From positions 5,089,001 to 5,153,000 of the forward strand of contig NC_088326.1 in assembly GCF_910592395.1 (NCBI RefSeq): a DNA stretch of 64,000 nt, in the 5' to 3' direction. Position 1 is the stretch's first letter. The number at the start of each line of letters is the position of its first letter. Below are positions 1 to 64,000 of the stretch, one piece after another. The notes beneath the pieces were generated by a model. It worked only from the letters and a program-made list of their open reading frames with translations, was not told where the DNA came from and ran no database searches. Origin of the DNA: Lineus longissimus. Lineage: Eukaryota; Nemertea; Pilidiophora; Heteronemertea; Lineidae. The position numbers were made by a program, and so were the translations under genes.

Positions 1-222
1 GCCGTCATCTTGAAAAGTTCTATTGGTTTCACCTGTATTAGGATCTATCTCATCCATTTGGATATATTCACCTCCTGTGTTGTATGTTGTGCCGTCATCT
101 GGATAAGGGAGATTCTTTCTCATTTCTAGAATTTGTTCAAAAGTTCCTGATGATGATGATGATGATGATGATGATTGTGGATCGTAATCACTCATTTCAT
201 AATTTTCACCTCCTTCAGCCAT
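1..222 (-). CDS. Polinton-like coiled-coil protein, N-terminal part (copy A)
   Basis: The frame opens with ATG at 222 and runs off the left edge. The start MAEGGE and the following acidic stretch match the 296-aa protein of copy B (59717-60607). A GAT/ATC trinucleotide run at about 150-177 encodes a serine run that copy B lacks, so this N-terminus varies in length between copies. The function is unknown. In the family this protein leads into a coiled coil and a membrane region. The start lies 10 bp after the stop of the upstream gene, exactly as in copy B, which supports the choice of start. Confidence 0.6.
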   Translation of the reverse strand, partial: MAEGGENYEMSDYDPQSSSSSSSSSGTFEQILEMRKNLPYPDDGTTYNTGGEYIQMDEIDPNTGETNRTFQDDG

Positions 223-232
223 AATTACTTAT

Positions 233-1702
233 TTATCTAACCATAAAAACAATCAATGTACCAACAACTGAGTAAAGCATGAATTTAATTGTTTTATGAG
301 TATCATCCTCCTTCTCAACTTTGGTGTCAAGTGTAGTAGTAGTAGGAATATTCTTTGAGGTTTCAGTTGTTTTTGGTGTATCAACATTACTCTTTGGTTT
401 ATGACTGGTCTCGAGCTTTGCTCTCAGGACGAAGTCCGTCATTGATGTACCAACGCTACTCTTAACTCTTATTTTCTTAGAACTATTTCCTTCCATCAGT
501 GGTGGTGGTAAGGTCTTTTTGTGGTTAATGTCATTCTTACCGGGTTTAGCATTTTTTGGTGCTATTAAAATGTTATTATTGTAGTTATCCAGCTTACCAA
601 TAACGAGTACCATATTTGATCCTATGACATACAATCCTGGTGCTATTACATAATCTAGTCTTGTATGAGTGTCACTCACTGCTTTTTGATATCTTTGAAT
701 TTAAGTGGGAATATCAGGATGTTGATTAATCGAATCCTTTAATAGTTTGTTAAATTCCTTCTGAGCATCCAATTCTGTACCCGGTACTCCAATTATTGGT
801 GTTCTGGTCAACGCCTGAGCACCCAGAATACAGTAAACATATGTTCTTATTGTGTCATTCAACCTCTCTATTCCAGGATTAGAGAAAACATTTGATTTAA
901 ATATCATGAATTGTTGATAGGTTTGACATTCATTTTGTGTAATTACATCAAATACATTCTTGTGTCTCCTGACATGATCCTTGATGAAAATATCTGGATA
1001 TTTGAAATTAGCCATTCCAGCATCCCAGTCTTTACTGAACATCGGTGGCATTCTATTTTCATGAACTTGCATGAGGAAGAAATTGATTTTAGAATCATTG
1101 ATGTAATATCCGGGATCAGTTATGTTCGGGTTGTAATCCGGTACACTCCATGAACTCCAACCACCGTTATTTTCAAACACCGAGAAATCGTACTCGTCTT
1201 TTAAACCAAATTCACTCAATAACCCTCCTAGTTTCCTACGGTTAATGTTATTGTTTGTCTCATTAAAATCACTTTCACCTGGAATTGGTATCTCTAGATT
1301 CTTCATGATCTTCAATATTTGATAGTAAACATGAAACCTGTAAATTGACCTTAACAATGGGTCACTGTGATTCAAGTGATCGTCTATTGAAATACCACAA
1401 CCTGTTGTAGCAAACCAAACAGCCATGTTAAATTGGTTCTGGTAAAACGATAATGGATTCTTTTCCAGTCGCAGACAGTCTTTCTTATTTTTCAGGCTCA
1501 AAAACCCAGGTGTTATCTTAGTTTCTTGTAGTCTGAAGAAGTTATTAGTATTAACAGTTACTTCTAAATTAAAGAAGTCATAGGTGAATTTACTTTTATG
1601 TTGATTTGCTATTGGATAATACTTTATTACTCCAGAAGCTGATGAATAATTATGTTTGGTTTTAACTTCAGTTTTGGATAATGAAGACAGTAAAAAGGCC
1701 AT
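233..1702 (-). pseudogene. Conserved Polinton-like protein of ~490 aa, one nonsense codon (copy A)
   Basis: Two adjacent open frames (1702-701 and 679-233) are the two parts of one gene. A TAA at 703-701 replaces the TCA found at the same place in copy B. The start MAFLLSSLSK follows an AAATAAATG context shared with copy B. The product is a mostly soluble protein rich in Asn, Phe and Tyr, with a Thr/Ser/Lys-rich linker and a hydrophobic C-terminal segment near the end. I know similar uncharacterised proteins in invertebrate Polinton-like elements but cannot assign a function; a virion role is a guess. A 30-nt net in-frame insertion at about 409-441, absent from copy B, adds about 10 residues. 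It is a double-hairpin repeat listed separately. Confidence 0.75.
409..441 (-). repeat. Double-hairpin repeat, copy A-1 (inside ORF)
   Basis: On the minus strand this reads GGAC-TTC-GTCC, then TGA, then GAGC-AAA-GCTC: two short hairpins in tandem. It is translated in frame as DFVLRAKLE. The orthologous gene in copy B lacks it (around 59530-59545), so this is an insertion with a visible empty site. The net length difference is 30 nt, which keeps the frame. Confidence 0.8.
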
Positions 1703-1785
1703 TTATTTTAATGGAATAACCCATTGAACTCTAGTATTCCCTCACCATTTCACTGCAACGCTTCCCTTACCATTTCATGAATGAT

Positions 1786-1915
1786 AGAATATATGTATTG
1801 TGGTGTCTGGTTCTTAGGGGTTTCTAAGCTAATTTGAGACAAAAAGGCCTGTAAGGGCTTTTGTTAAAATAGCTTAGAATTACCTAGATTCCTACCACCA
1901 CAATACATATATTCT
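1786..1915. repeat. Terminal hairpin of copy A
   Basis: The 20-nt arm AGAATATATGTATTGTGGTG at 1786-1805 is repeated as a perfect inverted copy at 1896-1915. The intervening ~90 nt are shared with copy B, but the arms are not. Read from the outside, the element begins with AG, as expected for Polinton-type termini. The outer arm was taken as the element end because gag coding similarity stops at about this point. Confidence 0.6.
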
Positions 1916-2182
1916 GTTGGTAGCCCGATCAGCTACAGCACGGCCGTCAGCATCCACCGTGACGGCTGGGCCAGGGTCTGTAAGGGTCTCAAAAAGATCT
2001 TGGACTGCCTCCCCCGCACAGTGGAGAAGCAACGAACACTTGCGGGCATCGGCTGTAATCGCCTTCGCATCTACGTAGTATTGAAATCCACGGCGCCATT
2101 TTAGCCATTTTGTATCCAGTGTGTTTGGATCACCGCTCATATCAAACGCCTTGACAGCGCTTATTTCAAGATTGTCTGTCAT
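1916..2182 (-). pseudogene. Ty3/gypsy-like gag fragment, N-terminal ~88 aa
   Basis: The minus-strand frame starts at ATG 2182 with MTDNLEIS and contains KWLKWRRGFQYYVDAK and LLHCAGE. These are features of the gag N-terminus of a widespread animal gypsy group (K02A2.6-like). The frame is cut at 1915 by Polinton copy A, and its last residues come from the inserted element. Just upstream of the ATG, at about 2183-2216, lies a leader with a possible primer-binding site (TTGGCGACGAG on the minus strand). A candidate LTR end ...ATACA abuts it, so an LTR probably begins at about 2217 on the plus strand. The partner LTR is not in the window. Confidence 0.65.
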
Positions 2183-3760
2183 CTTAGGTTCTCACCTGGT
2201 CGTACTCGTCGCCAATGTATTATCCGGAGGGCTAGAACTCGGCAGGGACGCCTTCGAGTTCCGGATAAATCGGTTTTCGATGGACCGTGAACAGACTCGA
2301 CCCAACTCGCAAGTCAGCCATCATGTAACAACTTTATTATTACTGCGCAGCCGCAGTAGGGACAACAAGATACAAGGCGCCAATTATGAACAGCTCTCAG
2401 TACACTACAGATATATGTACACCTTACGCCAGAAGGTGGTGGTTTGTTTTCAGCATCAATAATACATTTTTGGAAAGGAGATTTTGGCTAAGGGCCCAGT
2501 CTGGCATCTTGACAATAATGTAATTACCAATGTCGATGAAGTCGACATCCTAGGAGTTAAATTTTGTAATAAGTTGTCATCATCTCGTCGTGTAGAGCAG
2601 AGGGTCTCTGCCAATTCTACCAATTGTTACCTCTGGGTGTTCTGGTGTTACCGTGAATAATCATGATCTGAATTTGCTATATAGCCTTCAGAGTAATAAT
2701 TTCGAACGGGTGCTCGGTTTACCTAAGCGGTCACACCACAGCATACTCCTTCTAGCAGCTTTAAGCAGCAGTTCACGGCACGCGACATTAATGTTGCAGT
2801 AGCCGATTTTATAGCCGGGCGCGATTGTACTGTCGGCACCCTTTTATACTCTGTGTCCCGTATTGTGTCACCTGTTTTTCTTGCTTTTTCTGACTAGCCC
2901 CGCTCGCTTTGCCGGGGTGGTGGCGTCAAGGATAACTTAGTTGATTCGCTTAGATCTCTCCTCCTCGACGACAGATACGTCACCCCCGGCTAGGCTGAGA
3001 GGGATCTGGTCAGATTACTGGTTCGTGCATTTTAAGCTCTGTATTTGTTTGTATTTTCAAGTTGTTCTGTACCTGTACTTTTTGTATGTTCTCCTATCTG
3101 GAGGTTTTGATAATAATAATAATAATAATAATAGGCTTAATTACTCGACACTGTTAACAATGAGTATATTATAAAGTCGACATTTACACTACAGTCACCA
3201 TACACTAAGAGCTTAGAGTCAAAATAGACAGTTTAAATTTTCTTTGAAAAAATTCTTCACTTGCGAAAATATTCTGCCGCAAATATGTCCATCATGAGTC
3301 ATTCGCGAAAATTTTATGCCCCAAATATTTTCCGTTCTACAGTAACAACTGCGCGTGGCAACTGAACACGTTTGAGTGATCAGTCTGGATGCGCAAAACA
3401 CAGCGACTTGCTCGAGGCGGGGGAACGCTAACTGATCGGCAGAGCCGCGGCGAATCATCAAACGATGAGAAACAGGCGAGGTTGACAAAAATGCCTTACT
3501 TTTAAAGCTCTAAATGTGTTATTCTTCAGTCAATATCAAAATTTAAAAGAGCTATTTGTGATGAGATATATGTGTTGGTGAACTGCCTCGTTCCCGCGAC
3601 AGCGACGCTGCACAATATTTCATATTTTATTTCTTTAGTGGGGAGGAAATATTCCCGAGATACACAAACTGAACGACTAATCCCAAGGGTTATCAGGCCT
3701 ATCTTGATAAAATGGACCCACCAAAATGGCTACAACGTGGACCATTACGGAAAAATCATC
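2183..3760. other. Candidate LTR and unassigned DNA
   Basis: From about 2217 rightwards the sequence starts TGTATTATCC directly after a possible primer-binding site of the gag fragment, so at least its first part is probably an LTR. The far LTR border cannot be placed without a second copy. An (AAT)n microsatellite lies at about 3113-3133. I see no supported gene here. Confidence 0.35.
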
Positions 3761-6700
3761 CAGAAGTATTAAGGTAGCAGGAAGGGTTGGGCGTTTGTGG
3801 TTTCTGAGTCTGAGGGGGTTGGTGTCTGTTGACTGTGCTTTAAGAGAGACTAGGCATGGCGCCAGTCTCTCTTAAAGCACAGTCAACAGGCATTTGGTCT
3901 CAGTATTTGGGTTTTGATTGCCATGACTGTACCCCTGTAAAAGTCAGAGGAGGAGAAGTTTGGAATGATGAAAGCATTGAAGAAGAAGAAATGTTATTAT
4001 TGAGGAAAGCAAAATTTATTATGAGACTAGAAGGCAGTGTCCTGACTTGATTATTTTGAAAATGGCGGTCTGAACACATTAAAAGGTGGAACATGGCATT
4101 TTATCGACTTTGAAGTGCTCCGCAGTTAAAGGGAGACTAAAGGCAGCAGCTAGGTAGGCAAGATAAAGCCATACAAATTTGCCAATAGGGGTCAGTCATA
4201 TCTCTAGGCATGGCGCCAGTCTCTCTTAAAGCACAGTCAACAGGCATTTGGTCTTAGTATTTGGGTAAGTACAGAATCAAGGCAGCTCAGAGAGCAATGA
4301 TTGAACGATGCTGTGGACAAGTCCAAGGATACTGCATCAGTCACGACCAACTTCTCATCAGAAAGCGTCACCACCAGCATATTCAATGTTCAGTTCCAAC
4401 CTGTACCAGTCCAATGCACGCCTGTCATGGTCAGCAGTGGTCAGCTTAGCGCGATATGGAACATTCTTCCGAAACTCAAGCGAGGGAAGTCTGCTCATTT
4501 GCCTATCTCGCGCACTGCTCCTTCTTGTCAAACATCGTAGTGAAATCGTGGTACAGTGGGGCGTCCTCGAGGATTGCAGCTGGTCGGACAGACGTGAGGT
4601 GGAATGTGGGCGGCTGCACTTCTTCGTTGATGTGCGATGGCAGATAGCACAGTTGTTGCGTTGCATGACAGCTGAAAGTGAATGTGATATCATAGAACTG
4701 AGGCGTTTGCAATGAGACTATAGGTGAAGTAGAAGCAAGGAGTGAAATGGGCCATCTTCCAGTGACTAATATACAGAGTAAGGGCCCTGGGTGTTGTTAG
4801 ATTCAGCACTGAATGTATTCCTCGTACAAGCCTGAATAGTGTGGACATACAGTGAGAGGTGAGAGACCCCTATTGACTACTTCTTGTAACTTTATCTTGG
4901 ATATTATATTAGTATTGAACTTCTAGCCATGGAATATGAAGAAATTGAAGCTGTAGGCATGGAATATGAAAAATTATTCAACGGTGAAAGACATTATTCC
5001 ATGAGGCTTTGCCGTGATCGCAAAGGACGCGACGTGATTGGTTCACATGCTAATGAGGTATGATAATGATAATTACCTCTATAATGCTACTTGGATAGCG
5101 ACTGTGTCGTTGACTGCAACAGTGGTCTATGTCAACGTGTACCTGTAATGTCAATGAAGTATGATGAGGTGATGACGATAGTGCAATTATTAAATATTGG
5201 CAAGAGATCATACTGCAACATAGGTCTTGTTTTTGACAGATGACTGTGCGACATTCCCATTGGGTCTTGTTAGAGTCAGCGGTGCATGTATTCCTTGTAC
5301 AAGCTTGAATAGTTGTGACGGACTTTGAGGGGTGAGAGACCCCTATCGGCTACTTCGTCTAACTTTATCTTGCCTACCTAGCTGCTAGCAATAGTGCCCC
5401 TTTATCAAGACTGAAACCCACTGTGTGGGGCTAAGAAATTACCTTTATAATCCTAGTTGGATAACCACTGTGTAGATGATTTGAAGAGTGCTCTGTGGAT
5501 GTGTGCCTGTAATGTCAATGAAAGTATGATGAGGTGATGACGATAGTGGAATGACGAAATATTGGAAAGAGATCTATTCCTAGAAGAACATATGTCCTGT
5601 TTTGACTAGGTGGCGCATTTTAGAATCAGCAGTGAGCACTGTGTGTAACATGGTGGAGGCAGCGGAGATAATAACTGTGTCGAAAGTATTGTTATAGGGC
5701 CTTCCCTAGGCCCATGGGGTTAAATTTACAATCCACGATTGAAAAGACGTAGTTTGATCGCATTCAACTATAAATCCATTGAACAGTTGTGTTCCTTTAG
5801 TCAACCTATGACCTTTTGTTGGGCCATGATCGGGGATTGTAAACTGTAAATGTATTATGGACTGGGAGACGGGGGAAACACAAGTAAAATAGACCAAAAC
5901 AAGTGATTTTGGGGCTTTGGTTTAGACGCATGCCCCACATGCGCCATGCGGGATTATACGGTTCATGTGAACTTGTTGACATCTACATGATCTAGTGCTG
6001 TTATTGGTCATGGTACATGGTAGGCCTAATCATCATGGCTATATGTTTCAGGAAAAGCTCGGAGTAAAATGAACTGCCGATGAATAATGATGTTGTTCAT
6101 GTTTACCATGTTTACTAGTACATAGCCATAGGGTATGCACTGGCCAGTGCACTTTCTGCACGTCGTCATGGTCATGTACGTGATACCGTAACCTTGCATA
6201 TTTTGTTTTTTGAATGCGCATGCTTTTTGGGCAAAATAACTTGTACCAACACTAATGAATAATGTCTTCTTATCCCTATGACTCCATACACAGTGAGGGC
6301 ATTGTCCCATTCCCATCAAATGGTAACTTATTGTACCGTATTAGGGTGGAAGTTGGGGAGCAGATACCTACCGTTGCACGCCTGTCATAATCAGTAGTGA
6401 TGAGCTTAGCGCGATATGGAACATTCTTCAGAAACTCAAGCGAGGGAAGTCTGCTCATTAGCATATCTCGCGCACTGCTCCTTCTTGTCAAACATCGTAG
6501 TGAAATCGTAATGGAAAACGTCTGGCTTTGCGCCAGACGTTGAGACTAATAAGTGAAGAACTAATAGGTAAAGAACTTCTACTTGCGCGAGACTGCTCTG
6601 ATAAAATTATCATTGCAGAGACTACGGTGACGTACACATATATTTTTTACAATCAAAAATGCCCTCAAAAGACGACATGGAATGATTATTTTATTGATAT

Positions 6701-6910
6701 TTCCTACTATATACCTTCCAATTATCACTTTATACAAATAGATCGGCGTTAGGTCGCATGCTTTTCTTTCCTGGTGACACTATAAAGCAAAATAGTTGCA
6801 ACCCCGTAAATGCGCTATAAGTCCAATAATAAGTGACGGTGACCCGTTATAAATGTTTCGCCAGCTTCGCTTTTTTGCCGCTACGCGGCGCGTTGGGCCC
6901 TTGCGTCAAG
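3761..6910 (+). mobile_element. R1 repeat, copy 1 (unclassified element)
   Basis: This ~3.15-kb block recurs almost unchanged in reverse at 42698-46451 and as a deleted ~0.84-kb form at 18935-19774. All copies begin with CCAGAAGTATTAAGGTAGC-type sequence and end with GGGCCCTTGCGTCAAG after a GCCGC-TAC-GCGGC hairpin (degraded in copy 2). I found no terminal inverted repeats, no target-site duplication and no recognisable transposase. The frames inside are short and not convincing. The near-identity of copies 1 and 3 points to recent movement or gene conversion. Confidence 0.75.
3827..3888. repeat. Perfect 25-bp palindrome arms inside R1
   Basis: The arms at 3827-3851 and 3864-3888 are exact inverted copies around a 12-nt loop. 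The right arm recurs in direct orientation near 4219-4243. The same structure is present in R1 copy 3 (about 46324-46386) and, slightly degraded, in copy 2 (about 18999-19062). It may be a subterminal transposase-binding or cruciform feature of this family. Confidence 0.8.
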
Positions 6911-7177
6911 GGCAGAGAAACGTAATAATTATGTGATCTACTGGTATGTTAATTAGCTTTAACAAAGATTTGCGCCAATATTCTAAAACATATGGGTAAA
7001 TGCACTATGCGCCAATGAAGACTCGTTTTGAATTCAGCGGTTATTGTTAGGTAAGTCTTGATAAATGTGTGGTCTTCTGATACATTGCAAACATTCAAAC
7101 ATTATCGTTCTCCAGTAGTGTACATAGGGCAAGAAACGTCGTGACGTATAGCCGACGATCACCAACATCTGGCTCCA
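6911..7177. other. Unassigned DNA downstream of the small secreted gene
   Basis: This stretch lies between the R1 copy and the stop codon of the host gene at 7178. It should hold the 3' UTR of that gene. I see no canonical AATAAA on the minus strand here. Confidence 0.3.
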
Positions 7178-8268
7178 TTATACCTTCTGCGCAATGGCTT
7201 TTATGTTGGCAAAGAGGCTAATGAGAGAGGCCTTGAGTGCGGTTCCTATTTGAAGGCCCTTTCCGGTTCCCGTGGCCCCGGTTAATGGGTCAGTGGTTGA
7301 GGCTGTACAGGATGCTGAAAAACAGATATGGAAACGTGTTAATTGTTAAAGGCGTATGCATGTTGTAATTACTTGTGGTCAAGGAAAATAATAATACAGT
7401 TATACACAATGCTGTGGACGTGGTGCAGTGATTATGCATACGATGTTGCTGAAACTCGGTATTTATAGTATTTGTGTATCTGTCTACACAACGGCTGTGT
7501 TGAAATATATTTTCAATACGTATTTACACGATTTAAAAATTTCATATACAATCATGAATTTAGTCAAATATTAATGACCGTCAAAACTTTACTTCTCTAC
7601 ATTATGTATCATCTTCGGGATTTTAGATTTTGGTATTTCAGTTTTGAGACCAGCAGGTAAAGTGTTGATCATCTCCAAATTAATCGTAAAAATTAGCTCA
7701 ACGAATCGCTTCGAAAATCGTTTTTGAAACGTTTTTAAGCAACGAAATTTCGTAACAAATCTGAAGTTTTACAAATCGGCAAATGTTCACGTGAATTCTA
7801 ATTTCGCGATCAACAAAATCCCCAAAAAACTAACATTTAGTAAATTACTGATACAGTGTTATTAAAACGTAAAATTCAAATTACGCCCAAAGATGCAATT
7901 TCACAAAAAACCGTGAACAATATACTTAATAGCCGCGATTATTTCCCGCTTTAAAGTATGGCGTAAAAAATTACCACAACAAAATAACGGTCATTTGTTT
8001 TCTTACATCTTCCATTTGAGAATCCACAGGTAGGGGCGCTGAACTTGACAATACTATAACCGGCCACGGGCAGTTCACCGGATTTCTTCTTCTCGCCTAG
8101 CGCGTTCCTAATGGCGCCATCGATGCCGTTATTCCGCTGGATGGGGTTGTTGACAAAGGCGAGGATTTTCGTTGCGGTACTTTTATTGAGGGCCGCACTG
8201 GCAAGACCAATTGTTACAAAGAGGCAAACTGAAAGAACGGCAGAAGAATAGGAGTGGTTTAGCTTCAT
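7178..8268 (-). CDS. Small secreted host protein, two exons, ~132 aa
   Basis: Exon 1 spans 8268 to 8007 and exon 2 spans 7314 to 7178. Exon 1 encodes a signal peptide: basic start MKLNHS, hydrophobic core AVLSVCLFVTIGLASA. It ends at a GTAAGA donor in phase 1. Exon 2 follows a TTTTTCAG acceptor and needs the same phase, which supports the model. It closes with a TAA stop. The mature protein would be about 107 aa, with two cysteines, a basic KKK patch and a Gly/Ala-rich, probably helical C-terminus. I do not recognise the family; an antimicrobial or matrix role is only a guess. An upstream in-frame ATG at 8280 is an alternative start. The intron is 692 bp. Confidence 0.6.
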
Positions 8269-8280
8269 TTTGCATGACAA

Positions 8281-9638
8281 TAGTCATAACTGTACCTTCC
8301 ATGAATAACCAAATTATCCACACCCATGGCATCATATATATCGTCAAGCGCATAATTAGCTCGCCCAACCCTTTATTTGGCATTATTCTCTCTGCTGACG
8401 CGGCATGGATAGTACTGAACGCGCTCAACCCAGAATATTTTCCCGGCCCTCCCATCCTTTGAAGAATCTTTACCCAATGCGCCCCCCCCCCCCCCCTCCC
8501 TCGGATACTGTATTTTCTCGCTCAACAAGTTTCAAGTAAACTGTCCCATCTCTCACCCAGTACTTGCGAGACGATAGATGTTGCTGAGGATGTGCCCAAA
8601 GACATATCAGTTGGAGGACTCTCAATATATTTGTGATTATGCTTGTTTTCTTGGGATACTCTCTCTAGATGGAAGCCATGTCCTACAGTTGTGCAGTGCC
8701 TAATCAAATCAGCTAGGAGATGCAACTTCCGATATATTGGGAAAGTTTAATGATTTTTACTTACGAATAGCAATCTTCATGGCTGTGGCATTCGAAGGTG
8801 TCGTTTTCTCACAGAATCCAGCAAAACTGATTCAAGCAAGCACAGGCCATCAGCTTTTATATTGTGACAGTGTTGATAAGTACTCTAGTGTCACTGATCT
8901 AAGATTTTTTCTTAACATTCAGGCCAACCCCAGTTATATTATGCACGCCTTTGTTCGATGCCTTTTAGCTTTTTTTCAGTCGGGGTGGATAATGATTGGA
9001 AAAACCAAGTTGTCTAGTGGTCCAGTCCAGTGCTAATCACGTCACGGAGTCGTCGTACGTGTCTTAGATAGGTGAAGCTAGAGTACGTCTGGCAAATACC
9101 TTTATTAGAAAATGTATCTTACTTTTGCGACGAGGTTTTGATAGCATGCAAGGACTGGTTTTCGTTTTTGTCAACATACGAGTATTCCCATTCAAATAAA
9201 CTGTGTCGGTAGTTGTAACAGGTGTCACTAAGTTTTCAGACAGTGATGACATTGATATGTAATTGTTCATGTTTTTTATCTTTATATTAACTTTCGATTC
9301 ATTGATAGCTTGTCTGGGTGGACGGCATCATTGTTTGCCAAATATCCGGAGAATAATGTTGTTTAAAATGTTTCACCGGATTCGAATTTTATGCAGACTG
9401 TCTACAGTTTCACAATTGTCCACAATTTCTTCTTCAGGGGTTATGTTGTTCTCGTCAGTTCTCGCAACTTCCCGCAAGAAGACCGATGGCATTGTCGTGT
9501 TACAGTGTCCAGAAACACTGTATAATTATATATTTGGACTTGATAGTGCTAGGCCTTTTAACATACATTTTGGAATCAGACAGGTGGTTTAATGTTTAAT
9601 TGCGATAGCCAATCTGATATCTATCAAGGTTAGCCAAT
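8281..9638. other. Unassigned intergenic DNA
   Basis: A poly-C tract lies at about 8480-8496. Open frames here are short, lack splice or codon support, and look like chance. No gene is supported. Confidence 0.4.
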
Positions 9639-9808
9639 CGACTCCCCAAAGCAATTACATCTGCTGAGACCCTCACCCAATTCAAATCCCTTCTTAAAAC
9701 ACACTTGTTCAATCTTCACTTCAAAAAATAGAGGAGGTAGCGCTTTGAGCAGGGTGACCTGGAAAGGCGCTTTACAACTTCTATATTTATTATTATTTAT
9801 TTATAATA
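9639..9808 (+). mobile_element. CR1/L2-like LINE 3' fragment
   Basis: The plus strand encodes the last ~30 residues of a non-LTR reverse transcriptase, beginning RLPKAI and containing the typical end motif FKSLLKTHLF, followed by a stop. It is followed by a 3' UTR with GGCGCTTTACAA and a short ATT-type repeat tail, as in CR1/L2 families. Everything upstream is missing, the usual 5' truncation. Confidence 0.65.
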
Positions 9809-12800
9809 GTGATTCAGGTAATAACAACATGCGTTTATCACGGGTGTATCGTTGAAGGCTTTTAACTTAATGAGTTGGCACTTTCTGATTGGTCATTTCA
9901 TATGGTCTGATGACACGTTTGACTCCCGATATATGAACTAGAGATCGCGGCTTTTTCCCTGCGACTGACCTGGGCGATGGACGCAAGCCATGGGACGCGG
10001 CTGATTTCTAAAAGGAACTGAATTCCTCCGAATTATCCAGCAGCGTTTCTGAGCTATGAGCTCTTATAAACCGGTCATGTGTGTGTCCGTCCCTGGTATG
10101 ACTCCATGGCAAAGGTAGGACATCTCCCGTCTCCTCTTCTATCTTCTCCTTGGCCTAATTCGGAGCTCTTCACCCTATCCCTCGTATCCTATAGTTGTAA
10201 ATTGCCTGGTGAAAAGTATGAAATCTATATCAAGTTGTTTAGTTGGTTATTTCGGACCGCTCTGTTGACGACCAGCAGTCACTATTCTTATAAACTGCCA
10301 GGTCAAGATTTACAGCCTCTGGAGGGGCTAACCTAACGTTAAACTGGGTAACGGCTGATGGTTTTATCCCACCATATTAGAACCAACATCCCGTATCCAG
10401 CGTGCGGCGTACAGTCGTCATAGCCCGGCCTGTTCTTTGTGTGCGACAAGATAAAATGCAAGAACAACGTAGAAGACATTTCTCGCAATGGTGAATCCAA
10501 ATACTATCTCTGGTAAATAAATGTCCAGTGAACAGATTAAAACTTTCTGGTGTTATTGAAAACTGCCTAGATGTGTAAAAGCTTACAAGAACAGAACAGA
10601 GTTGGTTTTATCTAAGGCCTTTATAGTAAGAAAGTAAGTATGCATGTTCTTTGCATGACTCCTGACAAACCTGCCCAAAGGGCATTTGACTTTGCTACGA
10701 ACCCCGATTATATATGTTGATTTCATTGTATTTCCTCTAGAAAAATGCTAGAAATCAGCGAATTTTCTAGCGAATTTTGAACTGAGGATATCAGCACTAA
10801 GACAGCAGCTGGCAGAGAAACAGCAAACTAACAGGTACAAAGATCGTTTGATTCACTAGGTATGTTTTCTTAAATTTAATATTAAGATCATTGCTTGAAC
10901 TCTGTTTATTTCTTGCCTGATCAGACACGTACTTGTATGTTTTTAGAAAATTTCGTTAACTGGTAGTTCACGACCCTGTTTCATTATGCATTACACATTG
11001 TTACATGATATAGCATGAGTTGGCCACTTGGATTCGAGGTTGATGTACAAGTATTTATTTTCATATATTCTACCTCATCGATTAACTCCACTTTTTGGCT
11101 GAATGTGTAGCTGTGAAGCGAAAGTTTTGGGAACTGATTTCATCATGAACACATGAACAGGTTTACTGTTTTATCGTTGGTTATAAGATATTTTGTATCA
11201 AATATAGCTGTATCTGCACCTTTTCTCTCTTCAGTGATGAATAATCAATTCGAACTACTTTTTCGTTGATTTCTGAGAATTACTATTTCATTTCCCAATA
11301 CCCTGTAGAGTCTCGTGTGGTGATCAAGATGGCTGCTTGCCGAGTCTGGATTCGGGGGGGGGGGGAAATCTTCAAGTTCGACCTGCCGAACCAGTTGAGG
11401 CAGAACGTTACTTGGAACAGCCGCGGTTCCCCGGCTGTTCCTTGGGAAATACCCTACCTATATGACGTCACCATAGTGGTTGTGACTAGTTTTCCCAGTT
11501 AATGTAATGTTTTGCGGCTTGGTTACAAAAACTGCAATAACTTTGGCTATATAGGTCTTAACTCATTGCGACAAAAAGCATTCTTTTCTGCAAGATCTAC
11601 TCTACCCGAAATATTATATCAAGACGTACTCTGTGGGATATTTAATGAGTTTTTAAAATAACAAATTGTAAACACTCTGTGCATGCTGACTTAACCCCTA
11701 TTTTGGCGATAAGTCTAGAGAATAAACATTGGAACAACATGAAACAATTTCTGGACCCATAATAGCAACAGTTTCCATATTTTTGGGGTAAAATTATGTG
11801 AATATAGGCAACTGGATTCTTTTTAATGCCCCAAATTAACTGTTTTTGCTGTATAACACTGTTTATTTAAAATTGACGTATCAAAACGTCGCTGTTGACT
11901 GTTCGCGATAGAAACAAAAGATAAGTCGGGTTGTTTGGCCTTGTTATTTAGTCCGTCGGTCCCATAATGGACCATCGTTTCGGTTTTTGCATTTTACCAC
12001 TTTAAATGAGTGAAAAAAAAATCTTCAATAAACAAGATTTTCGTCATTTCTAGACCTGTGTGAATAACCTAAATGGTAACTATAATAACTTTCCTAAGTA
12101 CAAAGCTATGAAGCCCATATTTTAATGGGTAATGAACGAGTACGTAGTGGTGCTTCATAGGGAAAAAAATATAGGGATTACTAAGCATACTTTTTACGAA
12201 AAATACAAATGAGTACTTTAAAGAAAATACCTATTGAGTTTTTTTTAAAAGCCAAAACCTTCGTTGTTGATTGTTAGGACCTTTAATATCAAATTTTGTT
12301 ATTGAATTTATTTTCAGTTATAGCCCATAGCATGAAATGAGAGACCATCGTCGCCGATTTTCTAATTTCCCCACCGTTTGAGAATTAAAACAATACACTG
12401 AGCAATTGGTAATTTTTTAACCGATTTCGGCTAAATTTCAAAGTGGTGTGTATCCTGTAATTCCTCAAATAATTCAACAATATTTCATACATTTCAAGAT
12501 CTAGGTTTAGTGAACGTATTCCTACTTCAGATTTCTATTTTCATGAGCATCTTTGCAACATTATGGCTTTATTCAGCCGAATGGTCCGTGGAAAATGTTG
12601 TTTTTTATAAGTTCACCCTTGAAAAATATTTTTTCAACCTATTTTTGACAAATTTATGATTGAAATAGATAGCAGAGGTATCACTTAATGAGTTTCCAAA
12701 AGATGAGTTAATTGTACGTCCTCTAACTAGTCGAATTGTGAATTAGTAAGACAATAATAATGCGCTAATTGGGGTCGGCCTCACGATTAATCTCAATAAA

Positions 12801-13144
12801 ATCAGCTTTATCCAATCAATTCCATGTTTCTATACATTCTCATGTTAGCATGAATATCCTTAATGTACTGATGTAAAATGAAGTACTTGAGATGCTTTTT
12901 CGATGAATTATTCACTTTAAACAAATGGTTAAAAATTACACATTTTTGAATTTTAAACTTGTTGTCGGATTACCGGAGCGCTCATAATCAATACAGAGTA
13001 TCAGTCTTGAGATCCGGCACCAGCCTACATGGAGGCTACCATATTGGATAAAAGTGGGTCGGACATAGTCGCATCCTGATAGGCTTATATAGTGAAGATG
13101 TGTCCCCCCCCCCCCCCCCCCCCGTTTCGATGTGGATAGGCTAT
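9809..13144. other. Unassigned DNA, ~3.3 kb
   Basis: AT-rich, without a supported gene. A G-run lies at about 11355-11365. A perfect 10-bp hairpin (GGAACAGCCG / CGGCTGTTCC) lies at about 11416-11443. A poly-C tract of about 20 lies at 13104-13123. These do not by themselves define an element. Confidence 0.4.
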
Positions 13145-13432
13145 CTAATATTGCTCCCAAAGTCTTACCAGGTCACGGTAAGTGTTTGGCGATGTTGGAT
13201 AGTTCATCTCAGGTCTACCCATAAACAAATAGAACGGGTTTTTTTCAATGTGTGGCATGATGATTGAGCAGAATTTTGCTCTGTCTTCCAAATCTGATAA
13301 ATCAAAATGCCAGCTGATCAATCCGACGGAATAAAGCCTGGAATTATGCACAATAGTACTCAGAAAATATTGCATGGATTCAGTGAAAGACAGCTCAGAA
13401 TCATTGTCAGGGTTATAATTCATTGATCTGAA
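13145..13432 (-). CDS. Possible last exon of an unknown host gene
   Basis: An open minus-strand frame of about 92 codons ends at TAG near 13145. It is preceded by a good acceptor, a pyrimidine stretch ending TTTTGCTTCAG just above 13432. The peptide has mixed, protein-like composition (for example FCSIIMPHIEKNPFYLFMGR) and no repeats, unlike the surrounding chance frames. I found no matching upstream exon and do not recognise a domain. Confidence 0.35.
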   Translation of the reverse strand, partial: FRSMNYNPDNDSELSFTESMQYFLSTIVHNSRLYSVGLISWHFDLSDLEDRAKFCSIIMPHIEKNPFYLFMGRPEMNYPTSPNTYRDLVRLWEQY

Positions 13433-14889
13433 GCAAAAGAATGATCAGTGTTCGGGTGAGAAATCTAAATTTTGATGTTGACTCCGTCCGAAAAAAAGGT
13501 CAATGTACTTCTGAAATGTACATGCAGCATCATGGAACATTGATGTTTACAAATGTACATGCCTTGGATTGACAATGTGTTGAAAAAAGGGTTCTACCCC
13601 TAACAAAACTATTCCTTTTTCCCAAGATTGATCAGTGATTGTTTGGGCCAGCAGTGGCTTCCTCCGCCTGGTGTATTAAAAGGGGTTTAATCAGAGCCAG
13701 AGTATCAACTGATGTCAAAATCCCCCCCTTCCCAAAAATATTTTCAAAATTTGTGGTTGCCTGACATGAAATAGGAAAACTGACCAAGAAGCAGGAGGCT
13801 TATTGCATTCAATTCTATGTTTTGGCCCAGCTTTAATCACTGTCCCGCAAAATTGCGTTTTGTCGTCAGTCAGATCAGCGTATTCAGACCTGAACCTTTC
13901 GTCGCAATGTGCGCTTTAGACACATGTTATCATGTTTTACAGGGATGTTCGACATCTGCTGCATTTCAACGTTTCGGTGACCACATAACAAATGACCGAG
14001 AGAGAGGAGAGGAGCTACTTTTATATATAGAACCAAACAAACACCACGCACCTCCCATCCAACATCAGCGCTCACATGCGCGGTCATCAGAAGAAAAAGT
14101 CGGTTCTCGTATTTCATTCTTTTTCACTGTAATACTTATAGAACTAAAAATAAAAATAAATAAACAGTATGTGGCAATTGGTTTACAAAAAAATCAGTGT
14201 GTCTGTTAAGTTTTTACTCGCTATAATCAATGCGGGCTAAGATAATCATACCCCTCGGACGGCAATAGCTGCATGGCTGTTTGGCTTAGGCAGGCTGGGC
14301 CATGTTCACTGGAATTAGTTTATCACAACCAACCTTCACTTCAAATGAAATGATGTAAAGTTCCAGACTGTTTCTGGTTGTGATCATGCATCTACTGGGC
14401 AGGTGTGTCTCAAACTGTTGTTCAAAGAATTTTGTGTAAAGGTCCGTACTTCCTTAACTGTTTGCCCGACGGTTGTGACCATGCATCGGTCTTCATTCCG
14501 GGTGGAATGTGAACCGGCTGTGTGTCGGAGAGTCGTGGTGTTATCACATGTTTATTTGCGTCCAGCCGCGGGTTGGAGCGCAATGGCATGGCTGCCATCG
14601 CGTGGGTGAACCGTGAGTTGGCTTTGCGGCCAAGGTGTCGCCAGACCGTTAATTTGTGAACCAGCTACGAGCTTGGTGGCTACTGGAGTAGCCTTGGACC
14701 GACTGCGTGCCGGGGCGGACACTTTTGTGTCGTGTGTTGTCATGTGGTGACGGGAGAGGAGTTCGAAGAGACGTGCGTTAATGAGACCATAAACTGCCCA
14801 GGGAAGAAAGCTGCACTACCACACAACTACCTCTAATATCGCAAAATTGACATCAATGACCAAAACGGTTCTCCCCAAAACCATGGCCA
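13433..14889. other. Unassigned DNA left of Polinton copy C
   Basis: No supported gene, RNA or repeat was seen. The overlapping open frames on both strands near 13817-14209 have no domain or splice support. Confidence 0.35.
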
Positions 14890-14977
14890 AAAGATTTGGG
14901 TGTAACTTTTGATAACAAGATTAAAGAAATGATTCAACCAGATTCAAGACCATAATTATGTTCCAGGTGAAACAACA

Positions 14978-15745
14978 GTGCCTATGGAAGGTAGTAGAAG
15001 GGTAAGAAGACCTCAGTTATTATCAAATGAAACACAAACAGTAATCGATGAGGTTATTAAATCACTCAAATTAATAGATAGGTTGATTGATGCAACTGAT
15101 GATGAGCTTAAAGAATTAGGCTTCACGGATAAAGTAATGAGAGAAGTTAGAGCATTAAAAAAGGCTGGTGATGATCTTTCTACAGCCAAAAAATGGAAAT
15201 AGATAGGAAGATGATGGAACTAAACGATCAAATAGAGGAAATGATTAAAGAGAAAGATAAAATGAAAGAGATATTGGAAAAAGACAAAAATTCAAAGAAA
15301 AACTTAACAAGAGATTATCTAAAAGGTTGGGAAGATGATGCTGAAAAAAATCAAGCATTAGAAGAAGATCTTGATCAAGCTAAAGATGATCTTGATAAAG
15401 TTAATAACTTATTAATGAAAAAATTGAGATGAATAAACTACAAAAGGAAATAACTCAACTAGTTAACAAACTGTATGAGGAAAAGGCAAAGGTATGGCGG
15501 ATTGACAATGAGAGGGAGTCACAAACTGAAAGAGCTAAACGTTTAATAAAAGATGTATTAATTAAAAACCAGATTCAACAATTTCACTAAGGGATAGAAT
15601 TATACTACTTTTTAAGAGTGAGGGTTTAACCATTGGTGCCATAGTATCATCTGTAGTTGTGATATTCACAACTCCTGGTTTTATTATCAGTAATGCTCTT
15701 AAAGCTGTCCCTAACCCTACACCACCAGGACCTAAACCTACTACA
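14978..15745 (+). pseudogene. Coiled-coil/membrane protein, first part (copy C)
   Basis: This matches the second half of the 296-aa protein of copy B and the reading frame that follows it. The matching markers are the INEV/IDEV-type block, LTRDYL, NKLYEE and KRLI. It is split into three frames at A-runs (near 15190 and 15420). The middle part (about 15193-15432) is strongly charged and heptad-like, a predicted coiled coil longer than that of copy B. From about 15590 a hydrophobic segment begins (LLFKSEGLTIGAIV-like). A Pro-rich linker is then cut at 15745 by the 5' LTR of the gypsy element; the remainder resumes at about 32416. Confidence 0.7.
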
Positions 15746-15983
15746 TGTACTGTATCACCCAGCATACCATTGCCCTTCAAGATGTTAGAGAGACCGGCCG
15801 GTGGCGCCCCACTTTGTAATGGTTTTGCCATTGTGGCGTTTTGTAGAACTACTTGTTCTGTTACGTGCTGTGTACGTTTTTCGACATGTTTTTATTCCGA
15901 TGATTAAAACAGTTTAACAACATCCTGCGATTCGATCTTCTCTTCAATCAGATCACGAGGCAGTTGACCAGGAGGTCAATACA
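15746..15983 (+). repeat. 5' LTR
   Basis: It begins TGTACTGTATC and ends GGTCAATACA. By eye it differs from the 3' LTR at about eight positions, including two one-base indels, so the pair is roughly 96-97 percent identical. Confidence 0.85.
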
Positions 15984-16329
15984 TTGGCAGACTCCGGCAA
16001 GACTTTCGAATTGTTGTGAATTTACGAGGAAAATGGGTTGATTTCGAAATTCCAAAATCCCAAAAATGAACTGGGCTATATAGCGCCCTGCATGTGCATT
16101 GCATGCTGCATGTTTAGTTAGTTATGTCGTGACTGCAGTGTACATTGGTAGTAGTAGTACAGGTTCGTTTTGAATACACACAGACACTGTGGAAGTTGTG
16201 TATATCATGATATAGTTTTACAGACTCTGCTTAGTGCATGTTACGGAGCATGATGACAACGGGAACTAACCCTGACATTGTTTGAAGAATGGTAATAAGA
16301 AATGAGGATTTTGGACATAGTTTCATTAG
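15984..16329. other. LTR element leader
   Basis: This holds the possible primer-binding site just after the LTR and no supported gene. Confidence 0.4.
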
Positions 16330-16620
16330 GAGATATGGTTCATGCCCATTTCGCCTTGTCTTTTTTCGCCTTTCCCCATTTTGCCTTTTCATTTTTCGCC
16401 TTATGCTATTTTGCCTCTGTTTTATCTTGCCTTATCACAAGTTGCCTTATCCATTCTTGCCTTCGTCTCAGTTTGCCATTGTCTTAATCTGCCTTCTCCT
16501 ATTTCACCTTGTCCTAATTTACCTTTGTCCTAATTCGCCTTCATCCTATCTCGCCTTTACCCGCCCCGCCTTTGTATTATTTCGCCTTCTTCCCATTTCG
16601 CCTTCTTCCTAATTTGCAAC
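16330..16620 (+). repeat. Degenerate minisatellite, ATTTCGCCTT-type unit
   Basis: Units of about 14-17 bp containing TTCGCCTT or TTTGCCTT follow one another about 18 times with varied spacers. The plus-strand frames through it (Pro/Phe/Leu-rich) are consequences of the repeat and not genes. The same unit recurs in inverted orientation at 17463-17815. Confidence 0.8.
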
Positions 16621-17462
16621 AAACTTGGTGTCTTTATCCATGTTTGTTGAGTCAATCTTTCATATGAAAGTGTCTTCAACAGTGTTGAAGGGCTTTTAGG
16701 GTCCATTCGGGGGTACCCCCAACCAAAACCCGGTGGACATTGCCAAAATTACAAGTGTAGATAACTTCTCAGCCATTATAGTCATATTACATTACATACC
16801 ATATTACAAAAGACTTTTGTCTCTTTTACCCATGTTTGTGGGGCCAGTCTTTCATATAAGAGTGTTTCCACGAATTATGTTTTGGTACCCTACCCAAGGC
16901 TGTTGCTTAATTACCAATACATGTATTTTCAAATCTTCATAACTTCTGAACCATCTACATGTAAGCTTACAGGTATCTCCAAAACCAACTTAGTATCTTT
17001 ACCCATTTCTTTTGTCAAATCTTAGAGTTTTCCAAGTCTTTCATGGAAATATTTTGGCATAGTGTTTTGGCATTCTTTGATGAGTAAGACTTGTGACCTG
17101 GTACTATATAGGAGGGATGGGGGTGCTAAGTATTTTATTGATCATTCAAAGTGTGAGTGCTTCTGAAGTTCTTTATTATGGACTATGGTCAATAGGCCTA
17201 CTCAAATCCAGCAATCTGGAAGATGTATTCCTTTGATCATTGGGGAATTATGAGGCCTTCTCACAGAACGAGTTAGCTCTCAAGAACGTCTCACGCAGTG
17301 TTCCCTTTAGATGATTTTGGTATGTTTGATGTTCTTCATTCACAGCAATGCTATAATTTAGCATGAGATAATACAAGTCTCAAAGTTTTTTTGAACAGAA
17401 TCATTAAACTACTCAAAACACTCCCCCCCCCCCCCCCCCTGCGAATAATAGACCCCTTGCTT
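16621..17462. other. Unassigned DNA between the inverted minisatellite arrays
   Basis: It includes a poly-C tract at about 17422-17438. Short phrases such as CCCATGTTTGT and TCTTTCATAT recur at about 16640, 16830 and 17000, suggesting an older, diverged tandem duplication. No gene was seen. Confidence 0.35.
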
Positions 17463-17815
17463 AACGAAGGCGGATTGATAAAAGGCGAGGTGAGATATGG
17501 CGAAACGGGAGAAGGCAAAATGGGAAGAAGGCGAATTGACACACAAAGGTCAATCAAGAAAAGGCAAGATGAGATAAGGCAGGATGGAACCAAGGCAGAA
17601 TAGGACAAAGGCGAAATAAGAAAAGGCAAACTAGAATGAGGCAAGATGAGAGGAAGGCGAGTTAGGAAGAAGGCCAATTGGAACAAAGGCGAGATAAGAC
17701 GATGGCGAAATTGTAGAAGGAGAATTGAGAAAAGGCAAGTTAGGTGAAGGCTAAATGGGGGAAGGCAAAATTGGATAAGGCGAATAAGGGTAAGGCGAAA
17801 TGGGCAGATACCGGA
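17463..17815 (-). repeat. Inverted minisatellite array, AAGGCGAAAT-type unit
   Basis: Units of about 14-18 bp containing AAGGCGA or AAGGCAA, the reverse complement of the unit at 16330-16620, with the same loose spacing. The two arrays form an imperfect inverted repeat about 0.85 kb apart within the gypsy element. Confidence 0.8.
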
Positions 17816-18934
17816 GATACAGGAATGAGTATCTCCTCCCACAGATTCCCCCCTGGTATCATAGTGGCCTTTCGACGGACTTTTCAAGTTGTTTCAGACT
17901 TCCAGGCAATCTGTCTGTTTACGTTAGTTGCCAAGGAGGCTTGGTCTTTGATTCCCGCGGAATAGACTTTGTGACGGACACTATCGAATATATTCGGCCA
18001 CATGTATTGTGTTGGAGGTTGGCACTAATGCCATTTGCGATGGTGTATCCGCAGAGTGCCTGGTGTGGAGTATAACTCGGGTGTGCGAGGAGATTTTGCG
18101 GTCTACGACTGTGCGTTACATTGTGTTGTGTCAGGTGGTTCGCAGGAGGCGCACGCGTAGATGCCCGTCAGACCAGTTTGAGAGAAATAGACTCGAAGTA
18201 AATTTCTTGTTGCAGCGCCTGGCTAGGCGGAACCAGCGCATTTATACCTTTCGCCATGACAGATCGATTCTCGTGGACCTCCATTCCTCCATCTTGCGGG
18301 ACGATATCCATGTGACCAGATGCCGTGGTCTTACGCTTTATCATTTCAGTATCAGGAGGGCACTGTCGGTGGCCCTTGACATGTTTGATAGAATTTACTA
18401 CCAGTACTGAGCTGTATTTCGGATCCATAGACCATGGTTAGATTGCTTGCTAGCCTGGTTCTAATTCACTGTACCTGACAATCTGAGTGAATTTATCTGC
18501 GCCCTGGATTGAGATGATGTCATCAGAGAACCCGACAGAATTCGACATGTGATCGATATTGGAGCAGAAAGACTAATAACTGGCTATAATATATTTTTGC
18601 ATATTTGTAGGTGGCGACCCCTTCTTTTCTTTGTTTAATTTTCCTACAATGTTGTAACCTTGTATTTTTGCAGTTGAATGCATTTCACGTGTTTCAGGTG
18701 TTCATGTTGCATGTTTCATTGTCTCATGTTGCATTTATTTTCAGGGTACATGCATAAATTTATAAAATAAATATATTTGTAAGCTGAACTAATGGTACTA
18801 TGTACATGTAATATATATATTTTGGCTATTGGGTGTCATTTGGTTTTGCTGATTAGAGCAATTTTGATGTGCATTTATCTGTTCTTACTTTTCAGGTGGT
18901 ACATACATGTATTGAATTACTGTTATCCTGTACC
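17816..18934. other. Unassigned DNA within the LTR element, before R1 copy 2
   Basis: No supported gene. It may be 5' leader of the LTR element or further unrecognised insertions. Confidence 0.3.
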
Positions 18935-19774
18935 CAGAAGTATTAAGGTAGCAGGAAGGGTTGGGCGTTTGTGGTTTCTGAGTCTGAGGGGGTTGATGTC
19001 TGTTGACTGTGCTTTGAGAAAGACTAGACATGGCGCCAGTCTCTCTTAAAGCACAGTCAACAGGCATTTGGTCTCAGTATTTGGGTAAGTACAGAATCAA
19101 GGCAGCTCAGAGAGCAATGACTGAACGATGCTGTGGACAAGTCCAAGGATACTGCATCAGTCACGACGAACTTCTCATCAGAAAGCGTCACCACCAGCAT
19201 ATTCAATGTTCAGTTCCAACCTGTACCAGTCCAATGCACGCCTGTCATGGTCAGCAGTGGTCAGCTTAGCGCGATATGAAACATTCTTCCGAAACTCAAG
19301 CGAGGGAAGTCTGCTCATTAGCATATCTCGCGCACTGCTCCTTCTTGTCAAACATCGTAGTGAAATCGTAATGGAAAACGTCTGGCTTTGCGCCAGACAT
19401 TGACACTAATAAGTGAAGAACTAATAGGTAAAGAACTTCTACATGCGCGAGACTGCTGTGATAAAATTATCATTACAGAGACTCCGGTGACGTACACATA
19501 TATTTTTTACAATCAAAAATGCCCTCAAAAGACGACATGGAATGATTATTTTATTGATATTTCCTACTACATGTATATACCTTTCAATTATCACTTTATA
19601 CAAATAGATCGGCGTTAGGTCGCATGCTTTTCTTTCCTGGTGACACTATAAAGCAAAATAGTTGCAACCCCGTAAATGCGCTATAAGTCCAATACTAAGT
19701 GACGGTGACCCGTTATAAATGTTCGCCAGCTTCGCATTTTTGCCGCTACGCACGCTTTGGGCCCTTGCGTCAAG
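18935..19774 (+). mobile_element. R1 repeat, copy 2 (internally deleted)
   Basis: It has the same ends as copies 1 and 3 (CAGAAGTATTAAGG at the start, CTTGCGTCAAG at the end) but lacks about 2.3 kb of the middle. The join lies near 19310, where sequence matching copy 1 at about 4493 passes to sequence matching about 6458. The flanks show no obvious duplication. Confidence 0.8.
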
Positions 19775-19928
19775 CTGCCATTTTCATTCATAAGGTGTTC
19801 TTCATACTTTTGCCAGGTGTGATTATGAATGTTGCGTATTTAATGTGTTACTCTGCAGTGGATTTGGTATTGTTTCTTTTGCACGTGTATGCCATAGTGC
19901 TTGTGTATATTACATGTACCAGTGAAAC

Positions 19929-21458
19929 ATGGCTGAGCCAAACATGCAAGAGGGTATGGCTTTGAGAGGGAGACAACTACCAGGGGCTGTGCCCATTGTA
20001 GCCCCACGTGCTCGCCCGGAGACACCTGATCGGCCTCTCCCGTCAAGTAGGTCCCCGACCAGTAACTCTAGTCTTGGTCCTCCTACCCTTAGTCTTATTC
20101 ACTCTTCTGCGCGGAAAGTGGTGGACTTCTTTGGTGGGATTAGGCGCAGCTTAAACCATGCATTTTCTTTGGTGATGGAGGATCCTGACCAGACATCATA
20201 TGAACACTCGACGATGGAGGAGACGCAACCAGTGGGGTCAGGAGTTCAGATCCCCCGGACCTCAACCCTTGGGGATGATACACCCAGCAGGCCCAGAGCA
20301 GATAGGAACGTGTCTGGTCAACGAAGCGATCTTAACCAGATAACGCCGAGGCATAATGTGGCAACCCAGGCCACTACACCTGAACCGGAGACGTCCCCTC
20401 CAGTAAACAATATTACGGAAAGAGCCTCTGTACCTAGCAAGGAGGAATATGAACGCATGCTTGTGCTGACTGGATTGTCACCAGTCGCCAACCAATCAAG
20501 ACCATCAGACCCAACACCAGTCGATGCTGAGCCTGTGTTGGAACATCCGAATATTTTGCCCACTCATCATAGTCCTCAGCTAACTGGATTGTCGCCAGTT
20601 GCTGACCACTCAAACACATCAGAATCTGTTCCAACCGTTGTGAATAATTATTCCAATTTCTCGTTCGAGTCCTCTTCATCAACACGCGGAAAGAAGACTC
20701 CCAAGGTCCCGGCCTACGATGACACCAAGCTGGACATCGAGGCCTACTTAGCTAACTTCGAGGCGATGACCGTAGAATTGACCCCCGAGGAGAAGTTGGC
20801 CTTACTAAGGGCCAAACTAACAGGGAAAGCAGCAAAGATCCTTGCTACTCTTGACCTAAGTGGTTCACAAGTTACCTTTAAAGTTTTAGTGGCAGAGCTT
20901 GAACGTCATTATGTAGGCGAACGCTCGGAGTGGGTAGCAAAGTTACGTGATGTTCGACGAGAGAATGATGAAAGCCTGGATGACCTTGCCTTTCGGATCA
21001 GGCTATATAGCAAGCGTGCCTATGGATGCCTGCAGAAGGATCGAGGACTACAGCTGTACCTCGCCCTACGTGATGGCCCGCTAGGGGATAAGCTGTTTGA
21101 GGTCAAGGACCAGGAAATGGCGGAGGTGTTGAAAAGAGCTAAGAGTTATGAGGCCCATCTCTTGGCCTTGAATCAACCCACCGTGGGACAAAGTGTTGCA
21201 AGTGCTGGCCCATCTGCCCCAGTGCAGGGCGAAACGTCTGGAAATACCCAGGGTTATACCCGTGGAAGAGGAAGAGGCACACGTGGAAGAGGCCAACAGA
21301 TATATGGATCGCAAGACAGACGTGTTGCTGGGCAGGAGAGACGCTGCTTCATATGCAGGTCAGCTCACCATATGTGGAGGGAGTGCTCACGTGGAACGGC
21401 CCACTTTACAGGCACTACACCATCAGTTGGGAGTGAGCAGGAAAATTTCAACCAATAG
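19929..21458 (+). CDS. gag: gag polyprotein of the LTR retrotransposon, 509 aa
   Basis: An intact frame from ATG 19929. Residues 1-255 are Ser/Thr/Pro-rich and low in complexity. Around residues 260-400 lies a gypsy-type capsid region, with YDDTKLDIEAYLANFE and RAKLTGKAAKILATL and an ERHYVGERSEW block. Then comes an RG-rich stretch (about 435-455) and one zinc knuckle, CFICRSAHHMWREC, near residue 475. The product would form the particle and package the RNA. The phrase LTGLSPVA occurs twice (about residues 180 and 220), an internal duplication. Gag is the only intact gene of this element. Confidence 0.8.
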   Translation: MAEPNMQEGMALRGRQLPGAVPIVAPRARPETPDRPLPSSRSPTSNSSLGPPTLSLIHSSARKVVDFFGGIRRSLNHAFSLVMEDPDQTSYEHSTMEETQPVGSGVQIPRTSTLGDDTPSRPRADRNVSGQRSDLNQITPRHNVATQATTPEPETSPPVNNITERASVPSKEEYERMLVLTGLSPVANQSRPSDPTPVDAEPVLEHPNILPTHHSPQLTGLSPVADHSNTSESVPTVVNNYSNFSFESSSSTRGKKTPKVPAYDDTKLDIEAYLANFEAMTVELTPEEKLALLRAKLTGKAAKILATLDLSGSQVTFKVLVAELERHYVGERSEWVAKLRDVRRENDESLDDLAFRIRLYSKRAYGCLQKDRGLQLYLALRDGPLGDKLFEVKDQEMAEVLKRAKSYEAHLLALNQPTVGQSVASAGPSAPVQGETSGNTQGYTRGRGRGTRGRGQQIYGSQDRRVAGQERRCFICRSAHHMWRECSRGTAHFTGTTPSVGSEQENFNQ

Positions 21459-21479
21459 GCCGTGCTCCCTCACATGGAG

Positions 21480-24405
21480 CCGAGGAGCATGGCAAGGATA
21501 ATAAGAGGGAATTTGTTGGCTCCAAGGAAAGGATGTTTATCAACACCTACTTAAATGGTGTTTCTTCTTGTTTCTTGCTCGATTGTGGTGCTAGTTGTTC
21601 ATTTTTGTCCTTGGCTGCTTATCATAGGATACCCTAGAAGTTTAGACCACCTCTTCAGAAGCACAGAGCTGATATTCTGATGGCTGATGGTGAATCACAA
21701 CTTAATTATTTGGAAAAGTTGCCATGCCCGTGAGGATTCATAACACGTTTACGTTCAACTTAACGGTAACATACATGAAAGGTCTGGATTGAATCTGGGG
21801 AATGAACTTTTTGAACCAGTTAAATTCGATTTGAAGTTGAGCTCGGGTACTTATGCATTCCAAAGACAGGAATATCCGTTGATCTTTGAGCGCCACAGGA
21901 TACTACCCCATTCAGTTAGATTGGCTAAACCTCTGAAACTGCCACCGGGAGAGGAGACAGCTACGATAGCGCTGTTAAACATGCCATTTCGCAACCGGCA
22001 AGAAGTTATGTTGGAGCCGAGTGTGCATTTTGTGCAGAAATATGGTGTCCTACCAGCACGGTCCGTAACAATCCAGCAACGGAAACGTATCAACACTCCA
22101 GTTCAGCTATTCAACCCGAATGATGAAGCACTTGTGATACCGGAAGGGACGGTTATAGGATATGAGTTTCCAGCAGATACTCTGAAGGCAACTAATGATG
22201 AGCAAACGACTTATGTAGCTAGAACCTTATCGCCTAGTGAAAACCCTGCCGCTGACAATATGTCAACTGAACCATCATCTTTTGTTGACTTAGAGTAAGA
22301 TATTCCCGACCATCTATTTCTACTCTACACTTCATCGTGTAACGGTCTGCATGAGCAACAGAAACGACAGCTTGCACTCCTGCTTATGAAGTATTCATCT
22401 ACATTCTCAAGTTCCCCTACATATACTGGGTTGACTGACTTTGCCAGTGGTGAGATCAATACTGGTGATGCACAACCTATCCGACTTCCGTTACGTAGGC
22501 AGGGATATAGCCGGGAACAAGAAATTGAAAAGGCTGTGGATGATGGATTGGGGCGTGGTGTAATGGAGGACTCTGTCAGTCCCTGGGGCAAGCCCCCCTG
22601 TTATAGTGACGAAGAAGGATGGAACGGCCCGCTTCTGTGTGGATTTCCGGAAGTTGAACTCCGTCACTAAAACAGACTCCTATCCACTCCCACGATTTGA
22701 TGACTGTATTGATACGCTGCATGGGAAGACGTACTTCTGTACGTTAGATCTACAGTCGGGATATTGGCAGGTGCCACTGAAGTCCATTGAGGATAAAGAG
22801 AAGACTGCCTTTCTCACAAAAAAGGACTATTCCATTTTACGGTTCATTCTTTTGGTTTGTATACGCTCCCGCTACGTTTGAGCGACTTATGGAAAGGGTC
22901 CTTCGTGGTATTCAGTGGGAACGGTGCCTACTGTGTCTTGACGATGTCCTTGTGTTTGGTGCCACTTTTGAGGAAACAATTTCTAACATGGACAAAGTTC
23001 TAGCGAGATTGCAGTCATCTAATCTCAAGATCAAACCCAGCAAGTGTTCTTTACTCCAGCCTTCTGTACAGTATTTTGGTGATGTTATTTCGGGTCTTGG
23101 CATCCACCCGTTGAAGTCTAAACTTGAGTCTATTCAGGCTTGGCCTTCTTTGTCCTCTGTTCCTTGTCATAAGTTACGCACTGAGGTGAAGCGTTTTCTT
23201 GGTTTGGTAAGTTACTACCGCAGGTTTATTCGGAACATGAGTGACATTTCTGCGCCACTCTATGAGCTCACTAAGGCATTTTAGGTGTTGTTTGGTCTGT
23301 TGAGCATTTCAAGCCCTACTTGTATGGACATCAGTTTCTCTTGCGGACGGACAACTCAGCCGTTAGTCATATGCTGACTCTTAGTGATGCTAACGAACAG
23401 ATACAGAGATGGCAGTTGTTTCTCTCACAGTTTAAGTTTTCGACCATCCACCGCCCGGGAAGACACCATGTGAATGCTGATTTCATGAGCCGACTCCAGT
23501 GTGACCAATGTGACCGACAAGAAGTGCCAGAGCCAAATCGACCTACAGGCCATATTCGCAAGTTCCACCTTAAAGAATCCACAGATGTACCATCTTGTAC
23601 TCACACCAAGCAAACAGATGACAGCTTAGAAGAGGCCTGTAATGTCATCAAACGCCCACACAAGAAGATACCAGTCCCTCTGACACAGCAGCTTTTCGGT
23701 GAGGCACTTGAGAGAGTGTCCATCGACCTGATCGGCCCCCTCAAGGAAACTTCAAGAGGGTAGCCTCACGACGCCGTACAACCCCAAGAGCAATGGGCTT
23801 GTTGAAAACTTTAATAAGATTTTGAAGAGCATGCTGAATACGTATGTTTATGACCAGAAGGAAAGTACAGGATAATGGGATGTCATGTTGCCAATCTTTT
23901 TTTATGGCGTACAGGTCATCAGTACATGGTAGTACCGGAGAGACTCCCCACTTCATGCTAACTGGACGAGAGATGAAGGTGCCGATAAACCTGCTGTACA
24001 CGAAGCCGTCTAAAGACATGACGTCTGTTTCAACCTACGTCAGGCAGCTAGAAGATAGGCTGAACAAGGCATATGCTCTAGTATGGAATAATCTGAAATC
24101 GGTTCAGCGGATTCAGAAGAAAAGATACGAGACCAATAGTCCTGAGTAAAGATCACTGAAGGAGGGCAACTTTGTTTGGTACTATAACCCGAGAAAGGCG
24201 TTTAAATGAGATAAGCACTTACCATGGAAGGGACCCTATTTGGTTAAAGATATCCAGGAGGATTTCACTGTGACCATACAGTCGAATCCAGAGGGAGAAT
24301 TGTACAGGACTCATGCCGACAAGTTGCGAATAGCAAAAAATAGAATAGAAAAAAACATGGCCGCCACCTGTAGTAAGCAGACCCAAGAGCTCCAGAAAAT
24401 GTAGA
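21480..24405 (+). pseudogene. pol: Broken pol: protease, reverse transcriptase, RNase H remnant, integrase
   Basis: The order is that of Ty3/gypsy. The protease shows LLDCGAS (near 21580), where families have D-S/T-G. The reverse transcriptase runs about 22480-23284, with FCVDFRKLNSVT, TLDLQSGYWQV and CLDDVLVF (near 22935); the usual first residue of the last motif is Tyr. Most of RNase H is deleted near 23285; its end survives (RTDNSAVSHML). The integrase start VSIDLIGP is followed at 23763 by a stop and a deletion that removes two of the three catalytic acids. The C-terminal part, with TPYNPKSNGLVENFNK, continues in broken frames to 24405. At least five frame breaks make this non-functional. 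Confidence 0.85.
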
Positions 24406-24442
24406 AAGTCAGAGACTCTGCAAACAGCTAGGCAGCCCATTC

Positions 24443-25330
24443 TTGGTAAATGGATACATAAGGATGTCAGGATCAGACCAGGCTACAAGTAAAACACCAG
24501 TTGAAAGGTTATACTCAATTTTTACCAAGAAAAGAGATCGCCCTCTAAGTTCAGGTGGATCAAGTTCAGGAGGGACCGTCTCACAGGTGAAAAAAATTGC
24601 AAAAATTCAAGGTGAGGAATTAGAGACTGTGAAAATGGATTTGCTTGGTGAATTTGAGGAGGAGTCTCAGGATTCTTGTACTGGTAAAGCATTGAAAGAC
24701 TTTGACTCCAAAATGGAAACGTGTTTCAAGGAGTTTAAGGAACAAATACGTGCATATCTGAAAAATGTGATAGAAGAAATGAATGGAAAAATAAATGAAC
24801 TGGACACACGTGTGAAAGTTTTAGAAACTGAGTTAGACAAAAGTAAAGGATACATTAGCCCAAAAGAAACAAAGAAGGAGCTCAACAGACAGGCCCAGTA
24901 CTCAAGAAAGGACAATGCTCGAATGTTCAATGTAAAGGAGGAGAAAGACGAGGACGTAAAGCAGGTAGTTTGTAACATCATAAGGTGGAAACTTAAGATC
25001 GAGATTTCCCCTGCTGACGTATCTGCTGCCCACAGACTGCCGAAATCCAAGAAGTCCATGACGCAAAAGTATAAGCCCATCATAATTCGGTTCAAAGACA
25101 GGGGGCTCAGGCACTCTGTTTTGTCGAATAGGAAGCAGCTGAAGGGGTCCGGAATATCGATTGCAGAAGACATGACTCGAGATAACGTTTCCTTGGTGCG
25201 CCAAGCAGAGGAGTCGGGGCTGTTCGAGGCTGTGTGGTTCATCAATGGAAAAGTCAGGGCAAAAGATAAAAATGGGAAAATTCACACCCTAGACCTTTTT
25301 GATGACTTTAAACAGATAATCAAGCAGTAA
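24443..25330 (+). CDS. LINE ORF1 protein, 295 aa
   Basis: An intact frame. Residues about 70-145 form a predicted coiled coil (charged heptads around FKEQIRAYLKNVIEEMNGKI). Residues about 150-245 form an L1-type RRM region with the conserved phrases DVSAAHRLP, PIIIRFKDR and SIAEDMT. The last ~50 residues match the C-terminal domain. ORF1 proteins of L1/Tx1 elements trimerise and bind the element RNA. A Met at codon 8 (24464) is an alternative start. Confidence 0.8.
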   Translation: MVNGYIRMSGSDQATSKTPVERLYSIFTKKRDRPLSSGGSSSGGTVSQVKKIAKIQGEELETVKMDLLGEFEEESQDSCTGKALKDFDSKMETCFKEFKEQIRAYLKNVIEEMNGKINELDTRVKVLETELDKSKGYISPKETKKELNRQAQYSRKDNARMFNVKEEKDEDVKQVVCNIIRWKLKIEISPADVSAAHRLPKSKKSMTQKYKPIIIRFKDRGLRHSVLSNRKQLKGSGISIAEDMTRDNVSLVRQAEESGLFEAVWFINGKVRAKDKNGKIHTLDLFDDFKQIIKQ

Positions 25331-26312
25331 ACAACGACATGCGACACATGGACTAATGTGAGACATTGTTTTTGTTTTTGCTCTCCTACCGCCTGTCGCT
25401 CTAGAGGCACAAAACAAAATACATCACATTCACATGTGACTTCACGAAATAAGCAACTTACAATCTTTTCAATGTGGAATTACGAATTCAGTGACATTAA
25501 GTGATCTGTATTCTGGAGGACGCTTATATATAAGAAACTTGGATAATGTGCGAAACATATTTCGTATATAACGTATGGATTATTTGTGTGACATCTAACC
25601 CCTATATAACGTATGGACTATTGTGTGACATTTAGTCCTAGAACATATGGATTACTATGTGCGACATCTAAGGTTTGTGACTGAGTGAACTGTTATACTT
25701 AACAAACGGACAAATAATGTAATGTGTCTTGAGAGATTTGTACTAAATTTCCCTTTTGTGTGGGTGTTTTTAAGATTGTGATAAAATTACACAGTGACAC
25801 ATATAGTATCATAAGACTATCCTATTACAAGTTAAGACAATATCAACATGTGATCTTTCTAGAAACTTCAATATGGATACAAGTAAATCCCAAAAAATTG
25901 TTAATATTTAATCCTAATATTTAGACTCGGGGAAAACCCTTTACAAGATGAGTGTATATTTTTGAGACGGCCCCCATAAATAGTACACGTGTGCCCACTT
26001 CTTTTGTGCTGTTAAAGCTCACTGGTACACACCCTAATCCATTGCTTTTGTACATGTTTGTGAACTTTGGTGCCAGTCTTCACTTTGGTCATTTCTTTTT
26101 GCTATTGTGAGGTACCCATGTTGGTACAAGTAGAGGGCTAGACTTGAGTCTCAGTTAATCATTACTGGTCATGAATGGGCTGACCAGGCTAGTTATTTCT
26201 TTTCTGCTACAATTGGTTGGTGACCAGGCTTAGGGAATAAGCCGCCTATTTTTCAACCACTACTGTATTGTAATTGACATTTTGTAATAGCACTTGCACG
26301 CACGCACTCAAC
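25331..26312. other. LINE inter-ORF region
   Basis: About 1 kb without a supported gene. It has three loose copies of a phrase like ACGTATGGATTATTTGTG with GTGCGACATCTAA-type neighbours (25545-25670), a small tandem repeat. It is unusually long for an L1-type spacer, so it could hold a further unrecognised insertion. Confidence 0.4.
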
Positions 26313-29300
26313 ATGAGCCTTTGCTTTAGAACATGTAATGTTAGGGGCTTAGCGGACAAAACCAAAAGACATGATGCCTTTAACTACTTAAAACAAAAAG
26401 CAAAAGATATAAACTTCATTCAAGAAAGCCACTCGACTAATGAAAACTTCAAGAAATGAACGGAGGAATGGGGCTACACAGCCTTCTTCGCTAATCATAA
26501 AAGCAATAGTAGAGGAGTTGGAATTCTGTTCAAAAATTCATTTGAATACACCTTATACGATAAATGCCTAGATGAAGAAGGGAGATACATAATTCTAGAG
26601 TTGACGGTGCATAATACCCGCCTATTGCTAGTAAACGTATATGGGCCGAACGACGACAATCCTATCTTCTTTGAAACTCTCAAACAAAAAATCTGCCACT
26701 ACCAAAATCTACCAATCATCTGGGGAGGAGACTACAATGTTGTACAAAGTTATGGACTAGACACCTCAAATATTCACAAAATGAACAACCCAAAAGCTCA
26801 CGAAAAACTATTGCAAATAAAAGATGACATGGATTTGCAAGATCCTTGGAGAATAAAACACCCGACAACTCGAACGTTTACATGGCACAGTGGAAAGAAA
26901 CAGAGTAGACTTGACTATTTCCTAGTGTCAGGAGATATTTTAGACAATGTTAATGAAATCAAAATAAAACCAGGATATAAAAGCGATCACGCAGCAGTAG
27001 AAATGTGCATCAAATTCAATGAACAAAAAAAGGACCAGGCATCTGGAAGTTTAACAACTCACTTCTGAGAGATCAAACGTACGTCAAAGAAATCAAGCAA
27101 TGTATGAAAGAAACCATCAATGAGTACAGTGAAAGGAGGGATCATGAAAAGCCAACAGAGGAAAGAAATTTTAATATCAACGTCCAACTTCTCTTTGAAA
27201 TATTGAAAATGAAGATACGAGGCAAAACAATAGCTTATTCCACTCATCTAAAGAAAAGAATGAATGCAGACGAAAAAGACCTGGAAAGAAGAATTGATCA
27301 ACTCTATAAATCATATTCGGATGAGCCGAATGAACAAAACCTTGCCAAATATCACGAGGCACAAACAGAACTAGAAACACTTCGGGAGAAAAAGATCGAG
27401 GGCATAATGATACGGGCGAAAGCAAAATGGCACTGCGAAGGAGAGAGGGGAAGTAAATTTTTCCTAAATCTGGAGAATAAACATTACACAGAAAAAACCG
27501 TGAAAAGATTAATCAAGGAGGATGGACAAGAGGTGACAGACATAGAGGATATAATGAAAGAACAAGTACAATTCTACCAAAAGTTGTACTCTGAGAAGAA
27601 ACAACACAAAGATCCACTGATCGAGAATATGTTCTTCCCACCAGACAAAAATGAAGTTCAACAACTAAAGGAAATGGACAAACAACATATAGAGAGTGAC
27701 TTAGATGCCGCAGAACTATACAACACACTCAAGGCAATGAAAAACAATACTTCTCCAGGAGCAGACGGATTAACTGTGGAGTTTTATAAATTTTTCTGGA
27801 AAGACTTAAGAACCCTCCTAAGTAAATCAATAAACTATGCGTTCCGCGTTGGTAAACTCTCAGATTTCCAAAGGTTAGGAATCATAACATGTCTTCCCAA
27901 GCCAGGCAAAGCCAAAGAGTTTGTCAAGAATTGGCGTCCGATAAGCTTGCTCAATATTGACTACAAAATTCTATCAGGTACTCTTGCAGGAAGAATGAAA
28001 AAACCACTCCAATACCTGATCTCACACAATCAAAAAGGATTCTTAAAAAATCGGACCTTAGGACAATGTACAAGACTGATATACGATTTGATATACGAGT
28101 TAAGACGACGGAAGATGGAGGGCATATTATTACTGATAGACTACGAGAAAGCCTTCGACTCTGTAAAATGGGAACATATTGATAACTCGTTGAAGTACTT
28201 TAATTTTGGCAATAATTTTAGAAAATGGATCAAAATACTATACACGGATGTTAAAAGCTGCATTTTGAACAACGGGCACTTGTCGTCACGTTTTAGTATA
28301 GAGCGGGGAGTACGTCAGGGAGACCCTCTATCGCCATACCTATTCATACTCGCCACGGAAGTACTCACACTGACACTGAAGAGAAACGCAAATATCAAAG
28401 GCCTGGAGATCGGAGGCTCGGAATTCCTGAATAGTCTGTACGCAGATGATACCTGTTTGATATTGGAAAATAATGAAAAATCAATGACTGCGGCCTTGGA
28501 AATACTAGACAACTTTGAAAAATGCTCTGGCTTGAAGATAAATAATGCAAAAACAGTTGCTATAAAATTAGGAGATGATGGGACCTTTTATAATCAAGGA
28601 GCAGGGAAAGATTTAGTTTGGCAACATAAGGGAAAGTTCACACTGTTAGGCATTGACTTCAACTTGGATGAGGAAGATATTACAAGATGTAACTATCTGA
28701 AGAAAATGGCAAGCTTTAAAAATACCCTCAACATATGGACATTCAGAAACCTTACAATCTTTGGGAAAACTACCATCATAAAATCTCTAGCACTACCAAA
28801 AATAGTTCATCTTTTTACTGCTCTTCCAAACCCCCCAGAAAATATTCTCAAAGAACTACAAAACGCCTGCTTTCATTTCATATGGGGTAACACGGACAAA
28901 ATCAAGCGCACAGTCATGTATAACAAACTAGAAGAAGGAGGGCTAAAGATCCCACACATAGAAACTTTCTGCAAAAGCCTTAAAATAACATGGATAAAAC
29001 GGATCCTAAATGACTTAGACTTCGATGACTGGAAAATACTTCTCAATACCTATACCGAAAAATATGGAGGTAATTATATTTGGCTTGCAAAGGAGGAAAA
29101 ACCATCTTTCTACGAACATCTAAACCCTTTTTGGAAAGATGTGTTTCAGGCTTGGTATGAGTTAAAATTCCAAAATAGATTAGAAGAGGAAGATCCAAGA
29201 AATGAACCATTATTCTACAACTGCAAGATAAAAATAGGAAGAAACTCATTTTTCATCAAAGAATGGTATCAAAGAGGAATAACACACATAAATGACATAA

Positions 29301-30004
29301 TTGACAATCAGGGAAACTTCAAAACATGGAATGACATAAAAACCACAGTTGGCGACACAAGTAACTTCCTACAGTATATAGGATTAAAAAGGGCAGTACC
29401 CAAAACCTGGAAAGACAAACTAAAAGGCAAAAATTAGGAACGATACAAGATCAACTACTAAAAAAAAATACAGAATACCCCAAAACCAAACAGGTTCACC
29501 TACTCGAAAATGATAGAGAAGACAACCATCAAAGCTATCAGCACACAGAACAAATGGAAGGAAAAATTAGGGGAAACTACGGATGAAGAGGCTTGGAACA
29601 AACTCTACACCATACCATTAACATGCACCAAAGATACCAGACTAAGAGCCCTACAATTTAAAATCCTACACCGAATTATTCCAACAAATATATTCCTATA
29701 CCAAGCAAAACTTGCAAATACAACAAACTGCTCCTTTTGCACAATATACACTGAAACTATAGAACATTTATTCTGGGACTGTCAAAAATCTAAAAATATA
29801 TGGCTTCAAATGGGAGATTTCTTAAAACAAAAACAAATAACTTACAACTTCAATAAAACCAATGTTCTGCTGGGAGATATAAAGGGGTCATGTCTTATTG
29901 AACAGCTAAAATTAATCATAAAAGAATTCATTTACACATCAAAACTAAAGGAAGAGGACTTAAATTTTAAAAAAACTACAAAACATCATCAAATACAAAG
30001 CTAA
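26313..30004 (+). pseudogene. LINE ORF2: endonuclease and reverse transcriptase, three breaks
   Basis: The apurinic-type endonuclease lies at 26313-27064, with TCNVRGL, QESHST, GGDYNVV, SRLDYFLVSG and the SDHAAV end motif. A TGA at 26457 interrupts it. A frameshift near 27060 leads to the long frame 27104-29437, which holds the reverse transcriptase: NWRPISLLNIDYKI, DYEKAFDSVKW, GVRQGDPLSPYLF and the catalytic YADDTCL (near 28440). Stops between 29437 and 29510 separate the C-terminal part, which ends with a Cys/His motif (CSFCTIYTETIEHLFWDC). The domain order and motifs fit the L1/Tx1 group. Confidence 0.85.
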
Positions 30005-30370
30005 TATAGAAAAGAATTACACAAACCCCAATGAACATTACCAAAAATGGAAAAATATCGTTTAAACAAATAGAGCCCAACCCCTTACAATCAATAAAGA
30101 ACAACAACAAACAAACATGTTCCATGCACCTGCACCTCTGCACATGCACCAATAGTGCACTTTTATATTTCAAAACTTTCCCTATGTATAATTAAGGACT
30201 TTAAAGAATACTAACAATCCTTTACCCTTTCCATACTCGGCCTCCACAAAAAGGTTTTTTTTCCGTGAAATGTCAATATAGAAAAAAAGAAAAATGTATA
30301 ATGTAAAATTTAAAATGTAAAAAAAGAAAGTACTAGGGAAATAAAAATATATATTACAAAAAAAAAAAAG

Positions 30371-31775
30371 TTGCTAATAGCACAGGGTGTTGACATGGAA
30401 AAGTGGATGTGCAATGGTTAGTTGTGCGTGTGCTCGAGTATTCGCGCATCCTTAATTCTGCATGGTTGTGTGTGTGACAGGGTTATCACTGTAATGTGTG
30501 AGAGTGACATATTTCGGATGTTTTGACCAGGAGTAATCTCTCACCGATGGATAATTGTAGTATGGATGGAGCTGACATGGTGTGCTTGTGTAGCGTGCTT
30601 GCGTGTATGATTGATGGGCCTGAATTCACCCTGTATGCATGATTTGTTTGTGTTGCATGTTCTTCTGTTTTGCATGTCATTCTGCCGTCTGGATGAATTC
30701 CTGGCTACCACCAGCATTAGACTGGCGCGTAAATCATACCCAGTGGGGTATTGGTATTTTTGCCACTGTTTTCTGTTAGGAGATCTCTCCTTAAAATATA
30801 GGGACTACTTGGTATTGCTATTTTGTGCAATCTGAAATTTTGGAGCTAGATGGTGCTTGATACATGTGAGTTTTCTACGGTTGTCATGTTTAGTCACTCT
30901 GCATTTTGCTTGCATTTTTCTGTATACTGATAGGACGCTTAGTGTACATGATGTGTGTATGTTTTATTATTATATAACCTGTCGCCACCTACTTTCATTT
31001 TGGATGTCGATACTGTGACACTTATTGCCAACATGCGTGCCTTTACACTCGTTCTATGTGAGTGAACGCTATGAACTATCTAGACTGACTGGATTGCTGC
31101 CTGTCGTCTATGATGTTACTATGATAATATACATGTCGTATATTGACCAGGTTAATTCTGCTGGTCAAACTTTCTCTTATAGTCCAGTGATAATATGGAA
31201 CTAGTATGTGATTAATGAGGAATGAGGATGAGGATGTGATTACTCAGGATTCCAAGTTAATCAGCAGATACTGGCTTCATATATTTTGGATATTGTGTTT
31301 TGATATTGGTATTATATTTGATACTTGCTGCTTCAATTACCAATGTCTTCTTTTGATATGAATGTACATAGTATTGGTATTTTTGTCATTGCACCAGTAG
31401 CCATGGTAGCAACATGTGTGATTTTATTTTCATGTGTCTGTGGTTCTGTGTTCAATTTATTTATTTGTGGATTTTTTTTTCCTACCCCCATACTCGACTA
31501 CTTGGTACATTTAAATACTCACACGGTTGTTCTCGGTTCGTTACTGGAATGTTCTCTTGGTATGACAGGTATTTTGTCGCCTGTCATGTGTGTCTTGACA
31601 TGGTTAATGTCGTAATATTTGGTCTTATTTTCCTTTTGGTTTTTCCTTTGGTGTTCCGTGCCAGTCTTGGTCTCACGGGTGCATTGTATGCTTGTTATTT
31701 TGTCTTTGTAGGCCTTTATGATCAATGTTAGTTGAGTGGTATGTTTCGGGCGTATGGCCGGAGCTGTCATACGCT
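30371..31775. other. 3' region of the LTR element
   Basis: About 1.4 kb between the LINE tail and the polypurine tract. No env-like or other supported gene was found. Short hydrophobic frames at 31325-31731 have no motif support. Confidence 0.4.
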
Positions 31776-31789
31776 TAGGAGGGGGGTGA
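31776..31789 (+). promoter_or_regulatory. Polypurine tract of the LTR element
   Basis: TAGGAGGGGGGTGA lies directly against the 3' LTR start (TGTACTG), the expected place for the plus-strand primer of reverse transcription. Confidence 0.8.
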
Positions 31790-32029
31790 TGTACTGTATC
31801 ACCCAGCATACCATTGCCCTTTAAGAGGTTAGAGAGACCGGCCGGTGGCGCCCAACTTTGTAATGGTTTTGCCATTGTGGCGTTTTGTAGAACTACTTGT
31901 TCTGTTACGTGCTGTGTGCGTTTTTTCGACATGTTTTTATTCCGATGATTAAAACCAGTTTAACAACATCCTGCGATTTGATCTTCTCTTCAATCAGATC
32001 ACGAGGCCGTTGACCAGGAGGTCAATACA
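31790..32029 (+). repeat. 3' LTR
   Basis: The direct repeat of 15746-15983. After its end CAATACA the sequence CACCACCAGGACC resembles the Pro-coding linker that precedes the 5' LTR, so Polinton copy C resumes here. Confidence 0.85.
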
Positions 32030-32043
32030 CACCACCAGGACCT

Positions 32044-32415
32044 TAATGTAATCCTTATGAAAATAACTGAAAGAACACAGCTTTCATATAAAAACACAAC
32101 TTGTTCTCTTCACACCTGGACTCTGAATCATTGAAATGACGCAAGTCACAAATCACAACAAACCCACATGTTTGATTGTTGACAAATACCATATTTTGGT
32201 AATGACATCACCAATCTAATTATAATACTGTAAACTGGCTTCTGATTAGTTGCTTAGGTCGCTAGGCAAATACCACAATGCATTATCCAAGATGGATGGT
32301 TTTTTAGCAGACAACCAAGGTAATATCATCAAAACCTGCATTTTCTAACAGAATCCAATCAGTTAAAGACTTAATTACTAGTTCAACTGATAAATAAACA
32401 CATATAGTTCATATA
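32044..32415. other. Extra ~370-bp insertion in the Polinton linker
   Basis: The Pro-linker coding sequence breaks after GGACCT at about 32043 and resumes at about 32416 with AAACCTACACCAC. The piece between has no coding capacity and no recognised repeat ends. It may be a SINE or MITE. Confidence 0.45.
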
Positions 32416-32666
32416 GATTACATAAACCTACACCACTAGAACCTAAACCAGAACCATCAGTACCAGATAATGTAAAAGCAGGTCTCAAGAAGTTTGCTAA
32501 TTGGCTTAAGGAACTGGCTAAGAATGCAGCAGCTGCTTTACCTGGAATAATCGGGTATATTGTCTCATTCCTATTGAAAACAGTGGCTAGTGTTGTTGGT
32601 TTTCTGACTGAACGCATGATCATAGTATTTTCTATTATCGCTACCTCAATAATGTTAATCAAGTAA
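32416..32666 (+). pseudogene. Coiled-coil/membrane protein, C-terminal part (copy C)
   Basis: It continues the gene cut at 15745. A Pro/Glu linker leads to KAGLKKFANWLKELAKN, then two hydrophobic segments (ALPGIIGYIVSFLLKTV and a Met/Ile-rich one), then TAA at 32664. It aligns with 60930-61200 of copy B over its whole length, but the C-terminal basic tail is shorter. The amphipathic helix plus hydrophobic hairpin suggests membrane insertion. Confidence 0.7.
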
Positions 32667-32713
32667 TACTTCTTAATACGGTGACTTATGATTTACATTA
32701 ATAATAAATAGAA

Positions 32714-32943
32714 TGGCAACAGGATATTCATTAGACACTGATAAGAGTTCATAAGATTCACTTGGTTTGAAGGCTGATTGACAACATCACATTATCACTC
32801 ATAACCCATCTTCTGCTAATCCCAAAGAAACACTGTATGTTAGAATACCGACATTGAGAGAGAATACATTCTTTGTACCAAAATCTCTTTATCTTTCTGC
32901 TGATGTCACCGTTTCCGGGGATTCCAAAAACAGTGTGGTTAAA
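32714..32943 (+). pseudogene. Capsid-like protein, N-terminal fragment
   Basis: From ATG 32714 the frame encodes YSLDTDKS, then after two in-frame stops THNPSSANPKETLYVRIP and SLYLSADVTVSGDSKN. I associate this with the start of a beta-rich capsid protein of invertebrate Polinton-like elements, by pattern and position (between the membrane protein and the ATPase). It then runs directly into the tail of the opposite-strand ATPase, so the rest of the capsid gene has been deleted here. Calling it capsid is an inference. Confidence 0.5.
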
Positions 32944-33432
32944 GCCGAGGACAGACTACCATCTATTGCTCATCAAGATCAAAAAACAGATGTAGGGTCA
33001 CCTGGCAAGTCACTCTTGCTGGCCGCAACAACTGTGCGTTCACACCAATGTCAGGCCCAGGCAGTTTTAGCTACCGGAAAAGGCAAGATTACATAACTCA
33101 GACACCTTCTTCTTTGTGTCTCTCAAATTAGCACAGTCATCAATTAAAAATAATGTGTTTGTTCCATTGAAGGTTACAGTAGCAAATTTAAGCACAATGT
33201 CCAAATTACTTGCCACTGCTTCAGGATTAATTATGCAGACGTTGTTGTCTTGGTAAATCTATTTCCTTTCATATGTCTTATTATTGAAATATGTTGGACA
33301 GAAAATTACTATGCTCTGGAACTTGTTATGATACTCCTTTTCTAAGAGATCAAGAACAAAATGTGTCTTACCACAATTGGTGACACCAGAGATGAGCATG
33401 TTATGTGGCTCGTAAATAAATACTTCACCCAT
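32930..33432 (-). pseudogene. FtsK/HerA-type genome-packaging ATPase
   Basis: ATG at 33432. It shows a Walker A motif SGVTNCGKTHFV near residue 20 and, after a TAG and a frameshift near 33255, a Walker B motif TLFLIDDC near 33155. Further on, LHLFFDLDEQ near 32975 fits the conserved end of Polinton packaging ATPases. Such ATPases are expected to pump DNA into capsids. The start is only 4 bp from the divergent integrase start, a compact arrangement. The N-terminus is short and the gene has several breaks. Confidence 0.75.
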
Positions 33433-33436
33433 TTAA

Positions 33437-34395
33437 ATGAATGTAAATCAAAGTGATGAACAGTATAAAAGGGATTTGTACTACAACCCCGAGAGTCCTG
33501 TGGCTTACAGTTCTTTGAGTAAAATTTGGAAACAAGTGAAGGAAGATTGTGTTACTAGTAAAACTGGTAACAAATTTAAGTACAAAGAAGTTAAAACATT
33601 TCTAGACACACTACCAACACACCAACTACATAAACCAGCCATTAAGAAATTCACCATCAGAAAGACAGTGGTATCTTACATCGATCAACAGTGGCAAGCT
33701 GACTTGGTTGACATGCAGAAATTTGAGAGTAAGAATAAAGGATTCAGATTCATTTTAACAGTCATAGATCTATTCAGTCGTTACTCTTGGGCTGTGGCAG
33801 TGAAGAGTAAGAGGGGAAAAGAAATCAGAGATGCATTTAAAGTGATTTTGAAAGAGTCAAAAACTGTTGTGGCGATACCGGAAAAGATTCAGTTTGATGA
33901 TGGTACTGAATTCTACAAAAAACACTTCAAGCAACTTTTAACAGAAAATGACACAGAATGGTTCTCCTCAAAATCTGACAAGAAGGCAGCAGTCGTAGAA
34001 CAACAGGACTTTGAAGGAAAGGATGTGGAGGTATTTCACTGCTAAGGAGACTGACAAGTGGATCGATGTTCTGGATGACTTGGTCAGTGGCTACAACAAC
34101 ACTTTTCACTCATCAATAGGCATAAAACCAATAGATGCCAGAAAGATGGAAAACGAAGGAGCAGTATGATACAATCTTTATGGTCTTCACCTCAAAGAGA
34201 CATTTGGTGATCCAAAGTACAAAGTAGGTGACAGAGTGAGAATTTCAAAGTACAAGTTCATTTTCGATAACGGCTACCTACCAAACTTCACTAAGGAAGT
34301 ATTCCAAATCAAACAGATCATCTTCACTCATCCTATTGCCACAAGATTGAAGATTATCTCAAGGAGGAAATTCAAGGATATTTCTATGAAGAGGA
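33437..34395 (+). pseudogene. Retroviral-type integrase (rve) of the Polinton
   Basis: The first frame (33437-34045) has the usual Polinton integrase start (NPESPVAYSSLSKIWKQV) and the catalytic core. The first Asp is in QWQADLVDMQ, the second in QFDDGTEFY, and the Glu in KAAVVEQ, so all three catalytic acids are visible. A frameshift near 34003 loses the residues just after the Glu. The next part, WRYFTAK to GYNNTFHSSIG, is followed by a TGA near 34168 and then the C-terminal SH3-like part (YKVGDRVRISKYKFIF). A second frameshift near 34335 returns to a frame that reads on into the next gene. Polintons use this enzyme to insert. Confidence 0.85.
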
Positions 34396-34396
34396 A

Positions 34397-35095
34397 TTGA
34401 GCTATGTTCCTAATCATGACCAACTAGAGTATGGTACGATCAATGTTAATCAGTATCAACCAGTAGTTTCAATACCAAAATTTAAATGTGTCAAATGCTA
34501 TGTAAAAAAACCTGAAAGTGATTTTGAAAAGAATAAACGTAATAAATTCCTGGATTATTGTAAAGCATGTGGTAGGTTAACCAAGAAATGCAATAAATGT
34601 TATGAAGTTAAATTACTAAGTGACGGTGAGTTCGCTAAAGATAGAAATAGAGGTAGCTGTAGATCATGTTGGAACTCTGGCTACAAATGTTATCTTAATA
34701 AGAGTAGTAATAGAGACAGTCATAAAATAAGGGTAGGTTTAAACCGTATTTCTAAAGGCGAGTTAACTTGTAACAACTTGAAATCATCATACTTGAAATC
34801 ATCAGACAGTTTCTTCAGAAAATGGTTAGAGTACCAGAAGTGTCTATATCCAATAATTGATGAGGAGTTAGATTATGTTTTACCAATCATGGAATTCAAA
34901 TATTATCCTGAACTGTGTTTCACTTGGTCTAGCGTAAGGCCCATGGATAATACAGAAAACAGACAGAAGAGTGCTAAAATAGACTGGTACCTATTTAAGG
35001 AGCAATTAGACAGATCAATTAATTTTATTAACAAAATGATGAATGAAAAATGGTTCGAGCAAAGCTATCATGATCAAAATGTGGTATCAGAGTAG
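34397..35095 (+). CDS. HNH-like Zn-binding protein, ~230 aa
   Basis: An open frame with paired CxxC motifs near its start (CVKC, CKAC, CNKC, CRSC), then a helical region and CFTWSSVRPMDNTENRQKSAKI. That last phrase resembles the end of phage and giant-virus HNH nucleases, which have an N-W-x-N-x-x-P-x-x-x-x-E-N-x-K pattern. I infer a DNA-binding or nuclease role. There is no ATG at the frame start. The same frame is open upstream and includes the integrase C-terminus (EDYLKEEI, EEELSY), so the true start is unclear and a fusion is possible. It is unusually intact for copy C. Confidence 0.5.
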   Translation: MSYVPNHDQLEYGTINVNQYQPVVSIPKFKCVKCYVKKPESDFEKNKRNKFLDYCKACGRLTKKCNKCYEVKLLSDGEFAKDRNRGSCRSCWNSGYKCYLNKSSNRDSHKIRVGLNRISKGELTCNNLKSSYLKSSDSFFRKWLEYQKCLYPIIDEELDYVLPIMEFKYYPELCFTWSSVRPMDNTENRQKSAKIDWYLFKEQLDRSINFINKMMNEKWFEQSYHDQNVVSE

Positions 35096-35128
35096 AAAAG
35101 AATTATTCATCAGTATTTTGGGGATTAC

Positions 35129-35335
35129 ATGTACATTGAATTTGAAAATGCTTCTCTACTTAATAAGATATGGCTTTTAAACAACGAAATGTGTTTAAAT
35201 GGAATAAACATTGAAAGTGTTAATTTAGTGGTTGAATTAAGTAATAGGATTCTAAGTAATAGTACTCAAGATAATTTATGTACACCAGAAGACCTAGAAA
35301 GAACCTTCAGATCAAAGTATTATTTATCTAAATAA
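35129..35335 (+). CDS. Small Polinton protein, 68 aa, unknown
   Basis: ATG at 35129 to TAA at 35335, in line with the neighbouring genes. It is mostly helical in composition (Leu/Asn/Glu-rich), with no recognised motif. The next start (35337) follows at once, as expected in a compact virus-like gene string. Confidence 0.4.
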   Translation: MYIEFENASLLNKIWLLNNEMCLNGINIESVNLVVELSNRILSNSTQDNLCTPEDLERTFRSKYYLSK

Positions 35336-35336
35336 A

Positions 35337-35572
35337 TGAATAGAACTTGGAATACACCAACAGACCAAATAATTGAAAAAGTAGATTAGAACAGTTTTAC
35401 AAAGAGCTAGAGGAACTAGAAAAGAAAGATAAAATATCAAATCATGAATTATCAAATAATAATAAACCAGTAGTAGCCCCAATTGTTGATATCAAACCCA
35501 TTGTGACTAAACCACCTGTTGTCCCTGCTGTGATTACACACGCGGAGGGCATGACTGGTTCTAGATCAATTT
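35337..35572 (+). pseudogene. Small charged Polinton protein, frameshifted
   Basis: It starts in an AAATAAATG context directly after the previous stop. After about 15 codons a TAG interrupts. An overlapping frame continues with a charged helix (FYKELEELEKKDKI) and a Pro/Val-rich tail. One frameshift near 35385 separates them. The function is unknown. Confidence 0.4.
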
Positions 35573-35705
35573 GATTAATGACTAGATTATACTAGATCAA
35601 TTAGACTAATGCTGCTGTTAATTCTAGCTTTTCACATTAATTCAATGGAAGACAGAAGTAGGCTTTATCCAGATTTAAATCACCACGATATGATTAATCA
35701 AAATA

Positions 35706-36341
35706 ATGAGTAATCAAAATATGATTGATAAACATAATAATCAGCCTATTGTGAAGAAGTCCGACTTTAACCCTCAAGGTTTCAGAACTAATCAAATAAA
35801 TGAAGTTAAAAAGTTCTTTGAATCTGAGATTGAATGCAGACCAAAAACATTTATGAAATACAAGAAAGCTTTTGATGTGATTACTTCGTTTAACCATGCC
35901 CTACATTTAACAAGTGTGGCTACTGGTTCTGCTGGTATTTCAGCAGTAGCAGGAGTCATCACTGCTCCAACAGGTTTTGCTTTGGGTGGTGTGACAATAG
36001 CAAGTGCCCTTGTTTCATCACTACCTAGTTTTCAGAAGAAGAACATACTTAGGAAAATTGAAAAGCATGAGAAGATATCACAATTAGCCATTTCCAAACT
36101 TAACACAATCAATGATTTGGTCAGTAAAGCACTAACAGATTCGTTCATATCTACAGAGGAATTTAGTTTAATCCTCAAGGAGAAGGAGAAGTACATTTCC
36201 TTGAAGAATGCCATTAGAAAGAAACAAAAGGAGGCTAGTTCTGATAACAGTTTTGACGTAGGAATGCTTAAGAAGACTTTTTTAGAGGAAGGGAAAAAAC
36301 TAGCACATACAGAGATGTTAGAGATATTAAAAAGCAAGTAA
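35706..36341 (+). CDS. Polinton protein with Gly/Ala-rich hydrophobic core, 211 aa
   Basis: An intact frame. The first ~60 residues are polar. Residues about 65-105 are a Gly/Ala/Thr-rich hydrophobic stretch (SAGISAVAGVITAPTGFALGG) suited to membrane insertion or a hydrophobic hairpin. Residues 110-211 are charged and helical (ILRKIEKHEKISQLAISKLNTINDLVSKAL). Similar uncharacterised proteins accompany Polinton-like PolB genes in cnidarians. A minor virion or membrane-active role is a guess. It is intact, unlike most of copy C. Confidence 0.55.
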   Translation: MSNQNMIDKHNNQPIVKKSDFNPQGFRTNQINEVKKFFESEIECRPKTFMKYKKAFDVITSFNHALHLTSVATGSAGISAVAGVITAPTGFALGGVTIASALVSSLPSFQKKNILRKIEKHEKISQLAISKLNTINDLVSKALTDSFISTEEFSLILKEKEKYISLKNAIRKKQKEASSDNSFDVGMLKKTFLEEGKKLAHTEMLEILKSK

Positions 36342-36451
36342 TAGATCATCATTATTATCATTATTTTAATGTACAACAAACATTGCCTTCGTATATTGAA
36401 GCCTCAGCGCCACCTTATTCACTTTGAAAATAATAAAAATATATTAAGTAA

Positions 36452-37498
36452 ATGAATACTATTGAAAGGATGTACAAATTCATTCCTTTAATAGAGTACT
36501 TTAGTTTAGACAGTATTGACGACCAGGAGTTAAAAAATATCTCTAATTATTTGATGGTTCATGATACTTATGATACTCCTGATACAGCAGTACATCCACC
36601 TATGAAACAGTGTGCCATAAGTACAGAATCTAATGTTGAAATATGTCGTAATTGTAAGAGATGAACATTGTATGAGTATATTAGAAACTTGAACCCAACA
36701 AGCTACACAACTAAAGCTATTAAGTACAGGTTTTGTACCTCTTGTAATGCTGTTGCTTATGATGATGACTTCAAAAGTCTAGAGATTAGTATTGAGAATA
36801 AAACACGTTACTTTGACACTATACATAGAAGGCTTGGACAGAGACGTCTATCAGAACAAGTAGTAAATTATCTAAAAGAGTACATTGAGTATGATTTAAA
36901 AGGATACTTCTCTAGTCCTAGAAAATGGCTTAGCAAGGAAAGGTATGAATAGACAGTTCAGTCATCATTAAAAAAGGTATTAATTACTCTACCTTGTAAG
37001 TTAGTTTCAAATATTGAGTCAATGGTATTTCAATTTCACTGCGGAGAGTATGATTGGTATTTAGAGACAGAATTCATTAACCGTTCTATTGGTAACACTT
37101 ACTTAACTGATGAGAATTTTAATGATCTAAGGTTAGTTTTCTTTGCTTTCATAAGATACCTACATTACTGTGGGTTTGAGGTCTCAACTTATTACAAACT
37201 GTTCTTACATCAAGCCTTTAAAATGATGGACATCGATTATGTTGTATTTAACCCTTATTTAACATCCAAGGATAGAATTAGTGATTTGGATGATTTATGG
37301 TATGATTTCATTAAAAGTATTTTCTTCCAGAATTGCAGGTCAGATAAGGAAGATGACGATAACTTAATTCTAGCTAGTGAACCCATACTTGCTGCTATGG
37401 TAGACAAAGAGTTATCATTCATGGGTAGAACTAATACTATTCCATGTAACATAGAATGCCAAAAACGTCTTAGAACTTCACTGTTAAAAGAATACTAA
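36452..37498 (+). pseudogene. Zn-motif protein, homologue of the 389-aa protein of copy B
   Basis: Three collinear frames in one phase relation (36452-36664, 36668-36952, 37022-37498) match 61251-62420. TGA and TAG replace sense codons at about 36662 and 36950, and the third part is joined through a short decayed stretch. Visible motifs are CRNCKR and CTSCNA (a CxxC...CxxC pair), CGEYDWYLETEFINR and YLHYCGF. Copy C has none of the three double-hairpin repeats present in the copy B gene, so it gives the uninserted state. The function is unknown. Confidence 0.7.
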
Positions 37499-37570
37499 AA
37501 GGTTGTTGTTGTTTTTTTTAAAGTTAAAAAAGTTAAAAGAATAAGTAACATTATGTTTCTCTACAAATAA

Positions 37571-38288
37571 ATGGAGTCAAGTGTTATTGAGCAACAGATG
37601 AAACAGATCGGTGTTCTTAGTCAACCTCTTAGTTATCAACTAGAGCAAACCAGTGCTTAACTAGGGCAACAAAAAACAACTAATTTCCAACTAGGTTCTA
37701 ACAAGAATTTAACTACTCAAGGTCTAGTTAACACTGGTAGTCGAGGTGTAGTTAATTCTAGTCAAGGTCTAGTTAATTATAGTTGTCAAGTAGGTTCAAC
37801 TAGCCCTCAACTAAATTCCAACTACTTGACTGAAAATGGTCTTAAAGCCAAACAAGACCTTGATATTTTAGTAGCAACAGGTAAAAGTCAGGATTTCTTT
37901 AACAAACAACTAACATTTAAAGACTTAGATGTTATGTCAGAGAAGGAAATCATTAAATACCAAAGACTCTACCAGACGAAGATGTATGCTAGACGATTCT
38001 TTAGGTGAGACAGTACTTAAGGCTTACATCGAATTAACAAAGTTGTTCCTACCTGTTGATGATGAGGAATAACTTTACAATGATCTTAGAAACGATTATT
38101 TAGTAACTAATGAGTTGGACAAATGGTTAGGATGGGTAAGTCTGAGGATGGGGGCACTAACTGCCCTTGCTTCAACTTCACTCATTACATTAGGACACTG
38201 CCATGGGGAATCACCAATAAAGGTTAATGATGATAACATTGACACAAATAGTGACATAATTAATTCCAGTAACATAAATGGAGATTGA
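37571..38288 (+). pseudogene. Homologue of the 280-aa Q/N-rich protein of copy B
   Basis: It starts in an ACAAATAAATG context. The N-terminal third is rich in Gln, Asn and Ser with repeated QGLVN/RGVVN phrases. The conserved part starts at LTENGLKAKQDLDILVATGKSQ. A TAA at about 37658, a frameshift near 38000 and another stop near 38070 break it. The end (NSSNINGD, TGA at 38288) overlaps the start of the next gene at 38278. In copy B these two genes are separated by a gap holding a degenerate double-hairpin repeat. Confidence 0.65.
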
Positions 38289-38741
38289 CTCAAGTTTCAA
38301 GTAATACAGATGATACTAAACCGATATCAACTAAGAAGGTTAGAACCGATAAACAATTAGCATGGTTTAGAGAGTTGGGTAAAAGGTCTCAGGAATTTAA
38401 GAGAAATAAAAACGAAATTACAACATTCATAGAACCTAAACCTAAACTAGAACCTGAACCTGAACCTGAAGAAGAGGTAAATAATATTACTAGTAATGAA
38501 GAAACATCTAATAGAAGTTCATTATCTCGTACAACCTACATCTATGTAGGTGTAGGTGTAGTTATTTTGGTTAGTTTAATTTACTTCAATTCTTTTGTTC
38601 AGAAAACTAATAAGAAGACTGTAGTTAAGGAACCTACTATGAATGAAACAAATAAAACAAGATACTACTACTTCTAATAAACAAGCTAAAAGTTCTAGTA
38701 ACAGTACTTGTGTTAAACCATCTATTCCTTTAATGGAATGA
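38278..38741 (+). pseudogene. Single-span membrane protein, homologue of the 152-aa protein of copy B
   Basis: It has a basic N-terminal block (KQLAWFRELGKRSQEFKR), an acidic Pro/Glu linker, one membrane span (YIYVGVGVVILVSLIYF) and a Lys-rich tail. A frameshift after the first eight codons and another near 38670 break it. The original C-terminus IPLME is still readable at 38725-38741, where it overlaps the convergent gene. It is probably a small membrane or virion protein. Confidence 0.65.
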
Positions 38742-39440
38742 TTTCCTCATAAGTTATGACTTCATTATCACTTACATTAATACAAGGATTTAACTCTATT
38801 AAGAATTCAAGAACAATAGGCATTCCTCTGAAATTACGATTTTACTATCAGCCTCAATATTTATTTCAAATTTGATATGATTAGTACATTTGTTAACTTC
38901 TTTAGTACAGTTAAGTTCGTACCTTTGAAGCTTAATCTGATCACCATCCTATACAGGTATGATACAAAAAAATATCTGAAGGTCTGTTTTTGAAGAGTGT
39001 TTTACTTTTATCAACCAGATTTGATTTTAATAAAAGATAAGAATTGTAAAAAAGAATAGGTCTGGTAGTGTAGTATTTCCTTTATTTGTAAACTTTCCTT
39101 TTTTAAATCCCATCAACTTAAGTAACAATTTTTTTTCATTTAATGAGAATTTGTTATCCTCTGTAAGTTCAATTATTATGTAATTAATATTATCACAGTT
39201 TTTTTACATGTTTAATTTGTTTATTAATAATTTCGTTTTGAATTTTATCACAAAACTCACTTAAACTAAAATGTTTTTCAAAGAATTCATCATTTTCATA
39301 CTCTGGTATGAAATCCGATGTCCACCAAGAGTTGTAAAAGGTTATTGTCTTTAAAGTAATGGATTTTATGTTTATTTTATTTTGGTAAGTAGTACTGAAA
39401 TGATGCTTCCTCACAGTTTGATTCCTGTATTATAAAGTCC
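38722..39440 (-). pseudogene. Convergent beta-type Polinton protein (spike or minor capsid candidate)
   Basis: Minus-strand pieces can be followed from about 39440 (INIKSITLKTITFYNSWW) through KFTNKGNTTLPDLF to a C-terminus ending IPLKE at about 38725, with many stops. The partial copy in B (63774-64000) aligns at the C-terminal end (NHIKFEI block). Phrases like ITFYNSW near the start occur in minor structural proteins of Polinton-like elements; the role is inferred. Its 3' end overlaps the plus-strand gene through a short palindrome. Confidence 0.5.
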
Positions 39441-39875
39441 ATTGTATTCATCTGTATTTAAAAATTTAAAAATACTTAACTCTAATCTACATCCCGAATG
39501 ATACCGTAGTAATCCCATCCTAGTATGAATCTCTTGTCATCAAAAGGACTAAGACTTTTCTTATTTACTTCTTCTAGATACATATGGTGTTTATCTGATA
39601 TCAAGTGTCTCATCTTATGATTAAATGACTTACTATTCTCCAGACAGTCAACATAATCATTGAATGCAATATTTCCCTTTACTGCATTCTTTCCAATACC
39701 TTATAATTTCTTAGTAACTGAATAAGATTATGTTTCTTTGATCGAGTCTTCGAACTTCGCTCCTGACACTTTTTCATGTTCTCTGGACATAGTCATAGTC
39801 TTGGTCCTGTAAGCATACATCTTACTTTAAGTGCAATGAATTCAGTCATCTCTTCTCCTCCTAGCTCATCCTTAA

Positions 39876-41669
39876 CCCTTTCGCGTCCACATACTTTTAT
39901 AGTGTACCGTATTCTCTGGCCGCATACTTTTTTGGAAGAATGCAGAAAATGACATTTTTTGCTAAAAAAATCATAGAACTTTTATTGCTTGGAATATGAA
40001 GGTGAAACTTTTACAAACTAATGGCCAGACCTTTAGCTACATGAGCATAGTCAAAGTTTTAACAAATTTTAACCCCTTGGGGTCTAAAATCTGGGGTCAT
40101 CCGGTGCAAAAAGGGAAATTTTCCTTTTTTTTAATTCAAAACGTTTAGAAAGTTTATTTCACTCAATTTCACTCAACAGCTTTGAAACTTTCAGGAAATG
40201 ATGATAAGAACATAAGCATGTAGTGTTTCAGGTCAAAAGATTAACCCCTTGTAGGCAAAATATTATAGTAACTGAGTGCAAGGGTCGACATTTTTTTCAA
40301 ATTTTTCAATGATTATGATTATGAACGGTTTTGAAATGAATCAAAATGGTTTACCTTTAGTTATTTATCACTGAAAACATTAAATTTTGGGAGGAAACAT
40401 TCAAAGAACAATATAGAAGACCAGCTTTTGTTGTATCCCCCCCCCCCACCCCGGGCTTGGGGGTCGTGGGGGGTCGCAGGGGGCATGATTCGGATCATAG
40501 CTGATAAATGCTAAAAAAAACTCTTTTCAATTACCAGCTTGTTTGTTGAATTAATTAGGCAGATGTATGCCACAGCTTGAAGCAGGGTGTGATGTGGAGG
40601 GCTACCTGGCACTTAGGGCATTGGACTGATGACTTCGGCCTGGGAGGAGCACGTGGAAGGTCGTGGTTCACAACATATGGATTTGGATCCTTTCGACATT
40701 TGTGCACAAATGCGCAACTTCCTACGTCACTTCACCCCAGGTGTAGCATCCTGAAAAGGAAGATATTCAGGCCATTGCTCAGAGTATCTTGCCTCCAGCC
40801 TCAGAGCATCTCCTGCATCAGAGAATCAGAGGTTCAGGGCTTGCACTTTGATAATCCATCTGATCGTCTTCATCGTCGCTATCTCCCCCAAAATCATCTT
40901 CAGAATCCATATGCATAAAAATCTGGGCTATCTCATCAGTTTTCATCTTTTCTGAAAAGAATACCGGTAAGTGTTTTCTAACAAATCCACTTTGATTTGG
41001 CTCACAAAATACATGCAGGGACAAGTGCACTTTGATGATGAAAAACATTACAATATATATGTCCTGTTATACTTCAGGGTTTGGGCCACTCCAACAAAAA
41101 GGTACCTGAAGCCTTCAAACACCCATACCTTGGCAAATCACAATCCTCAGGATGCATTTGAGATCACTGAGAAATGCATAAAACATGCATGAGAGCAAAA
41201 TATAGTGTACGAATCGTATAATCTGATGAAGAAGGGAGGCTGCATAGCATAGGCCTGAACCTTTCAGCACGTGGCCTCACAAAAACATCACTAAAACCAC
41301 TCAAATCCTAGCTAAAACTGGCAATCAATGTATTTCTGAGACTTCAGGACTTAAAACTACGTGTTAGTAACAGTTACATGTGTAAATAGGGCTTTTACCT
41401 ATGGCTAGCAAAATCGAAAACCAGGAACAAATATCACACCATGCACGTGGTAAGATGCCCGACTAAAAGGTCAGTACCAGCTCCCAAACCGCCAATATAA
41501 GGTGTCAAAATCTATGAAGCAGACAGTGTGCTCGTATTTTATCCCTAGTACACATAGTAGGCTCTACAAGCATTTGAATCGGGGAAGATAGGGTCCCGGA
41601 CATGGCCGGGAGCGGCCGTCAACTGTTGGGAACGCAACCCGGCCATGCCCGGGAGCAGACGCGAAAGAG
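39876..41669. mobile_element. piggyBac-type transposon, non-autonomous, 1.8 kb
   Basis: It is flanked by TTAA on both sides (39872-39875 and 41670-41673), the piggyBac target. Its ends are CCCTTTCGCGTC and the inverted GACGCGAAAGAG, matching at 11 of 12 positions. It interrupts the C-terminal part of the Polinton polymerase, whose coding sequence resumes on both sides. It has no complete transposase. Confidence 0.85.
40818..41048 (-). pseudogene. Possible piggyBac transposase N-terminal remnant
   Basis: The minus frame includes a Met followed by an acidic stretch (DSEDDFGGDSDDEDDQ), as at the start of many piggyBac transposases, and then stops. Nothing further of the DDE domain is seen. The assignment rests on position and composition only. 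Confidence 0.35.
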
Positions 41670-42697
41670 TTAAAATAACCTGGCACCTTCTTCTTGTTAG
41701 TGTCATAGAGAGGATGATCCTTGGGATAGTTACTGAAGTCAAAGTGGTCCTTTAAATCTTTGAGATCTTTAGTTAAGTCATCAGTATTAATTTTCAATAC
41801 AAAGGAATCTGTATCAAGATACCGTAGATGCAGGTTCTTCTCACCAAAATAAGGTTGAAGCACCTCATAGTAAAATTCATACATTAATAATTTAAGCAAT
41901 GCAAGTACCGTAGCTCCTATGTAAATTGGTTTGTTGAATTTCATTGATGTTTTCCTCATACTAATAGCAGCATTATGTTCGTCAAATATGCATATTGATG
42001 AAAACCTGGGATTGGCCATTACACTCCTGGCTCTTTCACCTTCTGTTACCAACTCAATCTCCATCCTGTTCCTTTTGTTCTCACAGGTCTTACCGTAGAA
42101 AGCATTATTCATCAGTTTAAAGTAATCTTTCTCAAAGTCAGTCTTAGAATCCATCCTCCTTTTAGTATTAAAGTCAATGTATGTCGCCAACCACTTAGAC
42201 TGTTTAAAGCTGATCACAGAATGAACCTTCTCAAGTACCATTCCGTGCTTGAGGTAAAACTGTAGCATCATGTATTGCACTATGTAGTTGGTCTTATCCT
42301 TTTGTGTAAGTATCAGTTTCTCTACATTTGATCTTATCATCACCCAGTAACTCTCTGAAGTAGTTTGAAATAGTTTGAAGTCTGTAGTATCAGGGAACAT
42401 CTGTCTCGTTATTTTGAAGTCACCGTCTACCATTGATTTTGTAATGTTATCTAAACTGGACTGTAGAAATTTGTATGAGTCTAAGAAGTTTCTTATTTTG
42501 AGGTAATTTAGTCATTAAATCTTTAATGAATAGGTGAGAATCATGATTACTTAGATTGTGAAAAAACACTGGAACGAACAACTTTTCATTCAGATTGCAA
42601 GAGCTGTGAGCAGCACCTCTAAAACTACCACTGTAGTGATCATGGTCCTTGCCCTTATCATACCCTAGCAACTGATTGCAGTAGTAACAGTATGTTT

Positions 42698-45600
42698 CTT
42701 GACGCAAGGGCCCAACGCGCCGCGTAGCGGCAAAAAAGCGAAGCTGGCGAAACATTTATAACGGGTCACCGTCACTTATTATTGGACTTATAGCGCATTT
42801 ACGGGGTTGCAACTATTTTGCTTTATAGTGTCACCAGGAAAGAAAAGCATGCGACCTAACGCCGATCTATTTGTATAAAGTGATAATTGGAAGGTATATA
42901 GTAGGAAATATCAATAAAATAATCATTCCATGTCGTCTTTTGAGGGCATTTTTGATTGTAAAAAATATATGTGTACGTCACCGTAGTCTCTGCAATGATA
43001 ATTTTATCAGAGCAGTCTCGCGCAAGTAGAAGTTCTTTACCTATTAGTTCTTCACTTATTAGTCTCAACGTCTGGCGCAAAGCCAGACGTTTTCCATTAC
43101 GATTTCACTACGATGTTTGACAAGAAGGAGCAGTGCGCGAGATATGCTAATGAGCAGACTTCCCTCGCTTGAGTTTCTGAAGAATGTTCCATATCGCGCT
43201 AAGCTCATCACTACTGATTATGACAGGCGTGCAACGGTAGGTATCTGCTCCCCAACTTCCACCCTAATACGGTACAATAAGTTACCATTTGATGGGAATG
43301 GGACAATGCCCTCACTGTGTATGGAGTCATAGGGATAAGAAGACCTTATTCATTAGTGTTGGTACAAGTGATTTTGCCCAAAAAGCATGCGCATTCAAAA
43401 AACAAAATATGCAAGGTTACGGTATCACGTACATGACCATGACGACGTGCAGAAAGTGCACTGGCCAGTGCATACCCTATGGCTATGTACTAGTAAACAT
43501 GGTAAACATGAACAACATCATTATTCATCGGCAGTTCATTTTACTCCGAACTTTTCCTGAAACATATAGCCATGATGATTAGGCCTACCATGTACCATGA
43601 CCAATAACAGCACTAGATCATGTAGATGTCAACAAGTTCACATAAACCGTATAATCCCGCATGGCGCATGGGCATGCGTCTAAACCAAAGCCCCAAAATC
43701 ACTTGTTTTGGTCTATTTCACTTGTGTTTCCCCCGTCTCCCAGTCCATAATACATTTACAGTTTACAATCCCCGATCATGGCCCAACAAAAGGTCATCGG
43801 TTGACTAAACGAACACAACTGTTCAATGGATTTATAGTTGAATGCGATCAAACTACGTCTTTTCAATCGTGGATTGTAAATTTAACCCCATGGGCCTAGG
43901 GAAGGCCCTATAACAATACTTTCGACACAGTTATTATCTCCGCTGCCTCCACCATGTTACACACAGTGCTCACTGCTGATTCTAAAATGCGCCACCTAGT
44001 CAAAACAGGACATATGTTCTTCTAGGAATAGATCTCTTTCCAATATTTCGTCATTCCACTATCGTCATCACCTCATCATACTTTCATTGACATTACAGGC
44101 ACACATCCACAGAGCACTCTTCAAATCATCTACACAGTGGTTATCCAACTAGGATTATAAAGGTAATTTCTTAGCCCCACACAGTGGGTTTCAGTCTTGA
44201 TAAAGGGGCACTATTGCTAGCAGCTAGGTAGGCAAGATAAAGTTAGACGAAGTAGCCGATAGGGGTCTCTAACCCCTCAAAGTCCGTCACAACTATTCAA
44301 GCTTGTACAAGGAATACATGCAGCGCTGACTCTAACAAGACCCAATGGGAATGTCGCACAGTCATCTGTCAAAAACAAGACCTATGTTGCAGTATGATCT
44401 CTTGCCAATATTTAATAATTGCACTATCGTCATCACCTCATCATACTTCATTGACATTACAGGTACACATTGACATAGACCACTGTTGCAGTCAACGACA
44501 CAGTCGCTATCCAAGTAGCATTATAGAGGTAATTATCATTATCATACCTCATTAGCATGTGAACCAATCACGTCGCGTCCTTTGCGATCACGGCAAAGCC
44601 TCATGGAATAATGTCTTTCACCGTTGAATAATTTTTCATATTCCATGCCTACAACTTCAATTTCTTCATATTCCATGGCTAGAAGTTCAATACTAATATA
44701 ATATCCAAGATAAAGTTACAAGAAGTAGTCAATAGGGGTCTCTCACCTCTCACTGTATGTCCACACTATTCACGCTTGTACGAGGAATACATTCAATGCT
44801 GAATCTAACAACACCCAGGGCCCTTACTCTGTATATTAGTCACTGGAAGATGGCCCATTTCACTCCTTGCTTCTACTTCACCTATAGTCTCATTGCAAAC
44901 GCCTCAGTTCTATGATATCACATTCACTTTCAGCTGTCATGCAACGCAACAACTGTGCTATCTGCCATCGCACATCAACGAAGAAGTGCAGCCGCCCACA
45001 TTCCACCTCACGTCTGTCCGACCAGCTGCAATCCTCGAGGACGCCCCACTGTACCACGATTTCACTACGATGTTTGACATAGACCACTGTTGCAGTCAAC
45101 GACACAGTCGCTATCCAAGTAGCATTATAGAGGTAATTATCATTATCATACCTCATTAGCATGTGAACCAATCACGTCGCGTCCTTTGCGATCACGGCAA
45201 AGCCTCATGGAATAATAATGTCTTTCACCGTTGAATAATTTTTCATATTCCATGCCTACAACTTCAATTTCTTCATATTCCATGGCTAGAAGTTCAATAC
45301 TAATATAATATCCAAGATAAAGTTACAAGAAGTAGTCAATAGGGGTCTCTCACCTCTCACTGTATGTCCACACTATTCACGCTTGTACGAGGAATACATT
45401 CAATGCTGAATCTAACAACACCCAGGGCCCTTACTCTGTATATTAGTCACTGGAAGATGGCCCATTTCACTCCTTGCTTCTACTTCACCTATAGTCTCAT
45501 TGCAAACGCCTCAGTTCTATGATATCACATTCACTTTCAGCTGTCATGCAACGCAACAACTGTGCTATCTGCCATCGCACATCAACGAAGAAGTGCAGCC

Positions 45601-46451
45601 GCCCACATTCCACCTCACGTCTGTCCGACCAGCTGCAATCCTCGAGGACGCCCCACTGTACCACGATTTCACTACGATGTTTGACAAGAAGGAGCAGTGC
45701 GCGAGATAGGCAAATGAGCAGACTTCCCTCGCTTGAGTTTCGGAAGAATGTTCCATATCGCGCTAAGCTGACCACTGCTGACCATGACAGGCGTGCATTG
45801 GACTGGTACAGGTTGGAACTGAACATTGAATATGCTGGTGGTGACGCTTTCTGATGAGAAGTTGGTCGTGACTGATGCAGTATCCTTGGACTTGTCCACA
45901 GCATCGTTCAATCATTGCTCTCTGTGCTGCCTTGATTCTGTACTTACCCAAATACTAAGACCAAATGCCTGTTGACTGTGCTTTAAGAGAGACTGGCGCC
46001 ATGCCTAGAGATATGACTGACCCCTATTGGCAAATTTGTATGACTTTATCTTGCCTACCTAGCTGCTGCCTATAGTCTCCCTTTAACTGCGGAGCACTTC
46101 AAAGTCGATAAAATGCCATGTTCCACCTTTTAATGTGTTCAGACCGCCATTTTCAAAATAATCAAGTCAGGACACTGCCTTCTAGTCTCATAATAAATTT
46201 TGCTTTCCTCAATAATAACATTTCTTCTTCTTCAATGCTTTCATCATTCCAAACTTCTCCTCCTCTGACTTTTACAGGGGTACAGTCATGGCAATCAAAA
46301 CCCAAATACTGAGACCAAATGCCTGTTGACTGTGCTTTAAGAGAGACTGGCGCCATGCCTAGTCTCTCTTAAAGCACAGTCAACAGACACCAACCCCCTC
46401 AGACTCAGAAACCACAAATGCCCAACCCTTCCTGCTACCTTAATACTTCTG
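42698..46451 (-). mobile_element. R1 repeat, copy 3, with internal duplication
   Basis: The reverse-oriented near-copy of 3761-6910, inserted in the Polinton polymerase gene between the exonuclease I part and the Cys/His motif. It is about 600 bp longer than copy 1 because of an internal direct duplication. A few substitutions separate it from copy 1. Confidence 0.85.
44475..45680. repeat. ~604-bp tandem duplication inside R1 copy 3
   Basis: The sequence starting GACATAGACCACTG at about 44473 recurs at about 45077, and the following ~600 bases run in parallel, differing mainly by an extra AAT at about 45214. Copy 1 has a single version (about 4500-5130). Confidence 0.8.
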
Positions 46452-47940
46452 GGTGGTACCTCTCACAGTCTACATCTGTTATTGTTAGAGGAAAGTTACT
46501 GTTCAATAAATTAGAGAATTGTTCTTCCATTTTGATAAGCCAATTACAGAACACATCTACAACATCAGAGCCTCTATGACTTAAATACTGATTATTGTAA
46601 AGGTATTGGTAATCAGAATTAACATAAACTCCAACTGCTGATGCGTTCGGTTTAAAAAGTTTTTTACTATTACTCTCTACTGATACTACAGGTATGTTTA
46701 TTGATTCAAAATCTGTATAGATAACAAAATGAACTCTATTCTTTATTAAATGTTTTTCAAACTTAAGTTGAGACAATTTACTGTTTGGTTCTGGCAAACT
46801 TATCTTACAATATTCATGTTCATTACATTTCTTCTTATGATTCTCAAGTGTAGATTTACGATAACAGTAATTCATGCATCTCCTACAGAGATACACAGTA
46901 TGAGTGCCATTCCTGAAGAACATATTAATGTCAGTTATGCACATGAAATGACCCTTGAAAGAAAGAATATCAATTACGTCATCGTCATCATAATTCTCAC
47001 CATTCCCAGACAGGTAGAGATGTTCTAATTTTGCTTCACATATGTTTTTAGCAGTTTCGTTCTGTAACTTGAACATATTAATCTTGAGATTGTTATCACT
47101 CTCGATCTTAGGGATATCCTTTTGAATAAATACAGGAAATGAGTTGATCTTAATCTCATTTTCATACATCTTGTAGGGGTTAATTTCTGTAGCATTAAAA
47201 CTTGTTTGCCCCTCACACGAAATGCTGTTGTGGTATTTAGTGGCCAGTAGGCTCCAGAGTAAACACTTCTGATCATTTGTTTCCACATTTATTACATTTT
47301 TAGTGTTAAAAGGTAATCTAATGTAATGACCACCTTTGCACCTCTTGTATGAACAGATTGTCATGTCACAGGACTCTGTTATGTTAAGAGACAAGCCACT
47401 TATTTGAAAGTATCTCTCCTCAATCTGTACTTTAATGTAATTAAGCTGGTTTTTTACTGCATAGATTGCCTGATTCCTTGAAATTATGCTTTCCATTGGA
47501 GACTGAATGGGGTGGGTAACTGTATCAACTTGCTGAGCCAAGCTCTGCTCTACGGTCTTAGGTCTGTTGAACTGGGCGAAAACTGATATGCTTATTTTAT
47601 GGTGGTAATCATTGAGCTTAAAAAGTACTTCCTCTAATTTCTCCCTGTATTCAAAAACCTGTTTAGCTTCTCTATCAATATTCACTCTAATGGTAACAAC
47701 AGGCTTGCCATATTCCTTTGCCAACTCAATTCCTTTAAATTTATTGATGTGATCAAGCTCACCAGTCTCAAAGGAAAACTTTTTATTTACTTTAGGGATT
47801 AGTGATAGAATAGAAGGTACTTGTACCATTAATTTATTTAATTGCCCCTTCGTCTTCCTGTGAGCTGCCATATTGCTGTATGCAATAGATTTATTGCACG
47901 TTGGGCAATTAACCTTTTGGTTTTTATCACTCATTATTTA

Positions 47941-48240
47941 GATTAAAAATTGTTATTAAATTTCACTTACATGTACAACTGACATACCAGGTAGTTCATA
48001 GATTAAATTATTTTATTAAATTTCACTTACTCAAATGCACAGCTGACATACCAGGAAGTTCAGACAATCATTCACTCGAGTGAGTCACACGGATTGCATG
48101 AATCAGGTGTGTGGTTGTTATTAAATACCAGTGTACAGACTCTTCACTCGAGTGAGTCACACGGATTGCATGAATCAGCTGTGTTGTTGTTATTAAATAC
48201 CAGTGTACAGACTTTACAGACTTTACAGACTTTACATGTT
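47941..48240. repeat. Two pairs of direct repeats upstream of the polymerase gene
   Basis: One pair has units of about 57 bp containing TTATTAAATTTCACTTAC and GACATACCAGG (47955-48062). A second pair has units of about 77 bp containing CACTCGAGTGAGTCACACGG (48072-48213). A short GACTTTACA triplication follows at about 48210-48236. They lie between the polymerase start and the element end and may be promoter or replication-origin repeats. Confidence 0.7.
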
Positions 48241-48316
48241 GTAATAAGTCTAAAGTAATAGGAAAATGCATGCTAGGTTATTTCGGGTTTTTATTGGAAA
48301 TAAGGCAACTTCAATA

Positions 48317-48341
48317 AGGGTATGCATAGTATGCATACCCT
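48317..48341. repeat. Perfect terminal palindrome of copy C
   Basis: The arms AGGGTATGCATA and TATGCATACCCT are exact inverted copies around one base (48329). Read from outside, the element would begin AGGG, so it shares the AG start of copies A and B but not their sequence. The placement as element end is inferred from the loss of element-like sequence beyond it. Confidence 0.6.
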
Positions 48342-49350
48342 AATTAATAGGTTTTGGCCTTATGTTTCAACTACAAAAGTCGTAGATTCGTGGATCGCAT
48401 TTCCTATTACTCAGAACCGGGCGCTCTCTCCGTGTATCTACATAAAGGCGATGGTCGTGGCGGACACTTTGATGCTCATTCAACACGCGGTTTTTCGCCC
48501 GGTAGTTTGAGTTGGGACAAGTCGATGAAGACCTAGGAGAGACATTTTCCAGGTAGGCACAGTCTAGCGAAAAAAACTGTCGGCAAAAAAACGATGATCT
48601 GAATGATATCTTCCTTGGGACGTCATTTTCGCCATCATGACCAACCAGTTTTGGGCGCCAAGGCGGTCCTCCTCCCTCACTCAGTAAACTCAAGGGGAAG
48701 GGGCCAGATTTTTTGTTCGGATCCTTGGTTTTGCCGATCCACCGTCGTTGTCCGTATATCCATACTTCACCGCCGATAAACTCCCCCCCCCCGCTCGGCC
48801 GTCAGAAGGGCTGTTACTTTATCAGTAGTCTCCCTGCATTCCCTTCTTTTCCCACCCGTCCCTGTCGCGACAACACTTACATTACACTGACTCATGTTTG
48901 TCTCACGAGAAAGGCACTGAATGCCATCATAATGGAAGACCTGGTGTTCAATGGGTAACAGTTCCAGGGATACTGATCTAACCCAAATGCTGAGTTCATG
49001 TTGTATAGGAGAAGGGTAAGGTTGGCACTATTAATTTAGGCCTCATTCAATTACTCTGTGTCGAGCAAATTGATTGGCCGCCCGTTTATGATGGTTCGTC
49101 CGACGGATTTCCTAGCCCTTTGTGTCGGCGGTGAAAGCAGGAGACTCTAAGACTGATATTCACCACCGATGAGTCGGCATGGACATGAAGTAGATTGTTT
49201 GTGTTTTGTTATCTTCATTTTAATACTGTCACTCGATTTGCCAGTGCGCTTTCACTACGCTACCGATGTCTTGGATACATCAGCGTCTTTTTATTTGAAT
49301 GACTCTAGGTACATGCAATATTGAGTCAAAGAATTGTTGGTTCGATCAAT
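48342..49350. other. Host DNA between Polinton copy C and the fusion gene
   Basis: No supported gene. Short frames at 48354-48958 lack domain or splice support. A short poly-C run lies at about 48783-48791. Confidence 0.35.
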
Positions 49351-49356
49351 TTTATT
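49351..49356 (-). terminator. Polyadenylation signal AATAAA
   Basis: AATAAA on the minus strand, 27 bases after the stop codon at 49383, in the right place to end the dermatopontin-aerolysin-like transcript. Confidence 0.6.
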
Positions 49357-49382
49357 CTCATAATGACTTTTCCATGAAGTTC

Positions 49383-52177
49383 TTACATGCGGCTAATGCG
49401 GCTAACATCACCCGCATCGCCGATGCAGTTTTCAAAGTGTCGAAAGATTGTATCAGCGTCATTCCCTCCGCTTATACCGCCGATGCAGTTCTCTGTCTCT
49501 GAGCCACATCGTCCGGGCAGGAATGTTGCCCGTCGCGTGCGGTAGAATGCCTTCCCATAGGTCGAACCGCGCACGTTCATCTGCACCGTCTTTCGCCATT
49601 CGGTACCGTCGCCGCAGGTAGAGATGACGTCGATGTCAATGTCGTTGGTGTTGAGCCTGTATCTGTTGATGGTGCCGATGATCATAGCCGCACCAGGACC
49701 TTGGTATGACAAATCCTTACCAGTCGAGTCCTCGGAACCAGTACTCGTTTCATCCGTTTCTGCCCTCTCGATGGTTGTGGCTCCGCCTCGTGTATGTTCC
49801 GCACCATAGCTTAGTGTCGTACCAGAACCAAGGAATCCAGCAGTTAATGTGGCACTGACTTCAAGCGAAGTAGCCCAGTTGTAATCACGACCATTTGCTA
49901 TGGTAAAAGCCGCAGTTCGGGTTACGGAGTCGGTTCTGTATAATTTGAGCGTTGACGTATCGCTACTGCAGGTCTGGTCAGCATTGATTCCTATCATGGT
50001 CTCTCCCTCATCGACGGTTTCAATGGGGTTTACAACTTCGAGCTTCCTTACCTGACAACCGACGTACAAACAGGTAGCGATGCTCCATACGCGGTCGCTG
50101 AAAAGAGAGAGAATGCCAATCCAGAAATTGCGCTGAGTAGGATAACGAGGCGTTACGTATAGGAGGCAGGATAGAACTGTTCTCTCCTCAGAGCAAGATG
50201 ACAGTATAAAATGTGTCTGGAGATTTAGAGACCTTAGCAATGTACCCAATTAATTTATTACGCTTATCAGTTAATCACATACTCGCATATATTCCTCTCC
50301 ATCGATTTTTTGCAAGAACACGAGTTTAGTACAAGAAAATGAACCGAGAGCGAGAAATCGGCTATTGTTAATTTTGCGCATATTAATTCAAATATGACGT
50401 CACTGCTCTCCGATTGGCTAATGTGTTGTAAAGTCTCCGGCTAGCCAAACAGGGTAGAAATTTGTATCTGTTTGGCAAGCCGGGCATGCCAAACTGTGCT
50501 GATTGTCAGTGCTGTTCGGCAAGCGGCTCTCCAAACAGGGCAAAAATGATTCCCTTTCGGTGAACGGTTTGCCAAATATATCCGGCCTCAATTTTTAAGA
50601 CCAGGTTGGCCGACTGACATGCCAGATTGATACAATTAGTAAAAAGTATGACAAAACTGCTTGTTTATTACACACTACCCGAATACACTGTGAATGTGTA
50701 ATTTACTAATGCGTATGCGTACGGGGGGGGGGGGGGGGGGGTGGCTGTTACGGTCAGAGCATACAAGGTGTGTTTAAGGGGAAGGGGATCAGAAAAATTG
50801 GTGGTTGGGGAAAAATACTTTATGGATGGCCCTTTTCCAACCCAGTGTATAAAATTCTGTGACATATATGCATTGAAACCTCCCTTAGCTGTCACCTGGA
50901 CAATACTTGTCAGTCCAGGATGATGTCCTAAATAGAGAGGTTCTAGTGGACGCTAGTTTTGGTCCTAAATTGGTTGTTTATATTCAAAGTTACGTCTTTA
51001 TTAAGGACAGCACTTGTCAGTTCCGTGGGTGTCCTAAGTAGAGAGGGGCTAGTGGACACTAGTTTTGGTCCTAAATTGGTTGTTTCCATTCAAAGTTACC
51101 TCTCTATTAAGGACAGCACTTCTCAGTTCGGTGGGTGTCCTCAGTAGAGAGTTTCTACTGTAGTTCCTACTCACCCTCTGTTGCCCTGTTCCAATTTTTC
51201 CACCGGGATGAACGAGGTGAGTCCGTACATCGCTCGATCGACCTGAAAGTCTTTTACCATGGTTTCACCCCACTTGTTGATGTCACGCTCGGTTCTACAT
51301 TCAGTCGCAGGTTTCGTATTGAGCTAAAAGACGTTGTTGGTTGTGAGATTAAAAACCCTAGCCAATTAACTACTTAGGTGGTGGCGTAGTCCGTCGGCTA
51401 TATATTTCACACCAGCATTCGACCTTACGAGAATCTGTTGTAGCGGGAAATTCACCATAACATTTTTACGGATACGGAATTTCTTTCACAGAGGCTTTAA
51501 ACCCTTGAGACAAAGGCATGAAATTTTCTTAGATGAATACCTAGTTCATAAACTATATGATTAGTGAAAGAAAATCCCTATGCCTTCATAAATGAGTGGT
51601 CATGTAATACATTGCGTACATTTCAAATATTGTAGTTCCTTGGTAAATAACCTGGGGACGGAAAAACCGCCTAGGTGTGCGACGTATAGCTGTAGGTGAT
51701 TTAAATGACTGCGACAAGGCCACGTCCTTATGCCTGGTTGAGCAGTTGGGCGACAAATGAGCTGGCTACAAAGCACGACCAAAGATATTGAAGTGTACTT
51801 GCCTTACAGCATTTGTAAGTCCAGATCCTTCCCTTACCACCGTTGTAACGAGACTTAACACCGGTTATAACTGGCTTGACTTGTGGATTCATGAGTGTAT
51901 CAAGATCATCACCCTCATCATTGCCGCAGTAGAAGATAATGCTGCCATCTTGTTCGACCATATCTTCGCTCCAAATACAATCTTCTCCCACGAATCCTTC
52001 CGTACAACCGTACTCCCATTTTCTGTCGTTTCTACCATTGTATTGGCTGTTCATCCTGTTGAGGTGATGGAGACTTGGGCATTCGAATTCGAAATCACTT
52101 TCGTAGGAAGTCCATTTGGCCGTGCTGCTCTGCATGCAGCTGGCGATTACCGCCAGGAGAACTGGTTTGACTATCAT
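49383..52177 (-). CDS. Secreted dermatopontin-aerolysin-like fusion protein, three exons, 412 aa
   Basis: Exons: 52177-51803, 51323-51175 and 50097-49383. Exon 1 encodes a signal peptide (VLLAVIASCMQSSTA) and most of a dermatopontin domain, with DRKWEYGC, CIWSEDM and GRIWTYKCC. Exon 2 adds INKWGETMVKDF, and its end joins exon 3 to give GDRVWSIATC, the third R-x-W...C repeat of dermatopontins. The junction phases agree (0/0 and 2/2). Intron 1 uses AAG|GCAAGT with TTTTAG; intron 2 uses GTGAGT with CTCTTTTCAG. The rest of exon 3 (about 230 aa) is Ser/Thr/Gly-rich with long alternating strands (YNWATSLEVSATLTAGF, GPGAAMIIGTINRY), like the pore-forming module of aerolysin-type proteins. That assignment is by pattern only. 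The likely role is extracellular binding plus membrane action in defence or venom. Confidence 0.7.
50722..50741 (+). repeat. Poly-G tract in intron 2
   Basis: A run of about 17-18 G within intron 2 of the fusion gene, one of several long C/G homopolymers in the window. Confidence 0.8.
50898..51160. repeat. ~115-bp tandem repeat in intron 2, 2.3 units
   Basis: Units containing GGACA(A/G)(T/C)ACTT, GTCCTAA, TAGAGAGG and TTTTGGTCCTAAATTGGTTG follow one another at about 50899, 51013 and 51111. It is a minisatellite-like block and not coding. Confidence 0.75.
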
Positions 52178-52390
52178 AGTATGGCTTCCTAGAACAGGGA
52201 AAAGTTCGCTGTCAATAAAGTATACAATTCACAATCATAGTGTGGTTTCCAAGAAAAAGGAATAAAGTATGCTATCAATCAATTATACAATATTATTTTG
52301 AATCATAGTGTGGCTTCCTAGAAAAGGGAATAAACTACGCTGTCAACAAAGTAAAGAATACTCAATCGTAGTGTGGCTTCAAACAACCTG
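52175..52390. repeat. 60-68-bp tandem repeat directly upstream of the fusion gene start
   Basis: The phrase CATAGTGTGGCTTCC (with variants) recurs at about 52175, 52238, 52306 and 52367, with TCAATAAAGTA-type sequence between. The first unit overlaps the ATG of the fusion gene, so the repeats make up its 5' UTR or proximal promoter. Confidence 0.7.
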
Positions 52391-53838
52391 GAAAAAGTGT
52401 GCCATCCACACACCCCTAGCTAGGCATTTCAAGAGGGCTGCAGCGCCATGCCTTAAAAAACAATTTTGAAATGCGCCTTGCCGCTAAAATATGTTTCTTG
52501 CCACGCCATGCCCTCCTTTTTTACCACCCTGCCTAAAAAAAGTGCAAACTAGCTCCTTTTATAAGCCTAGAATCTGTGCCATTTGAAGCGAGTCTCAATC
52601 CCCAGTTTGGCCTTAATATGTAACATATACCTTCCATGTGCCACGTGAGGTTAGGCGTAGTTGTGCGAGTGTCAATTATGCTCGTTCAAATTCTAGGCCA
52701 TATAGTGAACAAATAGCAGAGATGACCCATGTTTTCACATTAAATGAAAAACTAGATGCATTTGGCTATCTGCCGGTGGTAATGGCATTCCCAAATCATT
52801 CATTTTGAACCGATTGAGGCCGTTTGAATATCTCACCCATCATGCCATTTCTTTGTCAATTATTTACAATTTTCAGGATCCAAGTGGTGTCAAAGGTGTC
52901 GCGACCTATCGGTGAACTTATGAATTAAATGCAATAAAAATGTTGCAGACTTCTTCTCTGGATTCATATGAACCCAGAAATGTATGGATTATGGTGCATA
53001 TGATGTCATCAGCAGGAACTGAAAGACTACCTCGTGTCGGTTGCCCGGGGCCTATTTGACGCTGCCCTTGACGCCGTTCCCTGCACTGTGTAATGCCACC
53101 GTACCAGATTGTTATGAGATGTTCCCGCGGTTACGTAATCTGGGCTCTGACGTCAATCGTCACTCGTCACTGCTCAAATAATTCTGTGACGTTTTTACTT
53201 TTTGTCATTGCGACAGTCGTGCTTTGGTCTCGTAAGGGACTTTTTTCCCGAATGTTCGCGATGATGACTTGCCCTATTAACAGGACGTAACATCTATTTT
53301 AAAATGCGTTTCCAATGTGATTGCATGAGGACAACCCATGTGTATCGTATATCACTGGAAACGCCCAATTCCCCTGATTCTGCAGGATTTTAAATCGGGC
53401 ATTTTATTTCTTTAAATCATAAGCATCGCATTTGCTCCTAGCTCTGTTCACCATCCCAAATGGAAATATCGCCAATTGGGCCGGACAATCACGGAAAACC
53501 CCAAATATTATACAATTTTTTCTGGACAATTCTTTCAGTGACCATTCTCCCGTGAAAGACTATTGCTTACGCTACACAAATGGCACTGAACGGCATTTCA
53601 ACACGGGGCCGACGCACATCCCAAGTTCAGTGTACACATACGTCGACAACAACAGTATAGTTTTGGTCCTTCATGAAAAAAGAATAGTCCTCTGTGACTG
53701 CCCTGATGTTCCCGATTTGGGGTTTTGAGGTTGAATTGGCGTGTCCTCCGTCCTGGTGTGGAGTGGAGGGGAGCCGGGGAGATTTGGTTCTTCCATGTCG
53801 TCTGCGGCAAAAGTCTCTAGTCAAAATCGGAAATAAAA
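52391..53838. other. Unassigned DNA upstream of the fusion gene
   Basis: No supported gene, RNA or repeat element. It may include the distal promoter of the fusion gene. Confidence 0.35.
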
Positions 53839-54511
53839 CTGTGAAACGTAAAGAGGGCTGACTTGTCCCGTACGCGGATTAGACCGTTGTGATTGAACGT
53901 TGCGTCAATCAGTGTCAATACCGTTGCATTGTCCTAAAGTCGCTGCGTCATCCGTGGATTCGGTGACGTCGGGTTGACCCGTGGCGTCGCTCTTCGCGGA
54001 GAGACGTTCCCTTCGATGACGCAATTTGGCGTCAGTTTCATTCCTTTATTTTGCAAACCCAGCACAACCCTTCAGTGTACTGCTTTTGCAATACATTGGT
54101 GAATATGGACCCTTTCGGGACATACTCACAGTCTTACCACACATAAGATTTCACAGGGTTCACTTTGGTACCTGCACCATACTCCGTCTTTCCCGCACTG
54201 ATTACTGATGAGAAAACACCTTTTCGAAACCGTTTTCATGGCAACCTCACCCGGCGAGCCAAACCCGCAAACACACTCTATGTCGCCACCTATGGGGACA
54301 CATGCGCAACCCAGTTTTCCCACCAAATCTGACGCCAAATTGCGTCATCGAAGGGAACGTCTCTCCACGAAGAGCGACGCCACGGGTCAACCCGACGTCA
54401 CCGAATCCACGGATGACGCAGCGACACGGTATTGACACTGATTGACGCAACGTTCAATCACAACGGTCTAATCCGCGTACGGGACAAGTCAGCCCTCTTT
54501 ACGTTTCACAA
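53839..54511. mobile_element. Foldback element with ~190-bp inverted repeats
   Basis: The left arm (about 53839-54035) begins GTGAAACGTAAAGAGGG. The right arm (about 54327-54511) ends CCCTCTTTACGTTTCAC and is its near-exact inverse. The arms are rich in GACGC/GCGTC motifs. The ~290-bp centre has no coding capacity. Frames crossing the arms on both strands are by-products of the inverted repeat. No target-site duplication is clear. Confidence 0.8.
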
Positions 54512-55573
54512 CAACAGTGTAGTTGTTGACATCCGTGAGTGTTGTTTCACATCCGTCAGTCGACGCAGTGAACAAGTTGAGCCGATTTTCCGCTTTAACT
54601 TCGATTGTGACGGGGTCAAACTCAAAGCACATCCAGGTATAGAAATAGCAAAAAAAATTCCTTGTTTTCGAATGCAAGTTTGCACCATGTATATATGCAT
54701 GCAATTCTAATGACGGACATTTGGTGTAGCCTCTATATTTTCCCCATGATATCGGGAATATTGCTCTGGATTTATATTGTAAAATTTAATTTGTCTAGGA
54801 ACATTTGTATTGTATGTCCAATGCTTCTACCAGAGTGTATTTAAATGGTGTCGATAAGCCGTTTATATTGCGGTGTGATTTGAGAGACTTCCTGGCGTTG
54901 TGTAGCCCTAAATGAAACCAGTTCATATTAGAATAGAATGCGTGCGACGAACTTGGATTTTTGCTATAGATCTGTTATAAGGTGTTAATTTACATGAGTA
55001 TGTTTTTTATTTATTTATTTACGTATACTTATTTTTCTTATCATTTGTCGATGTTTGTATATTTCAGAAACGACCATTATTAAATGCGAGTTTAAGAACT
55101 TTATAACACGGCAACATTTATCACTGGATTATATTCCACTGCAACCATCAGTTTATTGCTTGGCGTCCAGCTGTTTGCCCAATCAGACTGGCTTCACCTA
55201 CTTGCATTCACGTGCTTCAAACTTTTGAGCGCACCGAGTAAGCTTTAAGAGATTGTGTGTCATTTATCAAACCAGAACCAGAATAACTGAGACACCTGAA
55301 TGGCAGCACAGTTCTAATCAAAATTTCGGGAAAATGTTACCGTTGTCTTTACCTACCTGCAGTGAACTGAGAGGAAAATGAAGAATCGACTGGAACGCGA
55401 CACCGTTCTGCACACAATAAAATTATGTGCAGTTGAGAAAGATATTTGAAATATGCAAACTTGATATACAGGTGTTAACCTTGAGTATAGTGTGACGTTT
55501 AGGAGAAATTCCTCAACTGTAGTGTTTAACACTTTCATCTCCCACGTTAGTATATATAACAAGAAGGGTTAAG
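54512..55573. other. Unassigned DNA
   Basis: AT-rich, no supported gene or repeat. Confidence 0.35.
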
Positions 55574-55742
55574 GAATTGAACCCGAGGCGGAGGACCTTG
55601 GTTGAGTTACCAAGACACTCGAGGGTGGAGCTAAAATACAGTCCAAACCCGAGCCGACAGGCGAGGGTTTGGACGAAATTTTAGCTCCACCCGAGAGTGT
55701 CTTGGTAACTCAACCAAGGTCCGAAGCCGAGGGTTCAATTTC
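55574..55742. mobile_element. Small MITE, near-complete palindrome
   Basis: The outer sequences AATTGAACCCGAGG and CCGAGGGTTCAATT, together with inner ACCTTGGTTGAGTTACC and its inverse, make a ~169-bp foldback with a short central loop around 55650-55670. It is non-coding. Confidence 0.75.
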
Positions 55743-56215
55743 TATTCTAAAATACCTCAAACTTAAAAAGATAGGCCACGAAATAACTTGAATATGTGCG
55801 AATTTGGCAAATTCCATCCATCGCCTGCCCGGAGCGCCGGTAGCGCCGTTGTTTACATTATGTTACGGCAGCCCGTATAGGAAGTCCGGATCGGCTCGCT
55901 CAAGTGACGCTAAAATCCGCGCAAATGGGCTATTTGGAGCGTTTTTCTCAGCAAATATGTGTAGTGCTCATTAAAAAACTTAGGGTGGTTGATGCTTCCT
56001 TGGCTGATTTGTGTTTGAAGCAGTGTTTTGAGAGCCTCAAACTTCTGAAGTGAGCTGTGTGCATGGTTCCACATTTTAGTGCAACCCGAGGGAACTTTGG
56101 TAGAGCATCTTGGTTGCGTGTCCAAAACACTCCACTCTCAGAACGAGGCTTATGCATTTTCCATTTAAAAGTTGACTTTACGGTACCAAGGTATTTTAGA
56201 ATATGCCCCTAAGAT
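55743..56215. other. Unassigned DNA between two MITEs
   Basis: No supported gene. Short minus frames at 55910-56157 have no motif. Confidence 0.35.
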
Positions 56216-56646
56216 TGGTTTCGCAGGCGCACGGATAGAGTAACGTGAACACTTAGCAGCGGTGACGTCATCACTACTTGCGGTGTCGTGACGTCGTACG
56301 CAACGTCCCTACGCGTAAACGGAGGGAAAAGACGTATAGCGGGCTCGATGCACGTAAACGCAAACGGACAGCTAATTTGACGAGTTTTCACTGACACAGA
56401 AGTCGTACATCCCGAGCAGCACCTGTAATAGTTATTAGGAATATTGTGCTGTAAATAACTGGCTTTTGTAGTCGATATCGCCTATCCATGCAGGCAAACA
56501 CAGATAATGAAGTCGGGTTGCCACCTAGACTTAAATGTAACCGCTTTCTCGTGCGCAGCGAAACCGCAGAAATGACGCAGCAGTAAATAAAACGGTTACG
56601 TCTAGCTAAACGTTCACGTCGCGCTATCCGTGCGCCTGCGAAACCA
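56216..56646. mobile_element. MITE with ~35-bp terminal inverted repeats
   Basis: The left end GGTTTCGCAGGCGCACGG and the right end CCGTGCGCCTGCGAAACC are exact inverses, and the similarity extends to about 35 bp. The interior (~360 bp) is non-coding. Confidence 0.75.
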
Positions 56647-58125
56647 CCCTGACCAAACACCCCCACATTATGGCTAATTTTAACCCCGTTTTAACGCACA
56701 CTCCGCCCCAGTAGGAGCAGAAACCTTCCCGGTAGATTTGAAATATCAAAAGTGACCATATATCCTACTTATATAGGAATATGGAATATATATACTTTAT
56801 ATATATATATATTACATCACTGTTTAGAAATCCCATTTCATGTCTATCAACATTTTTCTAATTTAATACAATATTTAATGGTATTTGCTAGTTTTGTGAT
56901 TTTGAAGCCAAGTTTCTAGCTCATTTAGATTTGAAAACGGTTCATTTTCCCACCGATGAGCTTGTTTTGGCAGACATATAAGAGCAAAGTGGTGTGAGGT
57001 ATACTGTTCCAATATATTTGAACGCGCAATTTGACTTAAACCTTACAAACATTGTGTACATCAATTTTTTAGTCACCTCATAAGAAACAATTTACAGTAT
57101 ATGTCGCCATTGAATACAACCTGATTTTGTTTGTTTTTAAATATCAAATTGCAATCAGATGAGAGTGAATGCAGCTTAATTGTGGTTTGATTATTGTTAT
57201 GTTTGGCAATTAGCAGATAATCAACACATCTGCCTAAATTCTTAGATCGTTCTCATCTATATAATTTATATATTGTATGTATTTGTAACCCGATAAATCA
57301 TATTATGTGTACCTCATGTGGAGAGTAAATATTTTTCGTTGAATTTTGGTCGTTCCATCATTGGTCTGCACCTCAGCTCAGTTGGCAGCGGAATTAAAAA
57401 TGGCTTCATCATGGCTTCCAGTTAATTACCCGAGAGAGCTGTGGGATCAAGGGAAACTTGCCGTGACCTGACTCTTTATTTGAAAAACTCTGCCTGGAGG
57501 AAATATACCGCTAATACAAAAACTTATGATGGTCATGTAAAAACTTATTGTTGTCATGATATCAAGTAGATAGAAACTGGAAGTACGATTGGAACGATTA
57601 ATATCTGCGCTATACCTAAGGAAACTTCGTTTTCTTGCCCAAATCAATCTAATTTCAAGTTGCCAAAACGCCATCAATTTACATCTTCTATACTACACCT
57701 GTAAAAAACATTCTCGACTAACACATAGTATCTACTGCAAATCATGTAGGCCTACATTTAAATAAATGCATCTGACATATGTTCCATATCAGAAGCATAA
57801 CATGCATCACACAATGACCCCATTGTTTTAGTAATCGTTTTTTGCGAGCGTTTTCGCGTTGAAGATTTTGCTCCCGTAAAAAAATTAACAAACAATAGAG
57901 TCATTGTGTTAAATGGGTCAACAATGATTAATGGCTGCAATAACTGCCATGGCTGTAATGGCAACCAGTGGACTAAGTTCAACTGACACCTCTGAATGAT
58001 GGAACCTTAAAGGTTGACACTTTCGCTGACCTTACGTTATGGAGGTTACAGTGTATCATTGGTTTACCAAAATGAAATGAACTGTCCCAAGTCTCTCCAA
58101 TGTAATACTGTACAACACATACCAG
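56647..58125. other. Unassigned DNA left of Polinton copy B
   Basis: AT-rich, with a short (TA)n near 56800. The minus frames at 57447-58182 lack support. No gene. Confidence 0.35.
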
Positions 58126-58258
58126 AGTAATATATATATGAGGTGATAGGAATAATAGGTATTTTGAAGCCATTTTGATCAAAGCCCTTACAGGCCTTTT
58201 TGTCTCAAATTAGCTTAGAAACCCCTAAGAACCAGCCACCTCATATATATATATTACT
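58126..58258. repeat. Terminal hairpin of copy B
   Basis: The arm AGTAATATATATATGAGGTG (58126-58145) is matched by an inverted copy at 58237-58258 that has one extra TA. The ~90 nt between resemble those of copy A (for example GCCCTTACAGGCC), but the arms differ from those of copy A. Confidence 0.6.
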
Positions 58259-58356
58259 TAGGGAATACTACAGCTCAATGGGTTAATTCCTTAAAATAAA
58301 TGGCCTTTTTACTGTCTTCATTATCCAAAATTCAAGGAAAAATTCAAGTAAATTAA

Positions 58357-59706
58357 ATGTATTATCCAATAGCAAATCAACATAAAAGTAACTTCACCTA
58401 TGATTTCTTTAATTTAGAAGTAACTGTTAACAGTAACAAATTCTTCAGACTACAAGAAACTAAGATAACACCTGGGTTTTTGAGCCTGAAAAATAAGAAA
58501 GACTGTCTGCGAATGGAAAAGAATCCATTATCGTTTTACCAGAACCAATTTAACACGGCTGTTTGGTTTGCTACTACCGGTTGTGGTATTTCAATAGATG
58601 ATCACTTGAATCACAGTGACCCATTGATAAGGTCAATTTACAGATTTCATGTTTACTATCAAATATTGAAGATCATGAAGAATCTAGAGATACCAATTCC
58701 AGGTGAAAGTGATTTCAATGAGACAAACAATAACATTAACCGTAGGAAACTAGGAGGGTTATTGAGTGAATTTGGTTTAAAAGACGAATATGATTTCTCA
58801 GTGTTTGAAAGTAATGAGGGGTGGACTTCCTGGAGTGTATCGGATTACAACCCGAACATAACTGATCCCGGATATTACATCAATGATTCTAAAATCAATT
58901 TCTTCCTCATGCAAGTTCATGAAAATAGAATGCCACCGATGTTCAGTAAAGACTGGGATGCTGGAATGGCTAATTTCAAATATCCAGATACCTTCGTGAA
59001 GTATCATGTGAAACAACACAAGAATGTATTTGATGTAATTACACAAAATGAATGTCAAACCTATCAACAATTCATGATATTTAAATCAAATGGTTTCTCT
59101 AATCCTGGAATAGAGAGGTTGAATGACACAATAAGGACATATGTTTACTGTATTCTGGGTGCCCAGGCGTTGACCAGAACACCAATAATTGGAGTACCGG
59201 GTACAGAATTGGATGCTCAGAAGGAATTTAACAAACTATTAAAGGACTCGATTAATCAACATCCTGATATTTCCACTTCAATTCAAAGATACCAAAAAGC
59301 AGTGAGTGACACTCATACAAGACTAGATTATGTAATAGCACCAGGATTGTATGTCATAGGGTCAAATATGGTACTCGTTATTGGTAAGCTGGATAACTAC
59401 AATAATAACATTTTAATAGCACCAAAAAATGCTAAACCTGGTAAGAATGACAAAAAGACCTTACCACCACCACTGATGGAAGGAAATAGTTCTAAGAAAA
59501 TAAGAGTTAAGAGTAGTGTTGATACTGTCAAGACCAGTCATACACCAAAGAGTAATGTTGATGCACCAAAAACAACTGAAACATCAAAGAATACTCCTAC
59601 TACTAAACGGGACACCAAAGTTGAGAGGGAGGATGATACTCATGAAACAATTAAATTCATGCTTTACTCAGTTGTTGGTACATTGATTGTTTTTATGGTT
59701 AGATAA
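58357..59706 (+). CDS. Conserved Polinton-like protein, 449 aa (copy B)
   Basis: The open frame from 58357 matches the copy A gene at 233-1702 almost throughout. The original start is probably ATG 58300 (MAFLLSSLSK, AAATAAATG context as in copy A). In copy B a TAA lies between it and 58357, so the first ~20 codons are cut off or initiation has moved to 58357. The protein has no motif I can name. Conserved phrases include YDFFNLEV, TTGCGISIDDHLNH and TYVYCILGAQ, followed by a Lys/Thr/Ser linker (residues about 360-420) and a C-terminal hydrophobic segment (FMLYSVVGTLIVFMVR). It lacks the double-hairpin insertion of copy A. A virion role is possible but unproven. Confidence 0.75.
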   Translation: MYYPIANQHKSNFTYDFFNLEVTVNSNKFFRLQETKITPGFLSLKNKKDCLRMEKNPLSFYQNQFNTAVWFATTGCGISIDDHLNHSDPLIRSIYRFHVYYQILKIMKNLEIPIPGESDFNETNNNINRRKLGGLLSEFGLKDEYDFSVFESNEGWTSWSVSDYNPNITDPGYYINDSKINFFLMQVHENRMPPMFSKDWDAGMANFKYPDTFVKYHVKQHKNVFDVITQNECQTYQQFMIFKSNGFSNPGIERLNDTIRTYVYCILGAQALTRTPIIGVPGTELDAQKEFNKLLKDSINQHPDISTSIQRYQKAVSDTHTRLDYVIAPGLYVIGSNMVLVIGKLDNYNNNILIAPKNAKPGKNDKKTLPPPLMEGNSSKKIRVKSSVDTVKTSHTPKSNVDAPKTTETSKNTPTTKRDTKVEREDDTHETIKFMLYSVVGTLIVFMVR

Positions 59707-59716
59707 ATAAGTAATT

Positions 59717-60607
59717 ATGGCTGAAGGAGGTGAAGATTATGAAATGGATGATTACGATCATAATTACATTCATAATGTGGATGATCCTCCTGATTGGAGA
59801 AATAATAGAATTTATCAAGATGACGGCACAACATACAACACAGGTAATACAAATCTTACTACTGAAACTTCATTCACTAGAACTCCAGATAGAGCAAGAG
59901 GTATTGTCCCTGAATTGATGGAAAAGGAGTTAAGTTACGATGAAGTAGAGGATAAACTTGCAAAAGCATTGGAAGAAACAAAATGGAAATATGACCATAA
60001 CAAATTGAGTAATCTTGCACCACACATTAGTTACTCTGGAAACAAACTTTATTACGTTCCAAAAACAAATTATGAAGTTGATTTGATAAAAGGTAAATTT
60101 GAAAACGAAAATTTATTTGACTATCATGATAATGATGGATACATTAAAAAGATAATTCCTTTAACTAAGGGTGATGGAGACTTCTATGCTGAAAGAACAT
60201 TAAAGAATAAGTTTGGTGATAGATTTGCTGACATGATTAGAGGTATGATTGAACCTGATGAACCAGCACCTATGGAAGGACCTAGAATGGCACCTATGGA
60301 AGGCCCGGAATCAGTAAGTCAACCACAACAGGTATCAACTCAAACAGATATATTAATTAATGAGGTAAACAGTTCAAACCAACCAATAGATAAACTGACA
60401 GATGCTACTGATGAAGAATTAAGGGCATTTGGTTTTACTGAATCTGCCTTGAGAGAACTTAGAGGGTTAAAACAGGCTGGTGATGATCTAGCTGCAGTAA
60501 AGAGGGATAAGGACATGCAAATAGAGGAATTAGAAAATCAACTTCGTAATTTAACAAGAGACTATTTAGAGCCTGTAGAAGAAGATTCTGAAGATATGGG
60601 GGAGTAG
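59717..60607 (+). CDS. Acidic coiled-coil Polinton protein, 296 aa (copy B)
   Basis: ATG at 59717, 10 bp after the previous stop. Residues 1-70 are acidic and Tyr-rich, 70-175 are a mixed region, and about 180-205 contain two PMEGP phrases. The end (about 240-295) is a charged helix (ELRGLKQAGDDLAAVKRDKD). The frame ends at TAG 60605 just after a run of five G. The protein sequence continues in the -1 frame (EKQIDELNNKLYEEM), so the intended product is probably longer. The function is unknown; similar long proteins occur in cnidarian Polinton-like elements. Confidence 0.7.
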   Translation: MAEGGEDYEMDDYDHNYIHNVDDPPDWRNNRIYQDDGTTYNTGNTNLTTETSFTRTPDRARGIVPELMEKELSYDEVEDKLAKALEETKWKYDHNKLSNLAPHISYSGNKLYYVPKTNYEVDLIKGKFENENLFDYHDNDGYIKKIIPLTKGDGDFYAERTLKNKFGDRFADMIRGMIEPDEPAPMEGPRMAPMEGPESVSQPQQVSTQTDILINEVNSSNQPIDKLTDATDEELRAFGFTESALRELRGLKQAGDDLAAVKRDKDMQIEELENQLRNLTRDYLEPVEEDSEDMGE

Positions 60608-61200
60608 AAAAGCAAATAGATGAACTAAATAATAAATTGTATGAGGAAATGTCAAAGGTATGGAGGTTAAACAATGACAGGGAGTCACAAACTAGAAGAA
60701 TTAAACGTTTAATTGTTGATGTTCTAAAGAAACCAGATTCAACTATTCCTCTAAAGGACAGAATAAAGTAACTTTTTAAGACGTATGGTGTAACCATTAG
60801 CGCCATAATAAAAGCTGTTGTAATGACATTTACAACTCTAGGTCTCAGTATCAGTAGTGCTTTAAGTGGTGCCACTAAATCTGTAAAACCAACTCCAGGA
60901 CCAGACCCAACTCCAGGACCTACACCAGAACCTGGGCCAGGACCAAAACCATCAATACCAGATAAAGTGAAAGAAGGTCTCAAGAAGTTTGCTGAATGGC
61001 TAAAAGAACTGGCCAAGAAATCAGCTGCGGCTTTACCTGGAATCATCGGTTCTATCGTTTCATTTCTCCTGAAAACAATTGGTGCAGTTGTTGGCTTTCT
61101 AGCTGAACATCTGATCATAGCAGTTATTGCTATTGTGAGCTCCATAATCTATGGTTTAATTGGGGGTGTTAAAGCCTTAAAATCACGTAAAAGGTCTTAG
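60604..61200 (+). CDS. Coiled-coil/membrane tail of the same protein (copy B)
   Basis: This frame continues the 296-aa protein: a coiled-coil end, RESQTRRIKRLI, then a TAA at 60769, a hydrophobic helix (TISAIIKAVVMTFTTLGLSI), a Pro/Gly-rich linker (residues about 25-45 of the 60823 frame), an amphipathic helix (GLKKFAEWLKELAKK), two more hydrophobic segments and a basic end (KSRKRS). In copy C the matching codon at the TAA is sense. I infer one ancestral protein of about 490 aa, anchored in or acting on membranes. Whether copy B makes it in two parts or is simply broken cannot be told. Confidence 0.6.
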
Positions 61201-61250
61201 GTGACCTTCTATCAAAAAACAATGTTTAAAAAAATAATTATCATGTAAAT

Positions 61251-62420
61251 ATGAATAAATACATCTCATTAAAAGATTATTATTCTAGTGAGTCGGACTT
61301 CGTCCTGAGAGCAGAGCTCGAGTGGAACAATGAGAATCTTAAAGGATACATTCGACCTAGGGTCATGGATAGAAATTTCAGTGAAGAAAATGTCAGCAAG
61401 AATTATGACAGTGGGAAAGTTGATAAGCCTACTCGAGCTATGCTCTCAAGACGAAGTCTGACTGAGACACACAAAGTAGTCCTTCCAAAAATGAAAGAAT
61501 ATGACGTTAGTACCAACACTAATGCCCAATTCTGCCGTAATTGCAAACGTTGGACACTTTTTGAGTATCAAAAGAATTTAAATTTAGCCAGGAACGCCGC
61601 TAAAACTGTGAAGTATCAATTCTGCATTGTTTGTAATGCAACCAGTTATGATGATGATTTTAAGACTCTTGAGATCAATATTGACAACACGATTCGTTAT
61701 TTTGACATTATTCTTAGAAAGCTTGGATGGAGACGTTTGTCTGAATCGGTTCTCAAATATTTAAAGGACTTTGTGGAAGTGCATTTACAGTGCTACTTTT
61801 CAAGTCCCAGAAAATGTCTTAGTAAGCAGAGATATGAAAGTACAGTCCACTTAGCTTTAAAAATGGGTATTAACACTCTCCCCTCTAAGTTACGGGAAAA
61901 GGGGTTACATGGCGAGGCCATACTTGTTGCATTTCACTGTGGGGAATATGACTGGTTTCTTGCCATTGAATTTATCAACAGGGCTATTGGTAAACCCCAA
62001 TTAACAGATGAGAATATCACCGACCTCAGACTAGTGTACTATGCTTTCCTTAGATTTCTGCATTACTGTGGTGTGAAGGTCACAATTAACTACAAGGTAA
62101 TTTTACACCAAGCCTTTAAAACGATGAAAATTGATTATGTAATATTTAGTCCTTTTTTAACCAACAAGGAGCGAGGTAATGATTTGGAGAGATTATGGTA
62201 TGATTTCACTCAAAGTATTTTCTTCCAGAATTACAAGGTTGAGAAGGAATATGACCAGGAAATTGGCAAGCAGTTTGACGTTTTATTGAGTGCTAGTGCA
62301 GGTCGAGACATTAACTGCATCAGTAGTATTAAGTTAGCACCAGCCGGACTTTGTCCTGGGAGCATAGCTCGAGCTAGTGTTAAGTGCAATAAACTTGTGA
62401 AAACAGCATTTTGTACTTAA
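61251..62420 (+). CDS. Zn-motif Polinton protein, 389 aa, carrying three repeat insertions (copy B)
   Basis: An intact frame. It has CRNCKRW and CIVCNA (paired CxxC, residues about 95-130), then conserved phrases shared with copy C: YFSSPRKCLSKQRYE, CGEYDWFLAIEFINR, FLHYCGV. The N-terminal ~85 residues and the C-terminal ~45 differ from copy C. They contain three double-hairpin repeats, translated as SDFVLRAELE, TRAMLSRRSLT (the reverse orientation) and GLCPGSIARA. The repeats therefore enlarge this protein in place. The function is unknown; the Zn ribbon suggests nucleic-acid or protein binding. Confidence 0.7.
   Translation: MNKYISLKDYYSSESDFVLRAELEWNNENLKGYIRPRVMDRNFSEENVSKNYDSGKVDKPTRAMLSRRSLTETHKVVLPKMKEYDVSTNTNAQFCRNCKRWTLFEYQKNLNLARNAAKTVKYQFCIVCNATSYDDDFKTLEINIDNTIRYFDIILRKLGWRRLSESVLKYLKDFVEVHLQCYFSSPRKCLSKQRYESTVHLALKMGINTLPSKLREKGLHGEAILVAFHCGEYDWFLAIEFINRAIGKPQLTDENITDLRLVYYAFLRFLHYCGVKVTINYKVILHQAFKTMKIDYVIFSPFLTNKERGNDLERLWYDFTQSIFFQNYKVEKEYDQEIGKQFDVLLSASAGRDINCISSIKLAPAGLCPGSIARASVKCNKLVKTAFCT
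61292..61323 (+). repeat. Double-hairpin repeat B-1
   Basis: GGAC-TTC-GTCC, TGA, GAGC-AGA-GCTC. Inside the 389-aa gene, read as SDFVLRAELE. Confidence 0.85.
61431..61463 (-). repeat. Double-hairpin repeat B-2, reverse orientation
   Basis: On the minus strand AGAC-TTC-GTCT, TGA, GAGC-ATA-GCTC. Both sides of the first stem are changed relative to the consensus, so pairing is kept. Inside the 389-aa gene. Confidence 0.85.
62343..62374 (+). repeat. Double-hairpin repeat B-3
   Basis: GGAC-TTT-GTCC, TGG, GAGC-ATA-GCTC. Near the 3' end of the 389-aa gene, read as GLCPGSIARA. Confidence 0.8.
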
Positions 62421-62443
62421 CACTCATTTTTCTATTATTTTAA

Positions 62444-63286
62444 ATGAACAGTCAGCAAATGAATAGTCAGACATCATCTGTAATTGAACAACAAATGAAA
62501 CATGTTGGTGTTATCAATCAAAACCCAGTCGGACTTTGTCCTGAGAGCATAGCTCGAGTCGGTCGCAGTCCTGAGAGCATAGCTCGAGTTGGGGCTTCTA
62601 ACCAACAGAACACTGGTAGTTACCAACAGAACAGTACTAACTTTCAACAGAACTGCACTACAAATCAACAAGTTTCAAACAAGCAGTTGAATAGTTCAAA
62701 TTTAGTTACTCCTAGTCAAGGAATAGTCAATTCTAGTTGCCAACTAGGATCAACTAGCAATCAACAAGGTTCAAGTAGCAATCAACAAAATTTGAACTAT
62801 TTGACTGATAGTGGCCTTAAAGCCAAACAAGAGTTAGAAATTTTAGTTGCAACTGGGAAAAGCAAGTATTTACTTAATAAACAACTAACTTTAAATGACT
62901 TAGATAATATGACAGAAAAGGAACTCTTAAAACACCACAGAATCTACCAGACAAAGATGGCTGCCAGACTTAATTATTCTTTGGGTAAGACAGTACTTAA
63001 AGCTTACACTAAATTATCAAGGTGGTTATTACCAATAGATGACGAGGATAATCTTTACCATGACCTCAGAAATGATTACATCGTTACCAATGAACTTGAC
63101 AAATGGCTTGGATGGGTTAGTATCAAAATGGGAGCATTGACGGCACTTGCTTCAACAACACTTATTACTTTAGGCCATTGTCATGAGGAATCATCAATGA
63201 ATACACCAAATATGACTGTCTCTGAATGTGACAAACCAATAGATGAAAGTCTAAATATTACAGGTAGTGATGATAAAGAAGACTAA
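62444..63286 (+). CDS. Q/N/S-rich Polinton protein, 280 aa (copy B)
   Basis: An intact frame with a TTTAAATG start. Residues 1-120 are rich in Gln, Asn and Ser and include two tandem double-hairpin insertions (GLCPESIARVG, then RSPESIARVG). Residues about 122-250 are the conserved part, with LTDSGLKAKQELEILVATGK, LPIDDEDNLYHDLRNDY and KWLGWVSIKMGALTALAST. The last part ends in a small hydrophobic helix and an acidic tail. I know this conserved part from other invertebrate Polinton-like elements, where it is uncharacterised. It overlaps nothing, whereas in copy C the homologue overlaps the next gene. Confidence 0.65.
   Translation: MNSQQMNSQTSSVIEQQMKHVGVINQNPVGLCPESIARVGRSPESIARVGASNQQNTGSYQQNSTNFQQNCTTNQQVSNKQLNSSNLVTPSQGIVNSSCQLGSTSNQQGSSSNQQNLNYLTDSGLKAKQELEILVATGKSKYLLNKQLTLNDLDNMTEKELLKHHRIYQTKMAARLNYSLGKTVLKAYTKLSRWLLPIDDEDNLYHDLRNDYIVTNELDKWLGWVSIKMGALTALASTTLITLGHCHEESSMNTPNMTVSECDKPIDESLNITGSDDKED
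62528..62560 (+). repeat. Double-hairpin repeat B-4
   Basis: GGAC-TTT-GTCC, TGA, GAGC-ATA-GCTC in the 280-aa gene, read as GLCPESIARV. Confidence 0.85.
62559..62590 (+). repeat. Double-hairpin repeat B-5, tandem with B-4
   Basis: It abuts B-4. The first stem is altered (GGTC-GCA-GTCC, no longer fully paired); the second is intact (GAGC-ATA-GCTC). Read in the same frame as RSPESIARVG. Confidence 0.75.
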
Positions 63287-63292
63287 ATTAAC

Positions 63293-63318
63293 CTGGTCAT
63301 GAGAACATAGTTCGAATT
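63293..63318 (+). repeat. Degenerate double-hairpin repeat B-6, intergenic
   Basis: The first stem is lost. The second reads GAAC-ATA-GTTC, a paired change from GAGC/GCTC. It lies between the 280-aa and 152-aa genes, which overlap in copy C. Confidence 0.6.
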
Positions 63319-63334
63319 AATTCGGCCAAGATAA

Positions 63335-63793
63335 ATGGAACTTGAAACTGTAACTGATACTACTAAAGTTTCAGTGTCTAAGAAACCTCGATCAGAGAAA
63401 CAATTAGCATGGTCTAGAGAACTGGGTAGAAGATCTCAGGAATTTAAGAGGATAAAAAAGGATAAGACGACATTTAAAGTACAGGACTCCTCCCCAAACA
63501 ACAGAGTTGTGGAAAAGGAGGAAGAAGAAGTAGAGGAAGAAGAACCACAATCTCAAAATACTGATGTATCACTGCGTGAATCTACCAGTAATACCTATGT
63601 CTATGTAGGTTTAGGTGCAATTATTTTAGCAGCATTTATTATGTTTAAGAAACTTCCTAAAAAAGTAAGTAAAGAGCAGCGATCAGGCTTGAATGAAGCA
63701 GTCATGAAGGGATCACTCAGGAAGGGGTCAATTAGCCCTCTTGTTAAACCTGTAGTTAAAGAGAAGAAATGTACTATTCCTTTAATGGAATGA
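63335..63793 (+). CDS. Single-span membrane Polinton protein, 152 aa (copy B)
   Basis: ATG in a GATAAATG context. There is a basic block (KQLAWSRELGRRSQEFKR, residues about 20-40), a Glu-rich linker (about 60-75), one membrane span (TYVYVGLGAIILAAFIMF, about 88-106) and a Lys-rich tail ending CTIPLME. The homologue in copy C (38278-38741) keeps the same order. The charge pattern suggests the basic N-terminus faces nucleic acid or the interior. The 3' end overlaps the convergent gene by about 20 bp. Confidence 0.7.
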   Translation: MELETVTDTTKVSVSKKPRSEKQLAWSRELGRRSQEFKRIKKDKTTFKVQDSSPNNRVVEKEEEEVEEEEPQSQNTDVSLRESTSNTYVYVGLGAIILAAFIMFKKLPKKVSKEQRSGLNEAVMKGSLRKGSISPLVKPVVKEKKCTIPLME

Positions 63794-64000
63794 TCTCATC
63801 AGGTGGTCGGACTTCGTCCTGAGAGCAGAGCTCGAGTCCGAGGTGCTTGTCTTCACCACAAGAGTTTAACTCTATTCGGACTTCGTCCTGAGAGCATAGC
63901 TCGATTCTTAACTCTAAAGAAACCTCTGTTCCTCTGAAATTAACTAGCTTACCATTCTCATCAGTGATTTCGAATTTTATGTGATTAGTACACTTATTTA
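63774..64000 (-). CDS. Convergent beta-type Polinton protein, C-terminal part (copy B)
   Basis: It enters from the right edge and ends at TAG 63774-63776. Readable from the N-side: NHIKFEITDENGKLVNFRG, then LELRIEL, then two double-hairpin repeats in reverse (each giving LCSQDEVR), and the end DEIIPLKE. The homologue in copy C (38722-39440) has no repeats and is shorter here. A spike or minor capsid role is inferred from its fold-like pattern. Confidence 0.55.
   Translation of the reverse strand, partial: NKCTNHIKFEITDENGKLVNFRGTEVSLELRIELCSQDEVRIELNSCGEDKHLGLELCSQDEVRPPDEIIPLKE
63806..63840 (+). repeat. Double-hairpin repeat B-7
   Basis: GGAC-TTC-GTCC, TGA, GAGC-AGA-GCTC. The flanks CGGAC...GTCCG could also pair as an outer stem. 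It lies inside the minus-strand convergent gene. Confidence 0.85.
63875..63906 (+). repeat. Double-hairpin repeat B-8
   Basis: GGAC-TTC-GTCC, TGA, GAGC-ATA-GCTC. Inside the minus-strand convergent gene, 35 bp from B-7. Confidence 0.85.

Follow-up and report, generated by a model that had tools for sequence, protein, structure and literature searches.

A probably mobile 28-nt double-hairpin repeat in the genes of a virus-like element

Short hairpin repeats in other systems

Short hairpin repeats that insert in frame have been described in both mitochondria and Rickettsia; very small mobile repeats have reportedly also been described in cyanobacteria by Elhai. As the accessible text of the sources has it, GC clusters of yeast mitochondrial DNA make in-frame insertions in var1 (PMC8811140), double-hairpin or hairpin repeats are dispersed and apparently mobile in fungal and sponge mitochondria (PMC10085805, PMC2800124), and the palindromic elements of Rickettsia lie in open reading frames (ORFs) with the frame preserved (PMC3767692). 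Translational bypassing is also reported, for the mitochondria of Magnusiomyces (PMC8811140). Within a virus, the non-autonomous Submariner MITEs of Pandoravirus salinus, 10 of 30 of which lie in predicted genes, show a 2-bp duplication and a paralogous empty site (accessible part of PMC4495683). The repeat reported here is a 28-nt unit, CGGACTTCGTCCTGAGAGCATAGCTCGA, with nine copies in the 64-kb stretch of DNA analysed (the window); copies are named by their first position (Table 1).

The yeast mitochondrial GC cluster is the closest working parallel because of its duplicated dinucleotide, and on our best reading the unit would work like these clusters, but in apparently nuclear virus-like DNA. 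GC clusters combine a short GC-rich hairpin repeat with a duplicated short direct repeat, as do eight of the nine copies here, yet their flanking repeat is AG or ACT, whereas ours is GT, GA, GC or TT, mostly GT. They are also mitochondrial and mostly intergenic, and GC42 is 42 nt long compared to 28 nt here. Two tandem hairpins are shared with the double-hairpin elements, though weakened here in 62560 and 63288; those elements, however, are mitochondrial, the Schizosaccharomyces ones being intergenic or in rRNA genes (PMC10085805, accessible part), and the Allomyces ones are said, in the available portion of PMC2800124, to be without flanking duplications, unlike the matching dinucleotides found here. 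The Rickettsia elements have in common with the unit the in-frame insertion in protein genes, but they are bacterial and 100-150 bp long, and orthologues carry the insert at the same locus, according to the accessible text of PMC3767692, which differs from what we observe. Submariner likewise has spread inside the genome of a eukaryotic DNA virus, with a 2-bp duplication and an empty site; in the part of PMC4495683 available it is 243 bp long with terminal inverted repeats of ~100 bp and a TA duplication. The unit lacks MITE terminal inverted repeats, agreeing with its own reverse complement at 8 of 28 positions. An earlier reading of this DNA from the letters alone (the sequence-only reading) had likened the repeat to Rickettsia palindromic and double-hairpin elements, and these are fair analogies, though GC clusters stand closest. 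Such repeats in Polintons appear in none of the titles or abstract starts among the matches listed from the open-licence literature, and the accessible text of PMC12220804 and PMC5799277 holds nothing on them.

The unit, its copies and the host element

Table 1. Units, ORFs and host element copies in the window; flanks are the dinucleotides on the two sides, and match is to the 28-nt consensus.
Feature	Positions	Strand	Flanks	Peptide	Match	Remarks
Unit	411..438	-	GA/GA	DFVLRAKLE	27/28	Copy A; sense in homologue of 449-aa gene; site empty in B
Unit	61294..61321	+	GT/GT	DFVLRAELE	27/28	Near N-terminus of 389-aa ORF
Unit	61433..61460	-	GT/GT	TRAMLSRRS	26/28	Antisense in 389-aa ORF
Unit	62345..62372	+	GC/GC	GLCPGSIAR	26/28	Near C-terminus of 389-aa ORF
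Unit	62530..62557	+	GT/GT	GLCPESIAR	27/28	In 280-aa ORF
Unit, second of tandem	62560..62587	+	GT/GT		24/28	30 nt on, in 280-aa ORF; hairpin 1 altered
Decayed or divergent unit	63288..63315	+	AA/AT		20/28	Directly past stop codon of 280-aa ORF
Unit	63808..63835	+	GT/GT	LELCSQDEVR	27/28	Antisense, C-terminal part of minus-strand ORF
Unit	63877..63904	+	TT/TT	IELCSQDEVR	28/28	Equals consensus; antisense, same minus-strand ORF as 63808
389-aa ORF	61251..62420	+				Three units; 50% aa identity over 312 residues to copy C
280-aa ORF	62444..63286	+				Two tandem units; 50-70% aa identity to copy C
ORF fragment	63774..63998	-				Two units (63808, 63877); open at window end; weak match to copy C
449-aa ORF	58357..59706	+				Empty site for the copy A insertion
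Copy A, partial	1..1915	-				Runs off window; inner end approximate; 96.2% nt identity to B over 1381 aligned positions
Copy B, partial	58126..64000	+				Runs off window; start approximate
Copy C, diverged, piece	14966..15702	+				Part of 296-aa ORF and sequence after it; self-BLAST
Copy C, diverged, main part	32427..38894	+				Matching genes in B's order; no unit above chance level

Copy A of the host element carries one unit, and copy B seven good units and a decayed one. The ends are exact in all eight good copies, which match the consensus at 24-28 of 28 positions compared to a best of 20/28 in 20 mononucleotide shuffles, and a search with a 27-nt pattern that allowed at most 3 mismatches gave 7 hits, against 0 in 100 shuffles. 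Since the decayed copy is at chance level by match count alone, its case rests on the structure model (28 nt, 8 pairs), in which it scores 37.5 bits, the model having been trained on nine rows with this copy among them. A scan of the window with the same model found no further unit above chance level, and on the reverse strand over the copies it gave weak shadows of 6.9-17.3 bits. The unit is 57% GC compared to 36% for the element. The sequence-only reading had described eight copies in B and one in A, in both orientations and in different frames, each a double hairpin of GGAC-TTC-GTCC and GAGC-ANA-GCTC joined by TGA; all nine were found where it placed them, in both orientations and four reading frames, and 96.9% of hairpin cells pair. 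Its unit of ~32 bp counted the matching dinucleotide on each side, and the actual length is 28 nt.

Eight of the nine units lie inside ORFs. The same reading was right in counting seven of the eight B units inside genes, but this is what random insertion gives, because the listed ORFs fill 97% of positions 61251-64000, and an enrichment of units in genes is not borne out on that ground. Five of the unit's six frames are open, as it claimed, only when unit position 21 is A or G (3/9 copies); with the commoner T, four are open. Of the copies in ORFs, two are read in the frame in which T at this position would be part of a stop, and one of these has A, the other G. G is also found in one of the other six, and a link between position 21 and reading frame is not significant (Fisher 0.107).

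Only one end each of copies A and B lies inside the window. The host had been called Polinton-like, and an rve integrase ORF (33437-34045; PF00665, 1.3e-11) does lie between the matching genes of copy C. No gene was recognised for a polymerase such as protein-primed PolB, for a packaging ATPase, for a protease such as Ulp1 or for a capsid protein, A and B being partial and running off the window; a Polinton-type host is plausible. PF00665 is absent from the visible parts of A and B, and Pfam gave no match for the seven ORFs in the visible part of B. The host DNA is apparently nuclear, as suggested indirectly by the rve integrase ORF and by reverse transcriptase ORFs (two RVT_1, one zf-RVT) in the window. 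Judged by its substitutions between A and B in two pieces (dS 0.13/dN 0.027 and dS 0.083/dN 0.036), the 449-aa gene is under selection; its homologue in copy A carries an in-frame stop. Other B genes are conserved in copy C by self-BLAST. A single-sequence AlphaFold model of the 389-aa ORF was useless (mean pLDDT 32.8).

PHROGs and NCBIfam returned weak rows only, such as a tape-measure match at 0.0011 for a 125-aa ORF, and IS481, IS3 and IS30 rows below cut-off for the integrase ORF. Protein-based scans with three ORFs confirmed no relatives in viral contigs, a phage collection gave no match to the 449-aa ORF, phage and plasmid collections gave none to the tandem unit pair, and PDB sequence searches gave none. 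Exact patterns of the unit had 0 matches in viral contigs and two exact core patterns had 0 in genome contigs, collections from which records near the window's genome are possibly absent. In Rfam no family reached the gathering score anywhere in the window, and with E values up to 5 none covered the units; at that threshold the only row in positions 61200-64000 was snoRNA-like (63512-63566, E 0.7) and lay outside them.

Probable insertion sites and paired changes

The same dinucleotide stands on both sides of all eight good copies, which we read as a probable 2-bp target-site duplication, while the flanks of the decayed copy differ. Flanking dinucleotides agree at 8.8% of random copy B sites, giving a chance of 4e-9 for 8/8 matched flanks and of 3e-8 for at least 8/9 with the decayed copy counted as a failure. 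An exact test that keeps the observed set of dinucleotides gives a chance of 0.003, or 0.005 without the second tandem copy. GT occurs at 4/7 sites compared to a background of 5.7% (P 3e-4; tandem pair counted once, decayed copy omitted). Palindromic insertion targets were not found, with 0/8 sites below 0.05 and two at 0.076 (tandem pair as one). As 28 nt plus 2 makes 30 nt, or ten codons, the frame of the host gene is kept in any phase, provided that the unit's own frame is without a stop.

Comparison of the element copies shows an empty counterpart at three sites. Copies A and B differ by 30 nt at the copy A site, with a single GA in the empty site of B; five of the nine mismatches of this pair lie no more than 8 nt to the left of the site, and the GA is therefore placed by length. 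The copy C protein lacks exactly ten residues at the 62345 unit, where the DNA gap splits differently under other gap costs, and at 63877 copy C lacks 30-32 nt by alignment. Three further sites are compatible only: 24 nt rather than 30 are missing at 63808, and copy C is 58 nt shorter across 62530/62560 with ambiguous gap placement. Sites 61294, 61433 and 63288 have no reliable alignment to copy C, and self-BLAST did not find the gene with the copy A site there. Loss of a unit rather than gain is possible at individual sites. Beyond 2-3 nt the unit flanks are unalike, save for isolated columns at -11, -14 and +20, and 60-nt flanks give local scores like those of random element sites (7/9 copies compared, tandem pair left out). 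A mobile repeat had been proposed from the letters, to be abandoned if segmental duplication of one gene region or an ancestral part of the proteins explained the copies. Neither was borne out when tested: the unrelated flanks speak against the former, and empty sites in B (for the A site) and in C (62345, 63877) against the latter where it can be tested.

Both hairpins show paired changes, from few events. Together with the pairing rate given above, the three cells changed on both sides are equalled by 0/500 shuffles and by no slid register, in a test that ignores relatedness among copies. Unit 61433 has G-C changed to A-T on both sides of one pair of hairpin 1, and unit 63288 has both-sided changes in one pair per hairpin and one broken pair in hairpin 1; two of the three both-sided cells thus come from the decayed copy. 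Pairs with both-sided variation number just 2/8, which 13/500 shuffles equal, and the count of further pair types is unremarkable (equalled by 52/500 shuffles and two slid registers). The folding stability of the consensus is not unusual (z -1.0 as RNA, -1.2 as DNA), and in folding hairpin 1 forms poorly in 62560 and 63288.

How the unit may have spread

Taken as a whole, a non-autonomous 28-nt mobile double-hairpin element is the best explanation, to which we give a probability of about four in five, on a sample of nine copies in one window. The copies occupy unrelated sites of one virus-like element family, in both orientations and mostly between GT. Movement would take place at the DNA level: while the element's DNA is replicated, a trans-acting enzyme might make a break with a 2-nt stagger, into which the unit would be copied. 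The hairpins may serve as the recognition signal for the machinery or protect the mobile strand, and insertions in tolerant parts of proteins would be retained. No mover was found. All eight B units lie in the final 2.7 kb of B's 5.9 kb (0.002, post hoc), a clustering that random insertion does not explain.

The same mobile double hairpin could instead have moved via RNA, its folded transcripts being reverse-transcribed into nicked or broken DNA by an enzyme of a host retroelement. The reverse transcriptase ORFs of the window would suit this route, and RNA-mediated spread is suspected for yeast GC42 (PMC4478555) and for the Allomyces elements (PMC2800124) in the accessible text of both. However, inspection of the 25-nt flanks by eye shows neither a poly(A) nor any other tail, the good copies end exactly, and for Allomyces the argument, in the available part of PMC2800124, was made from missing flanking duplications, which are present here; we regard the RNA route as rather unlikely.

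It is less likely still, and in our view improbable, that selection maintains the repeats for a signalling function in the element, for example as a packaging, replication or transcript-processing hairpin, with no selfish insertion. A structure with paired changes would fit such a signal, as would the clustering within one 2.6-kb stretch and the presence of nine of nine units in copies A and B with none above chance in the other 56 kb. Against it, copy C has none above chance despite matching genes in the same order, B has no unit at the A site, orientations and reading frames vary, and Rfam matches no family over the units at E up to 5. A coding repeat spread by local duplication or gene conversion, its dinucleotide match a by-product of the repeat's own GT ends, would account for the 62530/62560 pair, also expected from a 30-bp tandem duplication, and for the identity over 32 nt of 61292-61323 and 63806-63837. 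We consider it very improbable, as the flanks are unrelated, inverted copies exist, the copies flanked by GA, GC and TT have the same dinucleotide left and right, and one GA stands in B's empty site. Adapter or assembly junk, which a short motif of high identity in a single region might suggest, is hardly conceivable given that copies vary, stems show paired changes, frames are open, dinucleotides match and empty sites exist.

Within the reading as a mobile element, we tentatively suggest a nano-element that lives by insertion into virus-like Polinton genes and is moved by the machinery of the replicating viral element, not by that of the host, though this narrower proposal may well prove wrong. 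Since the unit plus its 2-bp duplication makes ten codons, it could insert into a stretch with 97% coding sequence and leave the frame intact. If so, it would to our knowledge be smaller than any mobile element of this kind reported from nuclear or viral DNA. Here the repeat is seen in an apparently nuclear virus-like element, with matching dinucleotides, a pair of filled and empty sites, and paired changes in the stems. Should the host genome contain many copies of the element, they would allow a direct reading of the insertion rule, the stagger and the ages of insertions. The finding shows a route by which virus-like proteins may gain peptides, and if the nano-element reading is true, the unit would repeatedly supply virus proteins with new ten-residue peptides.

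Sequence and ends of the repeat unit

The repeat has a consensus of CGGACTTCGTCCTGAGAGCATAGCTCGA, 28 nt in length, and is present in nine copies in the window, eight of them in copy B of the virus-like element and one in copy A, where the sequence-only reading had placed them. A 27-nt pattern with at most three mismatches matched the window seven times and 100 shuffled sequences not at all. Among 20 mononucleotide shuffles the highest match was 20/28, equal to that of the decayed unit 63288, which by this measure is therefore no better than chance. When a covariance model trained on all nine units was run unfiltered over the window (E up to 10), it returned 21 rows. Nine are the training units, at 37.5-49.7 bits, and six are reverse-strand shadows overlying units, at 6.9-17.3 bits. 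The other six are weak hits at other places, at 6.9-12.6 bits and with none better than E 0.34, which we treated as chance. One of these, at 35055-35090 (8.1 bits), falls inside the span of copy C, a diverged copy of the element, and might be a remnant of a unit, too weak to count. Elsewhere, two 62-bp tandem arrays about 600 bp apart (44630-44691 and 45237-45298) have a common 30-bp consensus.

Copies of the double-hairpin unit in the window
Feature	Position	Strand	Match to consensus	Remark
Unit	411-438	minus	good copy (24-28/28)	
Unit	61294-61321	plus	good copy (24-28/28)	
Unit	61433-61460	minus	good copy (24-28/28)	
Unit	62345-62372	plus	good copy (24-28/28)	
Unit	62530-62557	plus	good copy (24-28/28)	first of tandem pair
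Unit	62560-62587	plus	good copy (24-28/28)	second of tandem pair
Decayed unit	63288-63315	plus	20/28	
Unit	63808-63835	plus	good copy (24-28/28)	
Unit	63877-63904	plus	good copy (24-28/28)	

The dinucleotides on either side of each of the eight good units are identical (GA, GT, GT, GC, GT, GT, GT and TT), and those of the decayed unit, AA and AT, do not match. Dinucleotides 28 nt apart agree at 8.8% of random copy B positions, giving a chance of 4e-9 that all eight good units would match and of 3e-8 that at least eight of the nine would; when the set of dinucleotides is kept constant, the exact probability becomes 0.003 (0.005 if the second tandem unit is omitted). With the tandem pair counted as one site and the decayed unit omitted, GT stands at four of seven sites, compared to a background of 5.7%. 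Beyond 2-3 nt, flank identity is close to background except at the isolated columns -11, -14 and +20, where it is higher, and local scores of the 60-nt flanks of seven units, the tandem pair being omitted, average 11.8 (left) and 13.0 (right) compared to 12.6 at random element sites, which argues against segmental duplication as the source of the units. The matched dinucleotides and unlike flanks therefore define a unit of 28 nt, each insertion of which adds 30 nt; the repeat proposed from sequence is real, and its length of "~32 bp" is corrected to 28 nt with a matching dinucleotide adjoining both ends of the good copies. Unit 63877 is also flanked by two copies of TTAACTCTA (63866 and 63908; stretch 63866-63916), a direct repeat that exceeds the TT duplication in length, the left one being present in copy C (38790).

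Filled and empty sites

Copy A (1 to ~1915, minus strand) and copy B (from ~58126) share 96.2% identity over 1381 aligned positions in the stretch that was compared. The copy A homologue of the 449-aa gene holds a unit, and the same place in copy B has none: copy A minus the unit and one GA has the length of the copy B stretch (61/70 positions identical), and the empty site holds one GA. Five of the nine mismatches sit within 8 nt left of the insertion site, so the alignment right at the site rests on length.

Comparing the window with itself revealed copy C, broken into pieces at 14966-15702 and 32427-38894. Its matching genes follow the order seen in B, and its proteins are 38-70% identical among matches of at least 55 residues; this comparison did not detect the 449-aa gene in copy C. 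The unit-bearing genes of B are conserved in C, weakly so for the minus-strand gene (63774-63998). Between its homologues of the 125-aa and 389-aa genes, copy C has the rve integrase ORF (33437-34045) and further ORFs without a counterpart at that place in B. At site 62345 the copy C protein is without exactly ten residues, and the DNA shows a 30-nt gap, which other gap costs split into 14+1+15 nt among further gaps. Copy C is shorter by 30 or 32 nt at site 63877, depending on the alignment, by 24 nt at site 63808, and by 58 nt over the stretch compared at sites 62530/62560, where gap placement is ambiguous. Three of the nine units thus have a clear empty site (the A/B pair, and C at 62345 and 63877) and three a compatible one, and the other three (61294, 61433 and 63288) are not reliably alignable to C. 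The clear empty sites speak against the unit being an ancestral part of these proteins, and gain is a simpler reading than loss.

Host genes and hairpins

Eight of the nine units lie inside ORFs, five in sense and three in antisense orientation, and they use four of the six reading frames; the sequence-only reading had placed seven of the eight B units inside genes, in both orientations and in different frames. Units 63808 and 63877 share an ORF truncated by the window end. No preference for genes follows, because the listed ORFs cover 97% of 61251-64000. The earlier statement that five of six frames are open holds for units with A or G at position 21 and fails for the T form (four of six). 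The two sense units in the frame where T makes a stop carry A and G; the link between position 21 and frame is not significant, with one G among the six other ORF units (Fisher 0.107). Between A and B, the 449-aa gene has dS 0.13 and dN 0.027 in the long piece and dS 0.083 and dN 0.036 in the short piece; this gene is under selection. Its homologue in copy A contains an in-frame stop, so copy A is broken at least there.

The consensus is predicted to fold into both hairpins as RNA and DNA in either orientation, with an unremarkable folding energy (z -1.0 to -1.5). Hairpin 1 is largely lost in unit 62560 (folded as RNA only) and lost as RNA in unit 63288, which folds differently as DNA; each has one broken pair. 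In the eight distinct rows, 96.9% of the cells form a pair. Both-sided changes occupy three cells in two pairs (one in unit 61433, two in 63288): the three cells were reached by 0/500 shuffles and the two pairs by 13/500, neither by any slid register, and the three further pair types were equalled by 52/500 shuffles and two slid registers. This favours selection for the hairpins or their templated repair, on few events.

Host element and route of movement

A PF00665 (rve integrase) match (1.3e-11) falls in ORF 33437-34045 within the copy C span, and the seven ORFs in the visible part of copy B yielded no other recognisable Polinton hallmark gene. We take the 125-aa ORF, the minus-strand ORF piece and the integrase to resemble those of invertebrate Polintons. 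A Polinton-like host is plausible, and we infer that the units sit in nuclear DNA. According to PMC11071308, the genes by which Polintons were first described are PolB, rve integrase, Ulp1 protease and packaging ATPase, capsid genes being added later. The ends of copies A (1786-1915) and B (58127-58256) each form a hairpin of ~130 nt (-55.8 and -40.2 kcal/mol, RNA parameters), whose outer arms are unlike between copies and still complementary inside each, a pattern that would fit ends which are hairpin-shaped or have been copied anew from one arm. The copy A end lies within or beside a minus-strand ORF (1892-2182) that by eye resembles a gag-type retroelement gene, so copy A may have landed in a retroelement. 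A probable LINE occupies 27104-30004 (RVT_1 ORF, 8.2e-35, then an ORF with a zf-RVT domain, 1.6e-07).

The closest working parallel to the unit is the yeast mitochondrial GC clusters, hairpin repeats with short duplications at their flanks (PMC4478555), whose insertions in var1 keep frame (PMC8811140). The unit shares the hairpins, the short flanking duplication and the in-frame position in genes, but it is not a GC cluster, as compartment and flanking repeat differ. Among the matches listed from the open-licence literature, no title or abstract start concerns repeats of this kind in Polintons or in any other nuclear virus-like element, in agreement with the sequence-only reading, which knew of no such report for Polintons.

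All nine units fall within copies A and B, which together span 7,790 of the 64,000 nt (random placement 6e-9, post hoc). The eight in B are all confined to the final 2.7 kb of its 5.9 kb (0.002, post hoc), a hint of local hopping or of better tolerance in that part. Because the unit ends are exact and the dinucleotide is duplicated, the unit would have been inserted into a break with a 2-nt stagger. Movement of the unit through RNA is a doubtful alternative; as the units here are confined to the element, we favour, with a probability of about 0.5, a DNA route driven by the machinery of the replicating element.
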